64,000 nt of DNA from a virus. Below the pieces are notes generated by a model. That model searched no databases, had not been told where the DNA came from, and saw only the letters and a list, made by a program, of their open reading frames with translations. A program made the position numbers and the translations under genes. Positions 1 through 64,000 of this stretch are shown piece after piece. Where the stretch lies: the IMG/VR virus record IMGVR_UViG_3300011115_000183, positions 1 through 64,000 of that record, one strand, 5' to 3'. Within the stretch, counting starts at the first letter, position 1; each line of letters opens with the position of its first letter.

Positions 1-793
1 CCTTGATGGCACTCGCTACAAAGTCTCTCAACGCATCACGCCAATCAACCTTGGGTTCGAGTAAGTCGGAGATGGCTCGGGGAACTTTCGCACCCATGCG
101 ACCCGCCAACATCCCACCCTCACGCAATGCACGATCTATTGCACTGTTGATCTCTTTGACTTGCTCATGCGTCAACTCTTTCAGGTCGCTGAGATCATGT
201 TCGTCTGAGTTAGAAAGATCATAGGTCTTGCCGTTGATAGTGATGGTGTCTCCATCACCGTCGCTATCTTGTCCCTCATCATTGGGTGAACCGCTACCTT
301 TCCCGCTACCCTTACCACCCTCACCCTCACCCTTACCTTTGCAATGCTTCTTGAGATAGTTGTATACCTCACGCATTGACCAGTTGTCGAACATGGGGTC
401 ATACACGCCACCATCGGGTAAGTCCACGATACGCTCACTCGACCCATTGACTGTGCCTTTGATGTTCACGATGATGCCATTCACTACAAAGTCAGCGGCA
501 ATGTTCGCCATCTTCTGGTTCTCGTCAAACATATCCTTACCGAATGGCAACTGCTTCAACGCCACATGAAGATTCTCATGCAGTATCAAACCACGCACCT
601 TCGGCTCGGTGTCGATCTTCTCCAAGAACTTGCGACCATAGATCTTATTGACACCATCGGTGTATGCCGTAGGACATCCACTATCGACGACCTCACTCTT
701 ACCCATCAACATCACGCCTGAGTACAGCGCAGTCTCGGGGTGTTTCATCAGCGCAATGTGCGCCTTCTTCACTCGGGTTTCTTGCTTGCTCAT
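1..793 (-). CDS. VWA-like protein with N-terminal metallopeptidase-type domain (3' end outside window)
   Basis: The visible part is 264 residues and runs off the left edge. Residues 70-80 contain HENLH (H72, E73, H76), an HExxH zinc-peptidase motif, followed by MANIAADFVVN. This pattern fits the DUF2201_N putative metallopeptidase domain that normally precedes a VWA-like domain. A Gly/Lys/Ser/Asp-rich linker lies around residues 148-178, and DWRDALRDFV near the cut end looks like the entry to the VWA-like part, but its metal-ion site is outside the window. The start ATG has GGAGAG upstream and overlaps the stop of the preceding small membrane gene. It is the last visible gene of an operon with a MoxR-type ATPase and a DUF3150-like protein. 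Such ATPases often act on VWA partners; the substrate here is unknown. Confidence 0.75.
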   Translation of the reverse strand, partial: MSKQETRVKKAHIALMKHPETALYSGVMLMGKSEVVDSGCPTAYTDGVNKIYGRKFLEKIDTEPKVRGLILHENLHVALKQLPFGKDMFDENQKMANIAADFVVNGIIVNIKGTVNGSSERIVDLPDGGVYDPMFDNWSMREVYNYLKKHCKGKGEGEGGKGSGKGSGSPNDEGQDSDGDGDTITINGKTYDLSNSDEHDLSDLKELTHEQVKEINSAIDRALREGGMLAGRMGAKVPRAISDLLEPKVDWRDALRDFVASAIK

Positions 794-876
794 ATCACTC
801 TCCAATAAAAAAGATCTAACACAATCACGACCATCGCTAACACGTAGACAATGGTCAACCATTTAGCTTCACTCAT
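790..876 (-). CDS. 28-residue single-span membrane protein
   Basis: This very short gene starts with an ATG that overlaps the stop of the upstream gene (ATGA) and ends overlapping the start of the VWA-like gene. The product begins MSEAKW and is then almost wholly one hydrophobic span (LTIVYVLAMVVIVLDLF). The tight overlaps on both sides argue for a translated gene rather than a chance frame. The function is unknown; a small membrane anchor or regulator next to the ATPase/VWA module is only a guess. Confidence 0.5.
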   Translation of the reverse strand: MSEAKWLTIVYVLAMVVIVLDLFYWRVI

Positions 877-1067
877 TTCGCAGTTACCTCCAACTCGAAA
901 CCATCCTCGGTCTCGGTCACCTTCACATTGCCCTTGGCAATACGCATGAAGATCTCTGTTGTTATGCGCTTGTGCATATACAACTCGCCACGCAGTCGAA
1001 ACCACATTGCAGTCATAACGCTGAACGCAACCAACAACACCAACTCCAACTCAGTAAAAGTTACCAT
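873..1067 (-). CDS. small membrane protein, 64 aa, unknown function
   Basis: The product has one N-terminal membrane segment (about residues 8-23, LVLLVAFSVMTAMWF) followed by a basic stretch and a short charged C-terminal domain (KVTETEDGFELEVTAK). The start ATG lies seven bases inside the end of the upstream gene and is preceded by GAGGAGA, so translation is probably coupled. I do not recognise the family. Its place between the MoxR-type ATPase and the VWA-like gene makes it a possible membrane partner of that module. Confidence 0.65.
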   Translation of the reverse strand: MVTFTELELVLLVAFSVMTAMWFRLRGELYMHKRITTEIFMRIAKGNVKVTETEDGFELEVTAK

Positions 1068-1258
1068 CTCGTCTCCTCTAATCCAAAGTCTTCAAGCATT
1101 GCGGCTACTCCACTCGGGTCGTGTCCACAATATTCAGCGCATCTCCGAATAATCAACTCAGCGAACTTTTCTTTGTCAAAGGTTTCAAACCCACCAGTGC
1201 AATCAGAAAACTCCTGCGCAGTGCATTGTTCAACAAGCTCTCGAATTTTTTCATTCAT
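1061..1258 (-). CDS. small cysteine-containing protein, 65 aa, unknown function
   Basis: I chose the ATG that has AAGGAG eight bases upstream; a longer frame exists but lacks such a site. The acidic, helical-looking product has four cysteines (CTAQEFSDC and RRCAEYC) that could bind a metal, although the spacing matches no zinc finger I know. It follows the ATPase gene after about ten bases and overlaps the next small membrane gene, so it belongs to the same operon. The function is unknown. Confidence 0.65.
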   Translation of the reverse strand: MNEKIRELVEQCTAQEFSDCTGGFETFDKEKFAELIIRRCAEYCGHDPSGVAAMLEDFGLEETRW

Positions 1259-1268
1259 CACACACTCC

Positions 1269-2387
1269 TTAGAACAACTCGTGATTGTTCTTAGCCCACT
1301 CAGCGATCTTTGCATTGTTACGAGCAAGACGCACTGCCTTGGGACTACGCATCATCATGGTGAAGAACACTGCTTGCACTTCGCTTGAGTCGATGCGACT
1401 GACGAACTCCATGAACGCTGTCAAATCGTCTTGCGTCGCCAATGTATCTACTGCTTGAAACATAATCATCAACTGAGCGCTGATGTCTTTCGGCATAGTC
1501 ACACTCAACGGGTTCTTCACGATGTCCTTGACATCTGTCAATGATTTCTCTAACGACATGAATGCCGCCATGTCCCCCGCCGCTGACGCACCGATCGTGC
1601 CCGACAGTGCAACCATAGTTGCGTTCTCGCCTATCGCATCACGATGCTTCACGATCACATCGCACTTCGCCAACGAACGAGGGGAACAGAACGACAACGC
1701 ACCTGAGCTTGGCTTGAAGATGTATGGATTGTCTTTCTGCATATCGCCCTCTGTGTACGACGCCATGACCCTCGGGAACATCGCCACGAACGCACGAACA
1801 ACACGTGAGACACCATTAGCTGTCGCCCACTGCAACCACTCATCAGCTGTGGGCTTAGCCATACGCACGATACACACACGATTCGCCGCATGAGCAAGCA
1901 TCGCATCGCCCACGCCATCGCTTGCATTGTTCGACGTCGCAATGATTTGGCTTCCGTCTGGCAACGGATCGTCACCTAACATTCTCTCCAACATCAGGCG
2001 GGTATAGATGATCTGCATCAGCTTGGGAGACTTCATCAACTCGTCGAGCAAGATGACCTTGGGCTTGTGGCTTTTGGTATTGAACAACTCGGCAACGTAG
2101 TACTCCAACTGCTTGGTTACATGGTTGGGGATAGTCATACCTATGTCGCTCATGTCTTTGACCGGACAGTCAACGTAGATGTAGTCGTACTTGTCACCCT
2201 CAATGCCTGTGCCATCCTTGGGACTGCGCCACTTGTCACCGTTGTCAGCCGCCATCATAGATAACAGGGAGGTCTTGCCACACCCGGGCTCAGACTGTAC
2301 GACCACTGTCAGATCTGAAGCTATTAGCGGAATCATTTTCCGCAGTTCGTTGATGGTCACGGTATTCACGAAAGAAACTTTGCTCAT
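1269..2387 (-). CDS. MoxR/CobS-type AAA+ ATPase
   Basis: The 372-residue protein has a Walker A motif EPGCGKTS at 33-40, Walker B VILLDEL at 111-117, and a sensor-1-like IIATSNN at 148-154, in the order and spacing of MoxR-family AAA+ ATPases (the group with CobS, NirQ/NorQ and RavA). These enzymes form rings and use ATP to remodel or insert cofactors into partner proteins, often VWA-domain proteins. Here a DUF3150-like gene lies upstream and a VWA-like metallopeptidase-type gene downstream, matching that partnership. The start has AAGGAGT upstream. A structured 120-base spacer separates it from the upstream gene. The client protein and phage role are not known. Confidence 0.85.
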   Translation of the reverse strand: MSKVSFVNTVTINELRKMIPLIASDLTVVVQSEPGCGKTSLLSMMAADNGDKWRSPKDGTGIEGDKYDYIYVDCPVKDMSDIGMTIPNHVTKQLEYYVAELFNTKSHKPKVILLDELMKSPKLMQIIYTRLMLERMLGDDPLPDGSQIIATSNNASDGVGDAMLAHAANRVCIVRMAKPTADEWLQWATANGVSRVVRAFVAMFPRVMASYTEGDMQKDNPYIFKPSSGALSFCSPRSLAKCDVIVKHRDAIGENATMVALSGTIGASAAGDMAAFMSLEKSLTDVKDIVKNPLSVTMPKDISAQLMIMFQAVDTLATQDDLTAFMEFVSRIDSSEVQAVFFTMMMRSPKAVRLARNNAKIAEWAKNNHELF

Positions 2388-2430
2388 TTGATTACTCCTT
2401 GATTAAACACACTGAAAAGAACTGAATGGG

Positions 2431-2518
2431 TGAGGGGTGAGGTTGGGATTTCTACAACCAACTCCGCTTCGGGTTAACCTGCGAACCCCATTGTTGGTCA
2501 GGTAACGGACACCCCTCA
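2431..2518 (-). other. structured intercistronic element with 9-bp closing stem
   Basis: TGAGGGGTG (2431-2439) and CACCCCTCA (2510-2518) are perfect inverted repeats enclosing 70 bases. Inside, GGTTG/CAACC (2441-2459) can form a second stem and ACCTG/CAGGT a third on the minus-strand transcript. The element lies between the DUF3150-like and ATPase genes. It looks like a branched RNA fold but is not a recognisable tRNA or riboswitch. Confidence 0.4.
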
Positions 2519-2523
2519 TAAAC

Positions 2524-3453
2524 TTACACACACTGAAAAGAACTGAACTTACTGAGGATGCTGTCCACATCCTCCTTCACACTTGAACGCACTGCGTCGC
2601 TCTCACGGATACTCTTGGCATCCACGTCAGCCAACGCTCTCTCAAGCGATGCCCTTGCCATCTCCAGCTCGGGATCGTCGCTTAGGTTGAAACCCTTGAA
2701 CGTCTCACACATCTCCAACGCTTTCTGAATTGTGGTGTCGTAGATCTTGCGCTTGCGAGTCTTGGTCTCGCCTGTGTTGTCGTCCACTCCGATCTCGTCC
2801 ACACCACAGCAATGACTGATCGACTGCATCACCTCGATGAACCTTGTCTTCTGCTCATCAACGATCGACGACACGATGTCCTCGGCTTGCTTGCTGTATG
2901 TACTAAACAAATCATCAGCGATGTCGTTCGCAATGCCACAGCGGAAGTCACTCATCGGAACCTCAGACACATACAGCTCGACCCCGAACTTAGCCGACAA
3001 CGCTTCCTTGGGTGGATAGTCCAACCGATCAAACATATCGCCCATGCCCCCTGCCTTGAACGCCATGTCACTTACGATTCCGTCATAGGACAGAATGAAA
3101 TCTGCAAGAAGTTTCTCAAACGACGCTTTATGCTCGCTGAACTCCTGCTTGAACTTAGGCACATCAATGCTCGGCAACAAGTCCTGTGAGTTGTTCCAAC
3201 GATAGGTGCGACGCTTGACCCAGTTGTATATCGTCTGACGATAGTTCACCAACGCCTTGTGCTTGGGATGATCTGCCAACAGATTCTTCACGTACTTGCC
3301 CGCCTTGCGATCGGCATGTTTTGAGTCAGCAACATCATTGCTGATACCACGGTCTTGCTTCGTTGCTGACCATACGTTCGCATCCACGCTGACGAGGACT
3401 GCACTTGATGCCAAGCTGATGAGATGCTTGGGCTTTGATAACTCTGTGTTCAT
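2524..3453 (-). CDS. DUF3150-like protein
   Basis: The 309-residue protein has an N-terminal stretch (LVSVDANVWSATKQD, about residues 20-34) like the VDLxIxxWSGRK signature I associate with DUF3150 proteins, then a helical, charged body. DUF3150 genes are often found beside MoxR-type ATPase and VWA/CobT-like genes, exactly as here. No catalytic motif is evident and the biochemical role is unknown. It is the first gene behind the promoter at 3544-3572 and has a TTCCGTC/GACGGAA hairpin in its leader. The start ATG is preceded by GGGAG. The family call is by pattern memory and needs a profile search. Confidence 0.6.
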   Translation of the reverse strand: MNTELSKPKHLISLASSAVLVSVDANVWSATKQDRGISNDVADSKHADRKAGKYVKNLLADHPKHKALVNYRQTIYNWVKRRTYRWNNSQDLLPSIDVPKFKQEFSEHKASFEKLLADFILSYDGIVSDMAFKAGGMGDMFDRLDYPPKEALSAKFGVELYVSEVPMSDFRCGIANDIADDLFSTYSKQAEDIVSSIVDEQKTRFIEVMQSISHCCGVDEIGVDDNTGETKTRKRKIYDTTIQKALEMCETFKGFNLSDDPELEMARASLERALADVDAKSIRESDAVRSSVKEDVDSILSKFSSFQCV

Positions 3454-3480
3454 AAGAACTCCCTTTCGATTGATGATTCA

Positions 3481-3498
3481 TTCCGTCTGGTGACGGAA
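3481..3498 (-). promoter_or_regulatory. leader hairpin TTCCGTC-N4-GACGGAA (copy 1)
   Basis: A perfect 7-bp inverted repeat with a 4-base loop lies between the promoter at 3544-3572 and the DUF3150-like start. The same hairpin with flanking bases recurs at 6364-6381 and in variant form at four other sites. There is no T-tract, so it is not a terminator; an operator or RNA-processing/stability element is more likely. Confidence 0.55.
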
Positions 3499-3543
3499 CG
3501 CTGTTTCAAGTCGTCGATGATTTTCATTCCCGACTCAGTTATA

Positions 3544-3572
3544 AGTATACCACAACTATACATATAACACAA
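3544..3572 (-). promoter_or_regulatory. sigma70-type promoter for DUF3150/AAA/VWA operon
   Basis: On the minus strand, TTGTGT (3572-3567), a 17-bp spacer and TATACT (3549-3544) form a good host-type promoter. The segment 3531-3573 is repeated with one mismatch at 6427-6469, where it drives another early gene. Start of transcription would be near 3537. Confidence 0.7.
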
Positions 3573-3619
3573 GACCCTCACGCAAAGTAGTTGCGCAAGA
3601 AGATGCCAGTTATTAAGGC

Positions 3620-4039
3620 TCACCAGTCTCGCTCGATTGAACGGCTCATGTCCAACCAATTAAGGTCATAGCTACCGCCCTCCTTATGCTCGATGTCGTC
3701 ATACTCTTCACCGATGCGCAGGAACATATAGGCGATCTCTGAATGGTTGTCCTCATCGTTCGCCCACTCGTCGGCAAGCTCGATCAACGCATCATGGCAT
3801 TTCACATCGTTGTAATCGGGATACCACTTCACATCCTCAGCAGAGAAGTTAATACGGTATCGTCCCTCGTCCACGATGAACCCATTGCCCCCACTCCAGT
3901 TCTTTTGTTCCTCATTGAAACATGGGGCCGTAGCTGCCTTAGCCTTAGCTTCAGCTATGAATGTATAAAACGATTGCTTGGCTCGTTCGTCATCAGTCGT
4001 GAACCTGATGGTGTATGCCACCTCTGATCTATATCCCAT
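3620..4039 (-). CDS. phage protein, 139 aa, unknown function
   Basis: The ATG chosen begins MGYRSEVAYTI and has AAGGAG seven bases upstream; the longer reading lacks this. The product looks like a compact alpha/beta protein with aromatic and acidic stretches (WYPDYNDVKCHDALIELADEW). It resembles small conserved phage proteins of unknown function but I cannot name a family. It is the last gene of a run of small minus-strand genes and ends just ahead of the promoter of the next operon. Confidence 0.7.
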   Translation of the reverse strand: MGYRSEVAYTIRFTTDDERAKQSFYTFIAEAKAKAATAPCFNEEQKNWSGGNGFIVDEGRYRINFSAEDVKWYPDYNDVKCHDALIELADEWANDEDNHSEIAYMFLRIGEEYDDIEHKEGGSYDLNWLDMSRSIERDW

Positions 4040-4043
4040 TGCT

Positions 4044-4445
4044 TTACTCCTTCTCATGTGTTGTTGAATCTTCTTCGCTTGCGCTATCGTGCGCTCGGGT
4101 CTTATCCACACTTGTTTCACTTATGTCTCCTATCACCTTGGCTAAAAGAATCATCAACTCCTCATCGGTCTGATACCCATGCGGGTCGTCCTCGTCCTCG
4201 AACATCACCTCGTATGGGGCATCTATCCGTGAATAGAACATTGACCCACAGATCACGCTCACCTTCTTGCCATTTGGGAACTCGTACTTGGCATAGAAGT
4301 GTCTGCCGTAGGTCGGGTCTTCAGCCATCGAGCTTGGATGAAACCCGCCCTCAGTTATGAATTCATCGTATGGCAGGCATGGCTTGTCCCTGTCGATCGG
4401 CACGAACACCGACACCATGTGGCTCATGTCATTTCCGTACATCAT
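4044..4445 (-). CDS. acidic protein, 133 aa, unknown function
   Basis: The start overlaps the stop of the upstream gene (TGATGATG), implying coupled translation. The N-terminal two thirds carry alternating hydrophobic and aromatic residues typical of a folded domain (HFYAKYEFPNGKKVSVICG). The last 30 residues are rich in Asp, Glu, Ser and Thr and look disordered. No catalytic or metal motif is apparent and I do not recognise the family. Confidence 0.65.
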   Translation of the reverse strand: MMYGNDMSHMVSVFVPIDRDKPCLPYDEFITEGGFHPSSMAEDPTYGRHFYAKYEFPNGKKVSVICGSMFYSRIDAPYEVMFEDEDDPHGYQTDEELMILLAKVIGDISETSVDKTRAHDSASEEDSTTHEKE

Positions 4446-4672
4446 CAGATCACCCTCCCTAGTTTCTCCAACACATACTCACGCATGAGGGCATACGCCT
4501 CGTCCTTGCGTCCCTCCCTGTCGTGTAACCATATCTTGGTCAATGTCTCGGCATCGTCAAAGCTCACGCCTTGCGAACCTCGTTCCTTCAACTCCTCGAC
4601 CAAGTCCTCGGTGTCGAACTCGCTCAAGTCCACGTCTACCTCGACCTCTGTGTAAATTGTTTTGGTACTCAT
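4445..4672 (-). CDS. small acidic protein, 75 aa, unknown function
   Basis: The product is strongly acidic at its N-terminus (TEVEVDVDLSEFDTEDLVEE) followed by a basic, helical C-terminus (EYVLEKLGRVI). It overlaps both neighbours by a few bases in the small-gene operon. A DNA-mimic or protein-interaction role would suit the charge but there is no direct support. Confidence 0.6.
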   Translation of the reverse strand: MSTKTIYTEVEVDVDLSEFDTEDLVEELKERGSQGVSFDDAETLTKIWLHDREGRKDEAYALMREYVLEKLGRVI

Positions 4673-4887
4673 CTGTGAAACCCTCCCTTGTTGTTGATAC
4701 CTTTCAAGTCAGCCATGTCAGTCAGCATCACGTAGTTGCTCTTGTGCATCGGCACGACAGTGCGCACGACTTGCTGTGCCACCTTGTCCCCGCATGGTAA
4801 GCAGAACTTGTAACCAAGCTTCCACCTGTTGACGGAATACTGATCGCCGCAATCCCTGCACTGTGGTGTGTGGTTTTCATTGCTCAT
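4669..4887 (-). CDS. small zinc-ribbon-like protein, 72 aa
   Basis: Two CxxC pairs, CRDC at residues 10-13 and CLPC at 29-32, separated by a basic aromatic stretch, form a probable four-cysteine zinc site. The rest is a short mixed-charge tail. Small zinc-ribbon proteins of this kind are common in phage early regions and can bind nucleic acid or protein; the specific role is unknown. It overlaps both neighbours by four bases. Confidence 0.65.
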   Translation of the reverse strand: MSNENHTPQCRDCGDQYSVNRWKLGYKFCLPCGDKVAQQVVRTVVPMHKSNYVMLTDMADLKGINNKGGFHR

Positions 4888-5108
4888 GCGTGCCCCCCAA
4901 AGTCCGTCTCATGTAGCACAGGCTCACTCAATGCTTTCTCCAATCTCCGCAACAACTCCCCTAACTCATGTATGTCGTCACCACACATGAACGTGTCGCT
5001 GTATGCGTCGGGCTTGCCCTCATCGTCGTAGAACACCTCTTTGAATATGTAAAAGTCATCGCCACCGTTCTCGGACGGGCAGTTCATTACTCTGTGATTC
5101 CAATTCAT
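4884..5108 (-). CDS. small protein, 74 aa, unknown function
   Basis: The product begins MNWNHRVMNC and has an aromatic, acidic middle (DFYIFKEVFYDDEGKPDAY) and a leucine-rich helix (ELGELLRRLEKAL). Start and stop overlap the neighbouring genes with ATGA junctions, which supports translation. I do not recognise the family. Confidence 0.6.
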   Translation of the reverse strand: MNWNHRVMNCPSENGGDDFYIFKEVFYDDEGKPDAYSDTFMCGDDIHELGELLRRLEKALSEPVLHETDFGGHA

Positions 5109-5284
5109 AACTTCATCTCCTTTTGTTTCACCAAGACCTCGAACCCCAACACCTGTATGCGCTGGATGTCTCGGGGCAGTAGCGTGGTTGTCCCTGCGAT
5201 GTCGGCAAAGATCTTTGCCTTGTCACACACTGGGTAGATCTTGGACTGACCATAGACCTCCCTGATCTCGACTGTGATATTCAT
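5105..5284 (-). CDS. small protein, 59 aa, unknown function
   Basis: This short frame encodes a protein starting MNITVEIREVYGQSKIYPV and ending VLGFEVLVKQKEMKL, with beta-strand-like alternation throughout. It fills the gap between two small genes exactly: its start forms a TAATG junction with the upstream gene and its stop overlaps the next start (TTATGA). GGAG lies ten bases upstream. The function is unknown. Confidence 0.65.
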   Translation of the reverse strand: MNITVEIREVYGQSKIYPVCDKAKIFADIAGTTTLLPRDIQRIQVLGFEVLVKQKEMKL

Positions 5285-5460
5285 TATTCACTCTCCTTGA
5301 TCTCAACCATTCGCAACACACCCTCGGGTGCGGTCTCAACCACCTTGTCGTACTGTTCCCATGCCTGACACGATGGGCACTCGGCATCATGCTCGGGGCA
5401 TCGGTCGCCCCAATAGAACACCATCGCTTCATGTATCGCATTTCGTTTTTCGCTGTGCAT
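5284..5460 (-). CDS. small zinc-finger-like protein, 58 aa
   Basis: The product begins MHSEKRNAIHEAMVFYWGDR and then carries C-P-E-H-x4-C-x2-C within residues 21-30, a possible zinc site. GGAGAG lies four bases before the ATG, and its TAA stop overlaps the ATG of the next gene. The competing frame on the same strand (5223-5465) lacks a ribosome site and breaks this overlap pattern. The function is unknown. Confidence 0.65.
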   Translation of the reverse strand: MHSEKRNAIHEAMVFYWGDRCPEHDAECPSCQAWEQYDKVVETAPEGVLRMVEIKESE

Positions 5461-5461
5461 C

Positions 5462-5620
5462 TCACTCTCCTGTGTAATTCAACGCATCGGTGACAACTGC
5501 ACCGAACCCCACACCGCCCACGATCAGGCAGATCTGCGACAGATAGCCCTCACCGCCCCACCCCAACACGATAAACCCGCAAGCGATGACGGCACTGCCA
5601 ATGTAATAAAGTGGACTCAT
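5462..5620 (-). CDS. small membrane protein, 52 aa, two predicted spans
   Basis: I chose the ATG that begins MSPLYYIGSAVIACGFIV because it overlaps the stop of the upstream gene (ATGA); a longer frame begins with a basic, non-coding-like stretch. The product has two hydrophobic segments (about residues 4-20 and 27-43) split by GWGGEGY. It could be a small inner-membrane protein or an accessory holin, but it is far from the lysis cassette. Confidence 0.55.
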   Translation of the reverse strand: MSPLYYIGSAVIACGFIVLGWGGEGYLSQICLIVGGVGFGAVVTDALNYTGE

Positions 5621-5976
5621 ACAAACTCCTGCAATGTTGATATGTCGTGCATGATCTCGACCACGTAGTAGTCGTCGGGTGTCTCGGCATACAGATCTCC
5701 CTCGGTGCAGACCCAACACTCGTAGAACGCCAACGCCCTGTCCGTGTATGAGCGCTGTGGGAAACCATTCTTCATCAGCAAATAAACTTTCACCTCAGGT
5801 TGAATACTAAGCACCGGCAGGCTCACGGCATGAGCTTGAAGTTCGTCCAGTTCAGCTTGAAGTTCATCAGGCGATGGCTTGAAGTTCTCCATGAGTACCC
5901 GCAACTCGTCGTCGTTGGGGCAGTCTTGATCTGCGCGGTATGCCATCTCGATGGCAATGTCTTTGAAACGTCCCAT
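5617..5976 (-). CDS. phage protein, 119 aa, unknown function
   Basis: The start has AAGGAGA upstream, downstream of a TTCCGTC/GACGGAA hairpin. The product has a helical, acidic first half (DELQAELDELQAHA) and a beta-rich second half with aromatic residues (YECWVCTEGDLY and DDYYVVEIMHDI). There is no catalytic signature I recognise. It is the promoter-proximal member of the small-gene run after the gene at 6039-6332. Confidence 0.65.
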   Translation of the reverse strand: MGRFKDIAIEMAYRADQDCPNDDELRVLMENFKPSPDELQAELDELQAHAVSLPVLSIQPEVKVYLLMKNGFPQRSYTDRALAFYECWVCTEGDLYAETPDDYYVVEIMHDISTLQEFV

Positions 5977-6002
5977 AATATTCTCCTTGATGATGTGATT
6001 GA

Positions 6003-6020
6003 TTCCGTCCGTAGACGGAA
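6003..6020 (-). promoter_or_regulatory. intercistronic hairpin TTCCGTC-N4-GACGGAA (copy 2)
   Basis: A perfect 7-bp stem with loop CGTA lies in the gap between two minus-strand genes, about 27 bases before the downstream start. The stem sequence is the same as copies 1 and 3 but the loop differs, so the paired bases are what is conserved. Confidence 0.5.
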
Positions 6021-6038
6021 CCTTGATTGCTGAATAAA

Positions 6039-6332
6039 TTAAATGACGTCGTAGCCAGTGCAGAACTGGAACAACTCGGACTCGGACATGGGTTCGGTAA
6101 TGGTCAAGCCCTCATGCTCGTCGTCGATGTCTTGGAACTCGTCGAAGTCGTGACCTCTGTCCAAGAACTCTAAATTCTGATTGAAATACGTATCGGCACG
6201 CATTGCATCCCTACGCATGGTCTCGGTGAGATCTGTCTGCGCATGGTTGTAAACAGTGCGGGGCTTGTGCAAGCGGATGATGGGGCGTGTCACCGATTGG
6301 GGCAACACAGGGGCAACAAAAAACATCTTCAT
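6039..6332 (-). CDS. phage protein, 97 aa, unknown function
   Basis: First gene behind the promoter at 6440-6468, with TAGGAGAG upstream of its ATG. The N-terminus (MKMFFVAPVLPQSVTRPI) is hydrophobic but not a clear signal peptide. The C-terminal half is very acidic (DFDEFQDIDDEHEGLTITEP), which could mimic DNA or bind a basic partner. The family is not recognised. Confidence 0.6.
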   Translation of the reverse strand: MKMFFVAPVLPQSVTRPIIRLHKPRTVYNHAQTDLTETMRRDAMRADTYFNQNLEFLDRGHDFDEFQDIDDEHEGLTITEPMSESELFQFCTGYDVI

Positions 6333-6363
6333 GACTCTCTCCTAAAGGTCTGACATTGATTCA

Positions 6364-6381
6364 TTCCGTCTGGTGACGGAA
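6364..6381 (-). promoter_or_regulatory. leader hairpin TTCCGTC-N4-GACGGAA (copy 3)
   Basis: Identical in stem and loop to copy 1, with matching bases on both sides. It again lies between the repeated promoter and the first start codon. The shared promoter-plus-hairpin arrangement shows that a whole leader was duplicated. Confidence 0.55.
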
Positions 6382-6439
6382 CACTAAACAAGCCGTGGCA
6401 CTTGCGACCTGCAAGCGTTTCATCCTCGACTCAGTTATA

Positions 6440-6468
6440 AGTATACCACAACTATACATTTAACACAA
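6440..6468 (-). promoter_or_regulatory. sigma70-type promoter, second copy
   Basis: TTGTGT (6468-6463), 17-bp spacer, TATACT (6445-6440) on the minus strand. The 43 bp at 6427-6469 match 3531-3573 with one mismatch. It would drive the run of small genes from 6332 downward. Confidence 0.7.
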
Positions 6469-6485
6469 GTGATACGGTAAGGTAG

Positions 6486-6692
6486 TTAAACAGAAAGTTT
6501 GCTGTATTCACCATGCTGTTCGTAGTTGCGCACCTGTTTGAACAACTCATCTCCACGCAGACCACGGCGGTATCTCATGCGCAGAGTGTCGTAGGGTATC
6601 GCTAAGAACTTTGACCAACCACGCAGGGTCAGTGCGTGTCCATCATGCTCGATGATGTCTGATGCTTGGGATTCGATGGGCTTGAGTAACAT
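6486..6692 (-). CDS. small HTH-type DNA-binding protein, 68 aa
   Basis: The chosen ATG (MLLKPIES) has AAGGAG six bases upstream. Residues 21-48 (LTLRGWSKFLAIPYDTLRMR and what follows) have the helix-turn-helix look of small phage regulators: a Trp-containing helix, a turn at AIP, and a recognition helix rich in Arg. Its own promoter is near consensus and includes two ACTGAACAT repeats. The long non-coding region with GTTCTA boxes lies directly upstream. It is a good candidate for the protein that binds one of these sites, which is inference. Confidence 0.65.
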   Translation of the reverse strand: MLLKPIESQASDIIEHDGHALTLRGWSKFLAIPYDTLRMRYRRGLRGDELFKQVRNYEQHGEYSKLSV

Positions 6693-6722
6693 AGAAAACT
6701 CCTTGATGATTGAAAGATGTTC

Positions 6723-6751
6723 AGTATATTCTAAATGTTCAGTCATGTCAA
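6723..6751 (-). promoter_or_regulatory. near-consensus sigma70 promoter for HTH gene, with repeat operator
   Basis: TTGACA (6751-6746), 17-bp spacer, TATACT (6728-6723) on the minus strand. ACTGAACAT occurs twice on the minus strand, once in the spacer and once overlapping the -10 box and start site. That spacing suits autorepression by a small HTH protein. Confidence 0.75.
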
Positions 6752-7140
6752 TAGGGTGTTTTTAGGTTTGTTCTACGTGTTCTAGGTTTGTTCTATTTTC
6801 CTATGTAAAGTTAGAACAAAAATGGGTATTACTTTTCTGCTTGAAGTATAGGTTTTTGTAAGGAGAAGTATTATTATTTTATAAAATAGAAAGAAAGAAA
6901 TGAAATCTGTTCTACTGTACTACTGTTTTTAGGGGGGATACGGTTTTATTTCGATTTTTTCGACATCGACTTTGCACTCAGCAGGTAAGTCTTGCTCTTG
7001 CAAATTTCTTCAAAAACAAGACCCCTATGCTCAAAATCGTAGAACGTTAGAACAAAAAAAAATTCTTCAATGCTGACAAGGGGTTACGAGCGATTTTCTG
7101 TTCTACTCGACCCACTTTGTTCTACTCTTTTTTTAGAACA
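6752..7140. other. non-coding AT-rich region with ten GTTCTA/TAGAAC boxes
   Basis: I find no credible gene here on either strand. GTTCTA occurs at 6770, 6779, 6790, 6909, 7100 and 7119, and its complement TAGAAC at 6812, 7040, 7048 and 7134. Some boxes are 9-11 bp apart and 7119/7134 can pair as a hairpin. The rest is A/T-rich with homopolymer runs. It could be an operator array, an origin, or an untranslated RNA from the promoter at 7141-7169. Confidence 0.6.
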
Positions 7141-7169
7141 TGTATAGTTAGTAGGCTTTGCGCGGTCAA
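7141..7169 (-). promoter_or_regulatory. sigma70-type promoter firing into the non-coding region
   Basis: TTGACC (7169-7164), 17-bp spacer, TATACA (7146-7141) on the minus strand. A TAGAAC box (7134-7139) begins right after the -10 element, where a bound protein would block initiation. No gene follows for about 450 bases. Confidence 0.6.
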
Positions 7170-7178
7170 ATCTATCAG

Positions 7179-7277
7179 TTCTGAGAACGGTAGATGATGT
7201 AGCACATCAATTCTGAGAACGGTAGATGATGCAGCCCTGTTTTTAGGTGTGTGAGATCTGAGAACGGTAGGCGATGA
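7179..7277. repeat. three 21-bp direct repeats (CTGAGAACGGTAGATGATG core)
   Basis: Copies at 7179-7199 and 7211-7231 are identical over 21 bp; a third at 7257-7277 differs at three positions. Starts are 32 and 46 bp apart. Each contains a small palindrome (TTCTGAGAA in the first two). They lie just upstream of the promoter at 7141-7169 and could be iterons or activator/repressor sites. Confidence 0.7.
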
Positions 7278-7282
7278 TCCCA

Positions 7283-7300
7283 TTCCGTCATCAGGCGGAA
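7283..7300 (-). promoter_or_regulatory. variant hairpin TTCCGTC-N4-GGCGGAA (copy 4)
   Basis: Same position-specific pattern as the other leader hairpins with one change in the right arm, which a G-U pair would tolerate in one RNA strand. It is followed by CGCTAATTAAG, a tail seen in related form after other copies. Confidence 0.45.
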
Positions 7301-7339
7301 CGCTAATTAAGCTCATAAACCACGCACACGCTACCCACG

Positions 7340-7360
7340 CGCGCGCCCTTACATAACTGG
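7340..7360. repeat. 21-bp block shared with 8221-8241
   Basis: The block containing GCGCCCTTACATAACTGG is identical at 7340-7360 and 8221-8241. Each copy lies just beyond the terminator of one of the two paralogous genes, marking the boundary of a duplicated cassette. A related stretch is found at 60808-60832. Confidence 0.65.
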
Positions 7361-7376
7361 TCTCAATTAAGGGCAC

Positions 7377-7412
7377 AAAAAAAACCCCGAACCTTTCGGC
7401 TCGGGGTTCGGG
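7377..7412 (-). terminator. rho-independent terminator of first tandem paralog
   Basis: On the minus strand CCCGAACC and GGTTCGGG form a stem just after the stop codon, followed by eight T residues. Confidence 0.9.
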
Positions 7413-7419
7413 TTAAGCG

Positions 7420-8073
7420 TTACGCTTTATATACTTGCCAAAAAGCTTCAACAGCTTGTTTGTATTTCTCAGGATTAGCCGTGGCGTCACCACGCTGAGA
7501 CTGTTTCACCTTTACAGATTTCTCTTGTGCATCGAATATCTTCTTCATGGTATCAATGAACAATACCACTTTGCGCTCAACCTTGATACCTGAGCGTATT
7601 CTAAGAATCTTCTCAGCCTTATCTACCAACTTACCTAACTTATCAGATATATAAGTGAGGTGAGCCTTGCGAACCTTTTCAACCACAGCCTTGAGGTTCG
7701 GGTTGTCCTTGAAATCCGTGCCCATTTGATTAGCCGTGAAACTCATGGCGTAATCTATCGTGGCTTCGATCTTTTCAACCTTCTTGTTTGCAAGGTGTTC
7801 TGGCGTGGCGGGGAAATACTGTCCGTTGATAACCGCATAGGTGACAGCCTTGTATATCTCATGATGAGCTAACGAGTAGCCGTCACGCAAGGATTTGATA
7901 TCCTCAGTTGAAACATCCTTGAGTACGGGAAAACCCTTGATATGTTCAAGGGCTGATTCAGCGCATGAATCAATACGGTTCTCAGCCTTGCCATGCTGTA
8001 AACCGATATCGGTGATTGAAACAAAAGCCACGGGGTTGATAGCTTGAGCTATCAGAGTTTTGCGATTTGACAT
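7420..8073 (-). CDS. tandem paralog A, 217 aa, unknown function
   Basis: The protein is predicted soluble and mostly helical. It matches its neighbour (8307-8975) over the whole length, for example IKGFPVLK, YAVINGQYF, EKVRKAHLTY and KSVKVKQSQRGDATANPEK. No enzymatic motif is evident and I do not know the family. The gene is a one-gene transcription unit: a consensus promoter with an inverted repeat at the start site and a strong terminator. Such strong independent control of two paralogs suggests abundant early products, perhaps host-takeover or DNA-binding proteins, but that is a guess. Confidence 0.85.
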   Translation of the reverse strand: MSNRKTLIAQAINPVAFVSITDIGLQHGKAENRIDSCAESALEHIKGFPVLKDVSTEDIKSLRDGYSLAHHEIYKAVTYAVINGQYFPATPEHLANKKVEKIEATIDYAMSFTANQMGTDFKDNPNLKAVVEKVRKAHLTYISDKLGKLVDKAEKILRIRSGIKVERKVVLFIDTMKKIFDAQEKSVKVKQSQRGDATANPEKYKQAVEAFWQVYKA

Positions 8074-8103
8074 TACATTTCCTTTTAAGGGTTGATTTGA
8101 AAT

Positions 8104-8121
8104 ACCTGATTTGCGTCAGGT
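8104..8121. promoter_or_regulatory. operator-like inverted repeat ACCTGA-N6-TCAGGT
   Basis: A perfect 6-bp inverted repeat sits at the predicted transcription start of tandem paralog A. The equivalent spot of paralog B has a different repeat (TATCGG/CCGATA), so each copy may have its own control. Confidence 0.5.
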
Positions 8122-8127
8122 AAAAGA

Positions 8128-8156
8128 ATAATAGCTGATACCATATAGAATGTCAA
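8128..8156 (-). promoter_or_regulatory. consensus promoter of tandem paralog A
   Basis: TTGACA (8156-8151), 17-bp spacer, TATTAT (8133-8128) on the minus strand, an almost ideal sigma70 promoter. A variant TCCGTC/GACGGA hairpin (8161-8176) lies just upstream of the -35 box. Confidence 0.85.
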
Positions 8157-8160
8157 TCAA

Positions 8161-8176
8161 TCCGTCAGGTGACGGA
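8161..8176 (-). promoter_or_regulatory. variant hairpin TCCGTC-N4-GACGGA (copy 5)
   Basis: A 6-bp perfect stem corresponding to the core of the dispersed hairpin family. Here it lies upstream of the -35 element rather than in the leader, which favours a DNA-binding site over an RNA-only role. Confidence 0.5.
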
Positions 8177-8220
8177 ATACTATTTAAGAGTTTCACGCTC
8201 GACAACCTCGCTCGGTCTCA

Positions 8221-8241
8221 CGCGCGCCCTTACATAACTGG
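8221..8241. repeat. 21-bp block shared with 7340-7360
   Basis: Second exact copy of the cassette-boundary block, just beyond the terminator of tandem paralog B. Together with the first copy it defines a repeating unit of about 880 bp. Confidence 0.65.
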
Positions 8242-8258
8242 CATCAAATAGCGGGACG

Positions 8259-8294
8259 AAAAAAAACCCAGACCGGAAATTAATCCGGTCTGGG
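8259..8294 (-). terminator. rho-independent terminator of second tandem paralog
   Basis: CCCAGACCGGA and TCCGGTCTGGG form a perfect 11-bp stem on the minus strand, followed by eight T residues. Confidence 0.95.
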
Positions 8295-8306
8295 TTAAGA
8301 GTCTAA

Positions 8307-8975
8307 TTACTTAGACTTTGTTGGCATTTGACCATATGTCAGCCAGAATGCTTTGACTGCCTCTTTGAACTTCTCAGGGTTTGCAGTGGCATCGCCTCTC
8401 TGGGTCTGTTTAACTTTCACAGACTTTTCCTGTGCGGCAAAGAAGTCGCCGACTGTATTTACAAACAGAACTATTTTGCGTTCTGCTTTGATACCCGCAC
8501 GATCTTTTAAGATCGACTCTGCTTTGCGTACCAGTTTGCCCAGTGTGTCCGACACATAAGTTAAATGTGCTTTGCGTACTTTTTCAACGATCTTTTTCAA
8601 TTCAGGACGATCTTTGAATTCGGTTGCCATTTCATTCGGTGTCCAGACCATTGCCCAGTCGATCGTTGCGTTGATCTTTTCGACTTTGTCGTTTGCCAGA
8701 TGATCGGGTGTCGCCTCAAAGTATTGACCATTAATGACTGCGTATGTCTTGGGGACATACACACTGCGATGATGCAGGGAATAACCGTCTCGCAGTGCTT
8801 TGACGTTTTCCTCTGAGACTTCCTTAAGTACTGGGAAGCCTTTGATTGTGTCCAGTGCATACTCAGCACAGGCAGAGATCTTATTCTCTGCTTGACCATG
8901 TTGCACTGCGATGTCTGACACAGAAGTGAACTGCACTGCGACTGCTTGGGCAGTCTGGGTTTTTGCTTTAGCCAT
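8307..8975 (-). CDS. tandem paralog B, 222 aa, unknown function
   Basis: I chose the ATG giving MAKAKTQTAQ, which has AAGGAA seven bases upstream; a TTG two codons earlier is too close to that site. The protein aligns end to end with tandem paralog A, and the best conserved part is the C-terminal KSVKVKQTQRGDATANPEKF. It differs in having a basic N-terminus and a short extra tail (GQMPTKSK). It has its own promoter, inverted repeat and terminator. The function is unknown; divergence between the copies implies an old duplication kept by selection. Confidence 0.85.
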   Translation of the reverse strand: MAKAKTQTAQAVAVQFTSVSDIAVQHGQAENKISACAEYALDTIKGFPVLKEVSEENVKALRDGYSLHHRSVYVPKTYAVINGQYFEATPDHLANDKVEKINATIDWAMVWTPNEMATEFKDRPELKKIVEKVRKAHLTYVSDTLGKLVRKAESILKDRAGIKAERKIVLFVNTVGDFFAAQEKSVKVKQTQRGDATANPEKFKEAVKAFWLTYGQMPTKSK

Positions 8976-9006
8976 TTTCAATTTCCTTATAAAGGGTTTA
9001 CAGGGT

Positions 9007-9032
9007 TATCGGTCGCCGAATTGCTTCCGATA
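9007..9032. promoter_or_regulatory. operator-like inverted repeat TATCGG-N14-CCGATA
   Basis: A 6-bp perfect inverted repeat begins at the predicted start site of tandem paralog B, in the same place as the ACCTGA repeat of paralog A but with unrelated sequence. Confidence 0.45.
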
Positions 9033-9037
9033 AAAGA

Positions 9038-9066
9038 ATAATAGGCGATGCAGAGTGAAAAGTCAA
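9038..9066 (-). promoter_or_regulatory. promoter of tandem paralog B
   Basis: TTGACT (9066-9061), 17-bp spacer, TATTAT (9043-9038) on the minus strand. The sequence from -10 onward (TATTATTCTTTTA) is the same as in the promoter of paralog A. Confidence 0.85.
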
Positions 9067-9069
9067 TCA

Positions 9070-9087
9070 TTCCGGCAGGACACGGAA
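9070..9087 (-). promoter_or_regulatory. degenerate hairpin TTCCGGC-N4-CACGGAA (copy 6)
   Basis: The outer arms TTCC/GGAA are kept but the inner pairs are changed. It lies just upstream of the -35 box, like copy 5, and is followed by CGTTAATTAAG. Confidence 0.35.
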
Positions 9088-9557
9088 CGTTAATTAAGCC
9101 TATCCGACACCCCACCCCCCTAAACCACAATGAGCCTCTCCGCCCCTGCCTCCCCCCTCGAACATAAACAAATAACCACTAAATTTTTCAAAATTTCACC
9201 CCAACTAATATGTCAAGTTAAGAAATGGCGACTTTCCGCCGTGTGTAATTCAGTTATACGTCAAGTCCCGCCAATTACACATGGCCCCTCATTTTAGCGC
9301 CTAACCCCTTGTCACCATTGAGTTTTTTGCCTAAAAGGTGCGGCAGCAAGCCGCTACTTATTGCCGGATCTGAAGTACCCATGCGAATTACACAGGCTCA
9401 CCCGTCCAAAAAGGTCAGGCCCACCCCCTATCGAATTACACATCCCGTAGTGGCATATTTAACTGCAACAACCCCCCGGGTAGGATTCCTTACCTCCCCT
9501 TTGCACAAAGATATATTTTTATGTTACATTTGCCTAACTGCCGGAGATTCCGCTTAC
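9088..9557. other. divergent intergenic region ahead of the packaging genes
   Basis: No convincing gene lies here, although one frame stays open upstream of the small terminase start. It holds a C-rich stretch (about 9107-9159), an AT palindrome AAATTTT-TC-AAAATTT (9181-9196), and four AATTACACA motifs: 9273-9281, 9386-9394, 9434-9442 and one inverted at 9242-9250. Its place between divergent transcription units and before terminase makes it a candidate pac/cos or control region. Confidence 0.5.
9501..9529 (+). promoter_or_regulatory. possible late promoter before terminase genes
   Basis: TTGCAC (9501-9506), 17-bp spacer, TTACAT (9524-9529). The match to consensus is only moderate, but it is the only reasonable candidate upstream of the structural gene block. 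Confidence 0.35.
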
Positions 9558-10121
9558 ATGTCAGAACAGATAATGCCCTATATAGAGGAAAACATCCCTC
9601 TGCCCAAGAACGCCTCAGATGCGTTCCCAGATCTGTCCCCGTCTGAAGAACTCACCATGCGAGCCAACGTGGTGAAGCTGATGTCAGATTTGACAGGAAC
9701 CGTCCTTGCCCCCACACAAGAGAACGCCGATCAGGCAAGAGAGATTGCTCGTAGCATGATCTCAGATCCGACGCTCAGACCTGACTTCTCTAAGTACCCC
9801 AATGAGACCCTTGCCATGCTTGCCGGTATGGTGGCTCAAATGAACGTGTCCATCGTTGAAGAGTTGTCTGACTTAAAGATGTATGTGGTCAACAAGCTGG
9901 TCGCAGAGATCGAAAGTGCCAAGGATGCCAAGACCAGAGTGGCAGCTCTGTCTAAATTAGGGGAGATTGATGGCGTCGATGCCTTCAAGAAGCGCAGTGA
10001 AGTGACGCATAAGATCATGTCGATTGAGGAAGTTGAAAAGGAACTCTTGGAGACCCTCAACAAGCTTGAAGATAAAGCCATCGACATTGAGGCCCGCGAG
10101 ATTGTCTTGCAAAAAGAATGA
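9558..10121 (+). CDS. putative terminase small subunit
   Basis: I place the start at the ATG giving MSEQIMPYIEENIPLPKN, with GGAG about ten bases upstream; the frame stays open further upstream but that part reads like intergenic sequence. The 187-residue product is mostly helical and has no sequence motif that proves its role. The call rests on position: it overlaps the large terminase start by four bases and is the first gene of the packaging block. Its helical middle and acidic/basic C-terminal coiled segment (EEVEKELLETLNKLEDKAID) suit an oligomeric small subunit. Confidence 0.6.
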   Translation: MSEQIMPYIEENIPLPKNASDAFPDLSPSEELTMRANVVKLMSDLTGTVLAPTQENADQAREIARSMISDPTLRPDFSKYPNETLAMLAGMVAQMNVSIVEELSDLKMYVVNKLVAEIESAKDAKTRVAALSKLGEIDGVDAFKKRSEVTHKIMSIEEVEKELLETLNKLEDKAIDIEAREIVLQKE

Positions 10122-11644
10122 CAGCGCTTCCACAACTAACTCCAGAACAACTATTTACCCTGCGGGCGGCCCTGCCGACGATGCCCGAGAAGCAGAAAAG
10201 GCGCACTCTTGAGCTGCTGAAGACCTACGATGCCCAGATGACACAGACTTTGAGCAAGGAGAGCTTCCTTGACTTCGTCAAACACGTCTATCCGGGGTAC
10301 AAAGTTGGCCCTCACCACCTGAAATTGGCCCAAATCTTCGAGGATATTGCCAACGGCAAGAAGAAAAGGGTGATTGTAAATATTGCACCTCGCCACGGCA
10401 AGTCAGAATTGATTTCATACCTTGCTCCAGCATGGTTTTTGGGTAAACATCCTCAGAAAAAGATCATCATGGCCTCCCACACTGCCGATTTGGCAGTGAA
10501 TTTCGGTCGGCGCGTGCGAAATTTGGTTGGAATGGAGACCTACAAGGACATTTTTCCGCAAGTTGAGCTACAAGCTGACTCAAAATCGGCATCAAGATGG
10601 GGTACAAACTTCCATGGAGAATATTTCGCTATTGGTGTGGGTGGCGCTCTTGCTGGTCGAGGTGCTGATCTGTTTATTATTGATGATCCTCATTCGGAAC
10701 AAGACGCTAAAACTGGGCGAGCTGATGTTTTTCTTCCTGCTTGGGAGTGGTTCCAGTCTGGCCCTCTCCAGCGGCTTATGCCGGGCGGTGCAATCATTGT
10801 TGTGATGACTCGGTGGTCGAAACTGGACTTGACAGGGATGATTGTCAACCAGATGAACCGCGAAGAGGGTGTCGATCAGTGGGAAGTGGTCGAGTTTCCA
10901 GCGATTAAGCCCGATGGAGAGGCACTTTGGCCTGAGTTCTGGCCTGTAGAAGAGCTTTACGCCAAGAAAGCTGCGTTGGACGTGCGGTATTGGAATGCCC
11001 AATACATGCAGAACCCTGTATCAGAAGAGGGCGCTCTTATTAAGAGGGAGTGGTGGAAGATCTGGGAGAAGGAAGCCCCGCCACCGTGTGAGTTCACCAT
11101 CATGAGTCTGGATGCGGCGCAGGAGGCATCAAACCGGTCGGATTACAACGCACTGACAGTATGGGGCGTCTTCTTCAATGAGGATACGAACAATTACGCG
11201 ATCATTCTCTTAAACGCAATCAAGAAACGTCTGGAGTACCCAGAGCTTAAAGCGCTGGTGTTGGAGGAGTACAGAGAGTGGGAGCCAGATGCGTTCATGG
11301 TTGAGAAGAAATCTAACGGATCCGTGCTTTATCAAGAGATGCGCAGGATGGGCATACCCGTGGGGGAGTTCACTCCGGGCAAAGGGCAGGACAAGATCGC
11401 CCGTGTCAACGCGGTCTCAAGTTTGTTCCAAGGGGGCGTGGTCTATGCGCCGGACAGACGATGGGCAAAGGATGTCATAGAAGAATGCAACGACTTCCCT
11501 AGCGGAACGAACGATGACTTGGTAGACTCCACGACACTGGCTCTGTTGAGATTCCGGCAGGGTGGCTTTATTCGTCTGGAGACCGATGAGCCAGAAGACA
11601 ATTTCGTCAAGAAGATGTTCCGCAAAAAAGCGGCGTACTATTGA
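10118..11644 (+). CDS. terL: terminase large subunit
   Basis: The 508-residue protein is the DNA-packaging motor and nuclease. The ATPase part has a Walker A-like APRHGKSEL at 90-98 and Walker B LFIIDDPH at 185-192. The C-terminal RNase H-like nuclease has its acidic residues at D332 (MSLDAAQ), E396 (VEKKSNG) and D466/D467/D470 (NDDLVD). Size and domain order are normal for the family. It overlaps the small subunit gene by ATGA and precedes the portal gene after one small open frame. Confidence 0.95.
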   Translation: MTALPQLTPEQLFTLRAALPTMPEKQKRRTLELLKTYDAQMTQTLSKESFLDFVKHVYPGYKVGPHHLKLAQIFEDIANGKKKRVIVNIAPRHGKSELISYLAPAWFLGKHPQKKIIMASHTADLAVNFGRRVRNLVGMETYKDIFPQVELQADSKSASRWGTNFHGEYFAIGVGGALAGRGADLFIIDDPHSEQDAKTGRADVFLPAWEWFQSGPLQRLMPGGAIIVVMTRWSKLDLTGMIVNQMNREEGVDQWEVVEFPAIKPDGEALWPEFWPVEELYAKKAALDVRYWNAQYMQNPVSEEGALIKREWWKIWEKEAPPPCEFTIMSLDAAQEASNRSDYNALTVWGVFFNEDTNNYAIILLNAIKKRLEYPELKALVLEEYREWEPDAFMVEKKSNGSVLYQEMRRMGIPVGEFTPGKGQDKIARVNAVSSLFQGGVVYAPDRRWAKDVIEECNDFPSGTNDDLVDSTTLALLRFRQGGFIRLETDEPEDNFVKKMFRKKAAYY

Positions 11645-11652
11645 GGACTCAC

Positions 11653-11916
11653 ATGACTACACAGAAGTTTATGGGACGCAATCAGTTAGTTGACCGGCTT
11701 GCAGCGCAAGTGGGTAACAAGGACACGGCGATTGCCATACTTAAGAAGCGTGGGCAGATGGACGCAAATGGGGAACTGACAGCAGCAGGACAGAAACGTA
11801 ATGCAATGACTGCTGAGGAGCGGGCAAAAGATCGTGCAGCAAAAAGCACAGGTCATCCCACAAAGGACTTCACATATTCAGCCCGTACAAACCGGGCAAC
11901 TCTAAAGGGTAGATGA
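11653..11916 (+). CDS. small basic protein, 87 aa, unknown function
   Basis: The start chosen (MTTQKFMGRNQL) has GAGGA upstream, just after the terminase stop. The product is basic, with an N-terminal helix pair (NQLVDRLAAQVGNKDTAIAI) and a Lys/Arg-rich tail (EERAKDRAAKSTGHPTKDF). It overlaps the portal start. It resembles small proteins placed between terminase and portal genes in freshwater phages; a DNA-contacting or head-assembly role is possible but not shown. Confidence 0.6.
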   Translation: MTTQKFMGRNQLVDRLAAQVGNKDTAIAILKKRGQMDANGELTAAGQKRNAMTAEERAKDRAAKSTGHPTKDFTYSARTNRATLKGR

Positions 11917-14438
11917 TGGCAACAAACATGGACAAATCAGTCTATACAGACGCACCTCAGGGCTTGGAGCAACTCGGTGAGGAAGAAGAGCCGATTGAGA
12001 TCACGATCGAAGACCCAGAGGCTGTAAATATTAAAGGCCCGGGCTTTGAGATTGATATGGAGAAGTCTGAGGAAGAAGACGACTTCGACAATAACTTAGC
12101 TGAAGAGATGAGCGAGGACGAGTTGGTGCGCTTATCTGGGGATCTCCTTGGCGAGTATGAGGCAGATGTCTCTAGTCGGAAAGATTGGATACAGACTTAC
12201 GTCGATGGCCTCGAGTTGCTGGGTATGAAGATCGAAGAACGTATGGAGCCGTGGCCCGGCGCATGTGGCGTGTACCACCCGATCCTGAGTGAGTCCGTGG
12301 TCAAGTTCCAAGCTGAGACCATGATGAGTACTTTTCCGGCGGCGGGGCCTGTCAAAACACAGATTATTGGCAAAGAGACACCGGATAAAAAGAAAGCGGC
12401 TGAGCGAGTGCAGGTAGATATGAACTACCAACTGACAGACGTGATGAAGGAATTCCGGCCTGAGCATGAGCGTATGTTGTGGGGCTTGGGTCTGGCAGGC
12501 AACTCATTCAAGAAGGTGTACTTTGATCCCAGCTTGGGTCGTCAAGTCTCTATGTATGTGCCAGCCGAGGACGTGGTTGTGCCGTACGGGGCTTCAAGTT
12601 TGGACTCTGCGGAACGTGTAACTCACGTGATGCGCAAGACAGCCAACGAGTTGAAACGTCTCCAACATGAGGGTTTTTACCGAGACATTGACTTAGGTGA
12701 TCCAGTCAACGTCATGGACGAAGTGGAGAAGAAGATTGCTGAGAAGCTGGGCTTTAGAGCATCTGAGGATGACCGCTTCAAGCTCTTAGAGATGCAGGTC
12801 GAGATGGACTTGCCCGGCTATGAGCATACAGATGATGATGGAAACGAGACAGGTATTGCACTGCCATACATCGTGACTATCGAGAAGAGTTCAGGTAATG
12901 TGTTAGCGATCCGCAGAAACTGGAGACCAGAAGATGAGCAGTGTCACAAGCGTACTCACTTTGTTCATTACGGCTATATCCCGGGCTTTGGCTTCTACTG
13001 TTTTGGCCTTATTCATCTTATTGGTGCTTTTGCCAAGTCTGGCACTTCTATCCTTCGTCAGTTGGTTGATGCTGGAACTTTATCGAATCTACCCGGCGGT
13101 TTTAAGACGCGAGGACTTCGCTCCAAAGGAGACGACACACCGATAAGTCCCGGGGAGTTCCGTGATATGGATGTCCCAAGTGGCTCCATCCGCGACAACA
13201 TCATGCCGCTGCCATACAAAGAACCGAGTCAAGTTCTGGCTGCTCTTCTCCAGACAATCATTGATGAAGGCCGCAAGTTTGCTGGCACTGTTGACTTGCA
13301 AGTCTCTGACATGTCGGCTCAGTCCCCAGTAGGGACAACGCTGGCTATTCTTGAGCGTCAACTCAAGACCATGAGTGCGATTCAGGCGCGTATCCATTAC
13401 TCGATGAAGCAAGAGTTCAAGTTGCTCAAAGACATCATCCGCGATTACACCCCAGCAGACTACAGCTACGAGCCAGAAGAAGGCGGTCGTCACGCTAAGC
13501 AGAGTGATTACGACTATGTTGAAGTGATTCCAGTCAGCGATCCCAACGCAGCGACGATGGCTCAGAAAGTTATTCAGTATCAGGCGGCTCTTCAGTTGGC
13601 CCAGACTGCGCCTCAGTTGTACGACCTACCCCAGCTTCACAGGCAGATGTTGGAAGTGATCGGCATCAAGAACTACCAGAAGCTTGTGCCAATGGCAGAA
13701 GATATGAAGCCGCGTGACCCCGTCACTGAGAACATGAACATCCTCTCCAACAAGCCGGTCAAGGCATTCTTGTATCAGGATCACAAGGCACACATCGCTG
13801 TTCACATGGCTGGTATGCAGGATCCCCACGTCCAAGAGTTGGTGGGTCAGAACCCTCAAGCAGCGCAGATGTTGCAGGCAGCGATGTCGGCTCACATTGG
13901 GGAGCATTTGGGTATGGAGTACCGCAAGGAGATCGAACAACGGATGGGTATTCCGCTTCCTCCTTACAACGAGGAGAAAGACGAAGTTGAGATGTCTCCT
14001 GAGGTTGAGGTTCAAGTATCTCAGTTGGCAGCGCAAGCAGCACAGCAGTTGTTGCAGCAGCACCAGCAAGAGTCTCAGCAGAAGAAAGCCCAGCAACAAG
14101 CTCAGGATCCGCTCATTCAGTTACAGCAACAAGAGTTGCAGCTCAAGCAGGGCGACTTGCAGCGTAAGTCTCAGAAAGACATGGCTGATATGCAGGCCAA
14201 GATGGCTCAGATCCAAGTTGAGATGAAACGTATTGAGGCCAACCAAGAGACTGAGGGAGCCAAGATTGCAATGCAGCAGGCCAACAATGAAGCGCAGCGT
14301 GCGCATCAGCATCAGTCCGAAGGTTTCCGTACAGGCATGGACATGGTCAGGCAACGTGAACAGTTGACGCATCAAGGTAAGCAACAAGATAGACAGATGC
14401 GAAATCAAATTCAACAGACACCAAAGAAAGGTGAATGA
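11913..14438 (+). CDS. portal protein
   Basis: At 841 residues this is the expected size for a podovirus-type portal. The core (about residues 105-560) includes WPGACGVYHPILSESVVKF and LWGLGLAGNSFKKVYFDP, typical of the dodecameric head-tail connector of this phage group. The N-terminus is acidic and the last 200 residues are a long glutamine-rich coiled-coil (QQLLQQHQQESQQKKAQQQA), comparable in position to the barrel region of long portals. It follows terminase and precedes the chaperonin and scaffold genes, the usual order. Confidence 0.9.
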   Translation: MMATNMDKSVYTDAPQGLEQLGEEEEPIEITIEDPEAVNIKGPGFEIDMEKSEEEDDFDNNLAEEMSEDELVRLSGDLLGEYEADVSSRKDWIQTYVDGLELLGMKIEERMEPWPGACGVYHPILSESVVKFQAETMMSTFPAAGPVKTQIIGKETPDKKKAAERVQVDMNYQLTDVMKEFRPEHERMLWGLGLAGNSFKKVYFDPSLGRQVSMYVPAEDVVVPYGASSLDSAERVTHVMRKTANELKRLQHEGFYRDIDLGDPVNVMDEVEKKIAEKLGFRASEDDRFKLLEMQVEMDLPGYEHTDDDGNETGIALPYIVTIEKSSGNVLAIRRNWRPEDEQCHKRTHFVHYGYIPGFGFYCFGLIHLIGAFAKSGTSILRQLVDAGTLSNLPGGFKTRGLRSKGDDTPISPGEFRDMDVPSGSIRDNIMPLPYKEPSQVLAALLQTIIDEGRKFAGTVDLQVSDMSAQSPVGTTLAILERQLKTMSAIQARIHYSMKQEFKLLKDIIRDYTPADYSYEPEEGGRHAKQSDYDYVEVIPVSDPNAATMAQKVIQYQAALQLAQTAPQLYDLPQLHRQMLEVIGIKNYQKLVPMAEDMKPRDPVTENMNILSNKPVKAFLYQDHKAHIAVHMAGMQDPHVQELVGQNPQAAQMLQAAMSAHIGEHLGMEYRKEIEQRMGIPLPPYNEEKDEVEMSPEVEVQVSQLAAQAAQQLLQQHQQESQQKKAQQQAQDPLIQLQQQELQLKQGDLQRKSQKDMADMQAKMAQIQVEMKRIEANQETEGAKIAMQQANNEAQRAHQHQSEGFRTGMDMVRQREQLTHQGKQQDRQMRNQIQQTPKKGE

Positions 14439-14641
14439 TGTCGTACGAAGTAAAACAAGCGCTGGATTACACGGCGAAACAAATTGACGAGAAAGTCAAA
14501 CAACTCGAAGATGCTTTGGGGGCGCGAGCCGCTAAGTCATACGACGAGTACTGCGGGATGTGTGGGGAAATTACAGGTCTGCTCACCGCTCGTAGATACA
14601 TCACAGACCTGACGAAAAACATGGAGAACTCGGATGAGTGA
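14435..14641 (+). CDS. small helical protein, 68 aa, unknown function
   Basis: The start overlaps the portal stop (ATGATG) and the end overlaps the GroES-like gene. The product begins MMSYEVKQALDYTAKQIDEK and looks like a helical hairpin with two cysteines (CGMCG). I do not recognise a family. It belongs to the head-assembly operon and may be a minor assembly factor. Confidence 0.6.
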   Translation: MMSYEVKQALDYTAKQIDEKVKQLEDALGARAAKSYDEYCGMCGEITGLLTARRYITDLTKNMENSDE

Positions 14642-15047
14642 AACCTTAGATCTTGGACTGGCAGTCGATTTATCGGCAATCATGCACAAGAAAGCGGAAG
14701 AGAAAGCAAAGCAACTACCCAAGCCCTCAGGCTACAAAATCTTGTGCGCAGTGCCGGAGCAAGACGAGGAAATTGAAGGTAGCGAAATTGGGTTGGTAAA
14801 AGCGGCAGAGACCATCCGATACGACGAACTGCTCACCACAGTTTTGTTTGTTGTCGAGCTTGGCCCCGACTGCTATATGGACAAGGCGAAGTTTCCAACC
14901 GGGCCTTGGTGTCAAAAAGGTGATTTTGTATTGACTAGACCCAATGCAGGCTCACGTTTACTCATCCACGGACGAGAGTTCCGCATCATCAACGACGATT
15001 CAGTCGAGGGTACTGTAGAAGATCCCCGTGGCGTCAAACGCAAATAA
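14634..15047 (+). CDS. GroES/Cpn10-like co-chaperonin
   Basis: From residue 31 the protein reads like a small co-chaperonin: PSGYKILCAVPE (first strand), EIGLVK, then LTTVLFVVELGPDCY (matching the GxVVxVGxG strand), PWCQKGDFVLTRPNAGSRL (matching the GDxVxF strand) and GREFRIINDDSVEGTV. The extra residues between EIGLVK and LTTV would form a mobile loop that contacts the host GroEL. Position next to portal and scaffold suggests it helps fold the capsid protein, as T4 gp31 does. The first 30 residues are an added helical tail. Confidence 0.75.
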   Translation: MSETLDLGLAVDLSAIMHKKAEEKAKQLPKPSGYKILCAVPEQDEEIEGSEIGLVKAAETIRYDELLTTVLFVVELGPDCYMDKAKFPTGPWCQKGDFVLTRPNAGSRLLIHGREFRIINDDSVEGTVEDPRGVKRK

Positions 15048-15056
15048 GGAGCGTAC

Positions 15057-16037
15057 ATGTCAAGATTTGGTGGTGAATACAAGTTCCCTGATGAACTTGA
15101 AAACGAAAAAGCCCAAGAGGTAGACATCCAAATTGAGGAAGATGAAGTCGAAGTCGAAGTAAAAATCGTCGATGACACCCCTCAAGAGGATCAATTTGCA
15201 ACACCTCCTTTGGATGAAAACACACAGCAAGAATTAGAAGCTGCTGATGAGTCTGAGGAATATACAAAAAACGTAAAGGTCAAGTTCAAGCAATACAAGA
15301 AGGCTTGGCATGACGAACGTCGAGCAAAAGAATCAGCCCTTCGGGAACAACAAGAGGCGCTGACAGTTGCTGAACGAATCTTAGATGAGAATAAAAGACT
15401 CAAGTCTATGATTCATACGGGCGAGAAAGAATTAATTTCTACGTACCAGACTTCTGCGGAGATGGAACTTGACAAAGCTGAGCGGAATTACAGGGAGGCT
15501 TATGACTCCGGCGATTCTGACAAGGTTTTGGCAGCCCAGAAAGAGTTAGTTCGGGCAGAAATGAAGCTTGATAAAGCAAAAAATTTCAAGCCTACTGTAC
15601 AAACTCAAGAAAATGATGTACAAACTACCCAAACTAACCAGCCTGCAAGTCAGCAGATGGATCCTAAGGTCGCTAACTGGGTCTCGAAAAACCCGTGGTT
15701 CGTAGACCGACACAAGTTGGCGATGCGCAAATTTGCTGAAGGAGTCCACGAAGAGCTTGCAGACCGGTACGGGCGTGGATACATAGGTACTGACGAGTAT
15801 TACGGCAGTATTGACAAAGAAGTCAGACGCAGATTTCCAGAAGAATTCGCGGCTGCTACAAACAACGTAGAGGAAGAAAAACCTCAACGTACGAAACCAA
15901 GCACAGTTGTTGCACCAGCTAAACGTAGTACTGCCCCTAAACAGGTTGTGCTTACTAAGACGCAGATTGCCTTGGCTAAAAAACTCAAATTAACCCCCGA
16001 GCAGTACGCACGGGCACAAATGGCATTGGAGAATTAA
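15057..16037 (+). CDS. scaffold-like head assembly protein
   Basis: The 326-residue protein has the profile of a phage scaffold: a very acidic N-terminus (VDIQIEEDEVEVEVKIVDD), a long central coiled-coil with alternating Glu/Lys and Arg (about 75-195), a Gln/Thr-rich linker, and a basic C-terminal helix (TKTQIALAKKLKLTPEQYAR) of the kind that binds capsid protein. Its place between the portal/co-chaperonin and capsid genes agrees. There is no visible protease motif. The call is by composition and context rather than by a family signature. Confidence 0.75.
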   Translation: MSRFGGEYKFPDELENEKAQEVDIQIEEDEVEVEVKIVDDTPQEDQFATPPLDENTQQELEAADESEEYTKNVKVKFKQYKKAWHDERRAKESALREQQEALTVAERILDENKRLKSMIHTGEKELISTYQTSAEMELDKAERNYREAYDSGDSDKVLAAQKELVRAEMKLDKAKNFKPTVQTQENDVQTTQTNQPASQQMDPKVANWVSKNPWFVDRHKLAMRKFAEGVHEELADRYGRGYIGTDEYYGSIDKEVRRRFPEEFAAATNNVEEEKPQRTKPSTVVAPAKRSTAPKQVVLTKTQIALAKKLKLTPEQYARAQMALEN

Positions 16038-16039
16038 TC

Positions 16040-16507
16040 ATGGCAACAGAAGTCAAAGCAACGGACAGCAGACTGTCGCGCGAAATGCAGAATAGAGAAA
16101 CGCAGGCACGTCCTAAACAATGGATGGCAGCAGAAGCTCTTCCCGAACCTGATAAAGAGCCGGGATATGTATACAGATGGGTGAGGGTTTCTACTTTGGA
16201 CAAGGTAGACCAACGCAACATTACCGGCAAGTTCCGGGAAGGTTGGGAGCCTGTTGCAGTCGAAGAGCAACCTAAGTTTCGCATGATGATCGACCCCGAT
16301 AGTCGATTTAAAAATAATATCGAAATTGGTGGGTTATTGCTTTGCAAAACTCCAATTGAGCTTCAGGAGCAGCGTAGTCAACACTTCGCTGAACATACTA
16401 GGGCGCAAGCGGAAGCTGTAGACAATAGCCTAATGCGCCAAAGTGATCCAAGGATGCCACTCTTCAAAGAGAACAAGTCCTCAGTGAGCTTTGGTAAAGG
16501 TACATAA
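16040..16507 (+). CDS. conserved head-region protein, 155 aa, unknown function
   Basis: It follows the scaffold gene by two bases. The middle of the protein has a folded-domain look (GYVYRWVRVS and REGWEPVAVEE), with MIDPDSRFKNNIEIGGLLLC further on. The ends are charged and probably extended. Proteins of this size and wording lie between scaffold and capsid genes in several freshwater and marine podovirus-like genomes, so it is probably a minor head component. No enzyme motif is visible. Confidence 0.65.
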   Translation: MATEVKATDSRLSREMQNRETQARPKQWMAAEALPEPDKEPGYVYRWVRVSTLDKVDQRNITGKFREGWEPVAVEEQPKFRMMIDPDSRFKNNIEIGGLLLCKTPIELQEQRSQHFAEHTRAQAEAVDNSLMRQSDPRMPLFKENKSSVSFGKGT

Positions 16508-16521
16508 TTCAGGAGTCTTAA

Positions 16522-17418
16522 ATGCCTTATCCTACGGTTTCGGCCCCCTACGGTCTAAAACCGATCAATCTGATCGGAGGTCAGGTCTTTGCGGGTTCTA
16601 CTCGCAACATTCCTATTCAATATGGCTATGCCACAAACATCTTCTACGGCGATTTTGTCAACATCACCCGTGGTTTGGTCACCCGTTTGGCAGTTACTGA
16701 TGGTGGCTCTGCTACTACCGGTGCTGTTGGCTACGGTAACGTCGGCATCTTTTTGGGCGTGTCTTACACCAACCCACTGACTAAGCAAAAGCAGTTTAGC
16801 CAGTACTGGCCCGCCTCGACTTTGGCTGGTGACGCAGTTGCTATCGTGACTGATGATCCTGATACCATTTTCAAAGCTGCTGTGGTTACTACTCAAGGTG
16901 GTACAACAGTCGGTTCTGCTGCCCGTTCTATGGTTGGCTTGAACATGACTGTGTCTAACTTGGCTGGTTCACCTAATACCGGTAACTCTTCTAACGGTAT
17001 CTTGGCAAGTTCTGCCGCTACTACTGCTACACTTCCCGTGCGCATCATCGACGTCGTTCCTGACACCGCTGTTGCTTTGGGTACTGCTGTGTGGTCAAGT
17101 GGTACAACTACCCTGACTGTTGGTAGCTCAAACTTCTCAGCATTACCTGTTGGTACAGACGTTTCAATCCTTGCATCTAATGGACAGCAGATCTTGACTG
17201 GTAACTGGGTTTCTACAGCCGCAGCCGCTAACGCAACCACTGTGGTAGTCAATCAACAGTACGCCGTAGCTAACGCTGGCGGTGCAGCTATGACATTGAC
17301 CGCTATTCCAGCAAGTTCGACATTGGTGTTTACGCAGTACACAGAAGTTTTGGTGAAAATCAACTTCGGTGTGCACTCGTATTACAACGCCACTGGCGCT
17401 CAGTCTTCTGCCGTCTAA
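16522..17418 (+). CDS. probable capsid decoration/structural protein
   Basis: The start begins MPYPTVSAPYGLKPINLIG with AGGAG upstream. The 298-residue product is rich in Gly, Thr, Ser and Val with regular beta-strand alternation. It has the LGVSYTNPLTKQKQFSQYWP segment that I associate with structural proteins encoded just before the major capsid gene in related phages. No signal peptide or enzyme motif is visible. A head-decoration or minor capsid role is inferred from position and composition. Confidence 0.65.
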   Translation: MPYPTVSAPYGLKPINLIGGQVFAGSTRNIPIQYGYATNIFYGDFVNITRGLVTRLAVTDGGSATTGAVGYGNVGIFLGVSYTNPLTKQKQFSQYWPASTLAGDAVAIVTDDPDTIFKAAVVTTQGGTTVGSAARSMVGLNMTVSNLAGSPNTGNSSNGILASSAATTATLPVRIIDVVPDTAVALGTAVWSSGTTTLTVGSSNFSALPVGTDVSILASNGQQILTGNWVSTAAAANATTVVVNQQYAVANAGGAAMTLTAIPASSTLVFTQYTEVLVKINFGVHSYYNATGAQSSAV

Positions 17419-17430
17419 GGAGTAATATAA

Positions 17431-18342
17431 ATGGCTATTTCACGTGCACAACTACTTAAAGAACTCCTTCCCGGCTTGAACGCTTTGTTTGGTTTGGAAT
17501 ATGCTCGCTACGGTGAAGAACATAAAGAAATTTATGAAATCGAAACCTCTGAGCGTTCTTTTGAAGAAGAAACGAAACTGTCTGGTTTCTCCGCTGCTCC
17601 TGTCAAAAACGAGGGTTCTGCCATCGCTTATGACAATGCACAGGAAGCATGGACTGCTCGCTACAACCACGAAACCATTGCTTTGGGTTTCTCACTGACC
17701 GAAGAGGCCATTGAGGACAACTTGTATGACAGCTTGTCTGCTCGCTACACCAAAGGTCTGGCCCGTGCTATGGCATATACCAAGCAGGTTAAATCTGCTG
17801 CTGTTCTGAATAACGGTTTCTCTGCCCAGTTTGTTGGCGGCGACGGCGTTGCTCTGTTTAGCACTTCTCACCCGCTGGTCAACGGTGGTGTCAACGCCAA
17901 CACTCCATCTACTCAAGCCGACTTGAACGAGACTTCCTTGGAAGCCGCCGTGATTGCTATCGCTGCTTGGACAGATGAGCGCGGCTTGTTGATCGCTGCT
18001 AAACCCAAGAAGTTGATTATTCCTCCTGCATTGCAGTTCGTGGCTACCCGCCTGTTGGAAACCAGCCTGCGTGTTGGTACAAACAACAACGATATCAATG
18101 CAATCAAGAATAACGGTTCGATTCCAGAAGGTTATACCCAAAACCACTATCTGACCGATACCAACGCTTGGTTCCTGACCACAGACGTACCTAACGGTAT
18201 GAAGATGTTCGTTCGTACTCCGCTGGCTAACAGCATGGACGGCGACTTTGACACCGGTAACGTGCGTTACAAGTCCCGCGAACGTTATTCGTTTGGCTTC
18301 TCTGACCCATTGGGAATGTTCGGCTCGTCCGGTTCATTCTGA
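17431..18342 (+). CDS. major capsid protein (Mu gpT-like)
   Basis: The 303-residue product has an acidic N-terminal helix region and a core similar to Mu gpT-type capsid proteins: NHETIALGFSLTEEAIEDN (about 71-89), ARAMAYTKQV, a loop ending in LFSTSHPLVNGG, and a C-terminal KSRERYSFGFSDP. Codon use here strongly favours well-used codons, as expected for the most abundant virion protein. A strong terminator follows directly, which separates it from the next gene. The family assignment within HK97-fold capsids is moderately sure; the role is well supported by position. Confidence 0.85.
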   Translation: MAISRAQLLKELLPGLNALFGLEYARYGEEHKEIYEIETSERSFEEETKLSGFSAAPVKNEGSAIAYDNAQEAWTARYNHETIALGFSLTEEAIEDNLYDSLSARYTKGLARAMAYTKQVKSAAVLNNGFSAQFVGGDGVALFSTSHPLVNGGVNANTPSTQADLNETSLEAAVIAIAAWTDERGLLIAAKPKKLIIPPALQFVATRLLETSLRVGTNNNDINAIKNNGSIPEGYTQNHYLTDTNAWFLTTDVPNGMKMFVRTPLANSMDGDFDTGNVRYKSRERYSFGFSDPLGMFGSSGSF

Positions 18343-18344
18343 CG

Positions 18345-18374
18345 AAAAGGGGGCCTTGTGCCCCCTTTTCTTTT
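18345..18374 (+). terminator. rho-independent terminator after the capsid gene
   Basis: AAAAGGGGGC and GCCCCCTTTT form a perfect 10-bp stem with a 5-base loop, followed by CTTTT. It starts two bases after the capsid stop. Confidence 0.95.
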
Positions 18375-18403
18375 GGTGTATATTGCTCACATCTGGGTGA
18401 TCT

Positions 18404-18451
18404 GCTTTTACCGCCACTGCCCCAGCAGACGATGCAACGATTGGTAAAAGC
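18404..18451 (+). promoter_or_regulatory. leader stem GCTTTTACC/GGTAAAAGC
   Basis: A perfect 9-bp inverted repeat with 30 bases between arms lies between the capsid terminator and the next gene, ending about 23 bases before its start codon. A leader RNA structure or operator are both possible. I could not place a promoter here with confidence. Confidence 0.4.
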
Positions 18452-18474
18452 TCTTTTGCATAAGGACTATTGTC

Positions 18475-19209
18475 ATGGCACGTTCTACATTTGAAGGCCC
18501 AATTCTTCAGGGCAACAACCGTTTTGGCCCCCTGCGTAACGTCGGTTACGCTGAGAGCGTTCAGTCTGTATTCATGGACTTAACAAACGTTACCAACGCA
18601 ACTGCAAACTATTCTGGTTCGTCTGGTCAGTTTGTTGGTTCTAACAACATCCCCAATACCAATGCAGTGGTGTACACACCTTCTGCCACAGTAAACCCTC
18701 CTACCGCAGCAACTATCACTGCTGACACAGCAACCATTCTGTATCGTGGCTGCGTGATGTATGTGCCTTACGGCTCATTGATTCGTGACATCATCGTTGA
18801 CATCCCAGCAATTCAAACCCTGACTACCGGCACTGTTACCGGCATGGAAGTTTTGGTGAGCAACGGTTTTACTGCTTCTGGTGGTACGGCTAAATACCTG
18901 ACTCTGGGTACATCCGCTACTACATTCACCGCTGGTCGCCAATCCCTGACTACCGGCTATGCTGCCGCAACTCAGTTGGCTGCGCTGTACGCTGGTACTA
19001 CTGCTGACATCACAAACAACACTGGCGCAAACACCGATCCTAACGGTGCTGTAATGTCTCAAATTGTGGTGACTCTCGCTACCAACGTGTCTGGCGCAAA
19101 CGGTGCTGCACCGTTTACTGCTGGTAAATATGGCATCATTGTTCGCTACACTCAACCTGATCCAAACATTGGCAATCAGACAACTTACCCATACGGTAAC
19201 TTCGACTAA
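18475..19209 (+). CDS. probable virion structural protein, 244 aa
   Basis: The gene has its own transcription unit between two strong terminators, with AAGGAC before the ATG. The product starts MARSTFEGPILQGNNRFGPL and is rich in Ala, Thr, Gly and Asn with beta-strand patterns throughout, as in decoration or spike proteins. The separate control next to the capsid gene suggests high-level, tuned expression. The family is not recognised beyond similarity in style to freshwater phage virion proteins. Confidence 0.65.
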   Translation: MARSTFEGPILQGNNRFGPLRNVGYAESVQSVFMDLTNVTNATANYSGSSGQFVGSNNIPNTNAVVYTPSATVNPPTAATITADTATILYRGCVMYVPYGSLIRDIIVDIPAIQTLTTGTVTGMEVLVSNGFTASGGTAKYLTLGTSATTFTAGRQSLTTGYAAATQLAALYAGTTADITNNTGANTDPNGAVMSQIVVTLATNVSGANGAAPFTAGKYGIIVRYTQPDPNIGNQTTYPYGNFD

Positions 19210-19218
19210 TTGAGTAAC

Positions 19219-19240
19219 GGGGGCTTCGGCCCCCTTCTTT
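19219..19240 (+). terminator. rho-independent terminator, GGGGGC-TTCG-GCCCCC
   Basis: A perfect 6-bp G/C stem with a stable TTCG loop is followed by TTCTTT, ten bases after the stop of the upstream gene. Confidence 0.9.
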
Positions 19241-19259
19241 GGATTTAAAGGAGTATCGT

Positions 19260-22139
19260 ATGTCAGGTGGATGGACAGTAGTTGACTCAGCGTCAAACAA
19301 ATCAATTCCGATTCAAGGTCTGAACGCCGTTGCTGGCGTCGCACCTTATATCACTCCCGCCCCAAGCAATCTTGATCCGGTGGGTAAATTCCGTGTATCT
19401 CAACCACAAGCGTTGATTGATACCGACTTTGAATATGGCACACAGCCAACCAAGTGGGAATCTATTTGCTTGCAGAATAACCGCCAAAGCTGTTATTACA
19501 TTGCTCAGTCACCCTATACCGGTATCACTTCAATTACGGGCGACAACTCCGCGTCAACCAGAGTAATGACGATTACTGCATCAGGAGGATTTGCCCAAAG
19601 TGGTGTAGCTTCTCCAATTCCAAGTGGTACGCCGCTTTATATCCAAAACGCTACTGATCCAAACGCAAACGGATGGTGGTGGGTTGTTACCGGCAGCGCA
19701 ACAAGCGTTACCGTCATCACAACCAATGCGGTTGCTATTTCCAATAGTTACAACGATTCATTGACATACGTGTATCCGGGGTACTTTTATTCCAATGCTG
19801 GTATTCAGTTGTCTTCAACTTCAGCGTTTACCAACGTCACCACAACCATTACTTGCACCACGGCAAATGCTCATGGCCTGACGAAAGATTCGTTCATCTA
19901 TGTTAAGGATACAACCTCCAGTGCCGGTGGAGCTATTAACGGCGCTTGGATAGTTGCAACTGTTCCTACAGCTAACACATTTACATTTGTTGTTCCAACA
20001 GCCCCAACAGGTACATTGACCAACACAGCAAATACAACAAGTTTGTATGCACGCCCCGCTGGTTATGTTGAGCCTCGTTCATTTGATGGTGGTGTAGCAT
20101 TCTCTGCTGGCGCGGCTGTTCCAAACCAACAGTTGATCCGGCAGTCTCGTCGTTACTTCCGTTACCAGTCTGGTAAAGGCATTCAGTTTTCGACTGGCTC
20201 ATCATTGAAACCGGCTTTGTTTGTGACTTCAATCACCAACACTTCCTTGTCTACAAACATTACTGTTACATCCCGCTACCAGCACAATCTGGCTGTTGGC
20301 GCAAAGATTCAAGTTGTTGGCTGTAACGAGGGCGCATACAACGGCAACTTTACAATTGTGACTGTGCCTACGCCTACAACATTCACATATACGTCTTTGT
20401 CAGCCCCTCCCGGTACTGTAGCTACAGGTTTTGGTATCCGAGTGACTCCAGTCTCTTGGTATGGCTCTGCGAATCGTGTCGGTCTGTTTGATAACCAGAA
20501 TGGTATGTTCTTTGAGTTTGATGGGCAGACTCTTAATGCGGTGTTGCGAAACTCTATCAACCAATTAGATGGTACTGTTTCTGTTACCACTGGTGTTGCC
20601 ACAGTGACGGGTACGAGTACTCGCTTCAGTACTCAGTTGTCCCCCGGTGACTTTATTGTCATTCGTGGGCAGTCATACCGTGTTGTGACCATTGCAAGTG
20701 ATACAGATTTGCGTATTACGCCTGAGTATCGTGGTGCAAGCATTACTGGCGCGATTGTTTCCAAAACAATCGAAGTCCGTATCCCACAAAGTAAATGGGC
20801 AGATAAGTGCGATGGTACTGGCCCATCTGGGTACAACATTGACTTATCCCGGATGCAGATGTTCTACATCGACTATTCTTGGTACGGCGCTGGTGTTGTT
20901 CGTTTTGGTTTCCGTGCAACCAATGGCGTAGTGACTTACGTGACCCAGATACAGAACAACAATATACAGTTTGAAGCTTATATGCGTTCTGGTAACTTAC
21001 CTGCTCGTTACGAGTCGGTTGGTATTGCTCCAGTCACTTTCATCACCTCCAACGTAACAACCACAACTACTACGAACTCTGCGGCTATTGCTGTGGCAGA
21101 CGTTACGATTGCGTTGACTGATGCTTCTACATTCAACAATACTGGTGTGGTAAAAATCAGCAATGAGTTGATTTACTATGCAAGCAAATCAAGTAATAAC
21201 TTGGTTGGTTGTATCCGTGGTTTTGGTGGCACTACCGCATCAAATTATGTGGGTTCTACCACTGTCAGCCCGTCGTCTATTGACATCGCGGATTCCAGCA
21301 AGTTCCCTCCTACTGGCACTATCAAAGTGCAGGGTTCGGGTGGTACAGCCAACATTGAGTACATCGCCTATACAGGCAATGATGGTAGTCTTTTCTATGG
21401 CCTCACCCGTGCACAAACAGGTGGACAAGCCGCCGCTCAGTCATTTACTTATTCTGCAACTGCTCCTGTTGAAGTCTCTCTTGCTTCTCCTGACACTGTT
21501 CCTTCCCTGTCTCACTGGGGTTCATCAGTCATCATGGACGGTAGCTTCAACGATGACAAATCGCTGATTTTTAACTACGGCACAAACAGTCAGTTGCAGT
21601 TGCTGACAACCCAAACGCAAGTATGCCCAATTTTGGCTATTCGTATTGCGCCATCCGCAGACAATGGTCAAACAGGTTTATTTGGCGTGAAAGAAGTTAT
21701 CAACCGTATGCAATTGCAGTTATTTGAATTGGGTGTTGTGACCTCCGGCCCTGTTTTAATTACTCTTATTTTGAATGGGTATGTAGCAGGTGGTACATGG
21801 TCTACTTGGAAATCTCCTATTTCATTGGGTTCACTTGCATACACATCTTCACTAGCTCAAGTTGCTTTTAATACTCTGAACTCTGGCACGTTGCTTGGTG
21901 GTGAGTCTATTGCGGCTGCGTACACCAATACCAACGGACAAACCACTTTGGACTTGACTCAAGTACGAGACATTGGTAACTCTATTCTTGGAGGCGGAAC
22001 TTCCAGTACTGTTACTACTGGATTTGCAAACCAATATCCCGATGGCCCAGACATTATTTATGTTTGCGCTACCAACGTGGTCTTGTCAGCAACACCAACC
22101 ATCCTTGCTCGTTTGAGCTGGAAAGAAGCACAGGCTTGA
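19260..22139 (+). CDS. large beta-rich virion protein, 959 aa
   Basis: The ATG chosen (MSGGWTVVDSASN) has AAGGAG seven bases upstream. The protein is a string of beta modules. Residues about 189-243 and 329-380 each resemble a T-x-A-H-x-L-x-x-G/D module ending in TFTF or TFTY. Residues about 612-668 and 670-727 resemble a module with the pattern GxVKIxxExIxY and CxRGxGGT. The second type also occurs in the head-tail adaptor and nozzle proteins of this phage. The C-terminal part (PDGPDIIYVCATNV) looks like a separate domain. It is probably an exposed head or tail component; exact location is unknown. Confidence 0.7.
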   Translation: MSGGWTVVDSASNKSIPIQGLNAVAGVAPYITPAPSNLDPVGKFRVSQPQALIDTDFEYGTQPTKWESICLQNNRQSCYYIAQSPYTGITSITGDNSASTRVMTITASGGFAQSGVASPIPSGTPLYIQNATDPNANGWWWVVTGSATSVTVITTNAVAISNSYNDSLTYVYPGYFYSNAGIQLSSTSAFTNVTTTITCTTANAHGLTKDSFIYVKDTTSSAGGAINGAWIVATVPTANTFTFVVPTAPTGTLTNTANTTSLYARPAGYVEPRSFDGGVAFSAGAAVPNQQLIRQSRRYFRYQSGKGIQFSTGSSLKPALFVTSITNTSLSTNITVTSRYQHNLAVGAKIQVVGCNEGAYNGNFTIVTVPTPTTFTYTSLSAPPGTVATGFGIRVTPVSWYGSANRVGLFDNQNGMFFEFDGQTLNAVLRNSINQLDGTVSVTTGVATVTGTSTRFSTQLSPGDFIVIRGQSYRVVTIASDTDLRITPEYRGASITGAIVSKTIEVRIPQSKWADKCDGTGPSGYNIDLSRMQMFYIDYSWYGAGVVRFGFRATNGVVTYVTQIQNNNIQFEAYMRSGNLPARYESVGIAPVTFITSNVTTTTTTNSAAIAVADVTIALTDASTFNNTGVVKISNELIYYASKSSNNLVGCIRGFGGTTASNYVGSTTVSPSSIDIADSSKFPPTGTIKVQGSGGTANIEYIAYTGNDGSLFYGLTRAQTGGQAAAQSFTYSATAPVEVSLASPDTVPSLSHWGSSVIMDGSFNDDKSLIFNYGTNSQLQLLTTQTQVCPILAIRIAPSADNGQTGLFGVKEVINRMQLQLFELGVVTSGPVLITLILNGYVAGGTWSTWKSPISLGSLAYTSSLAQVAFNTLNSGTLLGGESIAAAYTNTNGQTTLDLTQVRDIGNSILGGGTSSTVTTGFANQYPDGPDIIYVCATNVVLSATPTILARLSWKEAQA

Positions 22140-22142
22140 TGT

Positions 22143-22454
22143 ATGTCAACTCCAGCATGGCAGCGGAAAGAAGGGAAGAATCCCAACGGGGGTTTGAACG
22201 CCAAGGGGCGGGCCTCCGCGAAGAAGGAAGGGATGAATCTCAAAGCTCCACAACCCGAGGGCGGCAGCAGGCGAGACTCTTTCTGCGCCCGAATGAAAGG
22301 CATGAAGTCGAAACTAACGAGCGCAGAAACAGCAAGGGATCCAGATTCGAGGATTAATAAGTCCTTGAGAGCATGGAGCTGTGCAGAAGGTGGTTATGTC
22401 AGCGCAGCCGATGGTTGTGCTACCAAAGGAAAAACAAAAGGCAGGTTTGTTTAA
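22143..22454 (+). CDS. DUF6321-like basic protein with RGKTRG-type tail
   Basis: The N-terminal 75 residues (PAWQRKEGKNPNGGLNAKGR, then FCARMKGMKSKLTSA and DSRINKSLRAW) match the DUF6321 pattern as I remember it: a Lys/Arg/Gly-rich phage protein of unknown function. The C-terminus AADGCATKGKTKGRFV is the first of several related tails in the next genes. It is highly basic, so binding to DNA or an acidic virion surface is plausible. Confidence 0.65.
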   Translation: MSTPAWQRKEGKNPNGGLNAKGRASAKKEGMNLKAPQPEGGSRRDSFCARMKGMKSKLTSAETARDPDSRINKSLRAWSCAEGGYVSAADGCATKGKTKGRFV

Positions 22455-22693
22455 TGGACATCAACACAATCTGGTCTGCCTGCCTTTCAGCATTGCTTGG
22501 TGGCTTTTGGTTTTTCATCAAAGAGAAATTTGAAGATGTCAAACGAGTTGAGCGACTACTCAACATAACCCGTGAGGAGATTGCCCGTGATTACACTACT
22601 CAAGCAGAAGTGCAAAGAATTACTGACCACATTGACCAAAGGTTTAATCGCCTTGAAGCAAAGATTGACCAGCTTATTCAAGCGGGGAAGTGA
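22454..22693 (+). CDS. small membrane-anchored coiled-coil protein, 79 aa
   Basis: The ATG overlaps the stop of the upstream gene (TAATG); a longer frame reads through that gene's coding sequence. The product has one N-terminal membrane span (TIWSACLSALLGGFWFFI) followed by a long charged coiled-coil (VQRITDHIDQRFNRLEAKID). It resembles small anchored phage proteins of spanin or holin-accessory type, but it lies far from the lysis genes, so the role is open. Confidence 0.65.
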   Translation: MDINTIWSACLSALLGGFWFFIKEKFEDVKRVERLLNITREEIARDYTTQAEVQRITDHIDQRFNRLEAKIDQLIQAGK

Positions 22694-23130
22694 TGCCAAG
22701 CAGTAGTGCAAAGCAACACAGATTCATGGAAGCGGTGGCCCACAACCCGGCGTTTGCCAAGAAAGCAGGAGTTCCACAATCCGTGGGCAAAGATTTTTCA
22801 ACTGCCGACAAAGGCAAAACTTTTAAAAGAGGTGGCGAGATGGCTACAAAAATGGATCCCAAGATGATGGCAATGATGGCTGCTAAAAAACGTGGCATGG
22901 GCGCTGGTAGAGGCGTACCGGGCGCAATGGGCGCTGCTCCAGCCGCCCCCGCTGCCCCTGCTGGTATGGGTATGATGAAAAAAGGCGGTAACGTCAAGAA
23001 GATGGCAACAGGTGGTCTGGCTGCGGCTCACAAAGCGGCTGATGGCGTTGCTTCCAAAGGCAAAACCAAAGCAAAACAAATTTCCATGCCCGGCAATAAG
23101 GGTATGAAAAAAGGCGGCAGAGTCTGCTAA
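22693..23130 (+). CDS. Lys/Gly/Met-rich protein with KGG and RGKTRG-type motifs, 145 aa
   Basis: The N-terminus (AKQHRFMEAVAHNPAFAKKA then GVPQSVGKDF) is a conserved pattern in small phage proteins. The rest is low-complexity with repeated KKGG units (KRGGEM, MKKGGNVKKMATGG, MKKGGRVC) and one ADGVASKGKTKAK motif. The ATG overlaps the upstream stop (TGATG). It belongs to the cluster of basic proteins that share the DGxAxxGKTxx motif. No known enzymatic role. Confidence 0.65.
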   Translation: MPSSSAKQHRFMEAVAHNPAFAKKAGVPQSVGKDFSTADKGKTFKRGGEMATKMDPKMMAMMAAKKRGMGAGRGVPGAMGAAPAAPAAPAGMGMMKKGGNVKKMATGGLAAAHKAADGVASKGKTKAKQISMPGNKGMKKGGRVC

Positions 23131-23139
23131 GGAGCAATC

Positions 23140-24306
23140 ATGGCAAAACCGATGAAAAAATCAAGACGTTTCGCTGAGGGCGATTTAGTCACCGGCACGA
23201 CCAATGTGCGTACTCGTTCTGATGACGTTATTGGCGATACAAATCCTCGAACTGGGGTTTATACCCCCGGTAGCTATGATAGGAACCGAGCGGCTGGTGA
23301 ATCAAATCTCAATGCTGTAAAAGGTCTTTGGAACCGTATTACCGGCGGCTCATCTGATGACTCTGGTACTGGTACTAGAGGGATTAAAGCATCCGTCAGC
23401 GACACCAAGTATGAACCAACAAAAAGCTCAGTAGCTGATTACATTGGTAAGTCTACGGAACCAAAATCCGCAGAGTCTAAATCTTCGGGATTTAATTCCT
23501 CGAGTGTAAAAGGAACATCAGCCTTTGGTGATTATTCTGGGACAAGTAAATCCGACGACTCTGGGTCAAAATCATCAGCTCCTGAAACAAAGCCTAGTAG
23601 CAAATTGCCTATAACGGTTGAAGGTGACTATCCTAAAAAGTCTGATACAAGTACAGATACTGATGAAAAACCAGCAGCTAAAAAAGAAGACAAAAAACCA
23701 GCGGCTAAGGCTACGGCTAAAACAACCGATAGCTCATCAAAGAATTACGGCGCTGCTGTAGGTTCACAGCCTACTAAAAAGTCAACTGATACCACAGATA
23801 GTTCATCGAAGAATTACGGCGCTGCTGTAGGTTCACAGCCTACTAAAAAGTCAACTGATACCACAGATAGTTCATCGAAGAATTACGGTTCTGCTGTTGG
23901 CTCACAACCAACCAAGAAAGCGGCTGAGGAGAAGAAGCCTGAAACCAAGGCTGCTGCAAAAACAGATTACTACCGTGGCGCAGATGGCAAGATGCACCCA
24001 AAAACACCCGAACCTGCTCCCAAGTCAGAAGATGAATGGGGTACTCAGAACATCAAGCGCAACTTGCAGAATGCACCGGGCGATGTCATGAAGGGTCTCA
24101 AAAAAGTTGGGTCTGCACTGTCTAACTTTGAAACCATAGCAGAGCGTCGTTCACGTGAAGCTAAGGAAGCTAAGAATAAACCTGTGGCAAAACGTAGCGG
24201 CGGCGCAGTCAAGAAGATGGCTTCAGGCGGTTCTGTCAAATCATCTGCGTCCAGTCGTGGGGATGGTATTGCATCCCGTGGCAAAACCCGTGGAAAAATC
24301 TATTAA
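23140..24306 (+). CDS. low-complexity protein with 23-residue repeats and RGDGIASRGKTRG tail
   Basis: The 388-residue product is Ser/Lys/Asp/Thr-rich and probably disordered. Residues about 196-264 are three tandem 23-residue repeats built on DSSSKNYGAAVGSQPTKK; the first two unit pairs are almost identical in DNA. The C-terminus has KRSGGAVKKMASGG and SSRGDGIASRGKTRGKIY, as in the next two genes. It is the largest of the cluster. Its composition suits a flexible virion-associated or DNA-binding tail, but nothing shows this directly. Confidence 0.65.
   Translation: MAKPMKKSRRFAEGDLVTGTTNVRTRSDDVIGDTNPRTGVYTPGSYDRNRAAGESNLNAVKGLWNRITGGSSDDSGTGTRGIKASVSDTKYEPTKSSVADYIGKSTEPKSAESKSSGFNSSSVKGTSAFGDYSGTSKSDDSGSKSSAPETKPSSKLPITVEGDYPKKSDTSTDTDEKPAAKKEDKKPAAKATAKTTDSSSKNYGAAVGSQPTKKSTDTTDSSSKNYGAAVGSQPTKKSTDTTDSSSKNYGSAVGSQPTKKAAEEKKPETKAAAKTDYYRGADGKMHPKTPEPAPKSEDEWGTQNIKRNLQNAPGDVMKGLKKVGSALSNFETIAERRSREAKEAKNKPVAKRSGGAVKKMASGGSVKSSASSRGDGIASRGKTRGKIY
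23725..23931 (+). repeat. three 69-bp in-frame tandem repeats
   Basis: Units start at 23725, 23794 and 23863. Units one and two differ by only a few silent changes near the start; unit three diverges after about 27 bases. The near-identity implies recent copying and possible length variation between isolates. Confidence 0.85.
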
Positions 24307-24308
24307 TC

Positions 24309-24845
24309 ATGGCAAAGTACAACCCAGCAAAACGTGGTTTAGATGAGCAAGAACTCGAAGGCGGCGGCGCGGGTGCAGGTATGGGCCGTTCTAACAACAC
24401 TACGTTAATGCCCCGATTAAATAAGCCCGAAATAGAAGGATATACATACCGTTCTCCAAGCCAAACAAACGCTAGAAGCTTGCTTCCACATCCGCGTGAA
24501 AACGTGGTTGAATCGCAAAGAGCAGATATTGATCGTATTGGTCGAGGTCTTAATGCGTCTGGTAAAACAGAACGGGGTCGTCTTGCGCAGCAAGAGGCCG
24601 CAGGACGGGCAATTACACGCACAACAGGCAGAGCGGCGGGCGCAGGTGCTGCGGGAATTGCCGGTGCAAAAATTGGCGAAAGGATGCGGGGTAGTGACTC
24701 TGAAGATAGAAAAGACGACGAAACTCCTTCTCGCGCAGGCATGGGTGAAATCATGTCTGGTAAAGGTATGGCAAAAGGCGGTTCTGTTTCCAGCCGTGCA
24801 GACGGTATTGCTCAGCGGGGTAAGACTCGCGGAAAGATGTGCTAA
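24309..24845 (+). CDS. basic protein with ADGIAQRGKTRG tail, 178 aa
   Basis: The gene begins two bases after the previous stop. The N-terminus MAKYNPAKRGLDEQELEGGG resembles that of the next gene (MGRFTKHGMDDQPLEGGG), so these two are probably paralogs. A Gly/Ala-rich helix (AAGAGAAGIAGAKIGERM) could associate with membrane or oligomerise. The C-terminus KGGSVSSRADGIAQRGKTRG is shared with its neighbours. The function is unknown. Confidence 0.65.
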   Translation: MAKYNPAKRGLDEQELEGGGAGAGMGRSNNTTLMPRLNKPEIEGYTYRSPSQTNARSLLPHPRENVVESQRADIDRIGRGLNASGKTERGRLAQQEAAGRAITRTTGRAAGAGAAGIAGAKIGERMRGSDSEDRKDDETPSRAGMGEIMSGKGMAKGGSVSSRADGIAQRGKTRGKMC

Positions 24846-24848
24846 ATC

Positions 24849-25301
24849 ATGGGACGCTTTACAAAACATGGAATGGACGATCAGCCGCTTGAGGGCGGCG
24901 GTCGGGGCGGCGGTGGCGGCGGTGCTACGCCAAGAGTCAGCGGAAAGTTAGCTGGCGCTACCGCTGCAACTATGGCGGCTCCTATGTTGGCTTTACCATT
25001 AGCGTCAGAGTATATGGAAGCTAAAACAAAAGACAAAAAAGAGCGTGAAGCCGCAGATGAGGTAAAGCGCGAGTCTCGCGGTACAGGCATGTCTTCCAAA
25101 GAGCAACAAATGGTTCAAGAAGCTGATGATGCCAAGATGCAGACCAAAAAAGACAAGGCCTACAACGCTGCTAAAACATATCCTGAGAACTTCTCCAAAG
25201 GCGGTACAGCCTCTACCCGTGGTGATGGTATTGCCCAACGTGGTAAGACCAAGGGCACGATGGTGATGTGTGGCGGTGGCATGGCTCGGGGCAAACGATG
25301 A
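24849..25301 (+). CDS. basic protein with RGDGIAQRGKTKG motif, 150 aa
   Basis: Layout matches the upstream gene: a DxQxLEGGG start, a Gly-rich stretch, an Ala-rich hydrophobic helix (LAGATAATMAAPMLALPLAS), a charged coiled segment, then KGGTASTRGDGIAQRGKTKG. Here the motif is not terminal but followed by TMVMCGGGMARGKR. The hydrophobic helix followed by a charged segment would allow membrane contact. The role is unknown. Confidence 0.65.
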   Translation: MGRFTKHGMDDQPLEGGGRGGGGGGATPRVSGKLAGATAATMAAPMLALPLASEYMEAKTKDKKEREAADEVKRESRGTGMSSKEQQMVQEADDAKMQTKKDKAYNAAKTYPENFSKGGTASTRGDGIAQRGKTKGTMVMCGGGMARGKR

Positions 25302-25549
25302 TGGCGAGCCGTGGCATGGGCGATCTTCGCGCATCCAAGATGCCTAAGGCCAAGACGATCACCCGCAAGGATGATCCGAACAAGGTCGAGGTGTACAAGA
25401 AGGGCGGAGAAGTCTGGGATAAACCCAACCCTGCCAAGAAACATACAAAGCTGTCACCAGAGAAAAAAGCCAAAGCTAAGGCTGCGGCAAAAGCGGCGGG
25501 GCGTCCATACCCCAACTTGATCGACAATATGCGAATGGCAAAAAGTTAA
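25298..25549 (+). CDS. Lys-rich protein, 83 aa, with DDPNKVEVYKKGGEV motif
   Basis: The ATG overlaps the upstream stop. The product is very basic, with KDDPNKVEVYKKGGEV in the middle and KLSPEKKAKAKAAAKAAGRP towards the end. The first part is like small phage proteins of unknown function; the Lys/Ala stretch looks histone-like. It continues the basic-protein cluster but lacks the RGKTRG tail. Confidence 0.6.
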   Translation: MMASRGMGDLRASKMPKAKTITRKDDPNKVEVYKKGGEVWDKPNPAKKHTKLSPEKKAKAKAAAKAAGRPYPNLIDNMRMAKS

Positions 25550-25559
25550 AGGAAACATC

Positions 25560-25874
25560 ATGTCTCAATTCACTCTTGAACCCGAAGAAGACCAAATGCT
25601 GCTGAACGCAATCCGCGCTCATGCGATGCACTATGAAGCCATGCACGGATCCCCGGAAACGGCTATGTTGGCGTTAGCTGAGAAGCTTGTAAGCCAAATG
25701 CCTGTGCCTGAGCCAGAAGATTTGGACGAGCCAACAGAAGAAGAAATTGAAGCTCACTTTGCTTCTATGGAAGTCCAGCCTGAAGACAAAGCTGCAATAG
25801 CCGCTTTCTTGGATGACGTTCCCCATGAGCAGTACACCCACGAAGACGACATCGAACCAGACGGACACGAATAA
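25560..25874 (+). CDS. acidic protein, 104 aa, unknown function
   Basis: In contrast to its neighbours this product is strongly acidic, with PEPEDLDEPTEEEIEAHFAS and DDIEPDGHE. An N-terminal helical part (EDQMLLNAIRAHAMHYEAMH) could be a small folded unit. AAGGA precedes the start and the stop overlaps the next gene. An acidic partner for the basic proteins, or an assembly factor, is conceivable. Confidence 0.6.
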   Translation: MSQFTLEPEEDQMLLNAIRAHAMHYEAMHGSPETAMLALAEKLVSQMPVPEPEDLDEPTEEEIEAHFASMEVQPEDKAAIAAFLDDVPHEQYTHEDDIEPDGHE

Positions 25875-26815
25875 TGGCCTATACGTCCTCTACCGCTACC
25901 TTTGACCTTGACCTCAATGAGATGATTGAGGAAGCGTATGAGCGGGCGGGTTTAGAGGTTCGTACTGGTTATGAGTTTCGTACGGCACGGCGTTCACTGA
26001 ACTTGCTCACCATCGAGTGGGCAAATCGTGGCATCAACTTATGGACGGTGGAAGAGGGGGTCATACCCCTTGTGACTGGACAGCCGGTATACCCGCTACC
26101 AGCAGACACGATTGACTTGCTTGACCATGTCATTCGTCAAAACAACGGCACAGCGGCGACTCAGACGGACATCAACATTTCCCGTATCTCTGAGCCGACG
26201 TACTCCACCATTCCCAACAAGCTGACAACCGGACGTCCAATCCAAGTCTGGATCAACCGCCAGACGGCGAAGACAAACTCGACGCTTACTACAACTGTAG
26301 CTGCGAGTGGAAATACACCCAGTGTGTCAACCACGGACACCACGATCTATGTGGCCTCTACCGCAGATTTACCGTCTACTGGGTTTGTCAAGATTGGTAC
26401 TGAGACGATCGGATATACCAACGTGACTGATACTCAGTTGTTGAACTGCGTTCGGGCACAGAATGGCACAACTGCGGCTACACATGCCACAGGGGATTCG
26501 GTCTATATCCAGAACCTGCCTTGTATCAATGTCTGGCCTGCTCCCAACTCTGGTGGTGACTACACCTTTGTGTACTGGCGGCTTCGTCGTATCCAAGACG
26601 CTGGTGGCGGTGTGAATATCCAAGATATACCTTACCGTCTGATTCCTTGCATGGTGGCAGGGCTGGCGTTTTACGTCGGTTCTAAGCGGCCTGACGTTTC
26701 CCCTGACCGTGTGGCGTTTTTAAAGTCGGAGTACGAGCAGCAGTGGCTGCTGGCATCTCAAGAAGATCGTGAGAAAGCCCCAGATCGGTTTGTCCCAAGG
26801 CAGTTGTTTTACTGA
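25874..26815 (+). CDS. head-tail adaptor (tail tubular protein A-like) with inserted beta module
   Basis: Residues 11-55 (DLDLNEMIEEAYERAGLEVR and RTARRSLNLLTIEWANRGIN) and the C-terminal MVAGLAFYVGSKRPDVSP region are the helical parts typical of the T7 gp11-type adaptor that docks under the portal. Residues 154-212 interrupt this with a beta module (STGFVKIGTETIGYT and LLNCVRAQNGTTAATH) that also appears in the 959-residue protein and the nozzle. Conserved order (adaptor before nozzle) supports the call. The module may decorate the connector surface. Confidence 0.7.
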   Translation: MAYTSSTATFDLDLNEMIEEAYERAGLEVRTGYEFRTARRSLNLLTIEWANRGINLWTVEEGVIPLVTGQPVYPLPADTIDLLDHVIRQNNGTAATQTDINISRISEPTYSTIPNKLTTGRPIQVWINRQTAKTNSTLTTTVAASGNTPSVSTTDTTIYVASTADLPSTGFVKIGTETIGYTNVTDTQLLNCVRAQNGTTAATHATGDSVYIQNLPCINVWPAPNSGGDYTFVYWRLRRIQDAGGGVNIQDIPYRLIPCMVAGLAFYVGSKRPDVSPDRVAFLKSEYEQQWLLASQEDREKAPDRFVPRQLFY

Positions 26816-26823
26816 GGTGAACT

Positions 26824-27213
26824 ATGCCTAATAGATTTGCCTCTGGTAAATACTCGATTGCGGAATGTGATAGGTGCGGGCAGCGGTACAAGTTGCAGGA
26901 GTTGCGCAAGCAGGTTCTCAAGACCAAGATTTACTCGATCAAAGTCTGTCAATCCTGCTGGGATCCAGATCAACCGCAGCTTCAGTTGGGTATGTATCCT
27001 GTCAACGATCCTCAGGCAGTGCGTGAGCCAAGACCGGACACAAGCTACCAAGTTTCAGGCGTACTTGCAGACGGCGAAAACGGGGGCGGCAGTCGTATAT
27101 TCCAGTGGGGCTGGAACCCGGTTGGCGGGGCACAGGCAAATGATGCGGGATTAACGCCAAATGTCTTGGCAATGTCCGTGCAAATTGGTACAGTAACGGT
27201 AGCAACGACTTAA
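26824..27213 (+). CDS. zinc-ribbon protein, 129 aa, virion-associated (probable)
   Basis: Residues 16-43 contain CDRC and, 23 residues on, CQSC, a four-cysteine zinc ribbon with a basic helix between (LQELRKQVLKTKIYSI). The C-terminal half is short and Gly/Thr-rich. GAGGTGA precedes the start. Small zinc-ribbon proteins next to adaptor genes are common in this phage group. It may be a minor connector component; binding to DNA is also possible. Confidence 0.65.
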   Translation: MPNRFASGKYSIAECDRCGQRYKLQELRKQVLKTKIYSIKVCQSCWDPDQPQLQLGMYPVNDPQAVREPRPDTSYQVSGVLADGENGGGSRIFQWGWNPVGGAQANDAGLTPNVLAMSVQIGTVTVATT

Positions 27214-27223
27214 GGAGTTAATG

Positions 27224-27394
27224 ATGGACACAAAGCAAGTAAAACAGATTGCAGACAAAGAAGTAAATAAGCATGAGAAGCGTATGCACCAAGGCATGGC
27301 TCCAACTAAGCTTAAAAAAGGTGGCGTGACAGGCGACATGATGAAGTCTATGGGACGTAACATGGCTCGCGTTGCAAATCAAAGGGGCAAATAA
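27224..27394 (+). CDS. small Lys/Arg/Met-rich protein, 56 aa
   Basis: The product begins MDTKQVKQIADKEVNKHEKR and continues KLKKGGVTGDMMKSMGRNMA to end in RVANQRGK. AAGGAG lies six bases before this ATG; an in-frame ATG one codon earlier is too close to it. The stop overlaps the next ATG. KKGG and GRNxARVANQ are patterns I recall from small phage proteins of unknown function. It adds a member to the basic KGG-containing set. Confidence 0.65.
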   Translation: MDTKQVKQIADKEVNKHEKRMHQGMAPTKLKKGGVTGDMMKSMGRNMARVANQRGK

Positions 27395-27678
27395 TGGCTA
27401 AATTCAGCATGAAACAAGGCGGCAAAGAAGTCGGCAATGCTGACGTTTATGCCAAGCCCCATACCATGAGCGGCGGTGAAGTCAAGACGCAAAACGATGG
27501 CAGCTTCCGCCCTGATCCAAATACATTGGCGGCGAATGAAACTGTGCCCGGTGGCAGCATACCTGCTCGGCGTGTTTCACTTGGTGATCGCGTTCGTGAG
27601 CCTAAGACAACTGGTATCAAAATTCGTGGTACAGGCGCGGCAACTAAAGGCACAATGGCTAGAGGCCCAATGGCATGA
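27394..27678 (+). CDS. small protein, 94 aa, with GTGAATKGTMARG tail
   Basis: The product starts MAKFSMKQGGKEVGNADVYA and contains MSGGEVK. Its C-terminus (RGTGAATKGTMARGPMA) is a distant variant of the RGDGIAxRGKTRG tail of the 22-25 kb cluster. Its overlaps with the neighbours on both sides support expression. The function is unknown. Confidence 0.6.
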   Translation: MAKFSMKQGGKEVGNADVYAKPHTMSGGEVKTQNDGSFRPDPNTLAANETVPGGSIPARRVSLGDRVREPKTTGIKIRGTGAATKGTMARGPMA

Positions 27679-28364
27679 ACTACACGACGTTGTATAACAC
27701 GATTCAGACATACACGGAGAATCAGTTCCCCGACGTATACCTTGCAAGTGGTAGCACTGTTTCTGCAACTACGCAGATCGACACGTTTATCACGCAAGCT
27801 GAACAACGTATATACAACACGGTTCAGTTTCCATCGCTGCGTAAAAACGTGCAGGGGACAATTACCGGCAGTAACAAGTACCTAGCTTGCCCAAATGATT
27901 TCTTGGCTGTGTATTCGATTGCGGTTGAGACTACTGACGGGCAGGTGTTCTTACTCAATAAAGACGTGAACTTCATTCGTCAGGCTTATCCCAAGGCAAC
28001 TGATCTGGGAGTTCCAGCGTACTATGCGTTGTTTGGCCCCCAGTCTTCGGCTGAAAATGAATTGACATTTATTATTGGCCCAACCCCCGACGCAAGTTAT
28101 ACGACTGAGCTTCACTACTATTACTATCCTGAGTCCATCACCACCGTATCTGGCGGGCAGACATGGCTTGGGGACAATTTTGATACCGTTTTGTTGTACG
28201 GTTCATTGGTTGAAGCTATTACCTTTATGAAGGGTGAAGTAGACATTGTGATGGGCTACGATGCCAAGTACAAAGAAGCATTGATGCTTGCCAAACGTCT
28301 GGGCGATGGCATGGAACGTCAGGACGCTTACCGGTCTGGGCAATTTAGACAGGCGGTGACCTGA
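27675..28364 (+). CDS. second head-tail adaptor-like protein, 229 aa
   Basis: The N-terminus (MNYTTLYNTIQTYTENQFPD then FITQAEQRIYNTVQFPSLRK) and the C-terminal helix (LYGSLVEAITFMKGEVDIVM) follow the pattern of adaptor/connector proteins of short-tailed phages, with a beta-rich middle (FIIGPTPDASYTTELHYYYY). It is a different family from the larger adaptor upstream. It probably extends the connector below the portal. No enzyme motif is visible. Confidence 0.65.
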   Translation: MNYTTLYNTIQTYTENQFPDVYLASGSTVSATTQIDTFITQAEQRIYNTVQFPSLRKNVQGTITGSNKYLACPNDFLAVYSIAVETTDGQVFLLNKDVNFIRQAYPKATDLGVPAYYALFGPQSSAENELTFIIGPTPDASYTTELHYYYYPESITTVSGGQTWLGDNFDTVLLYGSLVEAITFMKGEVDIVMGYDAKYKEALMLAKRLGDGMERQDAYRSGQFRQAVT

Positions 28365-28786
28365 TGGCTTTTACAGGAAACTGGGCGTGCGACGTCTTCA
28401 AAACAGGATTGATGAACGGAACGTTCAACTTTACGTCTGGCTCGTTCAAGATTGCCTTGTACACCAATGCAGCCACGCTTGATACCACTACCACGGCTTA
28501 TACGTCTACGGGCGAAGTTGTGGCTTCAGGGTACACGGCTGGTGGGCTGGCTCTCACGATTGCGCAGACTCCGACAGTAGGCAACTCTGGTACAACAGCG
28601 TATATTTCGTTTAACAATGCAGCTTGGACTTCTTCGTTGACAGCGCGGGGTGCATTGATATACAAAGCGGGTGCAGATGGTGCTGTTTGTGTATTAGACT
28701 TTGGGGCTGATAAAACCTCAAATACAACATTCACAGTGCAGTTCCCCAATCCCTCAAACACTTCAGCAATCATAAGGATCTCGTAA
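28364..28786 (+). CDS. small beta-rich virion protein, 140 aa (paralog 1)
   Basis: The product starts MAFTGNWACDVFKTGLMNGT and has FKIALYTNAATLDTTTTAY and GEVVASGYTAGGLALT, which line up with the gene at 28993. The strand-rich, Thr-rich composition suits a small tail or decoration protein. Start and stop overlap neighbours by one base, so translation is coupled. Confidence 0.65.
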   Translation: MAFTGNWACDVFKTGLMNGTFNFTSGSFKIALYTNAATLDTTTTAYTSTGEVVASGYTAGGLALTIAQTPTVGNSGTTAYISFNNAAWTSSLTARGALIYKAGADGAVCVLDFGADKTSNTTFTVQFPNPSNTSAIIRIS

Positions 28787-28980
28787 TGGCTCTTGTCACG
28801 ACAACCAAAGGCGAAATGGATGAATCCCTTCTTGAAAGAAAAGAAGGTGAGGAAGACAACGAACATGAAAATATCAAATGGGTAGAGTATTGGCTGGATG
28901 GCGAATGTGTTCATCGTTCAGTTGATATGGTTCTGAAACAAGCCACCGTTGCCGGGTTCCCTGTGGCAGCAACTTTTTAA
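28786..28980 (+). CDS. small acidic protein, 64 aa, unknown function
   Basis: A short gene placed between the two paralogs. The product has an acidic stretch (LLERKEGEEDNEHENIKWVE) and a small C-terminal domain (CVHRSVDMVLKQATVAGFPV). Its coupled start supports expression. The family is not recognised. Confidence 0.6.
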   Translation: MALVTTTKGEMDESLLERKEGEEDNEHENIKWVEYWLDGECVHRSVDMVLKQATVAGFPVAATF

Positions 28981-28992
28981 CAAGGAAATATC

Positions 28993-29454
28993 ATGGCAAA
29001 TACTCAAGCAATGTGCACATCGTTTAAAGTTGACTTACTCAACGCTGTTCACGCATTCAATGCAACGGGCATTCCAGCTCACACTGTTGCAACCGCAGAT
29101 ACGTTCAAAGCTGCTCTATATGTAACCACGGCAACCGTCAATTCGACTACAACCGCGTACAGTTCAACCAACGAAGTTACAGGCACGAACTACACCGCTG
29201 GCGGTGTTACTGTTACTTTTGGCACTGCGCCGTCTTCTACTAGTACAACGGCGTTCATTACGCCGTCTGCGTCAATCGTGTACACCACTGTGACTCTGTC
29301 TACTTCGTTTGATGCTGTGTTGATCTACAACTCAACCCAGAGCAACAAGGCTGTCAGCGTCCACACTTTCACAGCACAAACTGTGACTGCTGGTACGTTC
29401 ACTTTGACGATGCCTACCAACGATGCAACGACTGGTCTGATCCGCTTGGCTTAA
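28993..29454 (+). CDS. small beta-rich virion protein, 153 aa (paralog 2)
   Basis: It aligns with the protein of 28364-28786: FKAALYVTTATVNSTTTAY and NEVTGTNYTAGGVTVT match the same positions, and both end in a short TGLIRLA/SAIIRIS strand. AAGGAA precedes the start. Two diverged copies flanking a small acidic gene imply a local duplication. A tail-surface or decoration role is inferred. Confidence 0.65.
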   Translation: MANTQAMCTSFKVDLLNAVHAFNATGIPAHTVATADTFKAALYVTTATVNSTTTAYSSTNEVTGTNYTAGGVTVTFGTAPSSTSTTAFITPSASIVYTTVTLSTSFDAVLIYNSTQSNKAVSVHTFTAQTVTAGTFTLTMPTNDATTGLIRLA

Positions 29455-29478
29455 CCCCCAAGCTACAGGGGGTAGCAT

Positions 29479-30360
29479 ATGTTTGGTTTATCCCCGTTTG
29501 CGGGGGCACCGTTTGCAGCACTTGGTTCAAGCCCCGATGTTACGTTAAGCGTGACAGGGAATGCTGCCACCGGCTCAGTTGGGTCGGTAGGCACTACCCT
29601 CAATATTTCCCAAGCAATTACGGGCAATGCAGGAACAGGTGCGGTTGGGTCAGCTAGTCCGGTAATTTCTTTAGGAATCACAGGTAATTCAGCGACTGGT
29701 AGTGTGGGTTCGGTCGGGTCTACGAGATCTGGTAGTCTTGCTATAACAGGTAATGCGTCTACTGGCTCAGTTGGAACAGTAACTCCTTCAACCACAGTTT
29801 TACAGGCCATTACGGGCAACCAAGGTACTGGCTCAGTTGGATCAGTTGCGTTTACAAAAACAGGCAGCCTTGTTTTGACAGGTAATTCTGGTACAGGCGC
29901 GGTTGGTAACGTAAGTGCAACTGCCCCCGGCGCGGCGTCGCTGACAGGGAATGCAGCTACTGGCTCAGTTGGGTCAATGGACTTCACAAAAGATGGCGCG
30001 ATTGCCATCACAGGTAATGCGGGAACTGGAGCAGTTGGGTCTGTGGCTATCAACAGAGGGGGGTCATTGCCGATTACCGGTGTCTCTGCAATTGGCAGTG
30101 TCAGTTCTATGATCCCGCAGCAGCCTTTGACAACTGTTTCTGCGACCGGTAGTGTTGGTAGCGTGACAATCAGCGTATCTAAACAAATAACTGGAAACTC
30201 GTCAACTGGATCAGTTGGTACGGTAGGCACGCTTGTAACTTACACCGCAGCATTGACAGGTGTTTCTGCCGCAGGTAGCGTGGGTACTATGTCTGTGTAT
30301 TACTGGAAACCGATTGACACCGCTGATACACCGAATTGGATTAATATACATACTGTATGA
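29479..30360 (+). CDS. fibre-like protein with about a dozen ITGNxxTGxVGSV repeats
   Basis: The 293-residue product starts MFGLSPFAGAPFAALGSSPD and then repeats a unit of about 20-25 residues centred on ITGNAGTGAVGSV roughly twelve times, ending with a distinct YYWKPIDTADTPNWINIHTV. The regular Gly/Thr/Val/Ser spacing suits a beta-solenoid or repetitive fibre shaft. The hairpin-like sequence CCCCC-N8-GGGGG lies just before the gene. The repeats keep the opposite strand open too, but that frame is not credible. Confidence 0.7.
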   Translation: MFGLSPFAGAPFAALGSSPDVTLSVTGNAATGSVGSVGTTLNISQAITGNAGTGAVGSASPVISLGITGNSATGSVGSVGSTRSGSLAITGNASTGSVGTVTPSTTVLQAITGNQGTGSVGSVAFTKTGSLVLTGNSGTGAVGNVSATAPGAASLTGNAATGSVGSMDFTKDGAIAITGNAGTGAVGSVAINRGGSLPITGVSAIGSVSSMIPQQPLTTVSATGSVGSVTISVSKQITGNSSTGSVGTVGTLVTYTAALTGVSAAGSVGTMSVYYWKPIDTADTPNWINIHTV

Positions 30361-30368
30361 GGTAAAAC

Positions 30369-31193
30369 ATGGCATTAGTTCTAAAAGATCGGGTACAAGA
30401 GACTACCACCACAACAGGTACGGGAACACTTACGCTTCTTGGAGCGGTGACGGGGTATCAAGCGTTTTCCGCAGTAGGTAACGCAAACACCACATACTAC
30501 ACAATTTCCAGTACATCATCTGAATGGGAAGTGGGTATTGGTACATACACTTTGTCAGGTACAACCCTCTCTCGGGATACCGTGCTTGCATCAAGCAACT
30601 CAGGTTCGCTGGTTACTCTTTCAGCGGGTACAAAAAACGTATTTCTGGTCTACCCATCAAGTCGGTCAATCTACGCAGACGGCGCAGTACTCACAGCTAC
30701 CAACAGCGCTATTCTGCCTACATCAGCAGGTGGTACGGGTAACAGCACAGGTTCAGCGACGCTGGTTGCCCAGACTGGTGCAGTAGTTACAGCAGCAACG
30801 TACTATCCTACATTTGTCGCAGCAAACACAACCTCAAACCAAGCGCACAACACTGCAACAGCCCTTACGTTTAACCCCAGCACGGGCGCTTTATCGGCAA
30901 CCAGCCATGTGTCAAGCTCTGATGAGCGTAAGAAAACAAATTGGCGAGATCTGCCTGAAGACTTCATCGAGCAGCTTGCGCAGGTGAAGAACGGCATATT
31001 CGATCGTATTGACCAAGAAAACTCAGAAGTTGGCGTATCCGCGCAGTCGCTTCAAAAGGTTTTAAACCAAGCTGTTACCAAAGACGATGAAGGATTTCTA
31101 TCTGTTATGTATGGCAACATCGCCTTGGTAGCTTGCATAAAATTGGCAGAGCGGGTCTTGGAGCTTGAGGCTAAATTAAAGGATAAACAATGA
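30369..31193 (+). CDS. tail fibre protein with C-terminal peptidase S74 chaperone domain
   Basis: Residues 1-100 (MALVLKDRVQETTTTTGTGT and TTYYTISSTSSEWEVGIGTY) form the usual virion-attachment start of phage fibres. A short variable middle with PTSAGGTGNSTG leads to residues 181-274, which match the intramolecular chaperone (peptidase S74): SSSDERKKTNWRDLP, NGIFDRID, VGVSAQSLQKVLNQAV, then a terminal helix. S74 domains trimerise fibres and cut themselves off; S184 and K188/K189 are the likely active pair. The variable part is only about 80 residues, short for a receptor-binding region. Confidence 0.8.
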   Translation: MALVLKDRVQETTTTTGTGTLTLLGAVTGYQAFSAVGNANTTYYTISSTSSEWEVGIGTYTLSGTTLSRDTVLASSNSGSLVTLSAGTKNVFLVYPSSRSIYADGAVLTATNSAILPTSAGGTGNSTGSATLVAQTGAVVTAATYYPTFVAANTTSNQAHNTATALTFNPSTGALSATSHVSSSDERKKTNWRDLPEDFIEQLAQVKNGIFDRIDQENSEVGVSAQSLQKVLNQAVTKDDEGFLSVMYGNIALVACIKLAERVLELEAKLKDKQ

Positions 31194-32041
31194 GCAGTTC
31201 ATATTCATCAAGTCTACGAATTGAGCTTATTGGCTCAGGCGACCAAGCCGGTACGTGGGGTACAACTACAGACAACAACCTTGCTTACCTTCTTGATACA
31301 GCGGTTGCGGGGTATCAGGCGGTCAGTGTCACGACTGCAAGTCAAGCCTTGACATACATCAACGGCGCTACGGCTACTGCAAGTTTGAATCAGTCAGTTT
31401 ATGCCTTGTTAAAGTTCACGACTACAACTGCGGCTACGTTTACTGTCTATGCTCCGCCCGTGTCCAAGATGTACATCATCTACAACAACAGTGGGTATTC
31501 AATGACCCTCTACAACTCCACTGTTATTGGTAACACTACCCCGGCTGGTACAGGACTGACAATTCCCGATAATGCAAAGTACGTTGCATTCAGTGATGGC
31601 ACAAACTTCTATAAGACTGACTCAGGCACGGGTACGGTCACAAGCGTAGCTGTATCAGGCGGCACTACAGGTCTTACTGTCAGTGGTAGCCCAGTCACAA
31701 CTTCAGGCACGATTACTCTGGCTGGTACGTTGGGTGTTGCCAACGGCGGTACTGGCGCTACGACTTTTTCATCTGGCGCACTGCTCAAAGGTGCAGGTGC
31801 TGGCGCAGTTACAACAGCAAGCGCAGCAGAAATCGTTGCACAAATCGGTGCAACTGCGGTCACGAATGCAACGAATGCAACGAATGCAACGAATGCAGCA
31901 AACTTGGTTACGACTAACTTTACCGTGCAAGAGTCTGGTGGCAAATTAATCATCAAGTATGGCGCTACAACCATTCTGTCAGTTAATTCCTCTGGCGATG
32001 TTATATCTACCGGCACTTTCAGTGCTGGCGGCACACCTTAA
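31190..32041 (+). CDS. tail fibre-like protein, 283 aa
   Basis: It overlaps the S74 fibre by four bases. The N-terminal part (LRIELIGSGDQAGTWGTTTD then NNLAYLLDTAV) is a common fibre-related domain in freshwater phages. The middle has the GTLGVANGGTGATTF motif of fibre shafts, and the C-terminal part has GGKLIIKYGATTILSVNSSG, which looks like a beta tip. A 9-bp DNA repeat encodes NATNATNATNA around residues 226-236. It probably belongs to the adsorption apparatus. Confidence 0.75.
   Translation: MSSSYSSSLRIELIGSGDQAGTWGTTTDNNLAYLLDTAVAGYQAVSVTTASQALTYINGATATASLNQSVYALLKFTTTTAATFTVYAPPVSKMYIIYNNSGYSMTLYNSTVIGNTTPAGTGLTIPDNAKYVAFSDGTNFYKTDSGTGTVTSVAVSGGTTGLTVSGSPVTTSGTITLAGTLGVANGGTGATTFSSGALLKGAGAGAVTTASAAEIVAQIGATAVTNATNATNATNAANLVTTNFTVQESGGKLIIKYGATTILSVNSSGDVISTGTFSAGGTP
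31862..31897 (+). repeat. four 9-bp tandem repeats (ACGAATGCA)
   Basis: Four exact in-frame copies encode a repeated Asn-Ala-Thr within the fibre-like gene. Slippage here would change fibre length without a frameshift. Confidence 0.9.
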
Positions 32042-32050
32042 GGAGCAATC

Positions 32051-32695
32051 ATGGCAGTAACAGTAAGCGGTACAAACATTACGTTCAATGACGCGACTAC
32101 GCAGTCAACTGCGGCTACGACTGGCTTTTCCAACATGGTTGTGATTACCACTACCAACGCTTCGTACTCAATCCCAGCAACCAAAATTAAAGTTACTGTT
32201 GTTGGTGGCGGAGGTGGTGGGGGTGGCCCAGGCGCACAAGGCGGTGGCGGGGGCGGGGGAGCAGTAATTCAAATATTTTCTGGACTCACCATTGGTAACA
32301 CCTTGAATGTGACTGTTGGTGCGGCGGGGGGAACGACACCGACGGCTGGGGGTTCTTCCAGTGTTGCTTCTGGGACTCAATCTATTACAACTATTACCGC
32401 AACTGGAGGGGCGGCTGGTGATAACGTTGCAGGTGGGGCTGGAGGAGTAGGTTCTGGCGGTCTTTTAAACATTGGGGGCCAAGGCGGCACGCAGGGCGGC
32501 GACACCGGCACAAGCCCTGTTATAAATGGAGGCGGCGCAGGCGGTAGTAGTATTCTCGGTGGTGGTGGTAACGGTACTTACGGTACTAACGGAGTTGCTG
32601 GGCGTCTTTATGGGGGTGGAGGTTCTGGGGCATCTGCTGGTGGCGGTGCAATCGGCGGCGCAGGCGCTAAAGGCGTTGTAATTGTGGAGTATTAA
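32051..32695 (+). CDS. glycine-rich tail-tip adhesin-like protein (paralog 1)
   Basis: The N-terminal 45 residues (VSGTNITFNDATTQSTAATT) are shared with the paralog at 32916. The rest is very rich in Gly, with runs such as VVGGGGGGGGPG and GGAGGSSILGGGG, and ends KGVVIVEY. Glycine-rich domains of this type occur at phage fibre tips, where polyglycine helices pack to present variable loops to the receptor (as in T4-like gp38 adhesins). Two copies in a row suggest alternative or joint tips. Confidence 0.7.
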   Translation: MAVTVSGTNITFNDATTQSTAATTGFSNMVVITTTNASYSIPATKIKVTVVGGGGGGGGPGAQGGGGGGGAVIQIFSGLTIGNTLNVTVGAAGGTTPTAGGSSSVASGTQSITTITATGGAAGDNVAGGAGGVGSGGLLNIGGQGGTQGGDTGTSPVINGGGAGGSSILGGGGNGTYGTNGVAGRLYGGGGSGASAGGGAIGGAGAKGVVIVEY

Positions 32696-32696
32696 C

Positions 32697-32906
32697 ATGA
32701 AAAAAGCTTTAATCGCAACAAATGAATTAGTCAATCGTCCAGATGGAAAGACCGAGTGCCGTGTGGCTCAGGTCGAACCCGCAGACAAGATATTTGACGT
32801 TGCTGAAGGTCTATTCTGGGCTGACTGTGACGATGATGTAGTTGCAGATCGGTTCACCTACAACTTGTTTACAAAAGCTATTACGGCTATCCCTACAAAA
32901 GCTTAA
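32697..32906 (+). CDS. small protein between adhesin paralogs, 69 aa
   Basis: The product starts MKKALIATNELVNRPDGKTE and ends DRFTYNLFTKAITAIPTKA. Its ATG lies one base after the adhesin stop. Short proteins of this style often follow fibre genes and may be tail-fibre assembly or capping factors; that is inference. The family is not recognised. Confidence 0.6.
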   Translation: MKKALIATNELVNRPDGKTECRVAQVEPADKIFDVAEGLFWADCDDDVVADRFTYNLFTKAITAIPTKA

Positions 32907-32915
32907 GGAGCAATC

Positions 32916-33551
32916 ATGGCAGTAACAGTAAGCGGCACAAATATCACATTCAACGATGCGACCACGCAGAGTACGGCTGCAACTACGGGCTTCTCCAACA
33001 TGGTTGTATTGACTTCAACCAATGCTTCGTATTCAATTCCAGCAACCAAAATTAAACTTACGGTTGTTGGTGGCGGAGCTGCTGGTGTTACTCAAGGCGC
33101 TAGCGGAAGTTGTAACGTCACGGGAGTAGCAGGTGGCGGTGGCGGTGGCACAGCTATAAAAATTTTATCTGGTCTTACTATTGCTAATACATTAAACATT
33201 ACGGTTGGTGCGGCGGGATCAAGCTCAACTGTTGCCTCTGGGACTCAATCTATTACCACCATAACCGGCGGGGCCGGAACCAGTGGTGGAGCTGGGGGTA
33301 TAGGAACTAACGGAGATTTAAATATTAGAGGTGGCAGTGGCGCTCGGGGGGGTCAAGATGCTGGCAATTTTGGCGGAAATGGTGGTAACTCCTTTTTTGG
33401 TGGTGGCGGCCAAGGTGGCACTGGTAATGGTGGTGCAGGTGCCGCAGGTGGATTATATGGCGGCGGCGGCGGTGGCGGCACATCTCAATCAGCTCCCCCA
33501 AACGGTACTGGTGGTGCTGGGGGTCAAGGTGTTGTAGTTATTGAATATTGA
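32916..33551 (+). CDS. glycine-rich tail-tip adhesin-like protein (paralog 2)
   Basis: The first 45 residues are nearly identical to paralog 1, even at DNA level around the start codon. The Gly-rich body differs in loop sequence (for example GSCNVTGVAGGGGGG and RGGSGARGGQDAGNFGG) and ends GVVVIEY. Conserved ends with changed loops are what one expects from adhesins that diversify to match receptors. AAGGAGC precedes both paralogs. Confidence 0.7.
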   Translation: MAVTVSGTNITFNDATTQSTAATTGFSNMVVLTSTNASYSIPATKIKLTVVGGGAAGVTQGASGSCNVTGVAGGGGGGTAIKILSGLTIANTLNITVGAAGSSSTVASGTQSITTITGGAGTSGGAGGIGTNGDLNIRGGSGARGGQDAGNFGGNGGNSFFGGGGQGGTGNGGAGAAGGLYGGGGGGGTSQSAPPNGTGGAGGQGVVVIEY

Positions 33552-33562
33552 TGGAGGAAAAT

Positions 33563-33811
33563 ATGGTTAAAACTTACGCATGGGTAAATAAATCAACTTG
33601 TTTGATTGAGAACATGATTATGTGGGACGGTGTTTCACCGCTCATGTTGCCAGATGGATATGAAGTTATTGAAGCACCGGAATTCCACGGTGAACGGGGT
33701 TGGTTAGGTATTGGCTGGGCATATTCAAATGGTCAGTTTATTGAACCGCCAGCCCCACCTACTCCTCCTGTACAACAACTTACTGGTACAACACCTAATG
33801 TCATTGCTTAG
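33563..33811 (+). CDS. small protein after adhesin paralog 2, 82 aa
   Basis: The ATG chosen (MVKTYAWVNKST) has GGAGGAAA upstream. Residues 7-45 (WVNKSTCLIENMIMWDGVSP and LPDGYEVIEAP) resemble a small domain that follows fibre genes in related phages, and the C-terminus is Pro-rich (IEPPAPPTPPVQQLTG). It is a candidate fibre-assembly factor. The stop overlaps the next gene. Confidence 0.6.
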   Translation: MVKTYAWVNKSTCLIENMIMWDGVSPLMLPDGYEVIEAPEFHGERGWLGIGWAYSNGQFIEPPAPPTPPVQQLTGTTPNVIA

Positions 33812-34070
33812 TATTCCACTTAATACTGGAAAACTTTCCGGCGTGGTCTACACCTTTGAAAAGGTGGGGGACAAGTTGCCCATGCACACCCATACTAACG
33901 GCAATGCCCACATTACTATCGTAGCGCGGGGCAAGATCAAAGCGCATGGTAATGAGTGGGAAGCTGAGTACAGTGCTGGTGCAGTCATTGACTTTCCAAT
34001 AGACCAGAGCCATGAGTTCATTGCTTTGGAAGACGATTCCCGTGTTGTAAACATCATCAAGGGGCCGTAA
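33798..34070 (+). CDS. cupin-like protein, 90 aa
   Basis: The start overlaps the previous gene by 14 bases. Residues 25-70 look like a small cupin barrel: KLPMHTHTNGNAHITIVARG supplies a His-rich metal-binding strand (H30, H32, H38), then KIKAHGNEWEAEYSAGAVID and a PIDQSHEF strand with H68. Single-domain cupins bind a metal and may act on small molecules or sugars. Next to adhesin genes it could modify a glycan or tail protein, but that is not shown. Confidence 0.65.
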   Translation: MSLLSIPLNTGKLSGVVYTFEKVGDKLPMHTHTNGNAHITIVARGKIKAHGNEWEAEYSAGAVIDFPIDQSHEFIALEDDSRVVNIIKGP

Positions 34071-34757
34071 ATTGATCCAATCAGTATCCTCTTTGCCGCC
34101 AATGCCTGCGTCGCTGCTATCAAGCAAGGATGCAAGCTGTACAAAGACGCTAAAACGTCTTTCATGGAGGTCAAGAAAACTGTTGATGAAATTGTCTCTG
34201 ATGCAAAGCAGGTTCGCAGTTTTTGGCAGAAGTTGTTCGGGACAGACTCCGAACCAGCCACGTCCAAGCCTGTGGAGAAAAAGAAAGAAAAGTTCGTTGC
34301 CGTTGACGAAACCCAAGTCATGGCAGACATTGTCAGCCAGCTTACAAAGCTGTTCAGGCTTGAAGAGCAGTTAGCAACGCACATCCGGGAGGAAGAAGAA
34401 AAGTCCAGAAACGTCTACGACCCAGATGCTAACTTGATGGAAGCTGCGTTACAAAGAGTAATGGCGCAGCAGCAGATGGCGGCGTTGATAGTGACGGTCA
34501 GAGAAACAATGGTGTACCAATCCCCGCCTGAGATGGGTGCGTTGTACAGCAAAGTGTTTGAGATGCGGGAGATCATTGGTCAGGAGCAGGAACAGGCGAG
34601 ATTGAAGCAAGAAGCGCAGCAGAGGTACAAGCTATGGCAACGGCGGGAAAAGCAAAGAAGCTTCCAAGCAAAGTCAGCGTATCTAGTGGCGACTACTATA
34701 TTCCTCCTGTATCTTTGGATGTGGCTCCTCCTCCTGAATCGGTGGGGGAAGACGTAA
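34071..34757 (+). CDS. coiled-coil protein with C-terminal membrane span (probable ATT start), 228 aa
   Basis: The earliest ATG in this frame is at 34164, but the frame upstream encodes a plausible continuous N-terminus (DPISILFAANACVAAIKQGC, then KLYKDAK) beginning with ATT right after the cupin stop, with AAGGGG six bases before it. I therefore prefer the ATT start. The body is a charged coiled-coil, and residues about 207-222 (LVATTIFLLYLWMWLL) form a C-terminal membrane anchor. It directly precedes the lysis genes and may be a lysis-associated membrane protein. Confidence 0.55.
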   Translation: MDPISILFAANACVAAIKQGCKLYKDAKTSFMEVKKTVDEIVSDAKQVRSFWQKLFGTDSEPATSKPVEKKKEKFVAVDETQVMADIVSQLTKLFRLEEQLATHIREEEEKSRNVYDPDANLMEAALQRVMAQQQMAALIVTVRETMVYQSPPEMGALYSKVFEMREIIGQEQEQARLKQEAQQRYKLWQRREKQRSFQAKSAYLVATTIFLLYLWMWLLLLNRWGKT

Positions 34758-34918
34758 TGGGATGGGTTGCTGCTTTGATTTTGTTTGGCCTGATGCTCCC
34801 TCTGGGAGCAATGTTGTACATGGACATTTTGGAAGCCAAGCATGAGGTCAAGGCGCAAGTGGAAAAGGTTGAAAAGCTTAGGCGTGAAATTGAACAAAAG
34901 AAACGTGAGGAAAAATAA
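34757..34918 (+). CDS. small membrane protein with coiled-coil tail, 53 aa
   Basis: The start forms a TAATG junction with the previous stop and has GGGGGAAG upstream; a start 123 bases earlier would overlap the previous gene out of frame and is less likely. One membrane span (MGWVAALILFGLMLPLGAML) is followed by a charged coiled-coil (EVKAQVEKVEKLRREIEQKK). This topology and place just before holin and endolysin suit an inner-membrane spanin-like or anti-holin-type protein. Confidence 0.6.
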   Translation: MGWVAALILFGLMLPLGAMLYMDILEAKHEVKAQVEKVEKLRREIEQKKREEK

Positions 34919-35430
34919 TGTTACCTATCATTGCATCACTACTTGGCACTCTTGCTGAAAATGGGTTGGGGTTGCTGTCAAGCGCTATCCAAGCCAAAGG
35001 CAAAGAAGTCGTTGAGAATACTCTTGGCGTAAAGATCCCTGATGCGCCCACACCCGAAGATGTAGCTAAGCTGCGTGAGTTGCAGTTTACTCATGAGGAA
35101 AGACTTCTTGAGTTGGGTATTGAAAAAGCCAAAATGGAATTGGCTGAGATGCAGATGTTTGCAGATGCTGCCAAAGCAGATGCTCAGAACGTGACTGACC
35201 GCTGGACGGCAGATATGTCATCAGATTCATGGCTGTCCAAGAATATCCGACCCATGTCCCTGATTGCCATTTTCTGCGGATATTTCCTATTTGCCATGAT
35301 GTCGGCCTTTGGTTTGAATGCCAACGAGTCTTACGTCTCCTTGCTTGGGCAGTGGGGAATGCTTATCATGGGTGCATACTTCGGTGGCAGAACCATCGAA
35401 AAGCTGGCTGAACTGAAAGGCAAAAAATGA
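34918..35430 (+). CDS. holin, 3TM family
   Basis: The 170-residue protein has an amphipathic start, a charged middle helix, and a C-terminal block SKNIRPMSLIAIFCGYFLF...GMLIMGAYFGGRTIEK that matches the 3TM holin family (also seen in gene transfer agents). The N-terminal helix plus two C-terminal spans give the membrane topology. Holins open the inner membrane to let the endolysin reach the cell wall. It overlaps the endolysin gene by four bases. Confidence 0.8.
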   Translation: MLPIIASLLGTLAENGLGLLSSAIQAKGKEVVENTLGVKIPDAPTPEDVAKLRELQFTHEERLLELGIEKAKMELAEMQMFADAAKADAQNVTDRWTADMSSDSWLSKNIRPMSLIAIFCGYFLFAMMSAFGLNANESYVSLLGQWGMLIMGAYFGGRTIEKLAELKGKK

Positions 35431-35768
35431 GCTTATCTGACGAACAAGCCGCATTCCTATTGGATGCCTGCAAACTCATCGCCTACGCCACTGCGTTAGG
35501 TTTTAAAGTCACAGGTGGTGAACTTGCCCGTACCCCAGAACAACAAGCTATCTATGTTAAGACAGGCCGGTCTAAGACCATGAAGTCCATCCACCTCAAG
35601 CGGTGCGCCATAGACTTGAACTTCTTTGCGGATGGGAAGATAATCTGGGACAAGGCAATCATTGCCCCGCTTGGGGCATACTGGGAGTCACTGCATCCGA
35701 AGAACCGCTGGGGCGGAAACTTTTCCAATCTTGTGGACTGCCCTCACTTTGAACGCAACGTGGGTTAA
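35427..35768 (+). CDS. endolysin, M15-type peptidase
   Basis: The 113-residue enzyme has the VanY/M15 fold signature: GGELARTPEQQAIY (29-43), SIHLKRCAIDL with zinc ligands H56 and D63, and the C-terminal DCPHFE with H107. This is the L-alanyl-D-glutamate/D-Ala peptidase type that cuts peptidoglycan stem peptides. There is no signal peptide or membrane span, so release depends on the adjacent holin. The size is normal for single-domain phage endolysins. Confidence 0.9.
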   Translation: MSLSDEQAAFLLDACKLIAYATALGFKVTGGELARTPEQQAIYVKTGRSKTMKSIHLKRCAIDLNFFADGKIIWDKAIIAPLGAYWESLHPKNRWGGNFSNLVDCPHFERNVG

Positions 35769-35770
35769 AA

Positions 35771-38044
35771 ATGCCTTTACAGAAAATTGCCCTTCGTGCC
35801 GGTACAAATAGAGAAAGCACCTCATACGCCAACGAGGGTGGGTATTACTCTTCCAATAAGATTCGTTTCCGTTCTGGGCAGCCAGAAAAAATAGGTGGCT
35901 GGACAGCCGACACGGGCACTTATGTGTCAGCGTATAAACCTTCTACTGGTACGTTGTGGGGTGTTTGTCGGGCTTTGTGGAACTGGGTAAATTTGTCTGG
36001 TTCTAACTTATTGGCGCTTGGCACCAATTTTAAATATTACATCCAAAGTGGCGCAAACGGTTACTACTACGATGTAACGCCTATAAGGCTTACCACTTCT
36101 GCTGGCGCAGTGACGTTTGCTGCTACCAACGGGTCTCCTACTATTACGGTTGTCAATGCTGGACATGGCGCTCAGACTGGGGACTTTGTAACTTTCAGCG
36201 GCGCTGTTTCTCTTGGCGGTGTTATTACAGCTACCATACTCAATGCTGAGTTTCAAATTACTTATATAAGCTCTAACCAGTACACAATCACAGCGTCCAT
36301 CAATGCAAATGGTAGTGACTCAGGTAATGGCGGCGCGTCTGTAGTTGGCGCGTATCAAATCACAACAGGCAGTGCAACTTTTACCCAGAACACGGGTTGG
36401 GGTGCAGGCACTTGGGGCGGCGTAATTCTTGGCACGGTCACTACTGCACTTAACGGGGCTATAAATAATTCAGTCACTACGATTACGGTGACGTCCACCA
36501 CAGGATTTACTGCAACAGGAAATATTCTAATTGACCAAGAAAACATTTCCTACACTGGCGTAACACCTACGACGTTCACTGGTTGTACTCGCGGCTTGAG
36601 TGGTACAGGCTCTGGCGCTGCTGCTTCTCATTTAACGGCTGCTTCCGTGGTGCAATCTACAACTTTTACAGGTTGGGGTCAGTCTGCTCCTGCGGGGCAG
36701 GGTATTGGGCAACAATTACGTATATGGACTCAATCTAGTTTTGGCGAGGATTTGATCTTTAATCCCCGTGGCGGCGCGATGTACTACTGGGCAAACTCCG
36801 CAGTTTCTAATACCACTTTTAACCGTGCGGTATACCTTGGCCCGACTCAATCCATAGTTACTAAAGCTGGCACGATTACCACTGATGCTTATTGCCCATC
36901 AGTAGCTAGCCAAGTATTGGTATCTGATGCGTCGCGGTTTGTAATTGCTTTTGGTTGCAATGATGCTGTTGCTGGTAGCACCGCTCAAGACCCAATGTTT
37001 ATTGCTTGGTCAAACCAAGAAAGTTTTGCGGTGTGGTATCCACAAGCTACCAACCAAGCTGGTAGTTATCGTCTAAGTAATGGTTCACAAATCGTTACTG
37101 CTGTACAGACTCGTCAAGAAATTTTGGTGCTGACCGATACTGCCATTTACTCTATGCAGTACCTTGGCCCACCCTATGTCTGGGGCTTTCAGATCATGGG
37201 TAGCAACATTTCAATTGCTGGCCCCAACGCAATTATTACTGCCAACAACACCACATATTGGATGGGTACGGATAAGTTTTATATGTATTCTGGTAAGGTT
37301 GATACGCTTCCATCGACTCTGCGTGAATACGTCTACACTGACATCAACTTAACGCAGTCCTATCAGTTTATGGCGGGTACAAACGAAGGCTACAACGAAG
37401 TCTGGTGGCAGTATTGTTCATCTAACTCAGATGTCATTGACCGTTATGTTATTTTTAATTATTTAGATAATGTTTGGTATTACGGTGACTGGAGTACTTA
37501 CACTGGCACAACATATCAAGGGCGTACTGCTTGGATGGATAGCCCGCTTCGTGGTTCTCCGATGGCGGCTGTGTATGGCACGCCGGGCGGGATAACAAAC
37601 ACTTTACTTGTCTATCATGAAAGTGGGGCAGACGATGGCACAGTTAATCCGGCGACTCCCATTGTGTCTCAGGTTACTTCTTCTGACTTTGATATTGGTG
37701 ATGGACACAATTATGGTTTTGTCTGGCGTTTGATCCCTGACTTAACTTTTGACGGGTCATTTACAAATCAACCAGAGGCTATGTTCACGATTCTCCCCCG
37801 TGCTAACCCCGGTGCAGCCTACGGCTCGTCCAATGACCCCTCTGTTATCAGCACGCAGAACTATCAGAACCAGAGAACCTACGCCATTCAACAATTTACC
37901 CAGCAGGTGTACGTTCGGATTCGTGGGCGGCAGATGGCGTTCAAAGTAAGTTCAGGAACAGTGGGTTCTGCAACTGAAGGACTTGGCGTACAGTGGCAAT
38001 TGGGTGTTCCTCGTATTGATGTACGCCCAGACGGTAGGAGATAA
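35771..38044 (+). CDS. tail nozzle / packaged-DNA stabilisation-type protein with inserted beta modules, 757 aa
   Basis: The N-terminus (LRAGTNRESTSYANEGGYYS then NKIRFRSGQPEKIGGW) is characteristic of podovirus nozzle/stabilisation proteins that close the tail tube (P22 gp10, T7 gp12 type). The main body from about residue 300 contains propeller-like segments such as FIAWSNQESFAVWYPQ and GFQIMGSNISIAGPN. Residues 115-178 and 235-295 are insertions of beta modules (the latter with GNILIDQENISYTGV and CTRGLSGTG) also found in two other virion proteins of this phage. Confidence 0.75.
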   Translation: MPLQKIALRAGTNRESTSYANEGGYYSSNKIRFRSGQPEKIGGWTADTGTYVSAYKPSTGTLWGVCRALWNWVNLSGSNLLALGTNFKYYIQSGANGYYYDVTPIRLTTSAGAVTFAATNGSPTITVVNAGHGAQTGDFVTFSGAVSLGGVITATILNAEFQITYISSNQYTITASINANGSDSGNGGASVVGAYQITTGSATFTQNTGWGAGTWGGVILGTVTTALNGAINNSVTTITVTSTTGFTATGNILIDQENISYTGVTPTTFTGCTRGLSGTGSGAAASHLTAASVVQSTTFTGWGQSAPAGQGIGQQLRIWTQSSFGEDLIFNPRGGAMYYWANSAVSNTTFNRAVYLGPTQSIVTKAGTITTDAYCPSVASQVLVSDASRFVIAFGCNDAVAGSTAQDPMFIAWSNQESFAVWYPQATNQAGSYRLSNGSQIVTAVQTRQEILVLTDTAIYSMQYLGPPYVWGFQIMGSNISIAGPNAIITANNTTYWMGTDKFYMYSGKVDTLPSTLREYVYTDINLTQSYQFMAGTNEGYNEVWWQYCSSNSDVIDRYVIFNYLDNVWYYGDWSTYTGTTYQGRTAWMDSPLRGSPMAAVYGTPGGITNTLLVYHESGADDGTVNPATPIVSQVTSSDFDIGDGHNYGFVWRLIPDLTFDGSFTNQPEAMFTILPRANPGAAYGSSNDPSVISTQNYQNQRTYAIQQFTQQVYVRIRGRQMAFKVSSGTVGSATEGLGVQWQLGVPRIDVRPDGRR

Positions 38045-38046
38045 AT

Positions 38047-38373
38047 ATGGGATCAAAACTATCTACAGTTCCTCGCCTTCCTTCGGCCCCTATTCAATAC
38101 GATTCTAAATATTTAGAACAACTTTCAAACGTTCTTCGTTTGTATTTTGCCCAGTTAAACAATGCGTCCCCTGCCATATTTGCATCCCAAGGTATTGGAG
38201 GCGCTGATGTCATATCAGCTTTAACTTGCGCCCAACCTGACCTTACCACGCCCGGCGCGTCAAAAATTAGTCTTCCTACACAAGCAGACTTTGCCAATCT
38301 TCGCCCCGGGGACATCTATTACGATACTTCTGGCGGAGCAGCAACTAGCTACCCGTTGCGGATCAAGGCATGA
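38047..38373 (+). CDS. small virion-region protein, 108 aa
   Basis: It follows the nozzle gene by two bases. The N-terminal half is helical (KYLEQLSNVLRLYFAQLNNA), and the C-terminus has TQADFANLRPGDIYYDTSGG, a strand pattern typical of small phage tail proteins. The stop overlaps the next gene. The role is unknown but the place suggests a minor tail component. Confidence 0.6.
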   Translation: MGSKLSTVPRLPSAPIQYDSKYLEQLSNVLRLYFAQLNNASPAIFASQGIGGADVISALTCAQPDLTTPGASKISLPTQADFANLRPGDIYYDTSGGAATSYPLRIKA

Positions 38374-38678
38374 TGCCGCCCATACGAGAAAAGCTGTACG
38401 AGGATGCCAACGGGGAAGTCCTGTGTGATTACCTGTTCGACCGAACAAAGGTCTCATTGCATCTAAACTTCAACGACGGAGCGTGGACTCCTTCAAAGTT
38501 CAAGCAATATAAGCATATTTTTGAGGGCTTGGTATCAGATATTAAAGACAAAAGTTACACGGAAGTGTATGCTCTACCCTTTGAAAATGATGTAAAAGCG
38601 CAGAAATTGATTGCCATGTTTGGGTTTAAAGAATTTGACCGCAGACGCGGCTTTGTTTTAATGAAACGCGAGGTGTAA
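38370..38678 (+). CDS. possible GNAT-like protein, 102 aa
   Basis: The C-terminal half (YTEVYALPFENDVKAQKLIA then MFGFKEFDRRRGFVLMKREV) resembles the last strands and helix of a GNAT acetyltransferase fold, where a helix is followed by GF and a closing strand. The protein is too short for a complete GNAT domain and no acetyl-CoA loop is visible. T7 encodes an unrelated small GNAT-like protein near its internal virion proteins, so a structural use is possible. Confidence 0.45.
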   Translation: MMPPIREKLYEDANGEVLCDYLFDRTKVSLHLNFNDGAWTPSKFKQYKHIFEGLVSDIKDKSYTEVYALPFENDVKAQKLIAMFGFKEFDRRRGFVLMKREV

Positions 38679-38679
38679 T

Positions 38680-40239
38680 ATGGGAGCAGCAGCAGCGCCG
38701 TTATTGGCAGAATCAGTAATGGCGGAATCGTTCGCCGTAGCAGCGCCGTCGATGTTCACGGCAGTTGAGTTGGCTCCCCTTGCAGCGCCGACCTTTGGCG
38801 GGCTATCAGCTCTTGGCGCAGAGTTTGGCACTGCGGGTCTACTGGCGGAGGCTGGTACAAATGCTTCAATATTAAGCGCTCTTGGCTCCGGGGCTGGCGC
38901 TAGCGCTGTACCTACATTGGCTGAAGGTATTGCCTCAGGAGTTACCACAGGTGGTCTTGGCGCAGGTGAATTGGGTGTCAATGAAGCGCTGGTCAACGCA
39001 GAACAAATGCAAGCTGTCAATTCTGGGTTACAGGAAGTTAAAGCTGCTGAGGATCTTAGCCAATTTAACAATGTGTTTGAAAATGCAGATACATATGCTC
39101 AAGGCATTAAAGATGCTTACCCTCTTGAAGCCCCAACGGCGGATTGGTCTGGCACAGAGTCCATGCTAGACACCGTTAATAAAGCCCCTGAAGCATTAAA
39201 AACTACTGGATATGACCTCGCCAGTAAAGCCGTTCCGGGTAGTATTCCTGAACCCCTAAATGTTCCTAACCCAACATATGACTTAGCACAACCGGCGAGT
39301 AATGCGTTGAGGGCGGGTACTGGGGAGGGCATTAAAACAGCCTTGACTGAGCTGCCACAAACTACTAATCCATTGGCTAATGGCTTTAAAACAGCAATGG
39401 ACTTTGCTAAAGATAGTCCGTTCTCTGCGGCATCTATGGCTTACTCTGCCAAAAACCTTCTTGGAAAGAAAGAAGAAGATGATTCGGGGCCTACTCCTTA
39501 CAACGGCATCCTGTCCAAATACAAGATATCGCCTAACTTCCAAGGGCGACAAGCTAACCCTGCCGATTTTCAGTATGCAACCAAAACCTATGCTGAAGGC
39601 GGTATCGCTTCATTTAGGTCAGGCGGTAGGTCTAACAAATCTGACAGTCTTGACCCAACAGGTGGCAGCAAAATAGCGGGTGATTACTACGAGTCCATGT
39701 TGCGCGAACAAGCTCGAAACATGCCATCTATGCATAGTGATCCGGGCATTATTTATGATACTGACCCAGATACTCGATCTCTTGATCCAGTATCCGCTGC
39801 GCAAATACGCATGGCAAAGATTAATAAGCGATCCAATATCCAAGCACAGAACATGAAACGTCCCACTCCGATGGGACAAATTAACCTTGCCCCGCCCGGC
39901 GCAAAAGCGCAAGAAAGCGATACAACTAGCGCGGCTCACGGCGGAATCATGCACTCCAGTCTGGGCGGTTACGCTGCTGGTGGAAACCCTAGGCTGCTCA
40001 AAGGCCCGGGCGATGGCATGTCAGATAACATCCCCGCTACCATTGCTGGCAAGCAACCTGCCCGACTGGCTGATGGCGAGTTTGTCGTACCTGCTGACGT
40101 GGTGTCCCACCTTGGTAACGGTTCTACCGAAGCAGGGGCGAAGATACTGCATGAGATGATGAATAAGGTTCGTCAAGCCCGCACAGGAAACTCTAAGCAA
40201 GGTAAACAGATCAACCCCCGCAAATTTGTACCCGCCTAA
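38680..40239 (+). CDS. internal virion-type protein with GG motifs, 519 aa
   Basis: The protein begins with an Ala-rich hydrophobic segment (about 1-120) that could insert in membranes, continues with a disordered middle, and has AEGGIASFRSGG and AAHGGIMHSSLGGYAAGG. The C-terminus (GPGDGMSDNIPATIAGKQPA then RLADGEFVVPADVVSHLGNG) is a conserved phage domain often found at the end of tail or ejection proteins. Its position between nozzle and large internal proteins suggests an ejected virion component. Confidence 0.65.
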   Translation: MGAAAAPLLAESVMAESFAVAAPSMFTAVELAPLAAPTFGGLSALGAEFGTAGLLAEAGTNASILSALGSGAGASAVPTLAEGIASGVTTGGLGAGELGVNEALVNAEQMQAVNSGLQEVKAAEDLSQFNNVFENADTYAQGIKDAYPLEAPTADWSGTESMLDTVNKAPEALKTTGYDLASKAVPGSIPEPLNVPNPTYDLAQPASNALRAGTGEGIKTALTELPQTTNPLANGFKTAMDFAKDSPFSAASMAYSAKNLLGKKEEDDSGPTPYNGILSKYKISPNFQGRQANPADFQYATKTYAEGGIASFRSGGRSNKSDSLDPTGGSKIAGDYYESMLREQARNMPSMHSDPGIIYDTDPDTRSLDPVSAAQIRMAKINKRSNIQAQNMKRPTPMGQINLAPPGAKAQESDTTSAAHGGIMHSSLGGYAAGGNPRLLKGPGDGMSDNIPATIAGKQPARLADGEFVVPADVVSHLGNGSTEAGAKILHEMMNKVRQARTGNSKQGKQINPRKFVPA

Positions 40240-40241
40240 AC

Positions 40242-40649
40242 ATGCCCTTATACCAAGTCCATCCCCGTGAGTTGCCAGAAGTATGGCCTGTTGCTGCACC
40301 TTTGATTCAACGGGCAATTGACCTCGACCCAGACCTCAACAAGATTGAATTGATTGAGTTTGCAGTTCGTACAGGTAAAACATATTTGGTTGTGTGGGAT
40401 GAGCCGGGTGAAGGCATTACTGGCGCGGCGGTAGTGGACATCGTTGATACGCCATGTGAACGTATTGCACATGGTAACTTGATGGGCGGTAAAGCTATTG
40501 TGCGCCCACACGTGATTGAAGAGCTTTATAAATGGATGCGCTTACATGGCGCAACAACAGCACAACTCTGGGCCAAAGGCACTTTGGTAAATATGTATGA
40601 AAAGATTGGGTTAAAAGTTACCCATCAAGTGATGAGGATTAAATTATGA
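40242..40649 (+). CDS. possible GNAT-like protein, 135 aa
   Basis: Patterns of a small GNAT fold are seen: KTYLVVWDEPGEGITGAAVV (strand pair), KAIVRPHVIEELYKWMRLHG (helix after a strand), and LVNMYEKIGLKVTHQVMRIK (final helix and strand, as in xxYxKxGF). The usual Q/RxxGxG/A acetyl-CoA loop is not obvious, so catalysis is doubtful. It lies between two internal virion-type genes, and its stop overlaps the next start. Confidence 0.55.
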   Translation: MPLYQVHPRELPEVWPVAAPLIQRAIDLDPDLNKIELIEFAVRTGKTYLVVWDEPGEGITGAAVVDIVDTPCERIAHGNLMGGKAIVRPHVIEELYKWMRLHGATTAQLWAKGTLVNMYEKIGLKVTHQVMRIKL

Positions 40650-43381
40650 ACGCCTTCAAGTTTATCTATGGTCTTATCCACCCACTGGGCATTGTTGCTC
40701 GGTTTACTCTTTGGGGTGGCGGCTCAGGTGGCGGCGGTTCACAAAACAGTACCAACACAACGTACCAGACCAACATTCCTGAGTATGCAAAGCCCTACGT
40801 CGAGACTATGCTTGGTGCAACCCAGAAACAATTGTTTCAGGGAAATCCTACTGAGGGCGGCGGATTTGACATAACTGGCTTCCAACCGTACCGCGCTTAT
40901 GGCGGTTCATATGATGCGTCCGGTAACCAGACTGGATACGACTCTGGTAAATCTGTTGCTGGTTTTCAGCCCATGCAGACCGCAGCGCAGCAAGGTATTG
41001 CCAATATGCAAACGCCTCAACAGTACGGGCAGGCAATGGGTCTTACTGGACAAGGCATCATGGGTCAGTTGGGCACTGCCGGGCAAGGTGTTGGTCTGGC
41101 AGGTATGGGGTATGAGGCTGCCAACGCAGGCAATCAGTACGCACAACAGGCAACAAACCCATACGCCACGCAAGCCTACATGTCGCCGTACATGCAAAAC
41201 GTGGTTGATGTTCAACAACGTGAGGCCCAGCGTCAAGCAGATATTGCAACGACAGGGCGTAATGCGCAAGCTGTTCAATCTGGCGCATTTGGCGGGTCTC
41301 GTCAAGCTATTACTGATGCGGAAGCTGCTCGTAATTTAGCTACACAACAAGGCGCTATCCAAGCTCAGGGTTCACAAAACGCATTTCAAAATGCCCAACA
41401 GGCACAACAGTATGGTGCTGGTCTTGGACTTCAAGGTATGCAGGCCGGTATGCAAGGCGTTGGCGCAGGTATTGGTGCGCAGCAAGCTGGGTATGGTCAA
41501 GCCATGTCCGGTGCGCAGAACCTTGCCAATCTGGGTCAACAGCAGCTTGGCGCACAGCAGGGCATCTACAGCCTCCAGAACACGACTGGTGCACAACAGC
41601 AAGCCTTGGAGCAGCAGAAGATCAATCAGTCTATCCAAGACTACTCCAACGCGCAGCAGTACCCACTTATGCAGTTGGGCACAATGTCCAACATGATCCG
41701 TGGCTTGCCCATGCAGGCTCAAACTACACAGCAGTACGTGGCGGCTCCCAACCCTGTTACCCAAGCGATTGGTGCAGCGGGAGCAGGTGCGTCTCTGTAC
41801 AACGCGTTCAAAGGCGCAGAGGGCGGCTTGCCCAAAGAATTTAAAAAGTCAGGCATCATGTCTTACGCCGAAGGCGGTGAAGTTGACGCCATAGATAAAG
41901 CTTCCAAGATGGCAACCATCGCTAACATGATGCCCCGTATTGGGTTTAGCGCAGGTGGAATAAGCAACGACATTGAGCATGACCTGTACAGCATGGATGA
42001 GGACGATCTTCAAAGACAGCTTAAAGAATCATCTAGCCCATCTGTTAAGCGTATGGCACAACGCATCTTGCGTATGAAGCAGATGGAGAACCAGCCTCAG
42101 CAGCCAAGTATGGCTGGCGGCGGCATCATCGCGTTTGCTGGAGGTGGTACACCAACATCTTCAGAAGAATTGCAGCAACGTGTGATGCAAGCAAAACCAA
42201 CAGGGGATATAACAACTGCCCCTGTTCCCATGCAGTCAAATGTTTTGCCAGCGCCCAGAGAAGACGCAATAGCGGCTGCAAACAATGTTCAGCCTGCCAA
42301 ACAACCGCCTAATTCCTTAGAAGCGGCAATGAGTGACCCCAACATACCGGACGTCATGAAAGGACAGCTTGCTGATATACAAACTAAGTATGCCCGTACT
42401 ACAGATGACATCATAAAAGAAAAAAGGGCTGCTTATGAAGCAGCGGGGGTGAACCCACGTAATCCAGAGGAACGTGCCAACTTGATGAAGGAACGTGCCA
42501 ATGCTGATGATGAAGCCAAACGCAATAGGTATTTGCAAGCTGCTGCGTTCTTTGCGCGTTGGGGTTCGACCCCCGGCTCAACCTTGGCTGCTGGTTTGAC
42601 TGCGGTTAGAGAACGAGTACCTGAAATTATTGAGAGTGAAAAAGAAGCCAAGAAGATTCGCATGGAAATTAACAAGTCCATCGCTAGTCTTGACGAAGCA
42701 ACACGCCTTGAGAATAAAGGTGAAGTTGATGCAGCGATGGCAATGAAAGAAAAAGACGCTGAGAAGATGCAAGCGGTTTACTTTAAATTGTCTGATATTG
42801 AGATGGCAGCGAAGAAAGACGCTGCTTCTGAAGCAAAGATGATTAAACAACAAGACGCTATTGCAGCCCGCGACCGGGAACATATGACTAGTCTTGAGCG
42901 TATGCGTAAGGATATTACTGATAGTCAAAACGCTACGCATATTGCTGTTGCAGAAATACAAGCCAAGGCTGAAAAAGCAAGGATTGCAGCAACCTCAGCA
43001 GATCGTGCCGATCAAGCAAAGTATGCGCAATTGGCTGGTATTTATAAATCTAGTGAAACAGCAATTAACGGCATAAATGATATGCGCAGCCATAAAGATT
43101 ACATTGCCAATAAAACAGTTGTTGATAGGGCAGAATCACTTAGGGCGCTTGACCCTGAAGGTAAGATTCCGCCGCACCTTGCAACAACGTATCCAGCGGC
43201 CTTGCAAAAAATAAACGAGTTTGAAAAAGAAATAAAAGAACGTAAAGACCGTATTCAAAATCGCGTGAGTCTATATGAAAAACGCATTTTTGGGGCAGGT
43301 TTTGATATGAGTTCAGATGCTCCAAAAGCTACGTCCGGAAAAGACCGCCCTTTATTGACAGATCCAAGCTTACAAAAATAA
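40646..43381 (+). CDS. large Gln/Ala/Gly-rich internal virion-type protein, 911 aa
   Basis: The N-terminal half is rich in Gln, Ala, Gly and Asn with regular helix patterns (AQRQADIATTGRNAQAVQSG and NLGQQQLGAQQGIYSLQ). Residues about 405-500 hold YAEGGEVDAIDKASKMA, SAGGISND and AGGGIIAFAGGG. The last third is a charged coiled-coil. The layout suits an ejection protein that forms part of a channel through the cell envelope, comparable in position to T7 gp15. No enzyme motif is visible. Confidence 0.65.
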   Translation: MNAFKFIYGLIHPLGIVARFTLWGGGSGGGGSQNSTNTTYQTNIPEYAKPYVETMLGATQKQLFQGNPTEGGGFDITGFQPYRAYGGSYDASGNQTGYDSGKSVAGFQPMQTAAQQGIANMQTPQQYGQAMGLTGQGIMGQLGTAGQGVGLAGMGYEAANAGNQYAQQATNPYATQAYMSPYMQNVVDVQQREAQRQADIATTGRNAQAVQSGAFGGSRQAITDAEAARNLATQQGAIQAQGSQNAFQNAQQAQQYGAGLGLQGMQAGMQGVGAGIGAQQAGYGQAMSGAQNLANLGQQQLGAQQGIYSLQNTTGAQQQALEQQKINQSIQDYSNAQQYPLMQLGTMSNMIRGLPMQAQTTQQYVAAPNPVTQAIGAAGAGASLYNAFKGAEGGLPKEFKKSGIMSYAEGGEVDAIDKASKMATIANMMPRIGFSAGGISNDIEHDLYSMDEDDLQRQLKESSSPSVKRMAQRILRMKQMENQPQQPSMAGGGIIAFAGGGTPTSSEELQQRVMQAKPTGDITTAPVPMQSNVLPAPREDAIAAANNVQPAKQPPNSLEAAMSDPNIPDVMKGQLADIQTKYARTTDDIIKEKRAAYEAAGVNPRNPEERANLMKERANADDEAKRNRYLQAAAFFARWGSTPGSTLAAGLTAVRERVPEIIESEKEAKKIRMEINKSIASLDEATRLENKGEVDAAMAMKEKDAEKMQAVYFKLSDIEMAAKKDAASEAKMIKQQDAIAARDREHMTSLERMRKDITDSQNATHIAVAEIQAKAEKARIAATSADRADQAKYAQLAGIYKSSETAINGINDMRSHKDYIANKTVVDRAESLRALDPEGKIPPHLATTYPAALQKINEFEKEIKERKDRIQNRVSLYEKRIFGAGFDMSSDAPKATSGKDRPLLTDPSLQK

Positions 43382-43390
43382 GGAACAGTC

Positions 43391-46300
43391 ATGGCACTTG
43401 ACATTGAAAAAGCAAGGGCGGCTGGCTACTCTGATGCGGAAATTGTCGATCATCTTTCACAGTCGTCAACGCTGGATGTAAACAAAGCCCGCAAAGCTGG
43501 GTACTCTGACTCTGACCTTCTTCAACATTTTAAAAGTGTTGAGCCTATACCTACGCCCAAACAAGAAGCCAAGGTGCTTCCCGCATCAGACACGTCCAGC
43601 GACTTTATGCGCGGGCTGTCCAACTACTTTCCGCAACTGCAAGAACTGGGTGGCGCAACGGAAGCATTGGCGGGTGTTGGCTTGCATAAGATTGGCGCAA
43701 CCGATACCGGCAAGTCCCTCATAGAGGGTGGCCTTAAGACTATGGAGTCTGGGAAAGCCAAGCAGGTATCCAAAGAATCTGATGAGTTCCTCAAAGCATA
43801 TGAAAAAGGTATTGGCACTGTTCTTACTGATTGGTTGCCATATCAAATGGGCGCGGGTGTTGCCAACGTAGCTGAGACTCTTGGCTTCTCTGCCCTTGGC
43901 GCATTGGCTGGTACGGCTGTTGAACCCGGCGTTGGCACTGTTGTGGGAGCATTTGGCTCTGCCTTATCCAAGACAATGGTTAAAAAAGGAATTAAAGAAG
44001 CCGCCGAAGCCGTAGCTGCAAAAGAAGGTAAAGCAGCCGCTGATGAGTTTGTCAAAGCTGAGACCAAAAAACTTCTTACAGAGCAACTTGAAAAAGGTGT
44101 ATTGCAGACCTACTCGAAAGCGGGCGCTAAATCTATTGGCTCGACCGCAGGTATGGTTGGTCAAGCTGGTCTGCATGGTATGGGTGAGGTGGGTAGCCGC
44201 GTCTTTGATGAAGAGAAGCGCCGCGCTGAATCTGAAGGCCGTGAATTCAAGCCAGAGGATATTGATATGGGGAGGGTAGCCCCCGCTGTGTTGGTACATG
44301 GCGTAGCGGACTACTTCTTCAACAAGATTGGCCTTGACTCCATGAAAATTGGGTCAGACGCTACCAAGTCTTTGGCGATGGATATTGCCAAACGGATTGC
44401 GGTTACAGGCGCAAAAGAAATCCCTGCTGAAGAACTTCAGACCCTTGCGGAACGCTATGGCGCTGGTCTGTCTTTGACTGACAAAGAAGCTCTCAACGAG
44501 TACATCAACACGGCAGCCGCATCTGTTGGTATGTCTGTTGTACCCGGTGGTGTGGGCGGTGCGCGTACGCACATGGCAGTGGCTAAGACCAAGGCGTTGG
44601 AAGAACAACAAAAGGCTCAGCAAAATACTACGCAGACTACAACTGGAACTCAAACTACGGAGACTGCGCCTAAGGTTGACGCAGATACCGCAGCATTGCT
44701 GACCCCTGCTACACCTATTGGACAAAAAACAAAACCGGCTGAGACTACCCCTGCGACAACAGAAGTCAAAGCTGATGAGACTACCCCTGCGGCTACAGAA
44801 ATTAAAACGGATGAGACTGCGCCCCCTACCGAGAGTAGAGAAGCAACAGTCGATCGTCTTATTCAAGAAAGAACTGCTGAGCTAGAAGAGCTTGAAAAGA
44901 AACGTGAGGCTTTAGGCTTTGCACCAAAGTTGCGCCGTAACAGTTCACAAAAAGTTAGGGAAGCAGTAGCAGCAATTGAAGAATTAGAAAAAGAAATAGG
45001 CGGAGTAAAACAAGCCCTATGGTTTTTGCATACAGGGAAAGAAATAGATAAAGAAAAGGGTCAAAATGTTAATGAACCTATCGCAAGTGCAGGTGGAGCA
45101 GGCGCTACTGTGGCTGGCAAACCCGGTGCTGTCGTCACCACCGGAGGAACTACTACAACTCAATCAGACAGAGTGGTTGATACTGGAACACCTGCTACAG
45201 ACACTGGTGCAGGAAAGGCAATACAGCCCGCTACATTAACTGACGAACAGAGGATGCTCTCAGAGCTTAAACCGCCTGAGCGCATTGACACGACTCCGGG
45301 TTATGTAGCCACTGAACAAAGCGGCGAGGCAAACCTCAAAGCTGCAATGGAGTTGGCTGCTCAATATGAAAAAACGGCAGATGAAGACTACCAAAAGAAT
45401 TTGGCTGAATCCAAGGTAAATGAAAAGGGCAAGCCAAGAAAAATACCACAGCATGAAATTACTGCTGAGATGCAGGAAGAGTATGACCTAACCCGTGAAG
45501 CTAAACGTGAAGAAGGTGTGGTTATCCCTGCATGGAATGATCTGACCTCTGATGAGAAAGACGTCTACTTTGACAATATTAGACAAAACACAATTGAAGA
45601 ACACAATACCGCAGCAGACACACTCGATGCGTACCGCAAGAAGAAAAGTGCGGATAAATTAAATCTCACTACAGAGCAGCAACGCTTTGTAAACGCCTAT
45701 GAGCAGAACCGCGCCATCAGCAGCAAGTTGTTTGGTGTAGAGTTCCCTGCATGGGGCGATCTTAATACTGACGATAAACAAGTTTACCTACAACAGATCA
45801 TCAGTAATGCTGGCTTACAGCAGGACGTAGGCTTTGCACACCTTGGCGCACATCTGCTCCAAAAAGAACGTCGGATGACCAATGACCAGAAACACGCTGT
45901 CGTGTTGCGTATGGTTGAGGTGCAGAACAAGATTGAGCAAGAACATAAACAGAACAAAGAGAAGTACGACAAGCTCAATCAAGCCAGCCAGCGAACTTCT
46001 GTCCAAGGGCTTGTACCTGATGCTGTACTTGCCCACATAAAGGGTAACAACATCCAAGGCGTGTTGCAGTTCCTGCGCACTTCTGCAAACAATAAGTTCT
46101 TCCGAAATATTGCTCAGGCAATCTTCAGCATGAAGCTGAACACTCAGATTAAGATGATAGAGAAGCTACCCGGTAAAGACTTAGCCATCTATGACCCAGC
46201 TTCAGACACGATCTTTGTGACTCCATTTGGCGCATCTGAAACCGTATTGATGCACGAATTGGTACATGCTGGCACTATTAAGGTATTAAATTTATTTCTT

Positions 46301-49300
46301 ACTGGAAAATACAAACAATTAACGCCCGAACAAATTGATGCAGCGGAACAACTGCAAAGCATCATGGATGACAGCAGACAGTTCTTTGCCAAAAAGTTTC
46401 CTGAGGCATATAAAAACTTGTATGAGTTTGTCAGCTACTCCATGACTAATAGGTCTTTTCAATTAGAGTTAGCCAAACTACGTCAAAGTGAAAAGCGAAT
46501 TGAAGCAACGATTCTGCCTGAGAAGAAATCCATGTGGTCTGAGTTCAAGCTGAAAGTGGCTGAACTGCTTGGCGTTACAAAAGAGTTGTTCAAACGTGGC
46601 AAGCTCAACATGGAAGCTCCTATCAATTACCGGATGGAAATTGAAGCTGCGTTTGAAGACATTTTGTCAGTACCTAAAGCGGGTGAGATACAGATGAAAC
46701 CATTGCCCGCTACTGGGCCAAGCAATGGTATTGAGGGTGAAAACTCTGCGTACAACCCAGACCGCAATGACGCGCCGGACGGTAAAAGCTTTGTAAAAAA
46801 GTTGTTTACAACGGCTGAAGGCTGGAGACGAATTGCTACATGGCTTGTAGACAGGCGCACTGAAGCAAAATACTTGTTTGATACATACTACCTTGCAGGT
46901 AAGATTTCACGGGATTTGACTGGCAAGTTCAACAACTTCTATGAATGGGCAGTCACCAGCGCGGCGTTGGGTGAGAATGAGTACATCAACCGTGTACAAG
47001 ACACAGAGAACAAACTGCATAACCAAGTAATGAGTTATGCAACGCTGATTGGGCAAGATTTAAAGTCTGCGTTAAACCGCTTACATAGAATTGCTGAAGC
47101 CCGACATGAGCCAGAGCGTCGGTTTGTCAAGTGGATGCTTACCGTACCTTTGAGCCAGCAACCTCTTCTTGAACAAAACGGTATACACATCAGCCCTGCT
47201 GAACGTCGCGTGCAGATTGTTGGCGATGAGCGATATGGCATACCCGGTCTGGTTCATAAAACAGAACTGACTGAACAACAGCTTATAGATTTGCGGGATG
47301 AATTGACTGCCCTTGCCAACACTTACGCTGATGCGTATGGAGACGGCCCCCGTGTTTCTGACAAGATTCGTGAACGCCTTAATAGACCTGCGCCTCCCGG
47401 TAAAGCTAAGCAGGGTATGCCTATAGATATTAACAACGGTGCATTCCAAGTACTGGGGCTTGAGCAGTCTGAAGTTGCTTTACGTCAGCAGCAAATTGCT
47501 GATATGAAGCAAAACAATCCTGCGGAATATAACGCTATTGAGGCGATATATGACACCATGCGTCAACTGCATAAGACCACAACAGAACTAAATAGAGAGG
47601 GCAACTACTGGTCTACGCCCGTGTCAAATCTTGTTGGGTTGTATGGATTTAAAGACTACATGCCATTCAAGGGTAAAGATCGCGGCAAGAAAACTGCTGA
47701 CGACATCCTTGACTTTGACAGCCGCCGCAATGGGCGTGAGATGCAGGAATTCCAAGCGGCTATGGATGGACGATTTAGTGTTTCTGATAACCCAATCTTG
47801 CAGAGCTTATCCGATGCCATTCGTGCAGCGGGGCGTGCGGGCCGCAAATACTACACACAGTCAATCAAAAATGCAATGGAGGATGGCATTATTCCGGGTG
47901 CTGTTACGCACTTTGAATTTTGGCAACGCAACAACATCGACATGAAGAAGTACAAGGGTGAGGATTACATCTTTCACTACAACAAAGATGGCTCACTAGA
48001 TATTCTCAAGATCACCAATCAAAAGCTGCTGAACTCTTTGCGGTATACCTACCAAGACACCAATACATTGCTTGACACTGCCAATCGAGTAACTGGCTTC
48101 TTTGGCTCGCTGCATACACGGTACAACTACAACTTTGCGCCGATGAACTTTTTGCGCGACTCGTTGTTCAACACATTCAACATTGGCGCAGACCGTGGCC
48201 CTGCTGCGGCGCTTCAGTACGCCACATCAATGGCGGCAAACATTGTTGCCAACAACGGCATAGCCAAAGCGTGGAAAGTTGCTTCCTTACATGACCGAAG
48301 CGACCCTGAGAGTAAAGCACTGCTTGCCAAAATGGTAAAAGAAGATGCCTACGTGAAGAACATGGTCGAGTACCTTGAGAACGGCTCAAAGACTTCTTAC
48401 ACACAAAGCTTTTCTTTAAAAAATAATTTGGAAAAGCTGGCTGAATCCACTGGCAAGTCACGCACGATTACCAAACTGGATCAGTTCAACACACTGATGG
48501 ATACATGGAACAACATGTTTGAATTCACTAGCCGCGCAGCGGTGTATGCCCAAGAGAAAGAGCGTGCCTTAAAAGAACAAATAGCGAACGGCCTCTCAAC
48601 AACGCCCGGCCCCAATGGTCAGATGTCTGCGGCTGAAAAAGCAGCGGCAGTCCAAGCGGCTACGTATGCAAAAGAGATGACCAACTTTGAGCAGAAGGGC
48701 ACGTACAGTCGCGGCATGGGTGCGTTGTATATGTTTATCCGTCCTTCAGCGATCAGTGCCAAACGCTCCATTGAAGCCGTTGTACCCGCCTTCCGTAACA
48801 TTGACGACGTGATAGCTGGCTTGCCCGCCAACATCCAGACTGACCCAGTAGCTGTGGCTAAGTTCCGTACTGCCTATGCTGAGAAGCAACGCAATGCAAG
48901 GATCATGATTACTGCCCTTTCTGGTATGGGATACCTCCTGTACATGATGGCAGAGATGATGTCTCCTGACGACGAACTGGGGCGCAATAATGTCAAGAAT
49001 GACAACATGCAGCAGTGGACTCGCAACGCACGATTCCACATCCCCAACAGCGTATCTGTACCTATGGGCTTGGGTAAAGATGTAGTCTTTCAAGTACCGT
49101 GGGGTTTTGGTATGGGAGCGTTTGCAGCGTCCGGTGCGCAAGTTGCGGGCATGATTCGAGGCAATACCTCCATCAAAGACGGTATGAGCAACATTGGATT
49201 GTCAATCATGCTGGACTCATTCCTACCAATACCGATATCTAAGATTCCCCCATCTGAAGCACCGTTGGCTTTTACCATCGACTCGTTGATGCCCACTGTG

Positions 49301-49966
49301 ATCCGTCCGTTGACTGAGTTCTTAATGAACAAAAATGGTATTGGGCAAGACATTAACAGCGCATCTGCACGTAGGATGGGTGATGCGTATACGGGCGGCG
49401 ACAAGATCCCTGAAATGTATAAGACGGTTGCCAAAGAGTTGTTTAAATCAGATGTGCCGGGGTTCGGTGTGGGTGGTGTACAAGTAAGCCCCAACACGTT
49501 GTACTTCTTTACAAACAGCTACCTTGATGGTATTGGCAAGCTCGCCGAGATGTCCTACAGCATGGTTGATTTGAGTAAGGGCGCAAAAGAGTTCAACCCC
49601 AAGACTGACATACCGCTGATGGGTTCTTTCTTTGGCTCTAAGTCCAACGTGGATTCCCGTGAGTTCACTTCGGTTGAGAATCAGATAAAGAACATTCAGC
49701 GCAAGCTGAACACATTTGACACAGCAGCTCCGCTGGAAGGCATGAAGTACGACATGCAGAACCCCATGCACAGGGACATTGTGGACATCTATAAGAACCA
49801 AATTGGGGAACTTAACAAGCTTCGGCATGAAGCGGAACAGATTCGATATGAGCAGGGGCTGACACCGAAGCAACGCGATCAAATGTTAAAAATGATTATT
49901 CTGGAAGAAAACTTAATGAAGTACCAGATGGTCTCCATGTTTAAAGCGTACGGGGTCAAGCCTTAA
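43391..49966 (+). CDS. giant polyvalent internal/ejection protein with HExxH peptidase motif and LPD38-like region, 2191 aa
   Basis: Two short repeats open the protein (AAGYSDAEIVDHL and KAGYSDSDLLQHF). Hydrophobic Ala/Gly-rich segments follow at about 150-200, then a disordered Thr/Ala/Glu linker (about 400-480, 560-620). LMHELVHAGT carries an HELVH zinc-peptidase motif (H955, E956, H959), with YEFVSYS downstream as a possible third ligand. The region near 1690-1800 (LMDTWNNMFEFTSRAAVYAQ, YSRGMGALYMFIRPS) resembles the LPD38 domain of large polyvalent phage proteins. It is probably packaged and injected, with the peptidase acting in the host or on itself. Confidence 0.7.
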   Translation: MALDIEKARAAGYSDAEIVDHLSQSSTLDVNKARKAGYSDSDLLQHFKSVEPIPTPKQEAKVLPASDTSSDFMRGLSNYFPQLQELGGATEALAGVGLHKIGATDTGKSLIEGGLKTMESGKAKQVSKESDEFLKAYEKGIGTVLTDWLPYQMGAGVANVAETLGFSALGALAGTAVEPGVGTVVGAFGSALSKTMVKKGIKEAAEAVAAKEGKAAADEFVKAETKKLLTEQLEKGVLQTYSKAGAKSIGSTAGMVGQAGLHGMGEVGSRVFDEEKRRAESEGREFKPEDIDMGRVAPAVLVHGVADYFFNKIGLDSMKIGSDATKSLAMDIAKRIAVTGAKEIPAEELQTLAERYGAGLSLTDKEALNEYINTAAASVGMSVVPGGVGGARTHMAVAKTKALEEQQKAQQNTTQTTTGTQTTETAPKVDADTAALLTPATPIGQKTKPAETTPATTEVKADETTPAATEIKTDETAPPTESREATVDRLIQERTAELEELEKKREALGFAPKLRRNSSQKVREAVAAIEELEKEIGGVKQALWFLHTGKEIDKEKGQNVNEPIASAGGAGATVAGKPGAVVTTGGTTTTQSDRVVDTGTPATDTGAGKAIQPATLTDEQRMLSELKPPERIDTTPGYVATEQSGEANLKAAMELAAQYEKTADEDYQKNLAESKVNEKGKPRKIPQHEITAEMQEEYDLTREAKREEGVVIPAWNDLTSDEKDVYFDNIRQNTIEEHNTAADTLDAYRKKKSADKLNLTTEQQRFVNAYEQNRAISSKLFGVEFPAWGDLNTDDKQVYLQQIISNAGLQQDVGFAHLGAHLLQKERRMTNDQKHAVVLRMVEVQNKIEQEHKQNKEKYDKLNQASQRTSVQGLVPDAVLAHIKGNNIQGVLQFLRTSANNKFFRNIAQAIFSMKLNTQIKMIEKLPGKDLAIYDPASDTIFVTPFGASETVLMHELVHAGTIKVLNLFLTGKYKQLTPEQIDAAEQLQSIMDDSRQFFAKKFPEAYKNLYEFVSYSMTNRSFQLELAKLRQSEKRIEATILPEKKSMWSEFKLKVAELLGVTKELFKRGKLNMEAPINYRMEIEAAFEDILSVPKAGEIQMKPLPATGPSNGIEGENSAYNPDRNDAPDGKSFVKKLFTTAEGWRRIATWLVDRRTEAKYLFDTYYLAGKISRDLTGKFNNFYEWAVTSAALGENEYINRVQDTENKLHNQVMSYATLIGQDLKSALNRLHRIAEARHEPERRFVKWMLTVPLSQQPLLEQNGIHISPAERRVQIVGDERYGIPGLVHKTELTEQQLIDLRDELTALANTYADAYGDGPRVSDKIRERLNRPAPPGKAKQGMPIDINNGAFQVLGLEQSEVALRQQQIADMKQNNPAEYNAIEAIYDTMRQLHKTTTELNREGNYWSTPVSNLVGLYGFKDYMPFKGKDRGKKTADDILDFDSRRNGREMQEFQAAMDGRFSVSDNPILQSLSDAIRAAGRAGRKYYTQSIKNAMEDGIIPGAVTHFEFWQRNNIDMKKYKGEDYIFHYNKDGSLDILKITNQKLLNSLRYTYQDTNTLLDTANRVTGFFGSLHTRYNYNFAPMNFLRDSLFNTFNIGADRGPAAALQYATSMAANIVANNGIAKAWKVASLHDRSDPESKALLAKMVKEDAYVKNMVEYLENGSKTSYTQSFSLKNNLEKLAESTGKSRTITKLDQFNTLMDTWNNMFEFTSRAAVYAQEKERALKEQIANGLSTTPGPNGQMSAAEKAAAVQAATYAKEMTNFEQKGTYSRGMGALYMFIRPSAISAKRSIEAVVPAFRNIDDVIAGLPANIQTDPVAVAKFRTAYAEKQRNARIMITALSGMGYLLYMMAEMMSPDDELGRNNVKNDNMQQWTRNARFHIPNSVSVPMGLGKDVVFQVPWGFGMGAFAASGAQVAGMIRGNTSIKDGMSNIGLSIMLDSFLPIPISKIPPSEAPLAFTIDSLMPTVIRPLTEFLMNKNGIGQDINSASARRMGDAYTGGDKIPEMYKTVAKELFKSDVPGFGVGGVQVSPNTLYFFTNSYLDGIGKLAEMSYSMVDLSKGAKEFNPKTDIPLMGSFFGSKSNVDSREFTSVENQIKNIQRKLNTFDTAAPLEGMKYDMQNPMHRDIVDIYKNQIGELNKLRHEAEQIRYEQGLTPKQRDQMLKMIILEENLMKYQMVSMFKAYGVKP

Positions 49967-50157
49967 CGGATGCGCCACGTGCGCACTCCGATGTGATCTT
50001 CTTTGACGACGATGTAAGACTTGACCCTAATACCGGCACGTTTTGCACTGCTGTCGATTGAGTAAATTAACTCAGCAAAACGAAGGGTGGGGATAAAAAA
50101 ACTATCCCCTACCTCCATAGCCTCAAACGGAAGCACCCAATCTGGTTCAGGAACCAT
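49963..50157 (-). CDS. small protein, 64 aa, unknown function
   Basis: This is the last gene of the right minus-strand arm, and its stop overlaps the stop of the converging giant gene. The product (MEVGDSFFIPTLRFAELIYS then GIRVKSYIVVKEDHIGVRTW) matches the wording of short conserved phage proteins with a MxVGDSFFIP start and GVRVWR end. The function is unknown. It overlaps the primase-helicase gene by eleven bases. Confidence 0.65.
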   Translation of the reverse strand: MVPEPDWVLPFEAMEVGDSFFIPTLRFAELIYSIDSSAKRAGIRVKSYIVVKEDHIGVRTWRIR

Positions 50158-52984
50158 TTAGCAGTTCAGTCGGGATCGGTGTTCTGAACCAGTACAGGTA
50201 TGCTGGATCAGTACTGATGGCGCTTTTCCAACCTGTGGTCAGTCGCCCCTTCTTATCGTCGAACAGCACCTTGCGTTCACGCATGTCTGCCTCGAACTCC
50301 CGTGCCCCAATCATGCGCTCTGACAGGTACTTCTTAAACTCAGACTTAGAGACTTGCAAAAGATTCTCTTCGCTGACGATACGCGCAACGATCTGGCCCC
50401 GTGGCTCCATTGTGGTCTTGCCATCTTTAAGCACAAGGATGTTTGCCATGTTCTTGTTGATGAAGTCACCAAGCAGGGATTGATAGTCCGTGAAGTTGAC
50501 CCGTACCACAGTCTCTCTGATGCTAATCATCTCTTGGATGACTCTGGGATAGATGCGCTCGATGTCGTAGGCCGTCAGCTTGGTCTCGTTGGCGATTGAT
50601 GCCCCTGTGAAGTTCGCCGCCACAAGGTTCTGGTAGAAACGATACTCGCTGTAATTGCCAAAGTCTTTTAAGAATCTATCTTCCCAGTACTTGATCTGGT
50701 CAAGTATGTATTGGTCGCCTTCCATCATGACGTGGCGCATAAATAGGGGGCCAGCATGTCCGTAGTTAAACCGGAACGCATCAAAGATCTTTGGCCCAAG
50801 AGTGCCATCTTTGTCAAGCATGGTTGGCTTCCTGATAGCCAGCTCAATCAGTCGGGCAGCTTCGCCATCAAGGCTCATCTTCTTAGATTCCAATATGCCA
50901 TAAAGCCCGTGGTTCGATGTAAGCACGGCGATCAATGAGGCAGACATCTCATACTCCCGTTCAGCGTTGACCGAACTCTGCATCCTGATCTTGGCCTTGC
51001 CGTGCGAGATGCCATGAATCAAACTACCCAACTCCTCAGCCTTCTTGTCGCCCACCTCATCTAGACCAAACATAAGGTTGTGCAAACCAAGGTAGCGCCC
51101 CGTCAATCCGTTATCAGTTGCCTTGACCACGCTTAGATCCTTGGGATGCCCAAACACGCTTAGGCCACCGTACATTGCGCCTGTCTTGGCGTTGCCTGAC
51201 TTGCCAGTAAGGCTCATAACCACGCCGGAAGTAGACGTAAAAGGCATCAACGGAGACCCAAACCCGCTCATGGCAGCAAACGCATGGAGTTCAAACTCTG
51301 GGTTGTTCAAGAAATCTATTGACTCACGCCAGCGCTCTAACGTGCCGTGCTGTGTCAGGTGCTTGGCAAGCCCTTTGACGAACGGGGAAGACGGCGCATC
51401 AATGATCTCGCCTGTGTGCGTGATCTCTTTCTTGCCGATTACGAAGCTTCGCTTATCCCAATCTGGATCTGTACGCTCTTGCGTCCATCCCATCTGCATA
51501 CGCATCAAAAGTGCTTTGTCAGTTGTTTGCATGAATTGTCCCCATTTAACGATGTAGTTCATAAGATGTTGGTCATGTGCTGAGTTAAAGAAAACGCCAT
51601 TGCTCGACATGATGGCCTTGAAGGCTTCCTTGGCATAGACATGCTTCATTGGAAGTAAAAACTCACGATGTCCATCTTTGGGTAGTTCAAGACGCATCTG
51701 TAAGCATTCGCCGTCGTGTGGACTGACCATACGAACGACTGGGTAGAGATTGTTTGCGAGGATAAGGATTGGATCGTCTTGGTGCTTCACACCTTTCTTG
51801 TCAACCTTGGGGGCTGGGACAAAGTAAATACCGCCGTGCTGTCCCCGCACGTAGGGCATCAGAAATTCTGGGAAATCAGAAACCGCTTGGGTATCCGATA
51901 CTTCCCATACTGGTTCCTCCGTATTTGCTTTTGGGGCGGGGGTGAACTCTCTGGCAAGAGATATGGGGCTGACGATCTTGCCTCGGTGTTGACATCCTTC
52001 GCATCGCTCGGGGAAATGGGTAATGAACCATTCACAGGTGCGCGGAGCAAGAGCGCGATCTGCGAGTCCTTGGGTTTCTTCATGTGTATATCTCGGGTCA
52101 GGTTTAGATAGGATGTGGACAGCTTCTGCGCCGTCATCACAGAATTTTGCTATTGATATGATCGCGTGCCACATTGGGTTATCCAATTTGCCTGCATTGT
52201 CGTTGGCGTACTTGACTTGATTACATCCGTCCCCTGCCTTTGACTTCTCTATAAGAGTTTCATACTTCTTTGAAAAATTATCTGCTTTGAGCAACGCCTT
52301 GGTTTCTTCATCCAAGCCTTTGGGTATGCTCGCAAGAATATTCTCCATCTCAGGTGACCTAGGCTCTACTGCTACAACCTCACCTTCCTCACCCAACAGA
52401 AATGCTTTGAACTCGTCCCAGCTATAAACATGAATCTCATCACTAATGACTGACGTAGGGCGTGGGATACCCGTCTTGTAATTGAATGTCTCAGGACACC
52501 GCATAATTCGTGCGGCATCTGCTGTGACTACGGGGTCAATAGCAATGTGCTGTAGGCATAGCGCCTTGAATGCTTCTGCGGCTGGCTTCCATTCATCCTT
52601 GGGGATGTCTGTATCCATAATCCAGTAAGCGTGTATCCCGCCACCTGAATCAATCACCACTGGGTCTGGTAGGTTCGCTTCCCCTTGCAGTTTGTACAAC
52701 GCTACGTGGGCAGCTTCTTTACTGTCGTACTCCTTGCCTTCACCTACATCAAGATCAATGAAGAATGATCTGACAAACAAACAATCATCTGCTTTACGGC
52801 TGTATCCTTCAAATGTCCCCAGTGCTACAAATACATCTGCATCCTTCTTTTTGAGTTTTTCAATTTCTTCAAATACGCCGTCGAGTGTCTCCGCAAACCG
52901 ATTTGCCATTCTTCTTTGATGCAAACCACTAACACAGTAGACACCCTGACTTGGCAATGCTTTCTCGTAGAATTGTTTTAACAT
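50147..52984 (-). CDS. PrimPol-type primase fused to DUF927-type helicase, 945 aa
   Basis: The N-terminal 170 residues carry archaeo-eukaryotic primase motifs: FFIDLDVG with D77 and D79 (metal site), DSGGGIH at 112-118, and AARIMRCPETFNYK (157-170). A linker with a Cys/His set (CEWFITHFPERCEGCQH) follows. The second half resembles DUF927 helicases, with Walker A GKSGNAKTGA near residue 595 and Walker B LMFGLDEVG near 640. It probably primes and unwinds DNA for the family A polymerase encoded nearby. Alternative hairpins precede the start and could control its translation. Confidence 0.8.
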   Translation of the reverse strand: MLKQFYEKALPSQGVYCVSGLHQRRMANRFAETLDGVFEEIEKLKKKDADVFVALGTFEGYSRKADDCLFVRSFFIDLDVGEGKEYDSKEAAHVALYKLQGEANLPDPVVIDSGGGIHAYWIMDTDIPKDEWKPAAEAFKALCLQHIAIDPVVTADAARIMRCPETFNYKTGIPRPTSVISDEIHVYSWDEFKAFLLGEEGEVVAVEPRSPEMENILASIPKGLDEETKALLKADNFSKKYETLIEKSKAGDGCNQVKYANDNAGKLDNPMWHAIISIAKFCDDGAEAVHILSKPDPRYTHEETQGLADRALAPRTCEWFITHFPERCEGCQHRGKIVSPISLAREFTPAPKANTEEPVWEVSDTQAVSDFPEFLMPYVRGQHGGIYFVPAPKVDKKGVKHQDDPILILANNLYPVVRMVSPHDGECLQMRLELPKDGHREFLLPMKHVYAKEAFKAIMSSNGVFFNSAHDQHLMNYIVKWGQFMQTTDKALLMRMQMGWTQERTDPDWDKRSFVIGKKEITHTGEIIDAPSSPFVKGLAKHLTQHGTLERWRESIDFLNNPEFELHAFAAMSGFGSPLMPFTSTSGVVMSLTGKSGNAKTGAMYGGLSVFGHPKDLSVVKATDNGLTGRYLGLHNLMFGLDEVGDKKAEELGSLIHGISHGKAKIRMQSSVNAEREYEMSASLIAVLTSNHGLYGILESKKMSLDGEAARLIELAIRKPTMLDKDGTLGPKIFDAFRFNYGHAGPLFMRHVMMEGDQYILDQIKYWEDRFLKDFGNYSEYRFYQNLVAANFTGASIANETKLTAYDIERIYPRVIQEMISIRETVVRVNFTDYQSLLGDFINKNMANILVLKDGKTTMEPRGQIVARIVSEENLLQVSKSEFKKYLSERMIGAREFEADMRERKVLFDDKKGRLTTGWKSAISTDPAYLYWFRTPIPTELLNGS

Positions 52985-53002
52985 GTCTCGCCAGAGTTGA
53001 AA

Positions 53003-53024
53003 AGAGCGAGACTATGCTCGCTCT
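53003..53024 (-). promoter_or_regulatory. hairpin AGAGCGAG-N6-CTCGCTCT before primase-helicase
   Basis: A perfect 8-bp stem followed by TTTT on the minus strand, between the HTH gene and the primase start. The same bases can instead pair as CCAGAG with CTCTGG next to the start codon. It could be a weak terminator/attenuator or a translational switch. Confidence 0.5.
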
Positions 53025-53051
53025 GGTTGATGATGTCGGAGTTACCTCCGT

Positions 53052-53372
53052 TTAGTTCTTGTCGAATGACCTCCCGACCATGTCTTCAAGATAAGCTTTC
53101 GCATGTGCATTGCTCGTCGCTGGAAGAATACCCTTTGCGGTATCGCTCTCAATCAGGTTTGTGATCGCTTCAAGCTTGAGCATATTCTTGTGTCGGATAT
53201 GACCGCCACGGAACCAACTGTAGACCGTCATCCGAGTCACTTCCAACGCATATGCTACATACTTTGCGGGCAGGTTTCCCTTCACGCAGGCGTTAGCTAG
53301 GGCAATCCCTACCCTGTTTGGATTTGATTTCTCCAACTCTTCAAGAAACGGTTTACTGTATGTCCGTGGCAT
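53052..53372 (-). CDS. HTH-type regulator, 106 aa
   Basis: Residues 33-57 (LPAKYVAYALEVTRMTVYSW then FRGG) form a helix-turn-helix of the Cro/CI type, flanked by helices (VGIALANACVK and NMLKLEAITNLIE). Such proteins bind operators and control phage gene expression or help plasmid-type replication. It lies just upstream of the primase-helicase and may regulate the replication operon. GGAGTAAGGA precedes its start. Confidence 0.7.
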   Translation of the reverse strand: MPRTYSKPFLEELEKSNPNRVGIALANACVKGNLPAKYVAYALEVTRMTVYSWFRGGHIRHKNMLKLEAITNLIESDTAKGILPATSNAHAKAYLEDMVGRSFDKN

Positions 53373-53381
53373 CCTTACTCC

Positions 53382-54218
53382 TTACTTCTTAGACCATTTT
53401 TTAACAACGTCTGAGATATTTTTATCATCAGCGACGGGTTTATCAGAGGCAACCTTCGTTGGTTCTGGAACAGATTCTGGTTGAGCGACTTCCACCTCAC
53501 CAGCAACATCCACCTGATAGACATTCATCTTGACGGCGGCTTCAGCGGCAGGGCTTTTTGCCTGACGTGCAATGGTCTGCAAGTCTTCGTCTTCCACCTT
53601 GCCAGCAGGGCTGAACAGAACCTTTGGTGTAGGAGATTTCGTATCGAAGGCCATCTTGGTAATCACACGACCTGCACTGACGTTGTGTGACGCAAGGTGC
53701 TGGATGTAAGGACGGAATGGGAATCGACCGTTGTCTTCTTTACCGAAGGAAGATGTAGCTGGCAGAACCAACTGCATCACGTCGCCAGCAGGATCGTTAG
53801 GCAACACCACGGCAGTGCGCCAAGACAGGCGGCAAGCTGTGCCAGAACCACCTTGACCAGAACCTTTGACGGCCTTGTCGCAGTCTGCGCACTTGCTTGC
53901 TACGGGAGCCTTGACATCGGCATCGGGGGTCTCAGAGTCTGTTGACCAGCAGTTCGGGCTGATCTTCTGGCCTTCTTGATACACACCCTCGTAAAACATA
54001 CGGGATGCTTTGTGTGCCATCTTCACGAAGATGACGTTCATGTGGCGGTCTTCGATCGTACCGATTTCCTTGCCGCCAGAATATTTGCGGAACACGCCGC
54101 CTTTAATTGAGATGCGTTTGTTGGAACGCGCACCGCCTGCTACGGCAAGTGTGTCTTCATCCAAGCCCTCAACGGGGGTCATTGCACCACTGAACATTGT
54201 TGCGAGATCTGTACTCAT
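53382..54218 (-). CDS. probable ssDNA-binding protein with zinc-type Cys cluster, 278 aa
   Basis: The middle has CWSTDSETPDADVKAPVASK followed by CADCDKAVKGSGQGGSGTAC, a pattern I know from phage single-stranded DNA-binding proteins that hold a zinc ion. The N-terminal half has beta-strand patterns of an OB fold (KRISIKGGVFRKYSGGKEIG) and the C-terminus is acidic and flexible, with a final KKWSKK. Location in the replication operon between HTH and helicase genes fits. The call is by pattern and context. Confidence 0.6.
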   Translation of the reverse strand: MSTDLATMFSGAMTPVEGLDEDTLAVAGGARSNKRISIKGGVFRKYSGGKEIGTIEDRHMNVIFVKMAHKASRMFYEGVYQEGQKISPNCWSTDSETPDADVKAPVASKCADCDKAVKGSGQGGSGTACRLSWRTAVVLPNDPAGDVMQLVLPATSSFGKEDNGRFPFRPYIQHLASHNVSAGRVITKMAFDTKSPTPKVLFSPAGKVEDEDLQTIARQAKSPAAEAAVKMNVYQVDVAGEVEVAQPESVPEPTKVASDKPVADDKNISDVVKKWSKK

Positions 54219-54248
54219 TTGATTTTCCTTGTTTACTGAACTGACTGA

Positions 54249-54668
54249 TTAATTCGAGGGTTTACGCACGGTGATCGTGAATTCCCTCATTACATTCACT
54301 CCGGGCGGCAAGCCATCGGCTGTGCGTTCCTTAATGAATTCCTTGAAGTTGCCCTGATGGATACGTGCTTCCAACAGGTCAACCGCCTCGTTCTCCAACA
54401 CAAACTTTCTGAAGCTTTCGCCATCAGCTACGGTGAAGCGTTCGTTCAATTTGCGAATCACTGTGCCGTTGTTTGTGCGGATGCTCTTGGCATTGCTCTC
54501 GTTGCAGGTCACCATGAAATTCTGCTCAAGGACTTTCATCTCATCCTCAAGCGCCTTGTCTTGGCCTTCCCACTCAGCTTTCATCTTCTCACGTGCTGAA
54601 CGTATTGTCAAGTATACCTTGACTAATTCATCCAGTTTTGTGTCTTCAATTTCATCGGCTGCGCTCAT
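54249..54668 (-). CDS. conserved phage replication-region protein, 139 aa
   Basis: The N-terminus is a long coiled-coil (LVKVYLTIRSAREKMKAEWE), followed by a small domain with SIRTNNGTVIRKLNERFTVA and a C-terminal LPPGVNVMREFTITVRKPS. The latter parts are a recurring signature of small phage proteins next to recombination and replication genes. Its layout recalls nuclease-inhibitor-type (Gam-like) proteins but I have no proof. It overlaps the helicase start. Confidence 0.6.
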   Translation of the reverse strand: MSAADEIEDTKLDELVKVYLTIRSAREKMKAEWEGQDKALEDEMKVLEQNFMVTCNESNAKSIRTNNGTVIRKLNERFTVADGESFRKFVLENEAVDLLEARIHQGNFKEFIKERTADGLPPGVNVMREFTITVRKPSN

Positions 54669-56221
54669 ATCCCCAACTCCTGTTTGTAAAGATCGACCAA
54701 CTTCTCATGTGAATCCACCTTGCCTTGAAGCATCTGGTACACCCTGCGCTCAACCTCCGCGCCCTGTAGATGCACCACCGTCATACTGTTGACCTGCCCA
54801 ACTCGGTCGATACGGGCAATACACTGTATGTACGTTTCTACGCTCATGACAGGCGACCAAAACACCACTGTGTCAGCGGCAGTCAGCGTTACCCCATGCG
54901 AGGCAGCTTGTGGCTGAATGACCAGAACACGTGGATCTTTTGCGGTTTGAAACTTGTTGATGATGTCAGACCGCAGTTTTGCACTGACGCTTCCTTCTAT
55001 GATTTCATTTATTACCCCCTGTTGATTTAAATGCCGCGCAACCAACTGGATGGTGTGGCTGTACGGTACGAACACAATGACCTTGTTATTGGTCTCATCA
55101 ATCACCTCCATCAAGGCATTGAGCCTTGGAGATACATCGAACTCAATGACTTCCCTGTCGTCTGTGTAGACAGCGCCACCAGCGATCTGCAACAGCTTGG
55201 TGAGCTTCGCCGCCGCATTAACAGCACTGACTGTTTCCCCCACTGCCTCGATGAGCAGTTGATCTCTCAACACCTTGTAATACTTGGCGGCTTGCGGAGA
55301 CAACGGTATCTCTCTGGTCTGGTACATCACCATAGGCAGGTCAAGACACTGAGCTTTTTCAAACCGGATGGCGGGTTGCAATGCGTTGAATACATCCTTC
55401 TGTGATGTCGCCTTGGGAACCCACTTGAACGGAGTTACTTGGTGCATGACTTTGTCACGCCACGATGTCATGTACTTGGGTACACCAATCGGGTTGACCA
55501 ACTTCGCCAACCCAAACGCATCCATCGGAGACTGCGATGCAGGTGTACCCGTCAGCATCCAAAGACGAGTCGTGGGGTTGATGAGTTTTGCCAAGGTCTT
55601 CCAACGTTTTGTAGTTACCGTTTTATATGCGTTCGCTTCGTCAATCACAATTAGGTCAAACCCTGCTTTACCTATTTCTTCGGAAACTGTTCCCACTCCA
55701 TCGAAGTTGATGATGACGAACTCGTACTCTCCGTTGATGACTTTCTTGCGCCTGTTTGCGTCGCCATACGCCACGCCCACAGTGCGGTGCATTGCTGTTT
55801 TAAAGATGTCAGCTTGCCATGCGGAGTACATGATTGAGAGAGGGCAGATGACCAATACCCGTTTGACGAGCTTCTCTTTCATCAGGTAGTCTGCCGCCCA
55901 AATGACAGACGATGTCTTGCCTGTGCCTGCTTCATTGAAGCAGAAGGCCCGCTGTCTTAAGGCAAGGTATGAGGCAGTAGTTTTCTGGTGGACGAATGGC
56001 GTATACATACCGGGCCAGTCGTACTCATTCGACATGGGAGATGGCGCATCCCCATAGACTTTGATGAGGCGTTGCATCTCTTTGATGCCCCAATACACCA
56101 TTACTTCAGCGAACTTGCCGTCGTCTCTTAGTACTTCGCACCTTTCAATGTGCCCGACCAAGTGACCAAGTTCGTTTGACGGTATCTTCATGTGAACCGC
56201 CGTGTTATCAATGACTTGCAT
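54665..56221 (-). CDS. SNF2/superfamily 2 helicase-like ATPase, 518 aa
   Basis: The first RecA-like domain has Walker A NEAGTGKTSS, a Walker B variant LIVIDEAN (DEAN rather than DEAH), and motif III LTGTPASQ. The second domain has KVIVFVPYSHT, VIQPQAASHGVTLTAADTVV and motif VI QCIARIDRVGQ. This is the SNF2 translocase pattern seen in many phages, where it may assist replication, recombination or removal of bound proteins. The start is preceded by AAAGGGA. A TGACCCC/GGGGTCA hairpin lies in the leader. Confidence 0.9.
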   Translation of the reverse strand: MQVIDNTAVHMKIPSNELGHLVGHIERCEVLRDDGKFAEVMVYWGIKEMQRLIKVYGDAPSPMSNEYDWPGMYTPFVHQKTTASYLALRQRAFCFNEAGTGKTSSVIWAADYLMKEKLVKRVLVICPLSIMYSAWQADIFKTAMHRTVGVAYGDANRRKKVINGEYEFVIINFDGVGTVSEEIGKAGFDLIVIDEANAYKTVTTKRWKTLAKLINPTTRLWMLTGTPASQSPMDAFGLAKLVNPIGVPKYMTSWRDKVMHQVTPFKWVPKATSQKDVFNALQPAIRFEKAQCLDLPMVMYQTREIPLSPQAAKYYKVLRDQLLIEAVGETVSAVNAAAKLTKLLQIAGGAVYTDDREVIEFDVSPRLNALMEVIDETNNKVIVFVPYSHTIQLVARHLNQQGVINEIIEGSVSAKLRSDIINKFQTAKDPRVLVIQPQAASHGVTLTAADTVVFWSPVMSVETYIQCIARIDRVGQVNSMTVVHLQGAEVERRVYQMLQGKVDSHEKLVDLYKQELGI

Positions 56222-56245
56222 ACTTCCCTTTACTGAATGAAACTG

Positions 56246-56264
56246 TGACCCCTTACGGGGGTCA
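56246..56264 (-). promoter_or_regulatory. leader hairpin TGACCCC-N5-GGGGTCA
   Basis: A perfect 7-bp stem 25 bases upstream of the SNF2-like start with no T-tract after it. The rest of the 56222-56395 gap has no gene and no promoter I can place firmly. Confidence 0.45.
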
Positions 56265-56395
56265 ATCGGTCAAGCCCGACGTGCGAAAGGAGAGGGATCT
56301 CGAAAACACCGCTTGACTGACATGGTTAATGGGGGGCCAAAATCGTGAAACAAAAACCCCCGTCACCGCACACTCATGCCTTAACGCGATGACTA

Positions 56396-56650
56396 TTACT
56401 TCATTGAACCATCTGAGTTTCTCTTGAACGATCGGTTTTTGCTTGGAGCTTCAAGTCGAACTCCGTCTTTGTTTGATCCACCTTTAGATAAAGCCTTGAC
56501 GTGTGCAACATCTTTTCCACTGCGGTCAACGCCTTTGGCATCAAGTTTTCTTCTGGCTCGTTGGCGCTCCATCCGGTCAGGCAACTCACCTCTTTGTTTT
56601 TGTTGTTCATATTCTTTCTTGTATGGTCTTGGTTTATTCTCGTATGGCAT
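56396..56650 (-). CDS. HNH-endonuclease-like protein with altered core, 84 aa
   Basis: The start chosen (MPYENKPRPYKKEY) has AAAGGAC upstream. The C-terminal half (KDVAHVKALSKGGSNKDGVR then LEAPSKNRSF) follows the HNH pattern in which a DxDHxxPLSKGG loop precedes an asparagine and NRS. Here the usual Asp before the His is Ala, so metal-dependent cutting may be lost; the His and the final Asn are kept. The protein is very basic. It could be a nuclease relative acting as a DNA-binding factor. Confidence 0.6.
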   Translation of the reverse strand: MPYENKPRPYKKEYEQQKQRGELPDRMERQRARRKLDAKGVDRSGKDVAHVKALSKGGSNKDGVRLEAPSKNRSFKRNSDGSMK

Positions 56651-56652
56651 GG

Positions 56653-57306
56653 TCAACGTCCTTTATGAAAGTCACAGGTTGTCACAGGACACCAGCCGCA
56701 CAGGGGTGTAGGGTTTGGGTTCCAGACGTTATTTTCGTACGAACCGTGCATCCTCAGCAAGTCTGCTTTAAACGCATCCCACAGTGCAGGAATCTGATCT
56801 CGGGTGTACTCCTCAGTGACGAACCCATCGTGCATCACGAACAGCAGACCAGCCTTGACCCGCATGATCTGGGGGAACTTGGCAAAGGTCATCAGCGCCA
56901 TCAGCTTTAATTGTTTTGTATCAGGATACTTGCTACTGCCTGTCTTGTAGTCGAGGATGTGCGCGAGGGCGTTGTCCAGAATCAGCAAGTCCACGATACC
57001 CCGCACCCAGTATCCCTTGCCATACTCACAGGCGTTACCTTCACGATCAAGAGCCATCCTCAGTTCTGGATGTTTCTCACCCTCAATATCCATCAACGTG
57101 TCCATCAGCGCCTTGAATCGTTCATAGTTCTTGGCAAGCGGAGTGCCATCCTTGACGTAGTTCTCAAGCGCCTTGTGTACCTCGTTGCCGTAGGTCATCT
57201 GTGGGGTGGGCTTGACAAAGAAACGCTTCAGTACCTTGATCTCTTGGTATTGCTTGGGGCAGTTGACGTACTGCTTGAACGATGAGAACGACCATGTGTA
57301 GCTCAT
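56653..57306 (-). CDS. Cas4/RecB-like PD-(D/E)XK exonuclease, 217 aa
   Basis: Catalytic residues are clear: H44 (EVHKALE), D106 (VRGIVDLLI), D119 and K121 (ILDYKTG), and Q132 (KQLKLMAL). One cysteine near the N-terminus (C16, in YVNCPKQY) and the C-terminal cluster (CGWCPVTTC) could hold an iron-sulfur cluster as in Cas4/AddB-type nucleases. In phages such enzymes process ends during recombination-dependent replication. It lies between HNH-like and small genes and near SNF2-like and polymerase genes. Confidence 0.85.
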   Translation of the reverse strand: MSYTWSFSSFKQYVNCPKQYQEIKVLKRFFVKPTPQMTYGNEVHKALENYVKDGTPLAKNYERFKALMDTLMDIEGEKHPELRMALDREGNACEYGKGYWVRGIVDLLILDNALAHILDYKTGSSKYPDTKQLKLMALMTFAKFPQIMRVKAGLLFVMHDGFVTEEYTRDQIPALWDAFKADLLRMHGSYENNVWNPNPTPLCGWCPVTTCDFHKGR

Positions 57307-57542
57307 TTTTTAAGTGCCCTTATGTAGACTGTCAATGAATCAATCGTGTCCTGCCCAAAGCCTGTCATTCTCTGAATGCTCATTGCCACTTCTTCGATCA
57401 CGCCATTGCGTAGCTCGTCGTAGAACTCCTGCTGTGTCTTAGCCTTCATCTGCATCCTGACGATCTCTTGCTTAACCTTGCTCATACGCTCAATGTCGTT
57501 GAACGCATCGTCTTCTGGGTCTGGGTATCTTGATTCAGTCAT
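57303..57542 (-). CDS. small helical protein, 79 aa, unknown function
   Basis: The start (MTESRYPDPEDDAF) is preceded by AGGGGGAAG; the longer frame overlaps the upstream gene's body. The product is helical with charged heptads (VKQEIVRMQMKAKTQQEFYD) and no catalytic motif. Both ends overlap neighbours by four bases. Function unknown; membership in the replication operon is clear. Confidence 0.65.
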   Translation of the reverse strand: MTESRYPDPEDDAFNDIERMSKVKQEIVRMQMKAKTQQEFYDELRNGVIEEVAMSIQRMTGFGQDTIDSLTVYIRALKK

Positions 57543-57763
57543 AGCTTCCCCCTTGTGATCTTTGGCTTTCTGTTCATGACATACCGCCAATACTTGAATG
57601 ACTTATGTCCTGCTCTCCACGCACCAACGTTGCAACGAACTGCGTACAAGAATATGCCCCACCTGTATCCCCAAGCAAGGTCTTTCTGCATGGCATCCCA
57701 GTCGGCAAAACAACCATCGCTGTATGTGATTCGGTATTTCATAGATCTTTTTTTACTTGACAT
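57539..57763 (-). CDS. small aromatic-rich protein, 74 aa, unknown function
   Basis: I keep the first ATG because GGAGAG lies nine bases before it, just inside the polymerase gene's end. The product is rich in Trp, Tyr and Arg (WGYRWGIFLYAVRCNVGAWR). An amphipathic or membrane-associated helix is possible. The family is not recognised. Confidence 0.55.
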   Translation of the reverse strand: MSSKKRSMKYRITYSDGCFADWDAMQKDLAWGYRWGIFLYAVRCNVGAWRAGHKSFKYWRYVMNRKPKITRGKL

Positions 57764-57766
57764 ATC

Positions 57767-59644
57767 TTAACACTCTCCGTAGCTATGTCCATACTTCGCC
57801 TCACAAGCCACGGGTAAACCCCTAGCCCATTCGGGTGGTACAGACATGCACTCGATCACATACTTCATCGCCTCGTCCTTCTCGGTTTCAAGGGGAACGA
57901 TCACTGCCGCATCATGCACGGTCAGGGCAACGCGGTGGCGCTTCTGTATATCAAGCATCTGTTCGCCAACGACAATCCTTGCCAACGCTTGAACCACGTT
58001 CTCCACCAATGAGCCGCCCCACAATGACACTGGCCCCTTGCGTGACTTGTACACGTATTGGCTTTTAGTTTCTTCAGTGTTGAGGTGAAGCTCAGGGTAA
58101 CGGATCATCAAGCCATTGGGCAGTTTGATTCCTTCGGGATGCACTTCCAAGCATTTGTTCTTGCCGTAGTAGTACGGCTTCTTGCCTTTAGGCCAGTCAG
58201 CCAAGTCCTTGATGACCCTGTCACCTTCTCGCCAAAGCTCGATCACCTTGTCGTTGGTATCACGGTATGTCTTAACAAACTCTTTAGCCTCGTCTTCAGT
58301 AACGATTGCTCCGGGAGGACTTGTCTTGAGCGTGTGCTGAAGTTTTAACGCACCAGTCCCGTAGCCTAGACCCAGAATACAGGTCTTGCCAACGAACCGT
58401 TCCACAGGATCTGCCTTTGTGATCGTACGACCATATATCTTGGAAGCAAAGACGGAGTAGACGTCCTCTCCGTTGGCGAACTGTTGGATGACATCTTCCT
58501 GCCCTGCCAACCATACGAGGATACGAGCTTCAATCTGGGACGAGTCACAGTTGATGACAACGTAATCGTCAGGCGGGATAACTGCGTTCTTGAGGGTTTT
58601 CTTTTTCTTATCTCGACTTGGCAGATTCTGGAAATTGACCTTATCAGAGCCAGCCCATCTGCCAGTGTGAGCGCCATAATATTTGAGAGGAATGGGGAGT
58701 CGTCCCTTGTTACGTTTACCCGTGTCGATGAAACGTTGAATGCGGGATTCTTCAAGGGTGGACATCGTGCCGAGTCGCACAGCGCAGAGTTGTTGAATGA
58801 ACTCATCATCGCCTTCAGCCAATGCCAGAAAGCCTTCATCATTTTTAGCCAACGCATAAGTCATCTCCCCTTTGGATTTCTTACCCTTACTTGGTTTCAT
58901 CGGTACTTCAACGCCATGCTCCGTCAGGATAGCGGCAAACTGCTTGCCACTTGCCAACTTTTTGCGCACCTCTTCTTCGTCCTTGCACTTGAGTTGTTCC
59001 ATCAATGTCTGGAGCAACGCCATCTTTTCTTCTTTGAGTTCGATGAGGCGATCTTGAAGTAGCACATCATCCACATGGAACACAGGTTCGGTAAACATTC
59101 TTAATGTCATGTCGATGAGATCTAATTCATTCTGCGGGAACGCGCTCGCAAGAACTTGGAAAAGGTCAAACGTAAGATTCACGTCGTTCTTGCAATACTC
59201 ACCGTATCGCTGGAGTTCTTCTTCAGTGAAGTCGAGCCTACGCTTACCTTCCGCGTGTATCACCTCATCGCCTTTCTCGCCAAGTCCATAGCGCAGAGCC
59301 AACGCCTTGAGCGAGCCACCTGCCTCTACGCCGTGAATCGCCCTCGCCATGCACAAGGTGTCGTACAGATAAGCGGGGTGACAGTCGAAGTGCCAAGAAA
59401 GAATACATGCGTCGAACAACGTGTTGTGTGCAAGCAGGGCCGCCTCACTCCAGTTGATCTTCTTCAAATGTTCTTTTACCTCAGCGTGTGTTCCTGAGAA
59501 CCATGTGGTCGGTTGATCGTCAATCCTTACCCCCACGCCGATCACCTCGAAGCGACGATCACGCACGTACTCCTCAGTGGTCTGGGTTCTAAAGCCCAAG
59601 CCCTTGGTGTAATAGGATTCAAAGTCCAGTGTTACGAAACTCAC
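57767..59644 (-). CDS. DNA polymerase, family A, with 3'-5' exonuclease domain, 625 aa
   Basis: The N-terminal exonuclease has DEDD-type residues: D7 and E9 (TLDFESYY), D78 (AHNTLFDAC) and the YCKND motif (Y150, D154). Polymerase motif A (INCDSSQIEARILV, near 363), motif B (RFVGKTCILGLGYGTG, near 415) and motif C (ALTVHDAAVIV, near 573) follow. In motif C the usual HDE is HDA: the catalytic Asp is kept and the following Glu is Ala. This is the replicative polymerase; it acts with the primase-helicase and the putative ssDNA-binding protein. Confidence 0.95.
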   Translation of the reverse strand: MSFVTLDFESYYTKGLGFRTQTTEEYVRDRRFEVIGVGVRIDDQPTTWFSGTHAEVKEHLKKINWSEAALLAHNTLFDACILSWHFDCHPAYLYDTLCMARAIHGVEAGGSLKALALRYGLGEKGDEVIHAEGKRRLDFTEEELQRYGEYCKNDVNLTFDLFQVLASAFPQNELDLIDMTLRMFTEPVFHVDDVLLQDRLIELKEEKMALLQTLMEQLKCKDEEEVRKKLASGKQFAAILTEHGVEVPMKPSKGKKSKGEMTYALAKNDEGFLALAEGDDEFIQQLCAVRLGTMSTLEESRIQRFIDTGKRNKGRLPIPLKYYGAHTGRWAGSDKVNFQNLPSRDKKKKTLKNAVIPPDDYVVINCDSSQIEARILVWLAGQEDVIQQFANGEDVYSVFASKIYGRTITKADPVERFVGKTCILGLGYGTGALKLQHTLKTSPPGAIVTEDEAKEFVKTYRDTNDKVIELWREGDRVIKDLADWPKGKKPYYYGKNKCLEVHPEGIKLPNGLMIRYPELHLNTEETKSQYVYKSRKGPVSLWGGSLVENVVQALARIVVGEQMLDIQKRHRVALTVHDAAVIVPLETEKDEAMKYVIECMSVPPEWARGLPVACEAKYGHSYGEC

Positions 59645-59838
59645 TTGCCGCCCTTTCTTATAAGCTTTCCTGCTTTTCTGAATATTGTCAACATCGACTT
59701 GTACGCAACTCCAAACCTATCCGCAATTTCTTTTTTGGGTACGCCCTGCGCATACAGACTGAAAGCTCTGCGCTCATCAATAGCGGGTAGTTTCCTACCT
59801 GAGTTAGTTCTAGCCCCGCCATGTTTCTTTACAGTCAT
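59641..59838 (-). CDS. small HTH protein, 65 aa
   Basis: The basic N-terminus (MTVKKHGGARTNSGRKLP) resembles that of small phage DNA-binding proteins. Residues 24-53 (AFSLYAQGVPKKEIADRFGV then AYKSMLTIF) form a resolvase/Hin-like helix-turn-helix. GGGGGAA precedes the start. It overlaps the zinc-finger gene upstream by 29 bases and the polymerase gene by four, so it may autoregulate or act on the replication operon. Confidence 0.65.
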   Translation of the reverse strand: MTVKKHGGARTNSGRKLPAIDERRAFSLYAQGVPKKEIADRFGVAYKSMLTIFRKAGKLIRKGGK

Positions 59839-59977
59839 GCTGTTCCCCCGCTGTTTTCGTTACAAAAATGAGTTGGCACTTGGTACATCGCCAAAGCGTT
59901 CCTTGCTCGATGACAGTCCTGCGCCCACCACGCTCACCACGTAGCTTGCCAAAGAATGTTCTGATTGCTTCAAGCAC
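59810..59977 (-). CDS. small zinc-finger protein with GTG start, 55 aa
   Basis: The GTG start overlaps the upstream stop by eight bases and has GGGAG six bases before it. The product (VLEAIRTFFGKLRGERGG ... LWRCTKCQLIFVTKTAGEQH DC) has CTKC and a following HDC, giving C-x2-C and H-x-C zinc ligands. The frame on this strand that starts further upstream (59860-60078) reads across the junction and has no such motif. Function unknown; DNA binding is likely. Confidence 0.6.
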   Translation of the reverse strand: MLEAIRTFFGKLRGERGGRRTVIEQGTLWRCTKCQLIFVTKTAGEQHDCKETWRG

Positions 59978-60215
59978 GGTTCTTCTCCCTTTCTTTCATC
60001 CTTGCAACACGTTCCATCCGCTTCTTGTGTGCGGTCGTGTATATAACGTATTCCATGATCGACTTCACTTTGTCCCAATACGCTTCTGCGAGTTGAAACT
60101 TCTCCATGACTCCGCTGTCAGCGTCTTGTCTCGCCTTGGCTTCGATGACTCGCATACGCTCATCGCCTACAACTTCCTTGCAAGTGTCAATGTCGAAACT
60201 CTTAGGCGTCACCAC
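59970..60215 (-). CDS. basic helical protein, 81 aa, unknown function
   Basis: The product is helical and highly charged throughout (MRVIEAKARQDADSGVMEKF and HKKRMERVARMKEREKNRA). AAGGGGAAG precedes the start, which overlaps the end of the gene upstream. A coiled-coil or nucleic-acid-binding role is possible. The family is not recognised. Confidence 0.6.
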   Translation of the reverse strand: MVTPKSFDIDTCKEVVGDERMRVIEAKARQDADSGVMEKFQLAEAYWDKVKSIMEYVIYTTAHKKRMERVARMKEREKNRA

Positions 60216-60799
60216 AGCTTCCCCTTGCCTGATGCAATAATGCCGCCCCAGAAACTTGGGTCAACGCCAATAGCCGCACCTTCTTGCCTGACCTGCGCTT
60301 GACCGAACCCGCCCTGCACCACACCTTGCACATTAGTACTGCCAGTGGTAGTGGTGAAATACCCAGAGCCGCCAGCTGAGTTTTGCAACATTTGCTGTTG
60401 CGCCGCCGCATGTTGTATAGGGTTTTTTATTACCTGCGCCGCCTGTGAACCATACATTGCCCTTGGGTCAGTCCATGTGCCGCCGCTACCGCCCCCGCCA
60501 GCGAGTACTGCATTGACAGTATTTCCCTTGACGATATACGGACTTGGCTGTTCTTGTTTCACTTCTTCGCCTGCAAGTCGCTTGAAGACCCGCTCGTTAA
60601 AGTCGTCCCGATAGAACGCTGTCTTTGCATCCTGCAACGCCTTGCGCTCTTCATCGTCGCCAACACGCCATGCGTAGTCAAGTAGGTCTGACCACTTCCC
60701 GCCAAACGATTCGCCCTCGTATGGCACATTACCGTCTGTGAGGAACTCCTCGGGGTTGGTCTTCATCCGATCAAGCAAAATTTCTAATCCTGTCAGCAT
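60209..60799 (-). CDS. phage protein with Gly/Gln-rich C-terminus, 196 aa
   Basis: I chose the ATG (MLTGLEILLDRMKTNPEE) seven bases after TAAGGAG; an ATG immediately before it is slightly too close. The first 95 residues form a folded domain (KWSDLLDYAWRVGDDEERKA then FNERVFKRLAGEEV) that recurs in phage proteins of unknown function. The rest is Gly/Gln/Thr-rich and probably flexible. It lies between small helical genes in the replication arm. Confidence 0.6.
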   Translation of the reverse strand: MLTGLEILLDRMKTNPEEFLTDGNVPYEGESFGGKWSDLLDYAWRVGDDEERKALQDAKTAFYRDDFNERVFKRLAGEEVKQEQPSPYIVKGNTVNAVLAGGGGSGGTWTDPRAMYGSQAAQVIKNPIQHAAAQQQMLQNSAGGSGYFTTTTGSTNVQGVVQGGFGQAQVRQEGAAIGVDPSFWGGIIASGKGKLW

Positions 60800-60807
60800 C
60801 ATCGCTC

Positions 60808-60832
60808 TCCTTAAATAACTGGCATCAAATAA
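60808..60832. repeat. distant copy of paralog-cassette boundary block
   Basis: CCTTAAATAACTGGCATCAA at this site resembles CCTTACATAACTGGCATCAA at 8228-8247, with one change. As at the tandem paralogs, it lies just beyond a rho-independent terminator. Here it also supplies the ribosome site of the next gene. Confidence 0.5.
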
Positions 60833-60848
60833 CAAATTCAATGGGCGC

Positions 60849-60873
60849 AAAAAAAGGCATGGCGAACCATGCC
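60849..60873 (-). terminator. rho-independent terminator after DUF3310 gene
   Basis: GGCATGG and CCATGCC form a 7-bp stem on the minus strand with a 4-base loop, followed by seven T residues. It is seven bases beyond the stop codon. Confidence 0.9.
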
Positions 60874-60879
60874 TACGAA

Positions 60880-61338
60880 TCAAGCCTGTGCTTTGTTGAT
60901 CTCTCTGTTGAGATACCACTGAGCCTTCTGCAAGTCTTGTAGCTTGTTGCCTTTGTGATCTGCTCGGGTGATGTACTTCACCACGTTGCCAAGGTTATAG
61001 CCAAGATTCTTTGCCTCGATGAAGTCGATGGTCTCGATACCACCTGTCTTGTAATGCTCGGGATGATTCACTGGGTCAGCCTTCGGTTCTTCCATCTCGA
61101 TCGGGAAATGTGTTTCTACGATACTTGGGGCTTTATTTAGCGTTCCGTCTGGGGGCGGATTTTTAAACGTGCCGTCTGCGGTTTTGTAAATCCCCATAGC
61201 CTTCCTCTGTGTGTTTAACAGCACATGGGCTTGCTGTGTTGAACAGTCGAGCAACTCGACTACTGCCCCTGCTTTGGTGTTCGGATTTCTGCGCAACAGC
61301 ATTCTTACTTTTGCGGCCTTGTTGATTCTCTTAGTCAT
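60880..61338 (-). CDS. DUF3310 domain protein with N-terminal HTH, 152 aa
   Basis: Residues 88-148 (DPVNHPEHYKTGGIETIDFI, LGYNLGNVVKYITRADHKGN, LQDLQKAQWYLNREI) are a clear DUF3310 domain, widespread in phages and sometimes labelled nucleotide-kinase-like, though its activity is not settled. Residues 1-50 (AAKVRMLLRRNPNTKAGAVV) look like a winged-helix or HTH unit that could bind DNA. The gene ends in a strong terminator. It follows a small gene with four-base overlap. Confidence 0.85.
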   Translation of the reverse strand: MTKRINKAAKVRMLLRRNPNTKAGAVVELLDCSTQQAHVLLNTQRKAMGIYKTADGTFKNPPPDGTLNKAPSIVETHFPIEMEEPKADPVNHPEHYKTGGIETIDFIEAKNLGYNLGNVVKYITRADHKGNKLQDLQKAQWYLNREINKAQA

Positions 61339-61534
61339 CTGCCTTCTCCTTTTTGGTACGGCGTTTCACTGATACGATTCCTGCCCCATGCAGGTTTCGT
61401 TCCTCTTGCATCAAGTCTGCAAGTTCATAAGCAAGGGCGGGTATCTCAGGGGCGAAATGCCCTTTCATCAATAGCCCCACCATCGCAAATCCTGCGTGAA
61501 GATCACGCAAATTACTTCTGTCCTGCTCATCCAT
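61331..61534 (-). CDS. small helical protein, 67 aa, unknown function
   Basis: The product (LRDLHAGFAMVGLLMKGHFA then PEIPALAYELADLMQEERN) is predicted helical with a basic C-terminus. AAGGAG lies upstream, inside the end of the small membrane gene, and the stop overlaps the DUF3310 gene. Function not recognised. Confidence 0.65.
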   Translation of the reverse strand: MDEQDRSNLRDLHAGFAMVGLLMKGHFAPEIPALAYELADLMQEERNLHGAGIVSVKRRTKKEKADD

Positions 61535-61645
61535 TTAAAAACTCCTTGGTAATGCTGACGCTATCCACCAACCTAATATGACCAGTCCAGTCACCACGAC
61601 CGCCAACATATTCAGTGCAAAGACTGTCCACCAAAATACTTTCAT
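61535..61645 (-). CDS. 36-residue single-span membrane protein
   Basis: The start overlaps the nuclease stop (ATGA) and the stop directly abuts the next start (TAAATG). The product MKVFWWTVFALNMLAVVV continues as one membrane span to GWWIASALPRSF. The exact packing between two genes argues for a real gene. A holin-accessory or membrane regulatory role is only a guess. Confidence 0.6.
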   Translation of the reverse strand: MKVFWWTVFALNMLAVVVTGLVILGWWIASALPRSF

Positions 61646-61935
61646 TTGTTTGCCTTAATAAATACTTCAAACGCTATAAGGTTGTCCTCGTTCACAACCC
61701 ACCACACCCCACCTGCGTCCTGAATGTTGTCTAAGTGTTTGTGTTGCAATGCTGTGGGTACTCCTCCATTTGCCTTGGCCTCTACTGCAAGAAACTTTCC
61801 ATTGAGACAACACAGGAAGTCAGGTACGCCTGAGTTGCCGTACCCTGTACCCATCGGCATAGCGTAGTAAACACCATGTAGTTGAAGAATCTTCTTGATG
61901 TTGGCCTTGACCTTGGCTTCGGGTGTTCTAGCCAT
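61642..61935 (-). CDS. VRR-NUC domain nuclease, 97 aa
   Basis: Catalytic residues of the PD-(D/E)XK superfamily VRR-NUC group are all present: GNSGVPDFLCC with D39, FLAVEAKA with E52 and K54, and Q64. The protein is the minimal single-domain type found in many phages, which act on branched or structured DNA such as Holliday junctions. It may resolve replication intermediates for packaging. Start and stop overlap its neighbours. Confidence 0.9.
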   Translation of the reverse strand: MARTPEAKVKANIKKILQLHGVYYAMPMGTGYGNSGVPDFLCCLNGKFLAVEAKANGGVPTALQHKHLDNIQDAGGVWWVVNEDNLIAFEVFIKANK

Positions 61936-62215
61936 TTGCTTTCTCCCGCAGTTTCTTTATGTGATCGTCCCAACGATTGCTGTTCATGTGCTTCCACTTC
62001 TCAAGCTTGTCAGCTATGAATGTCTCATTGCCTTTAAACAGGCGTGTGTTCAGTGCCATGCTCGCCACTGTTTCCATGTCTACTGCGTGTTCACGCACTT
62101 CTTCTGCCCTGCGTTTCACCCCGCCAATCGCAGACAAGATAATGCTCTGCATCATCACTGGGTCTTTTGAGCGATGCGCTACCTCGGATAAGAATTTTTG
62201 GTCTTCAATGTTCAT
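61928..62215 (-). CDS. helical protein, 95 aa, unknown function
   Basis: GAGAAGACAC precedes the start. The product is helical and charged (FLSEVAHRSKDPVMMQSIIL and MALNTRLFKGNETFIADKLE) with no motif I recognise. It overlaps the small Cys-containing gene upstream and the VRR-NUC gene downstream, so the three are translated together. Confidence 0.6.
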   Translation of the reverse strand: MNIEDQKFLSEVAHRSKDPVMMQSIILSAIGGVKRRAEEVREHAVDMETVASMALNTRLFKGNETFIADKLEKWKHMNSNRWDDHIKKLREKANG

Positions 62216-62375
62216 GTGTCTTCTCCTTGAGTTTGGCTTCCGCTTCTAATGCCCTCTCTTGCCAATAATGCACATCACACAATTCGCCTTGGTCAATGTC
62301 ATCCATGTACAAATTAAAAGCGTAGCTTGCGCATTGGAAGCCATCTTTTTTAATGTGTTTGCATCTCTTGTTCAT
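62205..62375 (-). CDS. small Cys-containing protein, 56 aa
   Basis: I chose the ATG giving MNKRCKHIKKDGFQC, with GAGGAGA six bases upstream and an ATGA overlap with the upstream stop. The residues CKHIKKDGFQC and ELCDVHY could form a four-ligand zinc site (C, C, C, H), as in small zinc-binding phage proteins. The C-terminus is a charged helix. Function unknown. Confidence 0.6.
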   Translation of the reverse strand: MNKRCKHIKKDGFQCASYAFNLYMDDIDQGELCDVHYWQERALEAEAKLKEKTHEH

Positions 62376-62713
62376 GTGTCTTCTCCTCTCATTGCCATCA
62401 GTGTTGGGCGTGTCAGCACCATGCAGTAGTACGACTCGGATGCTCTCCATCCGATCTCGTCAAGCTCGATCGACTGTGTGTTGCTATACAACTCCAGTTT
62501 TGAAAGTTTGTGGTCAGGAATAATCTTGTGTTCGGTTACAAGAATCATTGCCAACTTGGTCTTCAACTCATCCGGCAATGTGTCCTTGTCATACCTGCGG
62601 TGATACCCATCAGCGACGTACACAATAAAGTGGTCTTCAATGCGCCGCATCGGGACACGCACCAACGCTAGATTCCATTGGTGTGATACTGGGGTGAGGT
62701 CTTCACTCAGCAT
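62372..62713 (-). CDS. phage protein, 113 aa, unknown function
   Basis: The product has a strand-rich first half (LALVRVPMRRIEDHFIVYVA) and a C-terminal SKLELYSNTQSIELDEIGWR then SYYCMVLTRPTLM. It overlaps neighbours on both sides. No catalytic signature is apparent and I cannot assign a family. Confidence 0.6.
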   Translation of the reverse strand: MLSEDLTPVSHQWNLALVRVPMRRIEDHFIVYVADGYHRRYDKDTLPDELKTKLAMILVTEHKIIPDHKLSKLELYSNTQSIELDEIGWRASESYYCMVLTRPTLMAMRGEDT

Positions 62714-63621
62714 GGGGTTGCCATCCAGATGTAGTCGTAGTGTGTGGCTTGACTATGATAGAAAAACACTGCGTCCAGATTCTCGTCATACATATCCTGC
62801 GCAGGGATGTAGCCGTTCTGCAAGCGATACCCCTTACCCTCGTATGCAAGCTTGGTCATAGTCATCACAGGAATGAGATCATCACGCTCGGTGATGTCTT
62901 TATAACGCTTGAATGGCTCAACGATGTCATACTGTTTCTCCCCTGTGACTTTGACTTTGCCAACTATGAAGTGACCGAAACTATCAGCACCAATCATGTA
63001 GAAAGGATTGTGAAAGAACCGACCGACTTCTTCTAACTTCTTGACTTGTACTCTATCAGCTTCATTGTATTTGTCAAGTACAATTTTACATTTAAGTGCG
63101 TCGATTGTAATGTGATTACCACTAGGACTTTCCCCTAGATACGCACAGATCAACGCTTGTATCTCATTGGGAGAGAGTTCACCAGTTGACTTGTAAGCAC
63201 TACCCATAGCCTTCTCCATGATGTCCTTTGCATCGGAAAGCTTGCCCATCTTCTTGCCTAGTAACTTAGGTATATCAATGATTGCTTTGACTCGCTTGAT
63301 GCTAGACATCAATGAAGATACTTTGACACTACGCAGTGTCTCCTTGTCTTCCTCACTACTGCCACGCTCTTTTTTGTAGTACGGTGTGCGATAGCAATAT
63401 TCCGTCTTGCCATCTTCTATTGCTCGAACAAACACCTTGCCCACTGCCATGCCATTGGTGTGGCACATCTGAAACGCAGTGCCGTGTTGATACTCAGTTG
63501 TGCCAAGGACTTTCAAGTTGTACTTGAAGTTCAACTCACGCACCAGTGCGAATGCTTGATGGTCTTTAATCTTTTGCTCAAGTTCTTCGCTCTCGAACCC
63601 TGCAAGAATATATCTGCTCAT
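62707..63621 (-). CDS. conserved phage protein, 304 aa, unknown function
   Basis: AAGGGAAG precedes the start. The protein has a folded look throughout, with HGTAFQMCHTNGMAVGKVFV, a helical region around LLGKKMGKLSDAKDIMEKAM, and VGRFFHNPFYMIGADSFGHF near residue 210. It may be conserved among freshwater phages, but I cannot recall a function and see no nucleotide-binding or metal motif. Confidence 0.6.
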   Translation of the reverse strand: MSRYILAGFESEELEQKIKDHQAFALVRELNFKYNLKVLGTTEYQHGTAFQMCHTNGMAVGKVFVRAIEDGKTEYCYRTPYYKKERGSSEEDKETLRSVKVSSLMSSIKRVKAIIDIPKLLGKKMGKLSDAKDIMEKAMGSAYKSTGELSPNEIQALICAYLGESPSGNHITIDALKCKIVLDKYNEADRVQVKKLEEVGRFFHNPFYMIGADSFGHFIVGKVKVTGEKQYDIVEPFKRYKDITERDDLIPVMTMTKLAYEGKGYRLQNGYIPAQDMYDENLDAVFFYHSQATHYDYIWMATPC

Positions 63622-63639
63622 GATCTTCCCTTTCGTTGG

Positions 63640-63996
63640 TTAATACTGTTGAACAATCTCGCCATTGACCTCGATGTCGTACCCCCACACGCTTGGCGGG
63701 TAATTCTCATACATCCCATACCGCACAGACGTGAACACCTCGGGATGCTCTTTGTAAATGCGTGTGTTCATGTGTCGCTTAAGATTCTCAAAAATTTCAT
63801 GTGGCTCAGACCGATGCCAGTTAGGGTGCATGATCTGATCTTCAATCCTTCCAACACCCATCGACACCGCATAAAGAATCATTGCATCCAATGGTGCTTG
63901 ATCTCGCAATTCTTCAGCAACCGCAAAGTCGTTGTCCCTTTTCTCATGTTCATCAAGGACTTCCTTAGCTATACGCAAGAACGTATCCCTGTCCAT
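63640..63996 (-). CDS. phage protein, 118 aa, unknown function (start near window edge)
   Basis: The product begins MDRDTFLRIAKEVLDEHEKR and contains MILYAVSMGVGRIEDQIMHP and NYPPSVWGYDIEVNGEIVQQ. The ATG is four bases from the window end, so its ribosome site cannot be checked and the true start may lie outside. Function unknown. Confidence 0.55.
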   Translation of the reverse strand: MDRDTFLRIAKEVLDEHEKRDNDFAVAEELRDQAPLDAMILYAVSMGVGRIEDQIMHPNWHRSEPHEIFENLKRHMNTRIYKEHPEVFTSVRYGMYENYPPSVWGYDIEVNGEIVQQY

Positions 63997-64000
63997 CGCT

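Follow-up and report, generated by a model that had tools for sequence, protein, structure and literature searches.

A conserved C-terminal tag on small late proteins with unrelated bodies in one gene island of an aquatic podovirus group

Introduction

Why should several neighbouring phage genes encode proteins that differ in their bodies and share one C-terminal tail? The question was raised by a window of 64,000 bases (positions 1–64,000), nearly the whole of the 64,869-base IMG/VR record IMGVR_UViG_3300011115_000183. An initial annotation had noted five consecutive or near-consecutive genes for basic proteins with a common motif at or near the C-terminus, and had proposed a tag for sorting, docking, cleavage or nucleic-acid binding.

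Results

The five tagged genes

Five late ORFs on the + strand (22143–25301) carried the motif [RA][AG]DG[ICV]A.[RK]GKT[RK] in frame at the 3′ end. These were the only matches, exactly five, in the 64,869-base record, in which the reversed motif pattern gave none, and the shared tail is thus real. The genes, referred to here as P1 to P5, are not strictly consecutive, since an untagged gene for a holin-like membrane protein (22457–22693, + strand) separates P1 from P2; its 106 homologous ORFs were all untagged. Three of the five tags were exactly terminal, ending four residues after GKT[RK], with those of P2 and P5 extended by 19 and 15 residues, respectively.

P1 (22143–22454) is a DUF6321 domain protein of 103 aa that ends in GGYVSAADGCATKGKTKGRFV, the tag taking up the last 20 codons (22392–22451). 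It scored 66.8 bits against PF19846, above the Pfam gathering score of 28.5, as a full-length member. P2 (22690–23130; phrog_16759) starts with a ‘SKAQ’ N-terminal module of phiKZ-like phages, followed by a disordered linker, the tag ADGVASKGKTKA close to the C-terminus and a final Cys that was nearly invariant among 31 homologs. The tag with its extension occupies 23020–23127. In the AlphaFold model the N-terminal helices of P2 had a pLDDT of about 88, and the unstructured tail about 50. As a correction to the initial annotation, the bodies of P1 and P2 belong to known modules.

P3 (23140–24306) is a low-complexity protein of 388 aa ending in GDGIASRGKTRGKIY (last 20 codons, 24244–24303). Its body contains three tandem repeats of 69 nt (23 aa) at 23728–23906, which suggest recent expansion. 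P4 (24309–24845; 178 aa) contains a Gly/Ala-rich helix and ends in ADGIAQRGKTRGKMC (last 20 codons, 24783–24842); AlphaFold modelled it with low confidence (mean pLDDT 50, from 3 sequences alone). P5 (24849–25301; 150 aa) has the near-terminal tag GDGIAQRGKTKG and the tail TMVMCGGGMARGKR, tag and extension spanning 25206–25298. Within the fetched loci, the two homologs of P4 and the five homologs of P5 were all tagged.

Genomic context

The source record is an IMG/VR podovirus in which the terminase (10118) is followed by the portal (11913), a gene in the GroES position (14634), a scaffold-like gene (15057), the capsid gene (17431), the tag island, the adaptor gene (25874) and the tail and internal genes. 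Relatives have the same order, and the GroES position was assigned from synteny with their annotated co-chaperonins; the Pfam search with gene 14634 gave no match.

The major capsid protein (17431–18342, + strand; phrog_371) marks the upstream border of the island. It shares 70% identity with that of Planktothrix phage Pag-Yong1, 64% with phage DSL-LC04, 64% with Pelagibacter phage HTVC027P and 62% with HTVC023P. The families matched were Phage_capsid_4 and Mu gpT, and in protease-capsid fusion families the match covered the capsid portion alone. No separate protease gene was recognised in the window phage. The downstream border is the tail adaptor (25874–26815, + strand), whose homologs in the same place in Pag-Yong1 and DSL-LC04 are annotated as portal-adaptor or adaptor.

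Several other features of the genome were recorded. The adaptor and a 966-aa protein (19239–22139) have a similar stretch, T..I.V.....FPSTG.VKIG.E.I.YT, which may account for length variation of the adaptor. Neighbouring genes on the − strand (7420–8073 and 8307–8981) encode paralogous proteins, 217 and 224 aa long, for which no Pfam match was obtained. A glycine-rich pair (32051–32695 and 32916–33551), of which the first matched Gly_rich_2, has near-identical N-termini and is an apparent recent duplication. Polyvalent proteins of the LPD38 class (large polyvalent protein domain) are thought to be injected, and the 2191-aa protein at 43391–49966, which carries LPD38, is likely to be an injected multi-domain protein.

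Anatomy and conservation of the tag

Among 356 non-redundant tagged ORFs, the distance from motif to stop was exactly four residues in 216. The next mode was 11–16 residues, mostly of the P2 type, and about one third of the tags had an extension after the motif. The independent scan for the GHT variant gave the same four-residue spacing in 126 of 144 tags. For the terminal class, the consensus was KGG.V.SAS.R[AG]DG[IC]A[QKT][RK]GKT[RK]G[KR][MIF][VCI] followed directly by the stop. D−14, G−13 and the G-[KH]-T core were near-invariant. Positions outside the search pattern were also conserved, namely R−16 (88%), S−18 (85%), A−11 (95%) and G−4 (96%), with A−19 strongly conserved too, and conservation decayed upstream of −27. 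The tag measures about 20 residues, is rich in Lys, Arg and Gly, and in some cases ends in a hydrophobic residue (V, I or L).

When tags of the same genome were compared in pairs, codon positions 1 and 2 were 80% identical and position 3 was 43% identical. This freedom of the third position indicates that selection acts on the tag protein. Tags within a genome were slightly more alike than expected (similarity 0.707 versus 0.675; permutation p=0.0004), and GHT tags clustered by genome (27/88 versus 3/190). Both observations would fit a co-evolving receptor, but the dialect mostly follows phylogeny. The columns of the capsid, scaffold, portal and tail proteins were searched for covariation with the GKT/GHT dialect; none stood out and no credible receptor emerged.

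In the fetched loci cysteine, rare in the bodies, was common in the tag at −1 or at −12/−11. The two sites were nearly mutually exclusive within a tag (both in 1, one in 62 and 91; Fisher p about 1e-8). A disulfide-pair model was dropped, as the two Cys types did not pair across the proteins of a genome.

Two further tail arrangements were seen. A family (L334 to L363, for example L335 and L342) has an internal copy of the motif, GSNKLTKFGESAVQKRGHTKGKNLGDSG, and often a C-terminal tag 30–50 residues beyond it, giving two copies per protein. A small protein (27394–27678, + strand) has a second kind of tail, IRGTGAATKGTMARGPMA, in strictly terminal position. Its relatives, with the pattern [ST]GIK[IM]RGTGAATKG.MARGPMA at the stop, occur in many loci, one per genome, and 72 of 92 distinct matches stop exactly 8 residues past the motif. 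The core RGxGAAxxG recalls HTVC023P gp51 (YSRGGGAAVRGMGFKGVF), and the second tail is possibly related to the DGIA tag.

Distribution of the tag

A degenerate DNA pattern encoding DGIAxRGKT[RK]G was scanned over IMG/VR and over 84,980 bacterial and archaeal genomes (257 Gb). At least 120 IMG/VR stretches matched. The prokaryote genomes gave 2 matches against about 0.7 expected by chance. One of these (L126) was a MAG contig of phage origin, on which homologs of the capsid and adaptor accompanied four tags; the other (L127) was in an unrelated frame, leaving just one genuine match. The tag is far above chance, chance is excluded, and the motif is viral. It was not found in unrelated bacterial proteins of these genomes; equal frequency there was the refuting condition named in the initial annotation.

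Core homologs of this phage group were present in 117 of 120 loci fetched in the GKT scan, in 119 of 120 from the GHT scan and in 90 of 91 loci newly fetched with the internal variant (AVQKRG), which makes the tag group-specific. Among 18 scanned records, picked for motif or capsid, all had this capsid and 16 had tags, which without exception lay downstream of the capsid gene and on its strand; the reversed pattern had no matches in these records. Pag-Yong1 is a cultured phage bearing the tag (protein UMO75986.1). This exact tag was absent from the closest cultured relatives, HTVC023P, HTVC027P, CRP-901 and DSL-LC04, and is thus not essential for this capsid type.

The records of Pag-Yong1 (OL906435.1), MinM2 (OQ594354.1) and Pra-JY27 (PP438419.1) are each 65,014 long and gave the same capsid match. 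From this equality they may be one phage with differing stated hosts.

Searches of annotated phages by tblastn with the tag and with P4 gave nothing, and a PDB profile search with the tag returned no structure match, just seven-residue chance matches to trypsin. With one exact string, no description of the motif was found in the open-access literature, nor was any description of DUF6321 or Pag-Yong1.

Bodies and their turnover

The tag was confined largely to one interval: in the 74 loci holding both border genes, 148 of 160 tags lay between the capsid and adaptor genes. The 336 bodies formed about 114 clusters. They contain few Cys, Trp or His and are near neutral (median charge +5 over about 110 aa), so the term ‘basic’ suits mainly the tail (about +6/+7). 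Among 84 diverse tagged proteins, DUF6321 was the only convincing family match, with a few weak ones besides; in Padloc and Pfam searches of the 84 bodies, defence and counter-defence families gave single weak matches at most.

For DUF6321, 11 tagged and 124 untagged ORFs were found in one analysis, and 29 of 202 were tagged in a larger set. The untagged proteins stop at the final Cys of the domain (RAWKC), whereas the tagged versions continue into the tag. On these proteins the tag is an addition that is optional and cleanly set off from the domain.

In phage pairs with 85–90% capsid identity, the adaptor averaged 60% and a tail protein 56%. In the same pairs the tagged bodies, P2 (SKAQ) type left out, found a homolog in 3% of comparisons, and the best tag identity was 72%. 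Within the capsid-adaptor interval, orphans made up 14% of untagged genes versus 45% of tagged non-P2 genes. Low complexity may inflate this turnover estimate, although the numbers were the same with masking on or off.

Discussion

Possible functions of the tag

These phages carry a separable C-terminal tag, conserved at the protein level, on rapidly changing bodies encoded in one gene island of one phage group. The terminal spacing, the optional presence on DUF6321, the turnover of bodies and the conservation of the protein sequence strongly support the proposal that such a tail, shared by unrelated bodies, would be a separable tag for sorting or docking. A short, constant peptide that keeps its distance from the C-terminus, can be left off a complete domain and is joined to changing bodies within the structural block resembles a docking or loading tag. 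The two-motif proteins, the near-neutral charge and low Cys, Trp and His content of the bodies, the likeness of tags within a genome and the LPD38 polyvalent protein of the same phage were also counted in favour. Counted against docking were the column search that gave no receptor, the lack of a match among solved structures, the absence of this exact tag from the closest cultured relatives and the extensions on about a third of the tags. Cleavage, the third of the functions first suggested, found no support.

We therefore put forward, at a little under an even chance, that the tail is a C-terminal docking motif drawing variable, disordered late proteins into the particle through one common partner. 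Late in infection, a small, fast-changing set of mostly disordered proteins would be made from the head-tail gene island, and their shared tag would bind one common phage partner, presumably a protein receptor. Capsid or scaffold protein, on the inside of the capsid during its assembly, would be the likeliest partner; by analogy with T4 CTS and encapsulin cargo peptides, the capsid interior would also be the most economical one. Proteins with unrelated bodies could thereby enter the particle and perhaps be passed on to the next cell, where the bodies might serve in host takeover or counter-defence.

Binding to nucleic acid, also among the first suggestions, is possible but unlikely. The basic tail would then bind phage DNA (or RNA), and the proteins would condense with the packaged genome or travel with it, with no need of a protein receptor. 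Every tag is indeed strongly basic on a near-neutral body, the genes are late, and the column search gave no receptor. However, the acidic D-G pair (−14, −13) and the G-[KH]-T core, near-invariant as they are, and the fixed terminal position are more than charge requires. The change of K to H at −7, moreover, is tolerated and follows the genome.

Another explanation holds that the proteins are one fast-diverging paralogous family, in which the tail, such as a peptide for assembly or scaffolding, is the sole functional part and the bodies are unconstrained, drifting spacers. The bodies are of low complexity and mostly without homologs, and the repeats of P3 suggest recent expansion. Some bodies, however, are conserved domains (DUF6321 and the SKAQ module), and homologs of the P3, P4 and P5 bodies keep the tag in other phages, which makes this account quite unlikely.

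C-terminal motifs often serve as degrons or protease sites, and the tags that end in V, I or L would suit such a use. A recognition tag acting outside the particle, which would mark proteins in the infected cell for degradation or processing or bring them to a host or phage factor, is nevertheless improbable, since the tags are confined to the part of the structural block between head and tail genes and no separate protease gene was recognised.

The 3′ codons of the tag also provide the next gene with its ribosome-binding site: the next start usually lies −4 to +3 of the stop, an SD-like word was found in 186/199, and codon −4 was GGA or GGG in 72% when the next start was within 3 nt, in 33% when it was far and in 24% in bodies. 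That the tag is a gene-end module at the RNA or DNA level, spread by recombination at gene ends, is nevertheless very improbable. Such a module would account for part of the R-G-K end alone: the codons for D, G, I, A, K and T vary freely at the third position, and four-residue spacing is still the commonest class with a far next gene (43/114).

Returning to docking, its wider form is that a widespread aquatic podovirus group would use a universal C-terminal virion-loading tag for constant plug-in trade, via one island, of more than 100 kinds of small, disordered, effector-like proteins delivered with the genome. This we consider conceivable and rather doubtful. If the tag does load proteins, it would provide a compact C-terminal packaging signal that is easily fused to other proteins. 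It would also be a sequence handle for listing the variable cargo in a common group of aquatic phages, hardly any of whose small proteins have an annotation. With Pag-Yong1 as a cultured tag-bearer, the question of what such phages carry besides DNA becomes directly testable.

Comparison with known systems

Two of the bodies have counterparts elsewhere. The P1 body is a full-length DUF6321 (PF19846) protein to which the tag is an addition, absent from most members in the fetched loci. P2 shares its N-terminal 40 residues with the ‘SKAQ’ proteins (phrog_16759, 22033 and 25121) found in jumbo phages of the phiKZ-like and 121Q-like types. The jumbo-phage matches cover this module alone, to which the present group adds linker, tag and terminal Cys.

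For the tag itself, two targeting systems were compared. In T4, variable internal proteins share a capsid-targeting peptide, and relatives of T4 have different proteins with CTS-like leaders (PMC9026906). The likeness to the T4 internal proteins and Alt lies in small, variable late proteins with a short common targeting peptide. The CTS, however, is N-terminal, 10–19 residues long, of other sequence and removed by the prohead protease gp21, whereas the phage tag is C-terminal and gave no sign of cleavage. Encapsulins use a short C-terminal peptide on unrelated cargo encoded beside an HK97-fold shell gene (PMC7355545). The tag is likewise a short, conserved C-terminal peptide on unrelated proteins, and a putative HK97-type shell gene, judged from the capsid family matches, lies nearby. 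It differs in that the encapsulin peptide has no sequence resemblance to it, encapsulin cargo consists of folded enzymes, and binding of the tag to the capsid is putative. Being neither N-terminal as in T4 nor of encapsulin peptide sequence, the tag would at most work like both systems and is a member of neither.
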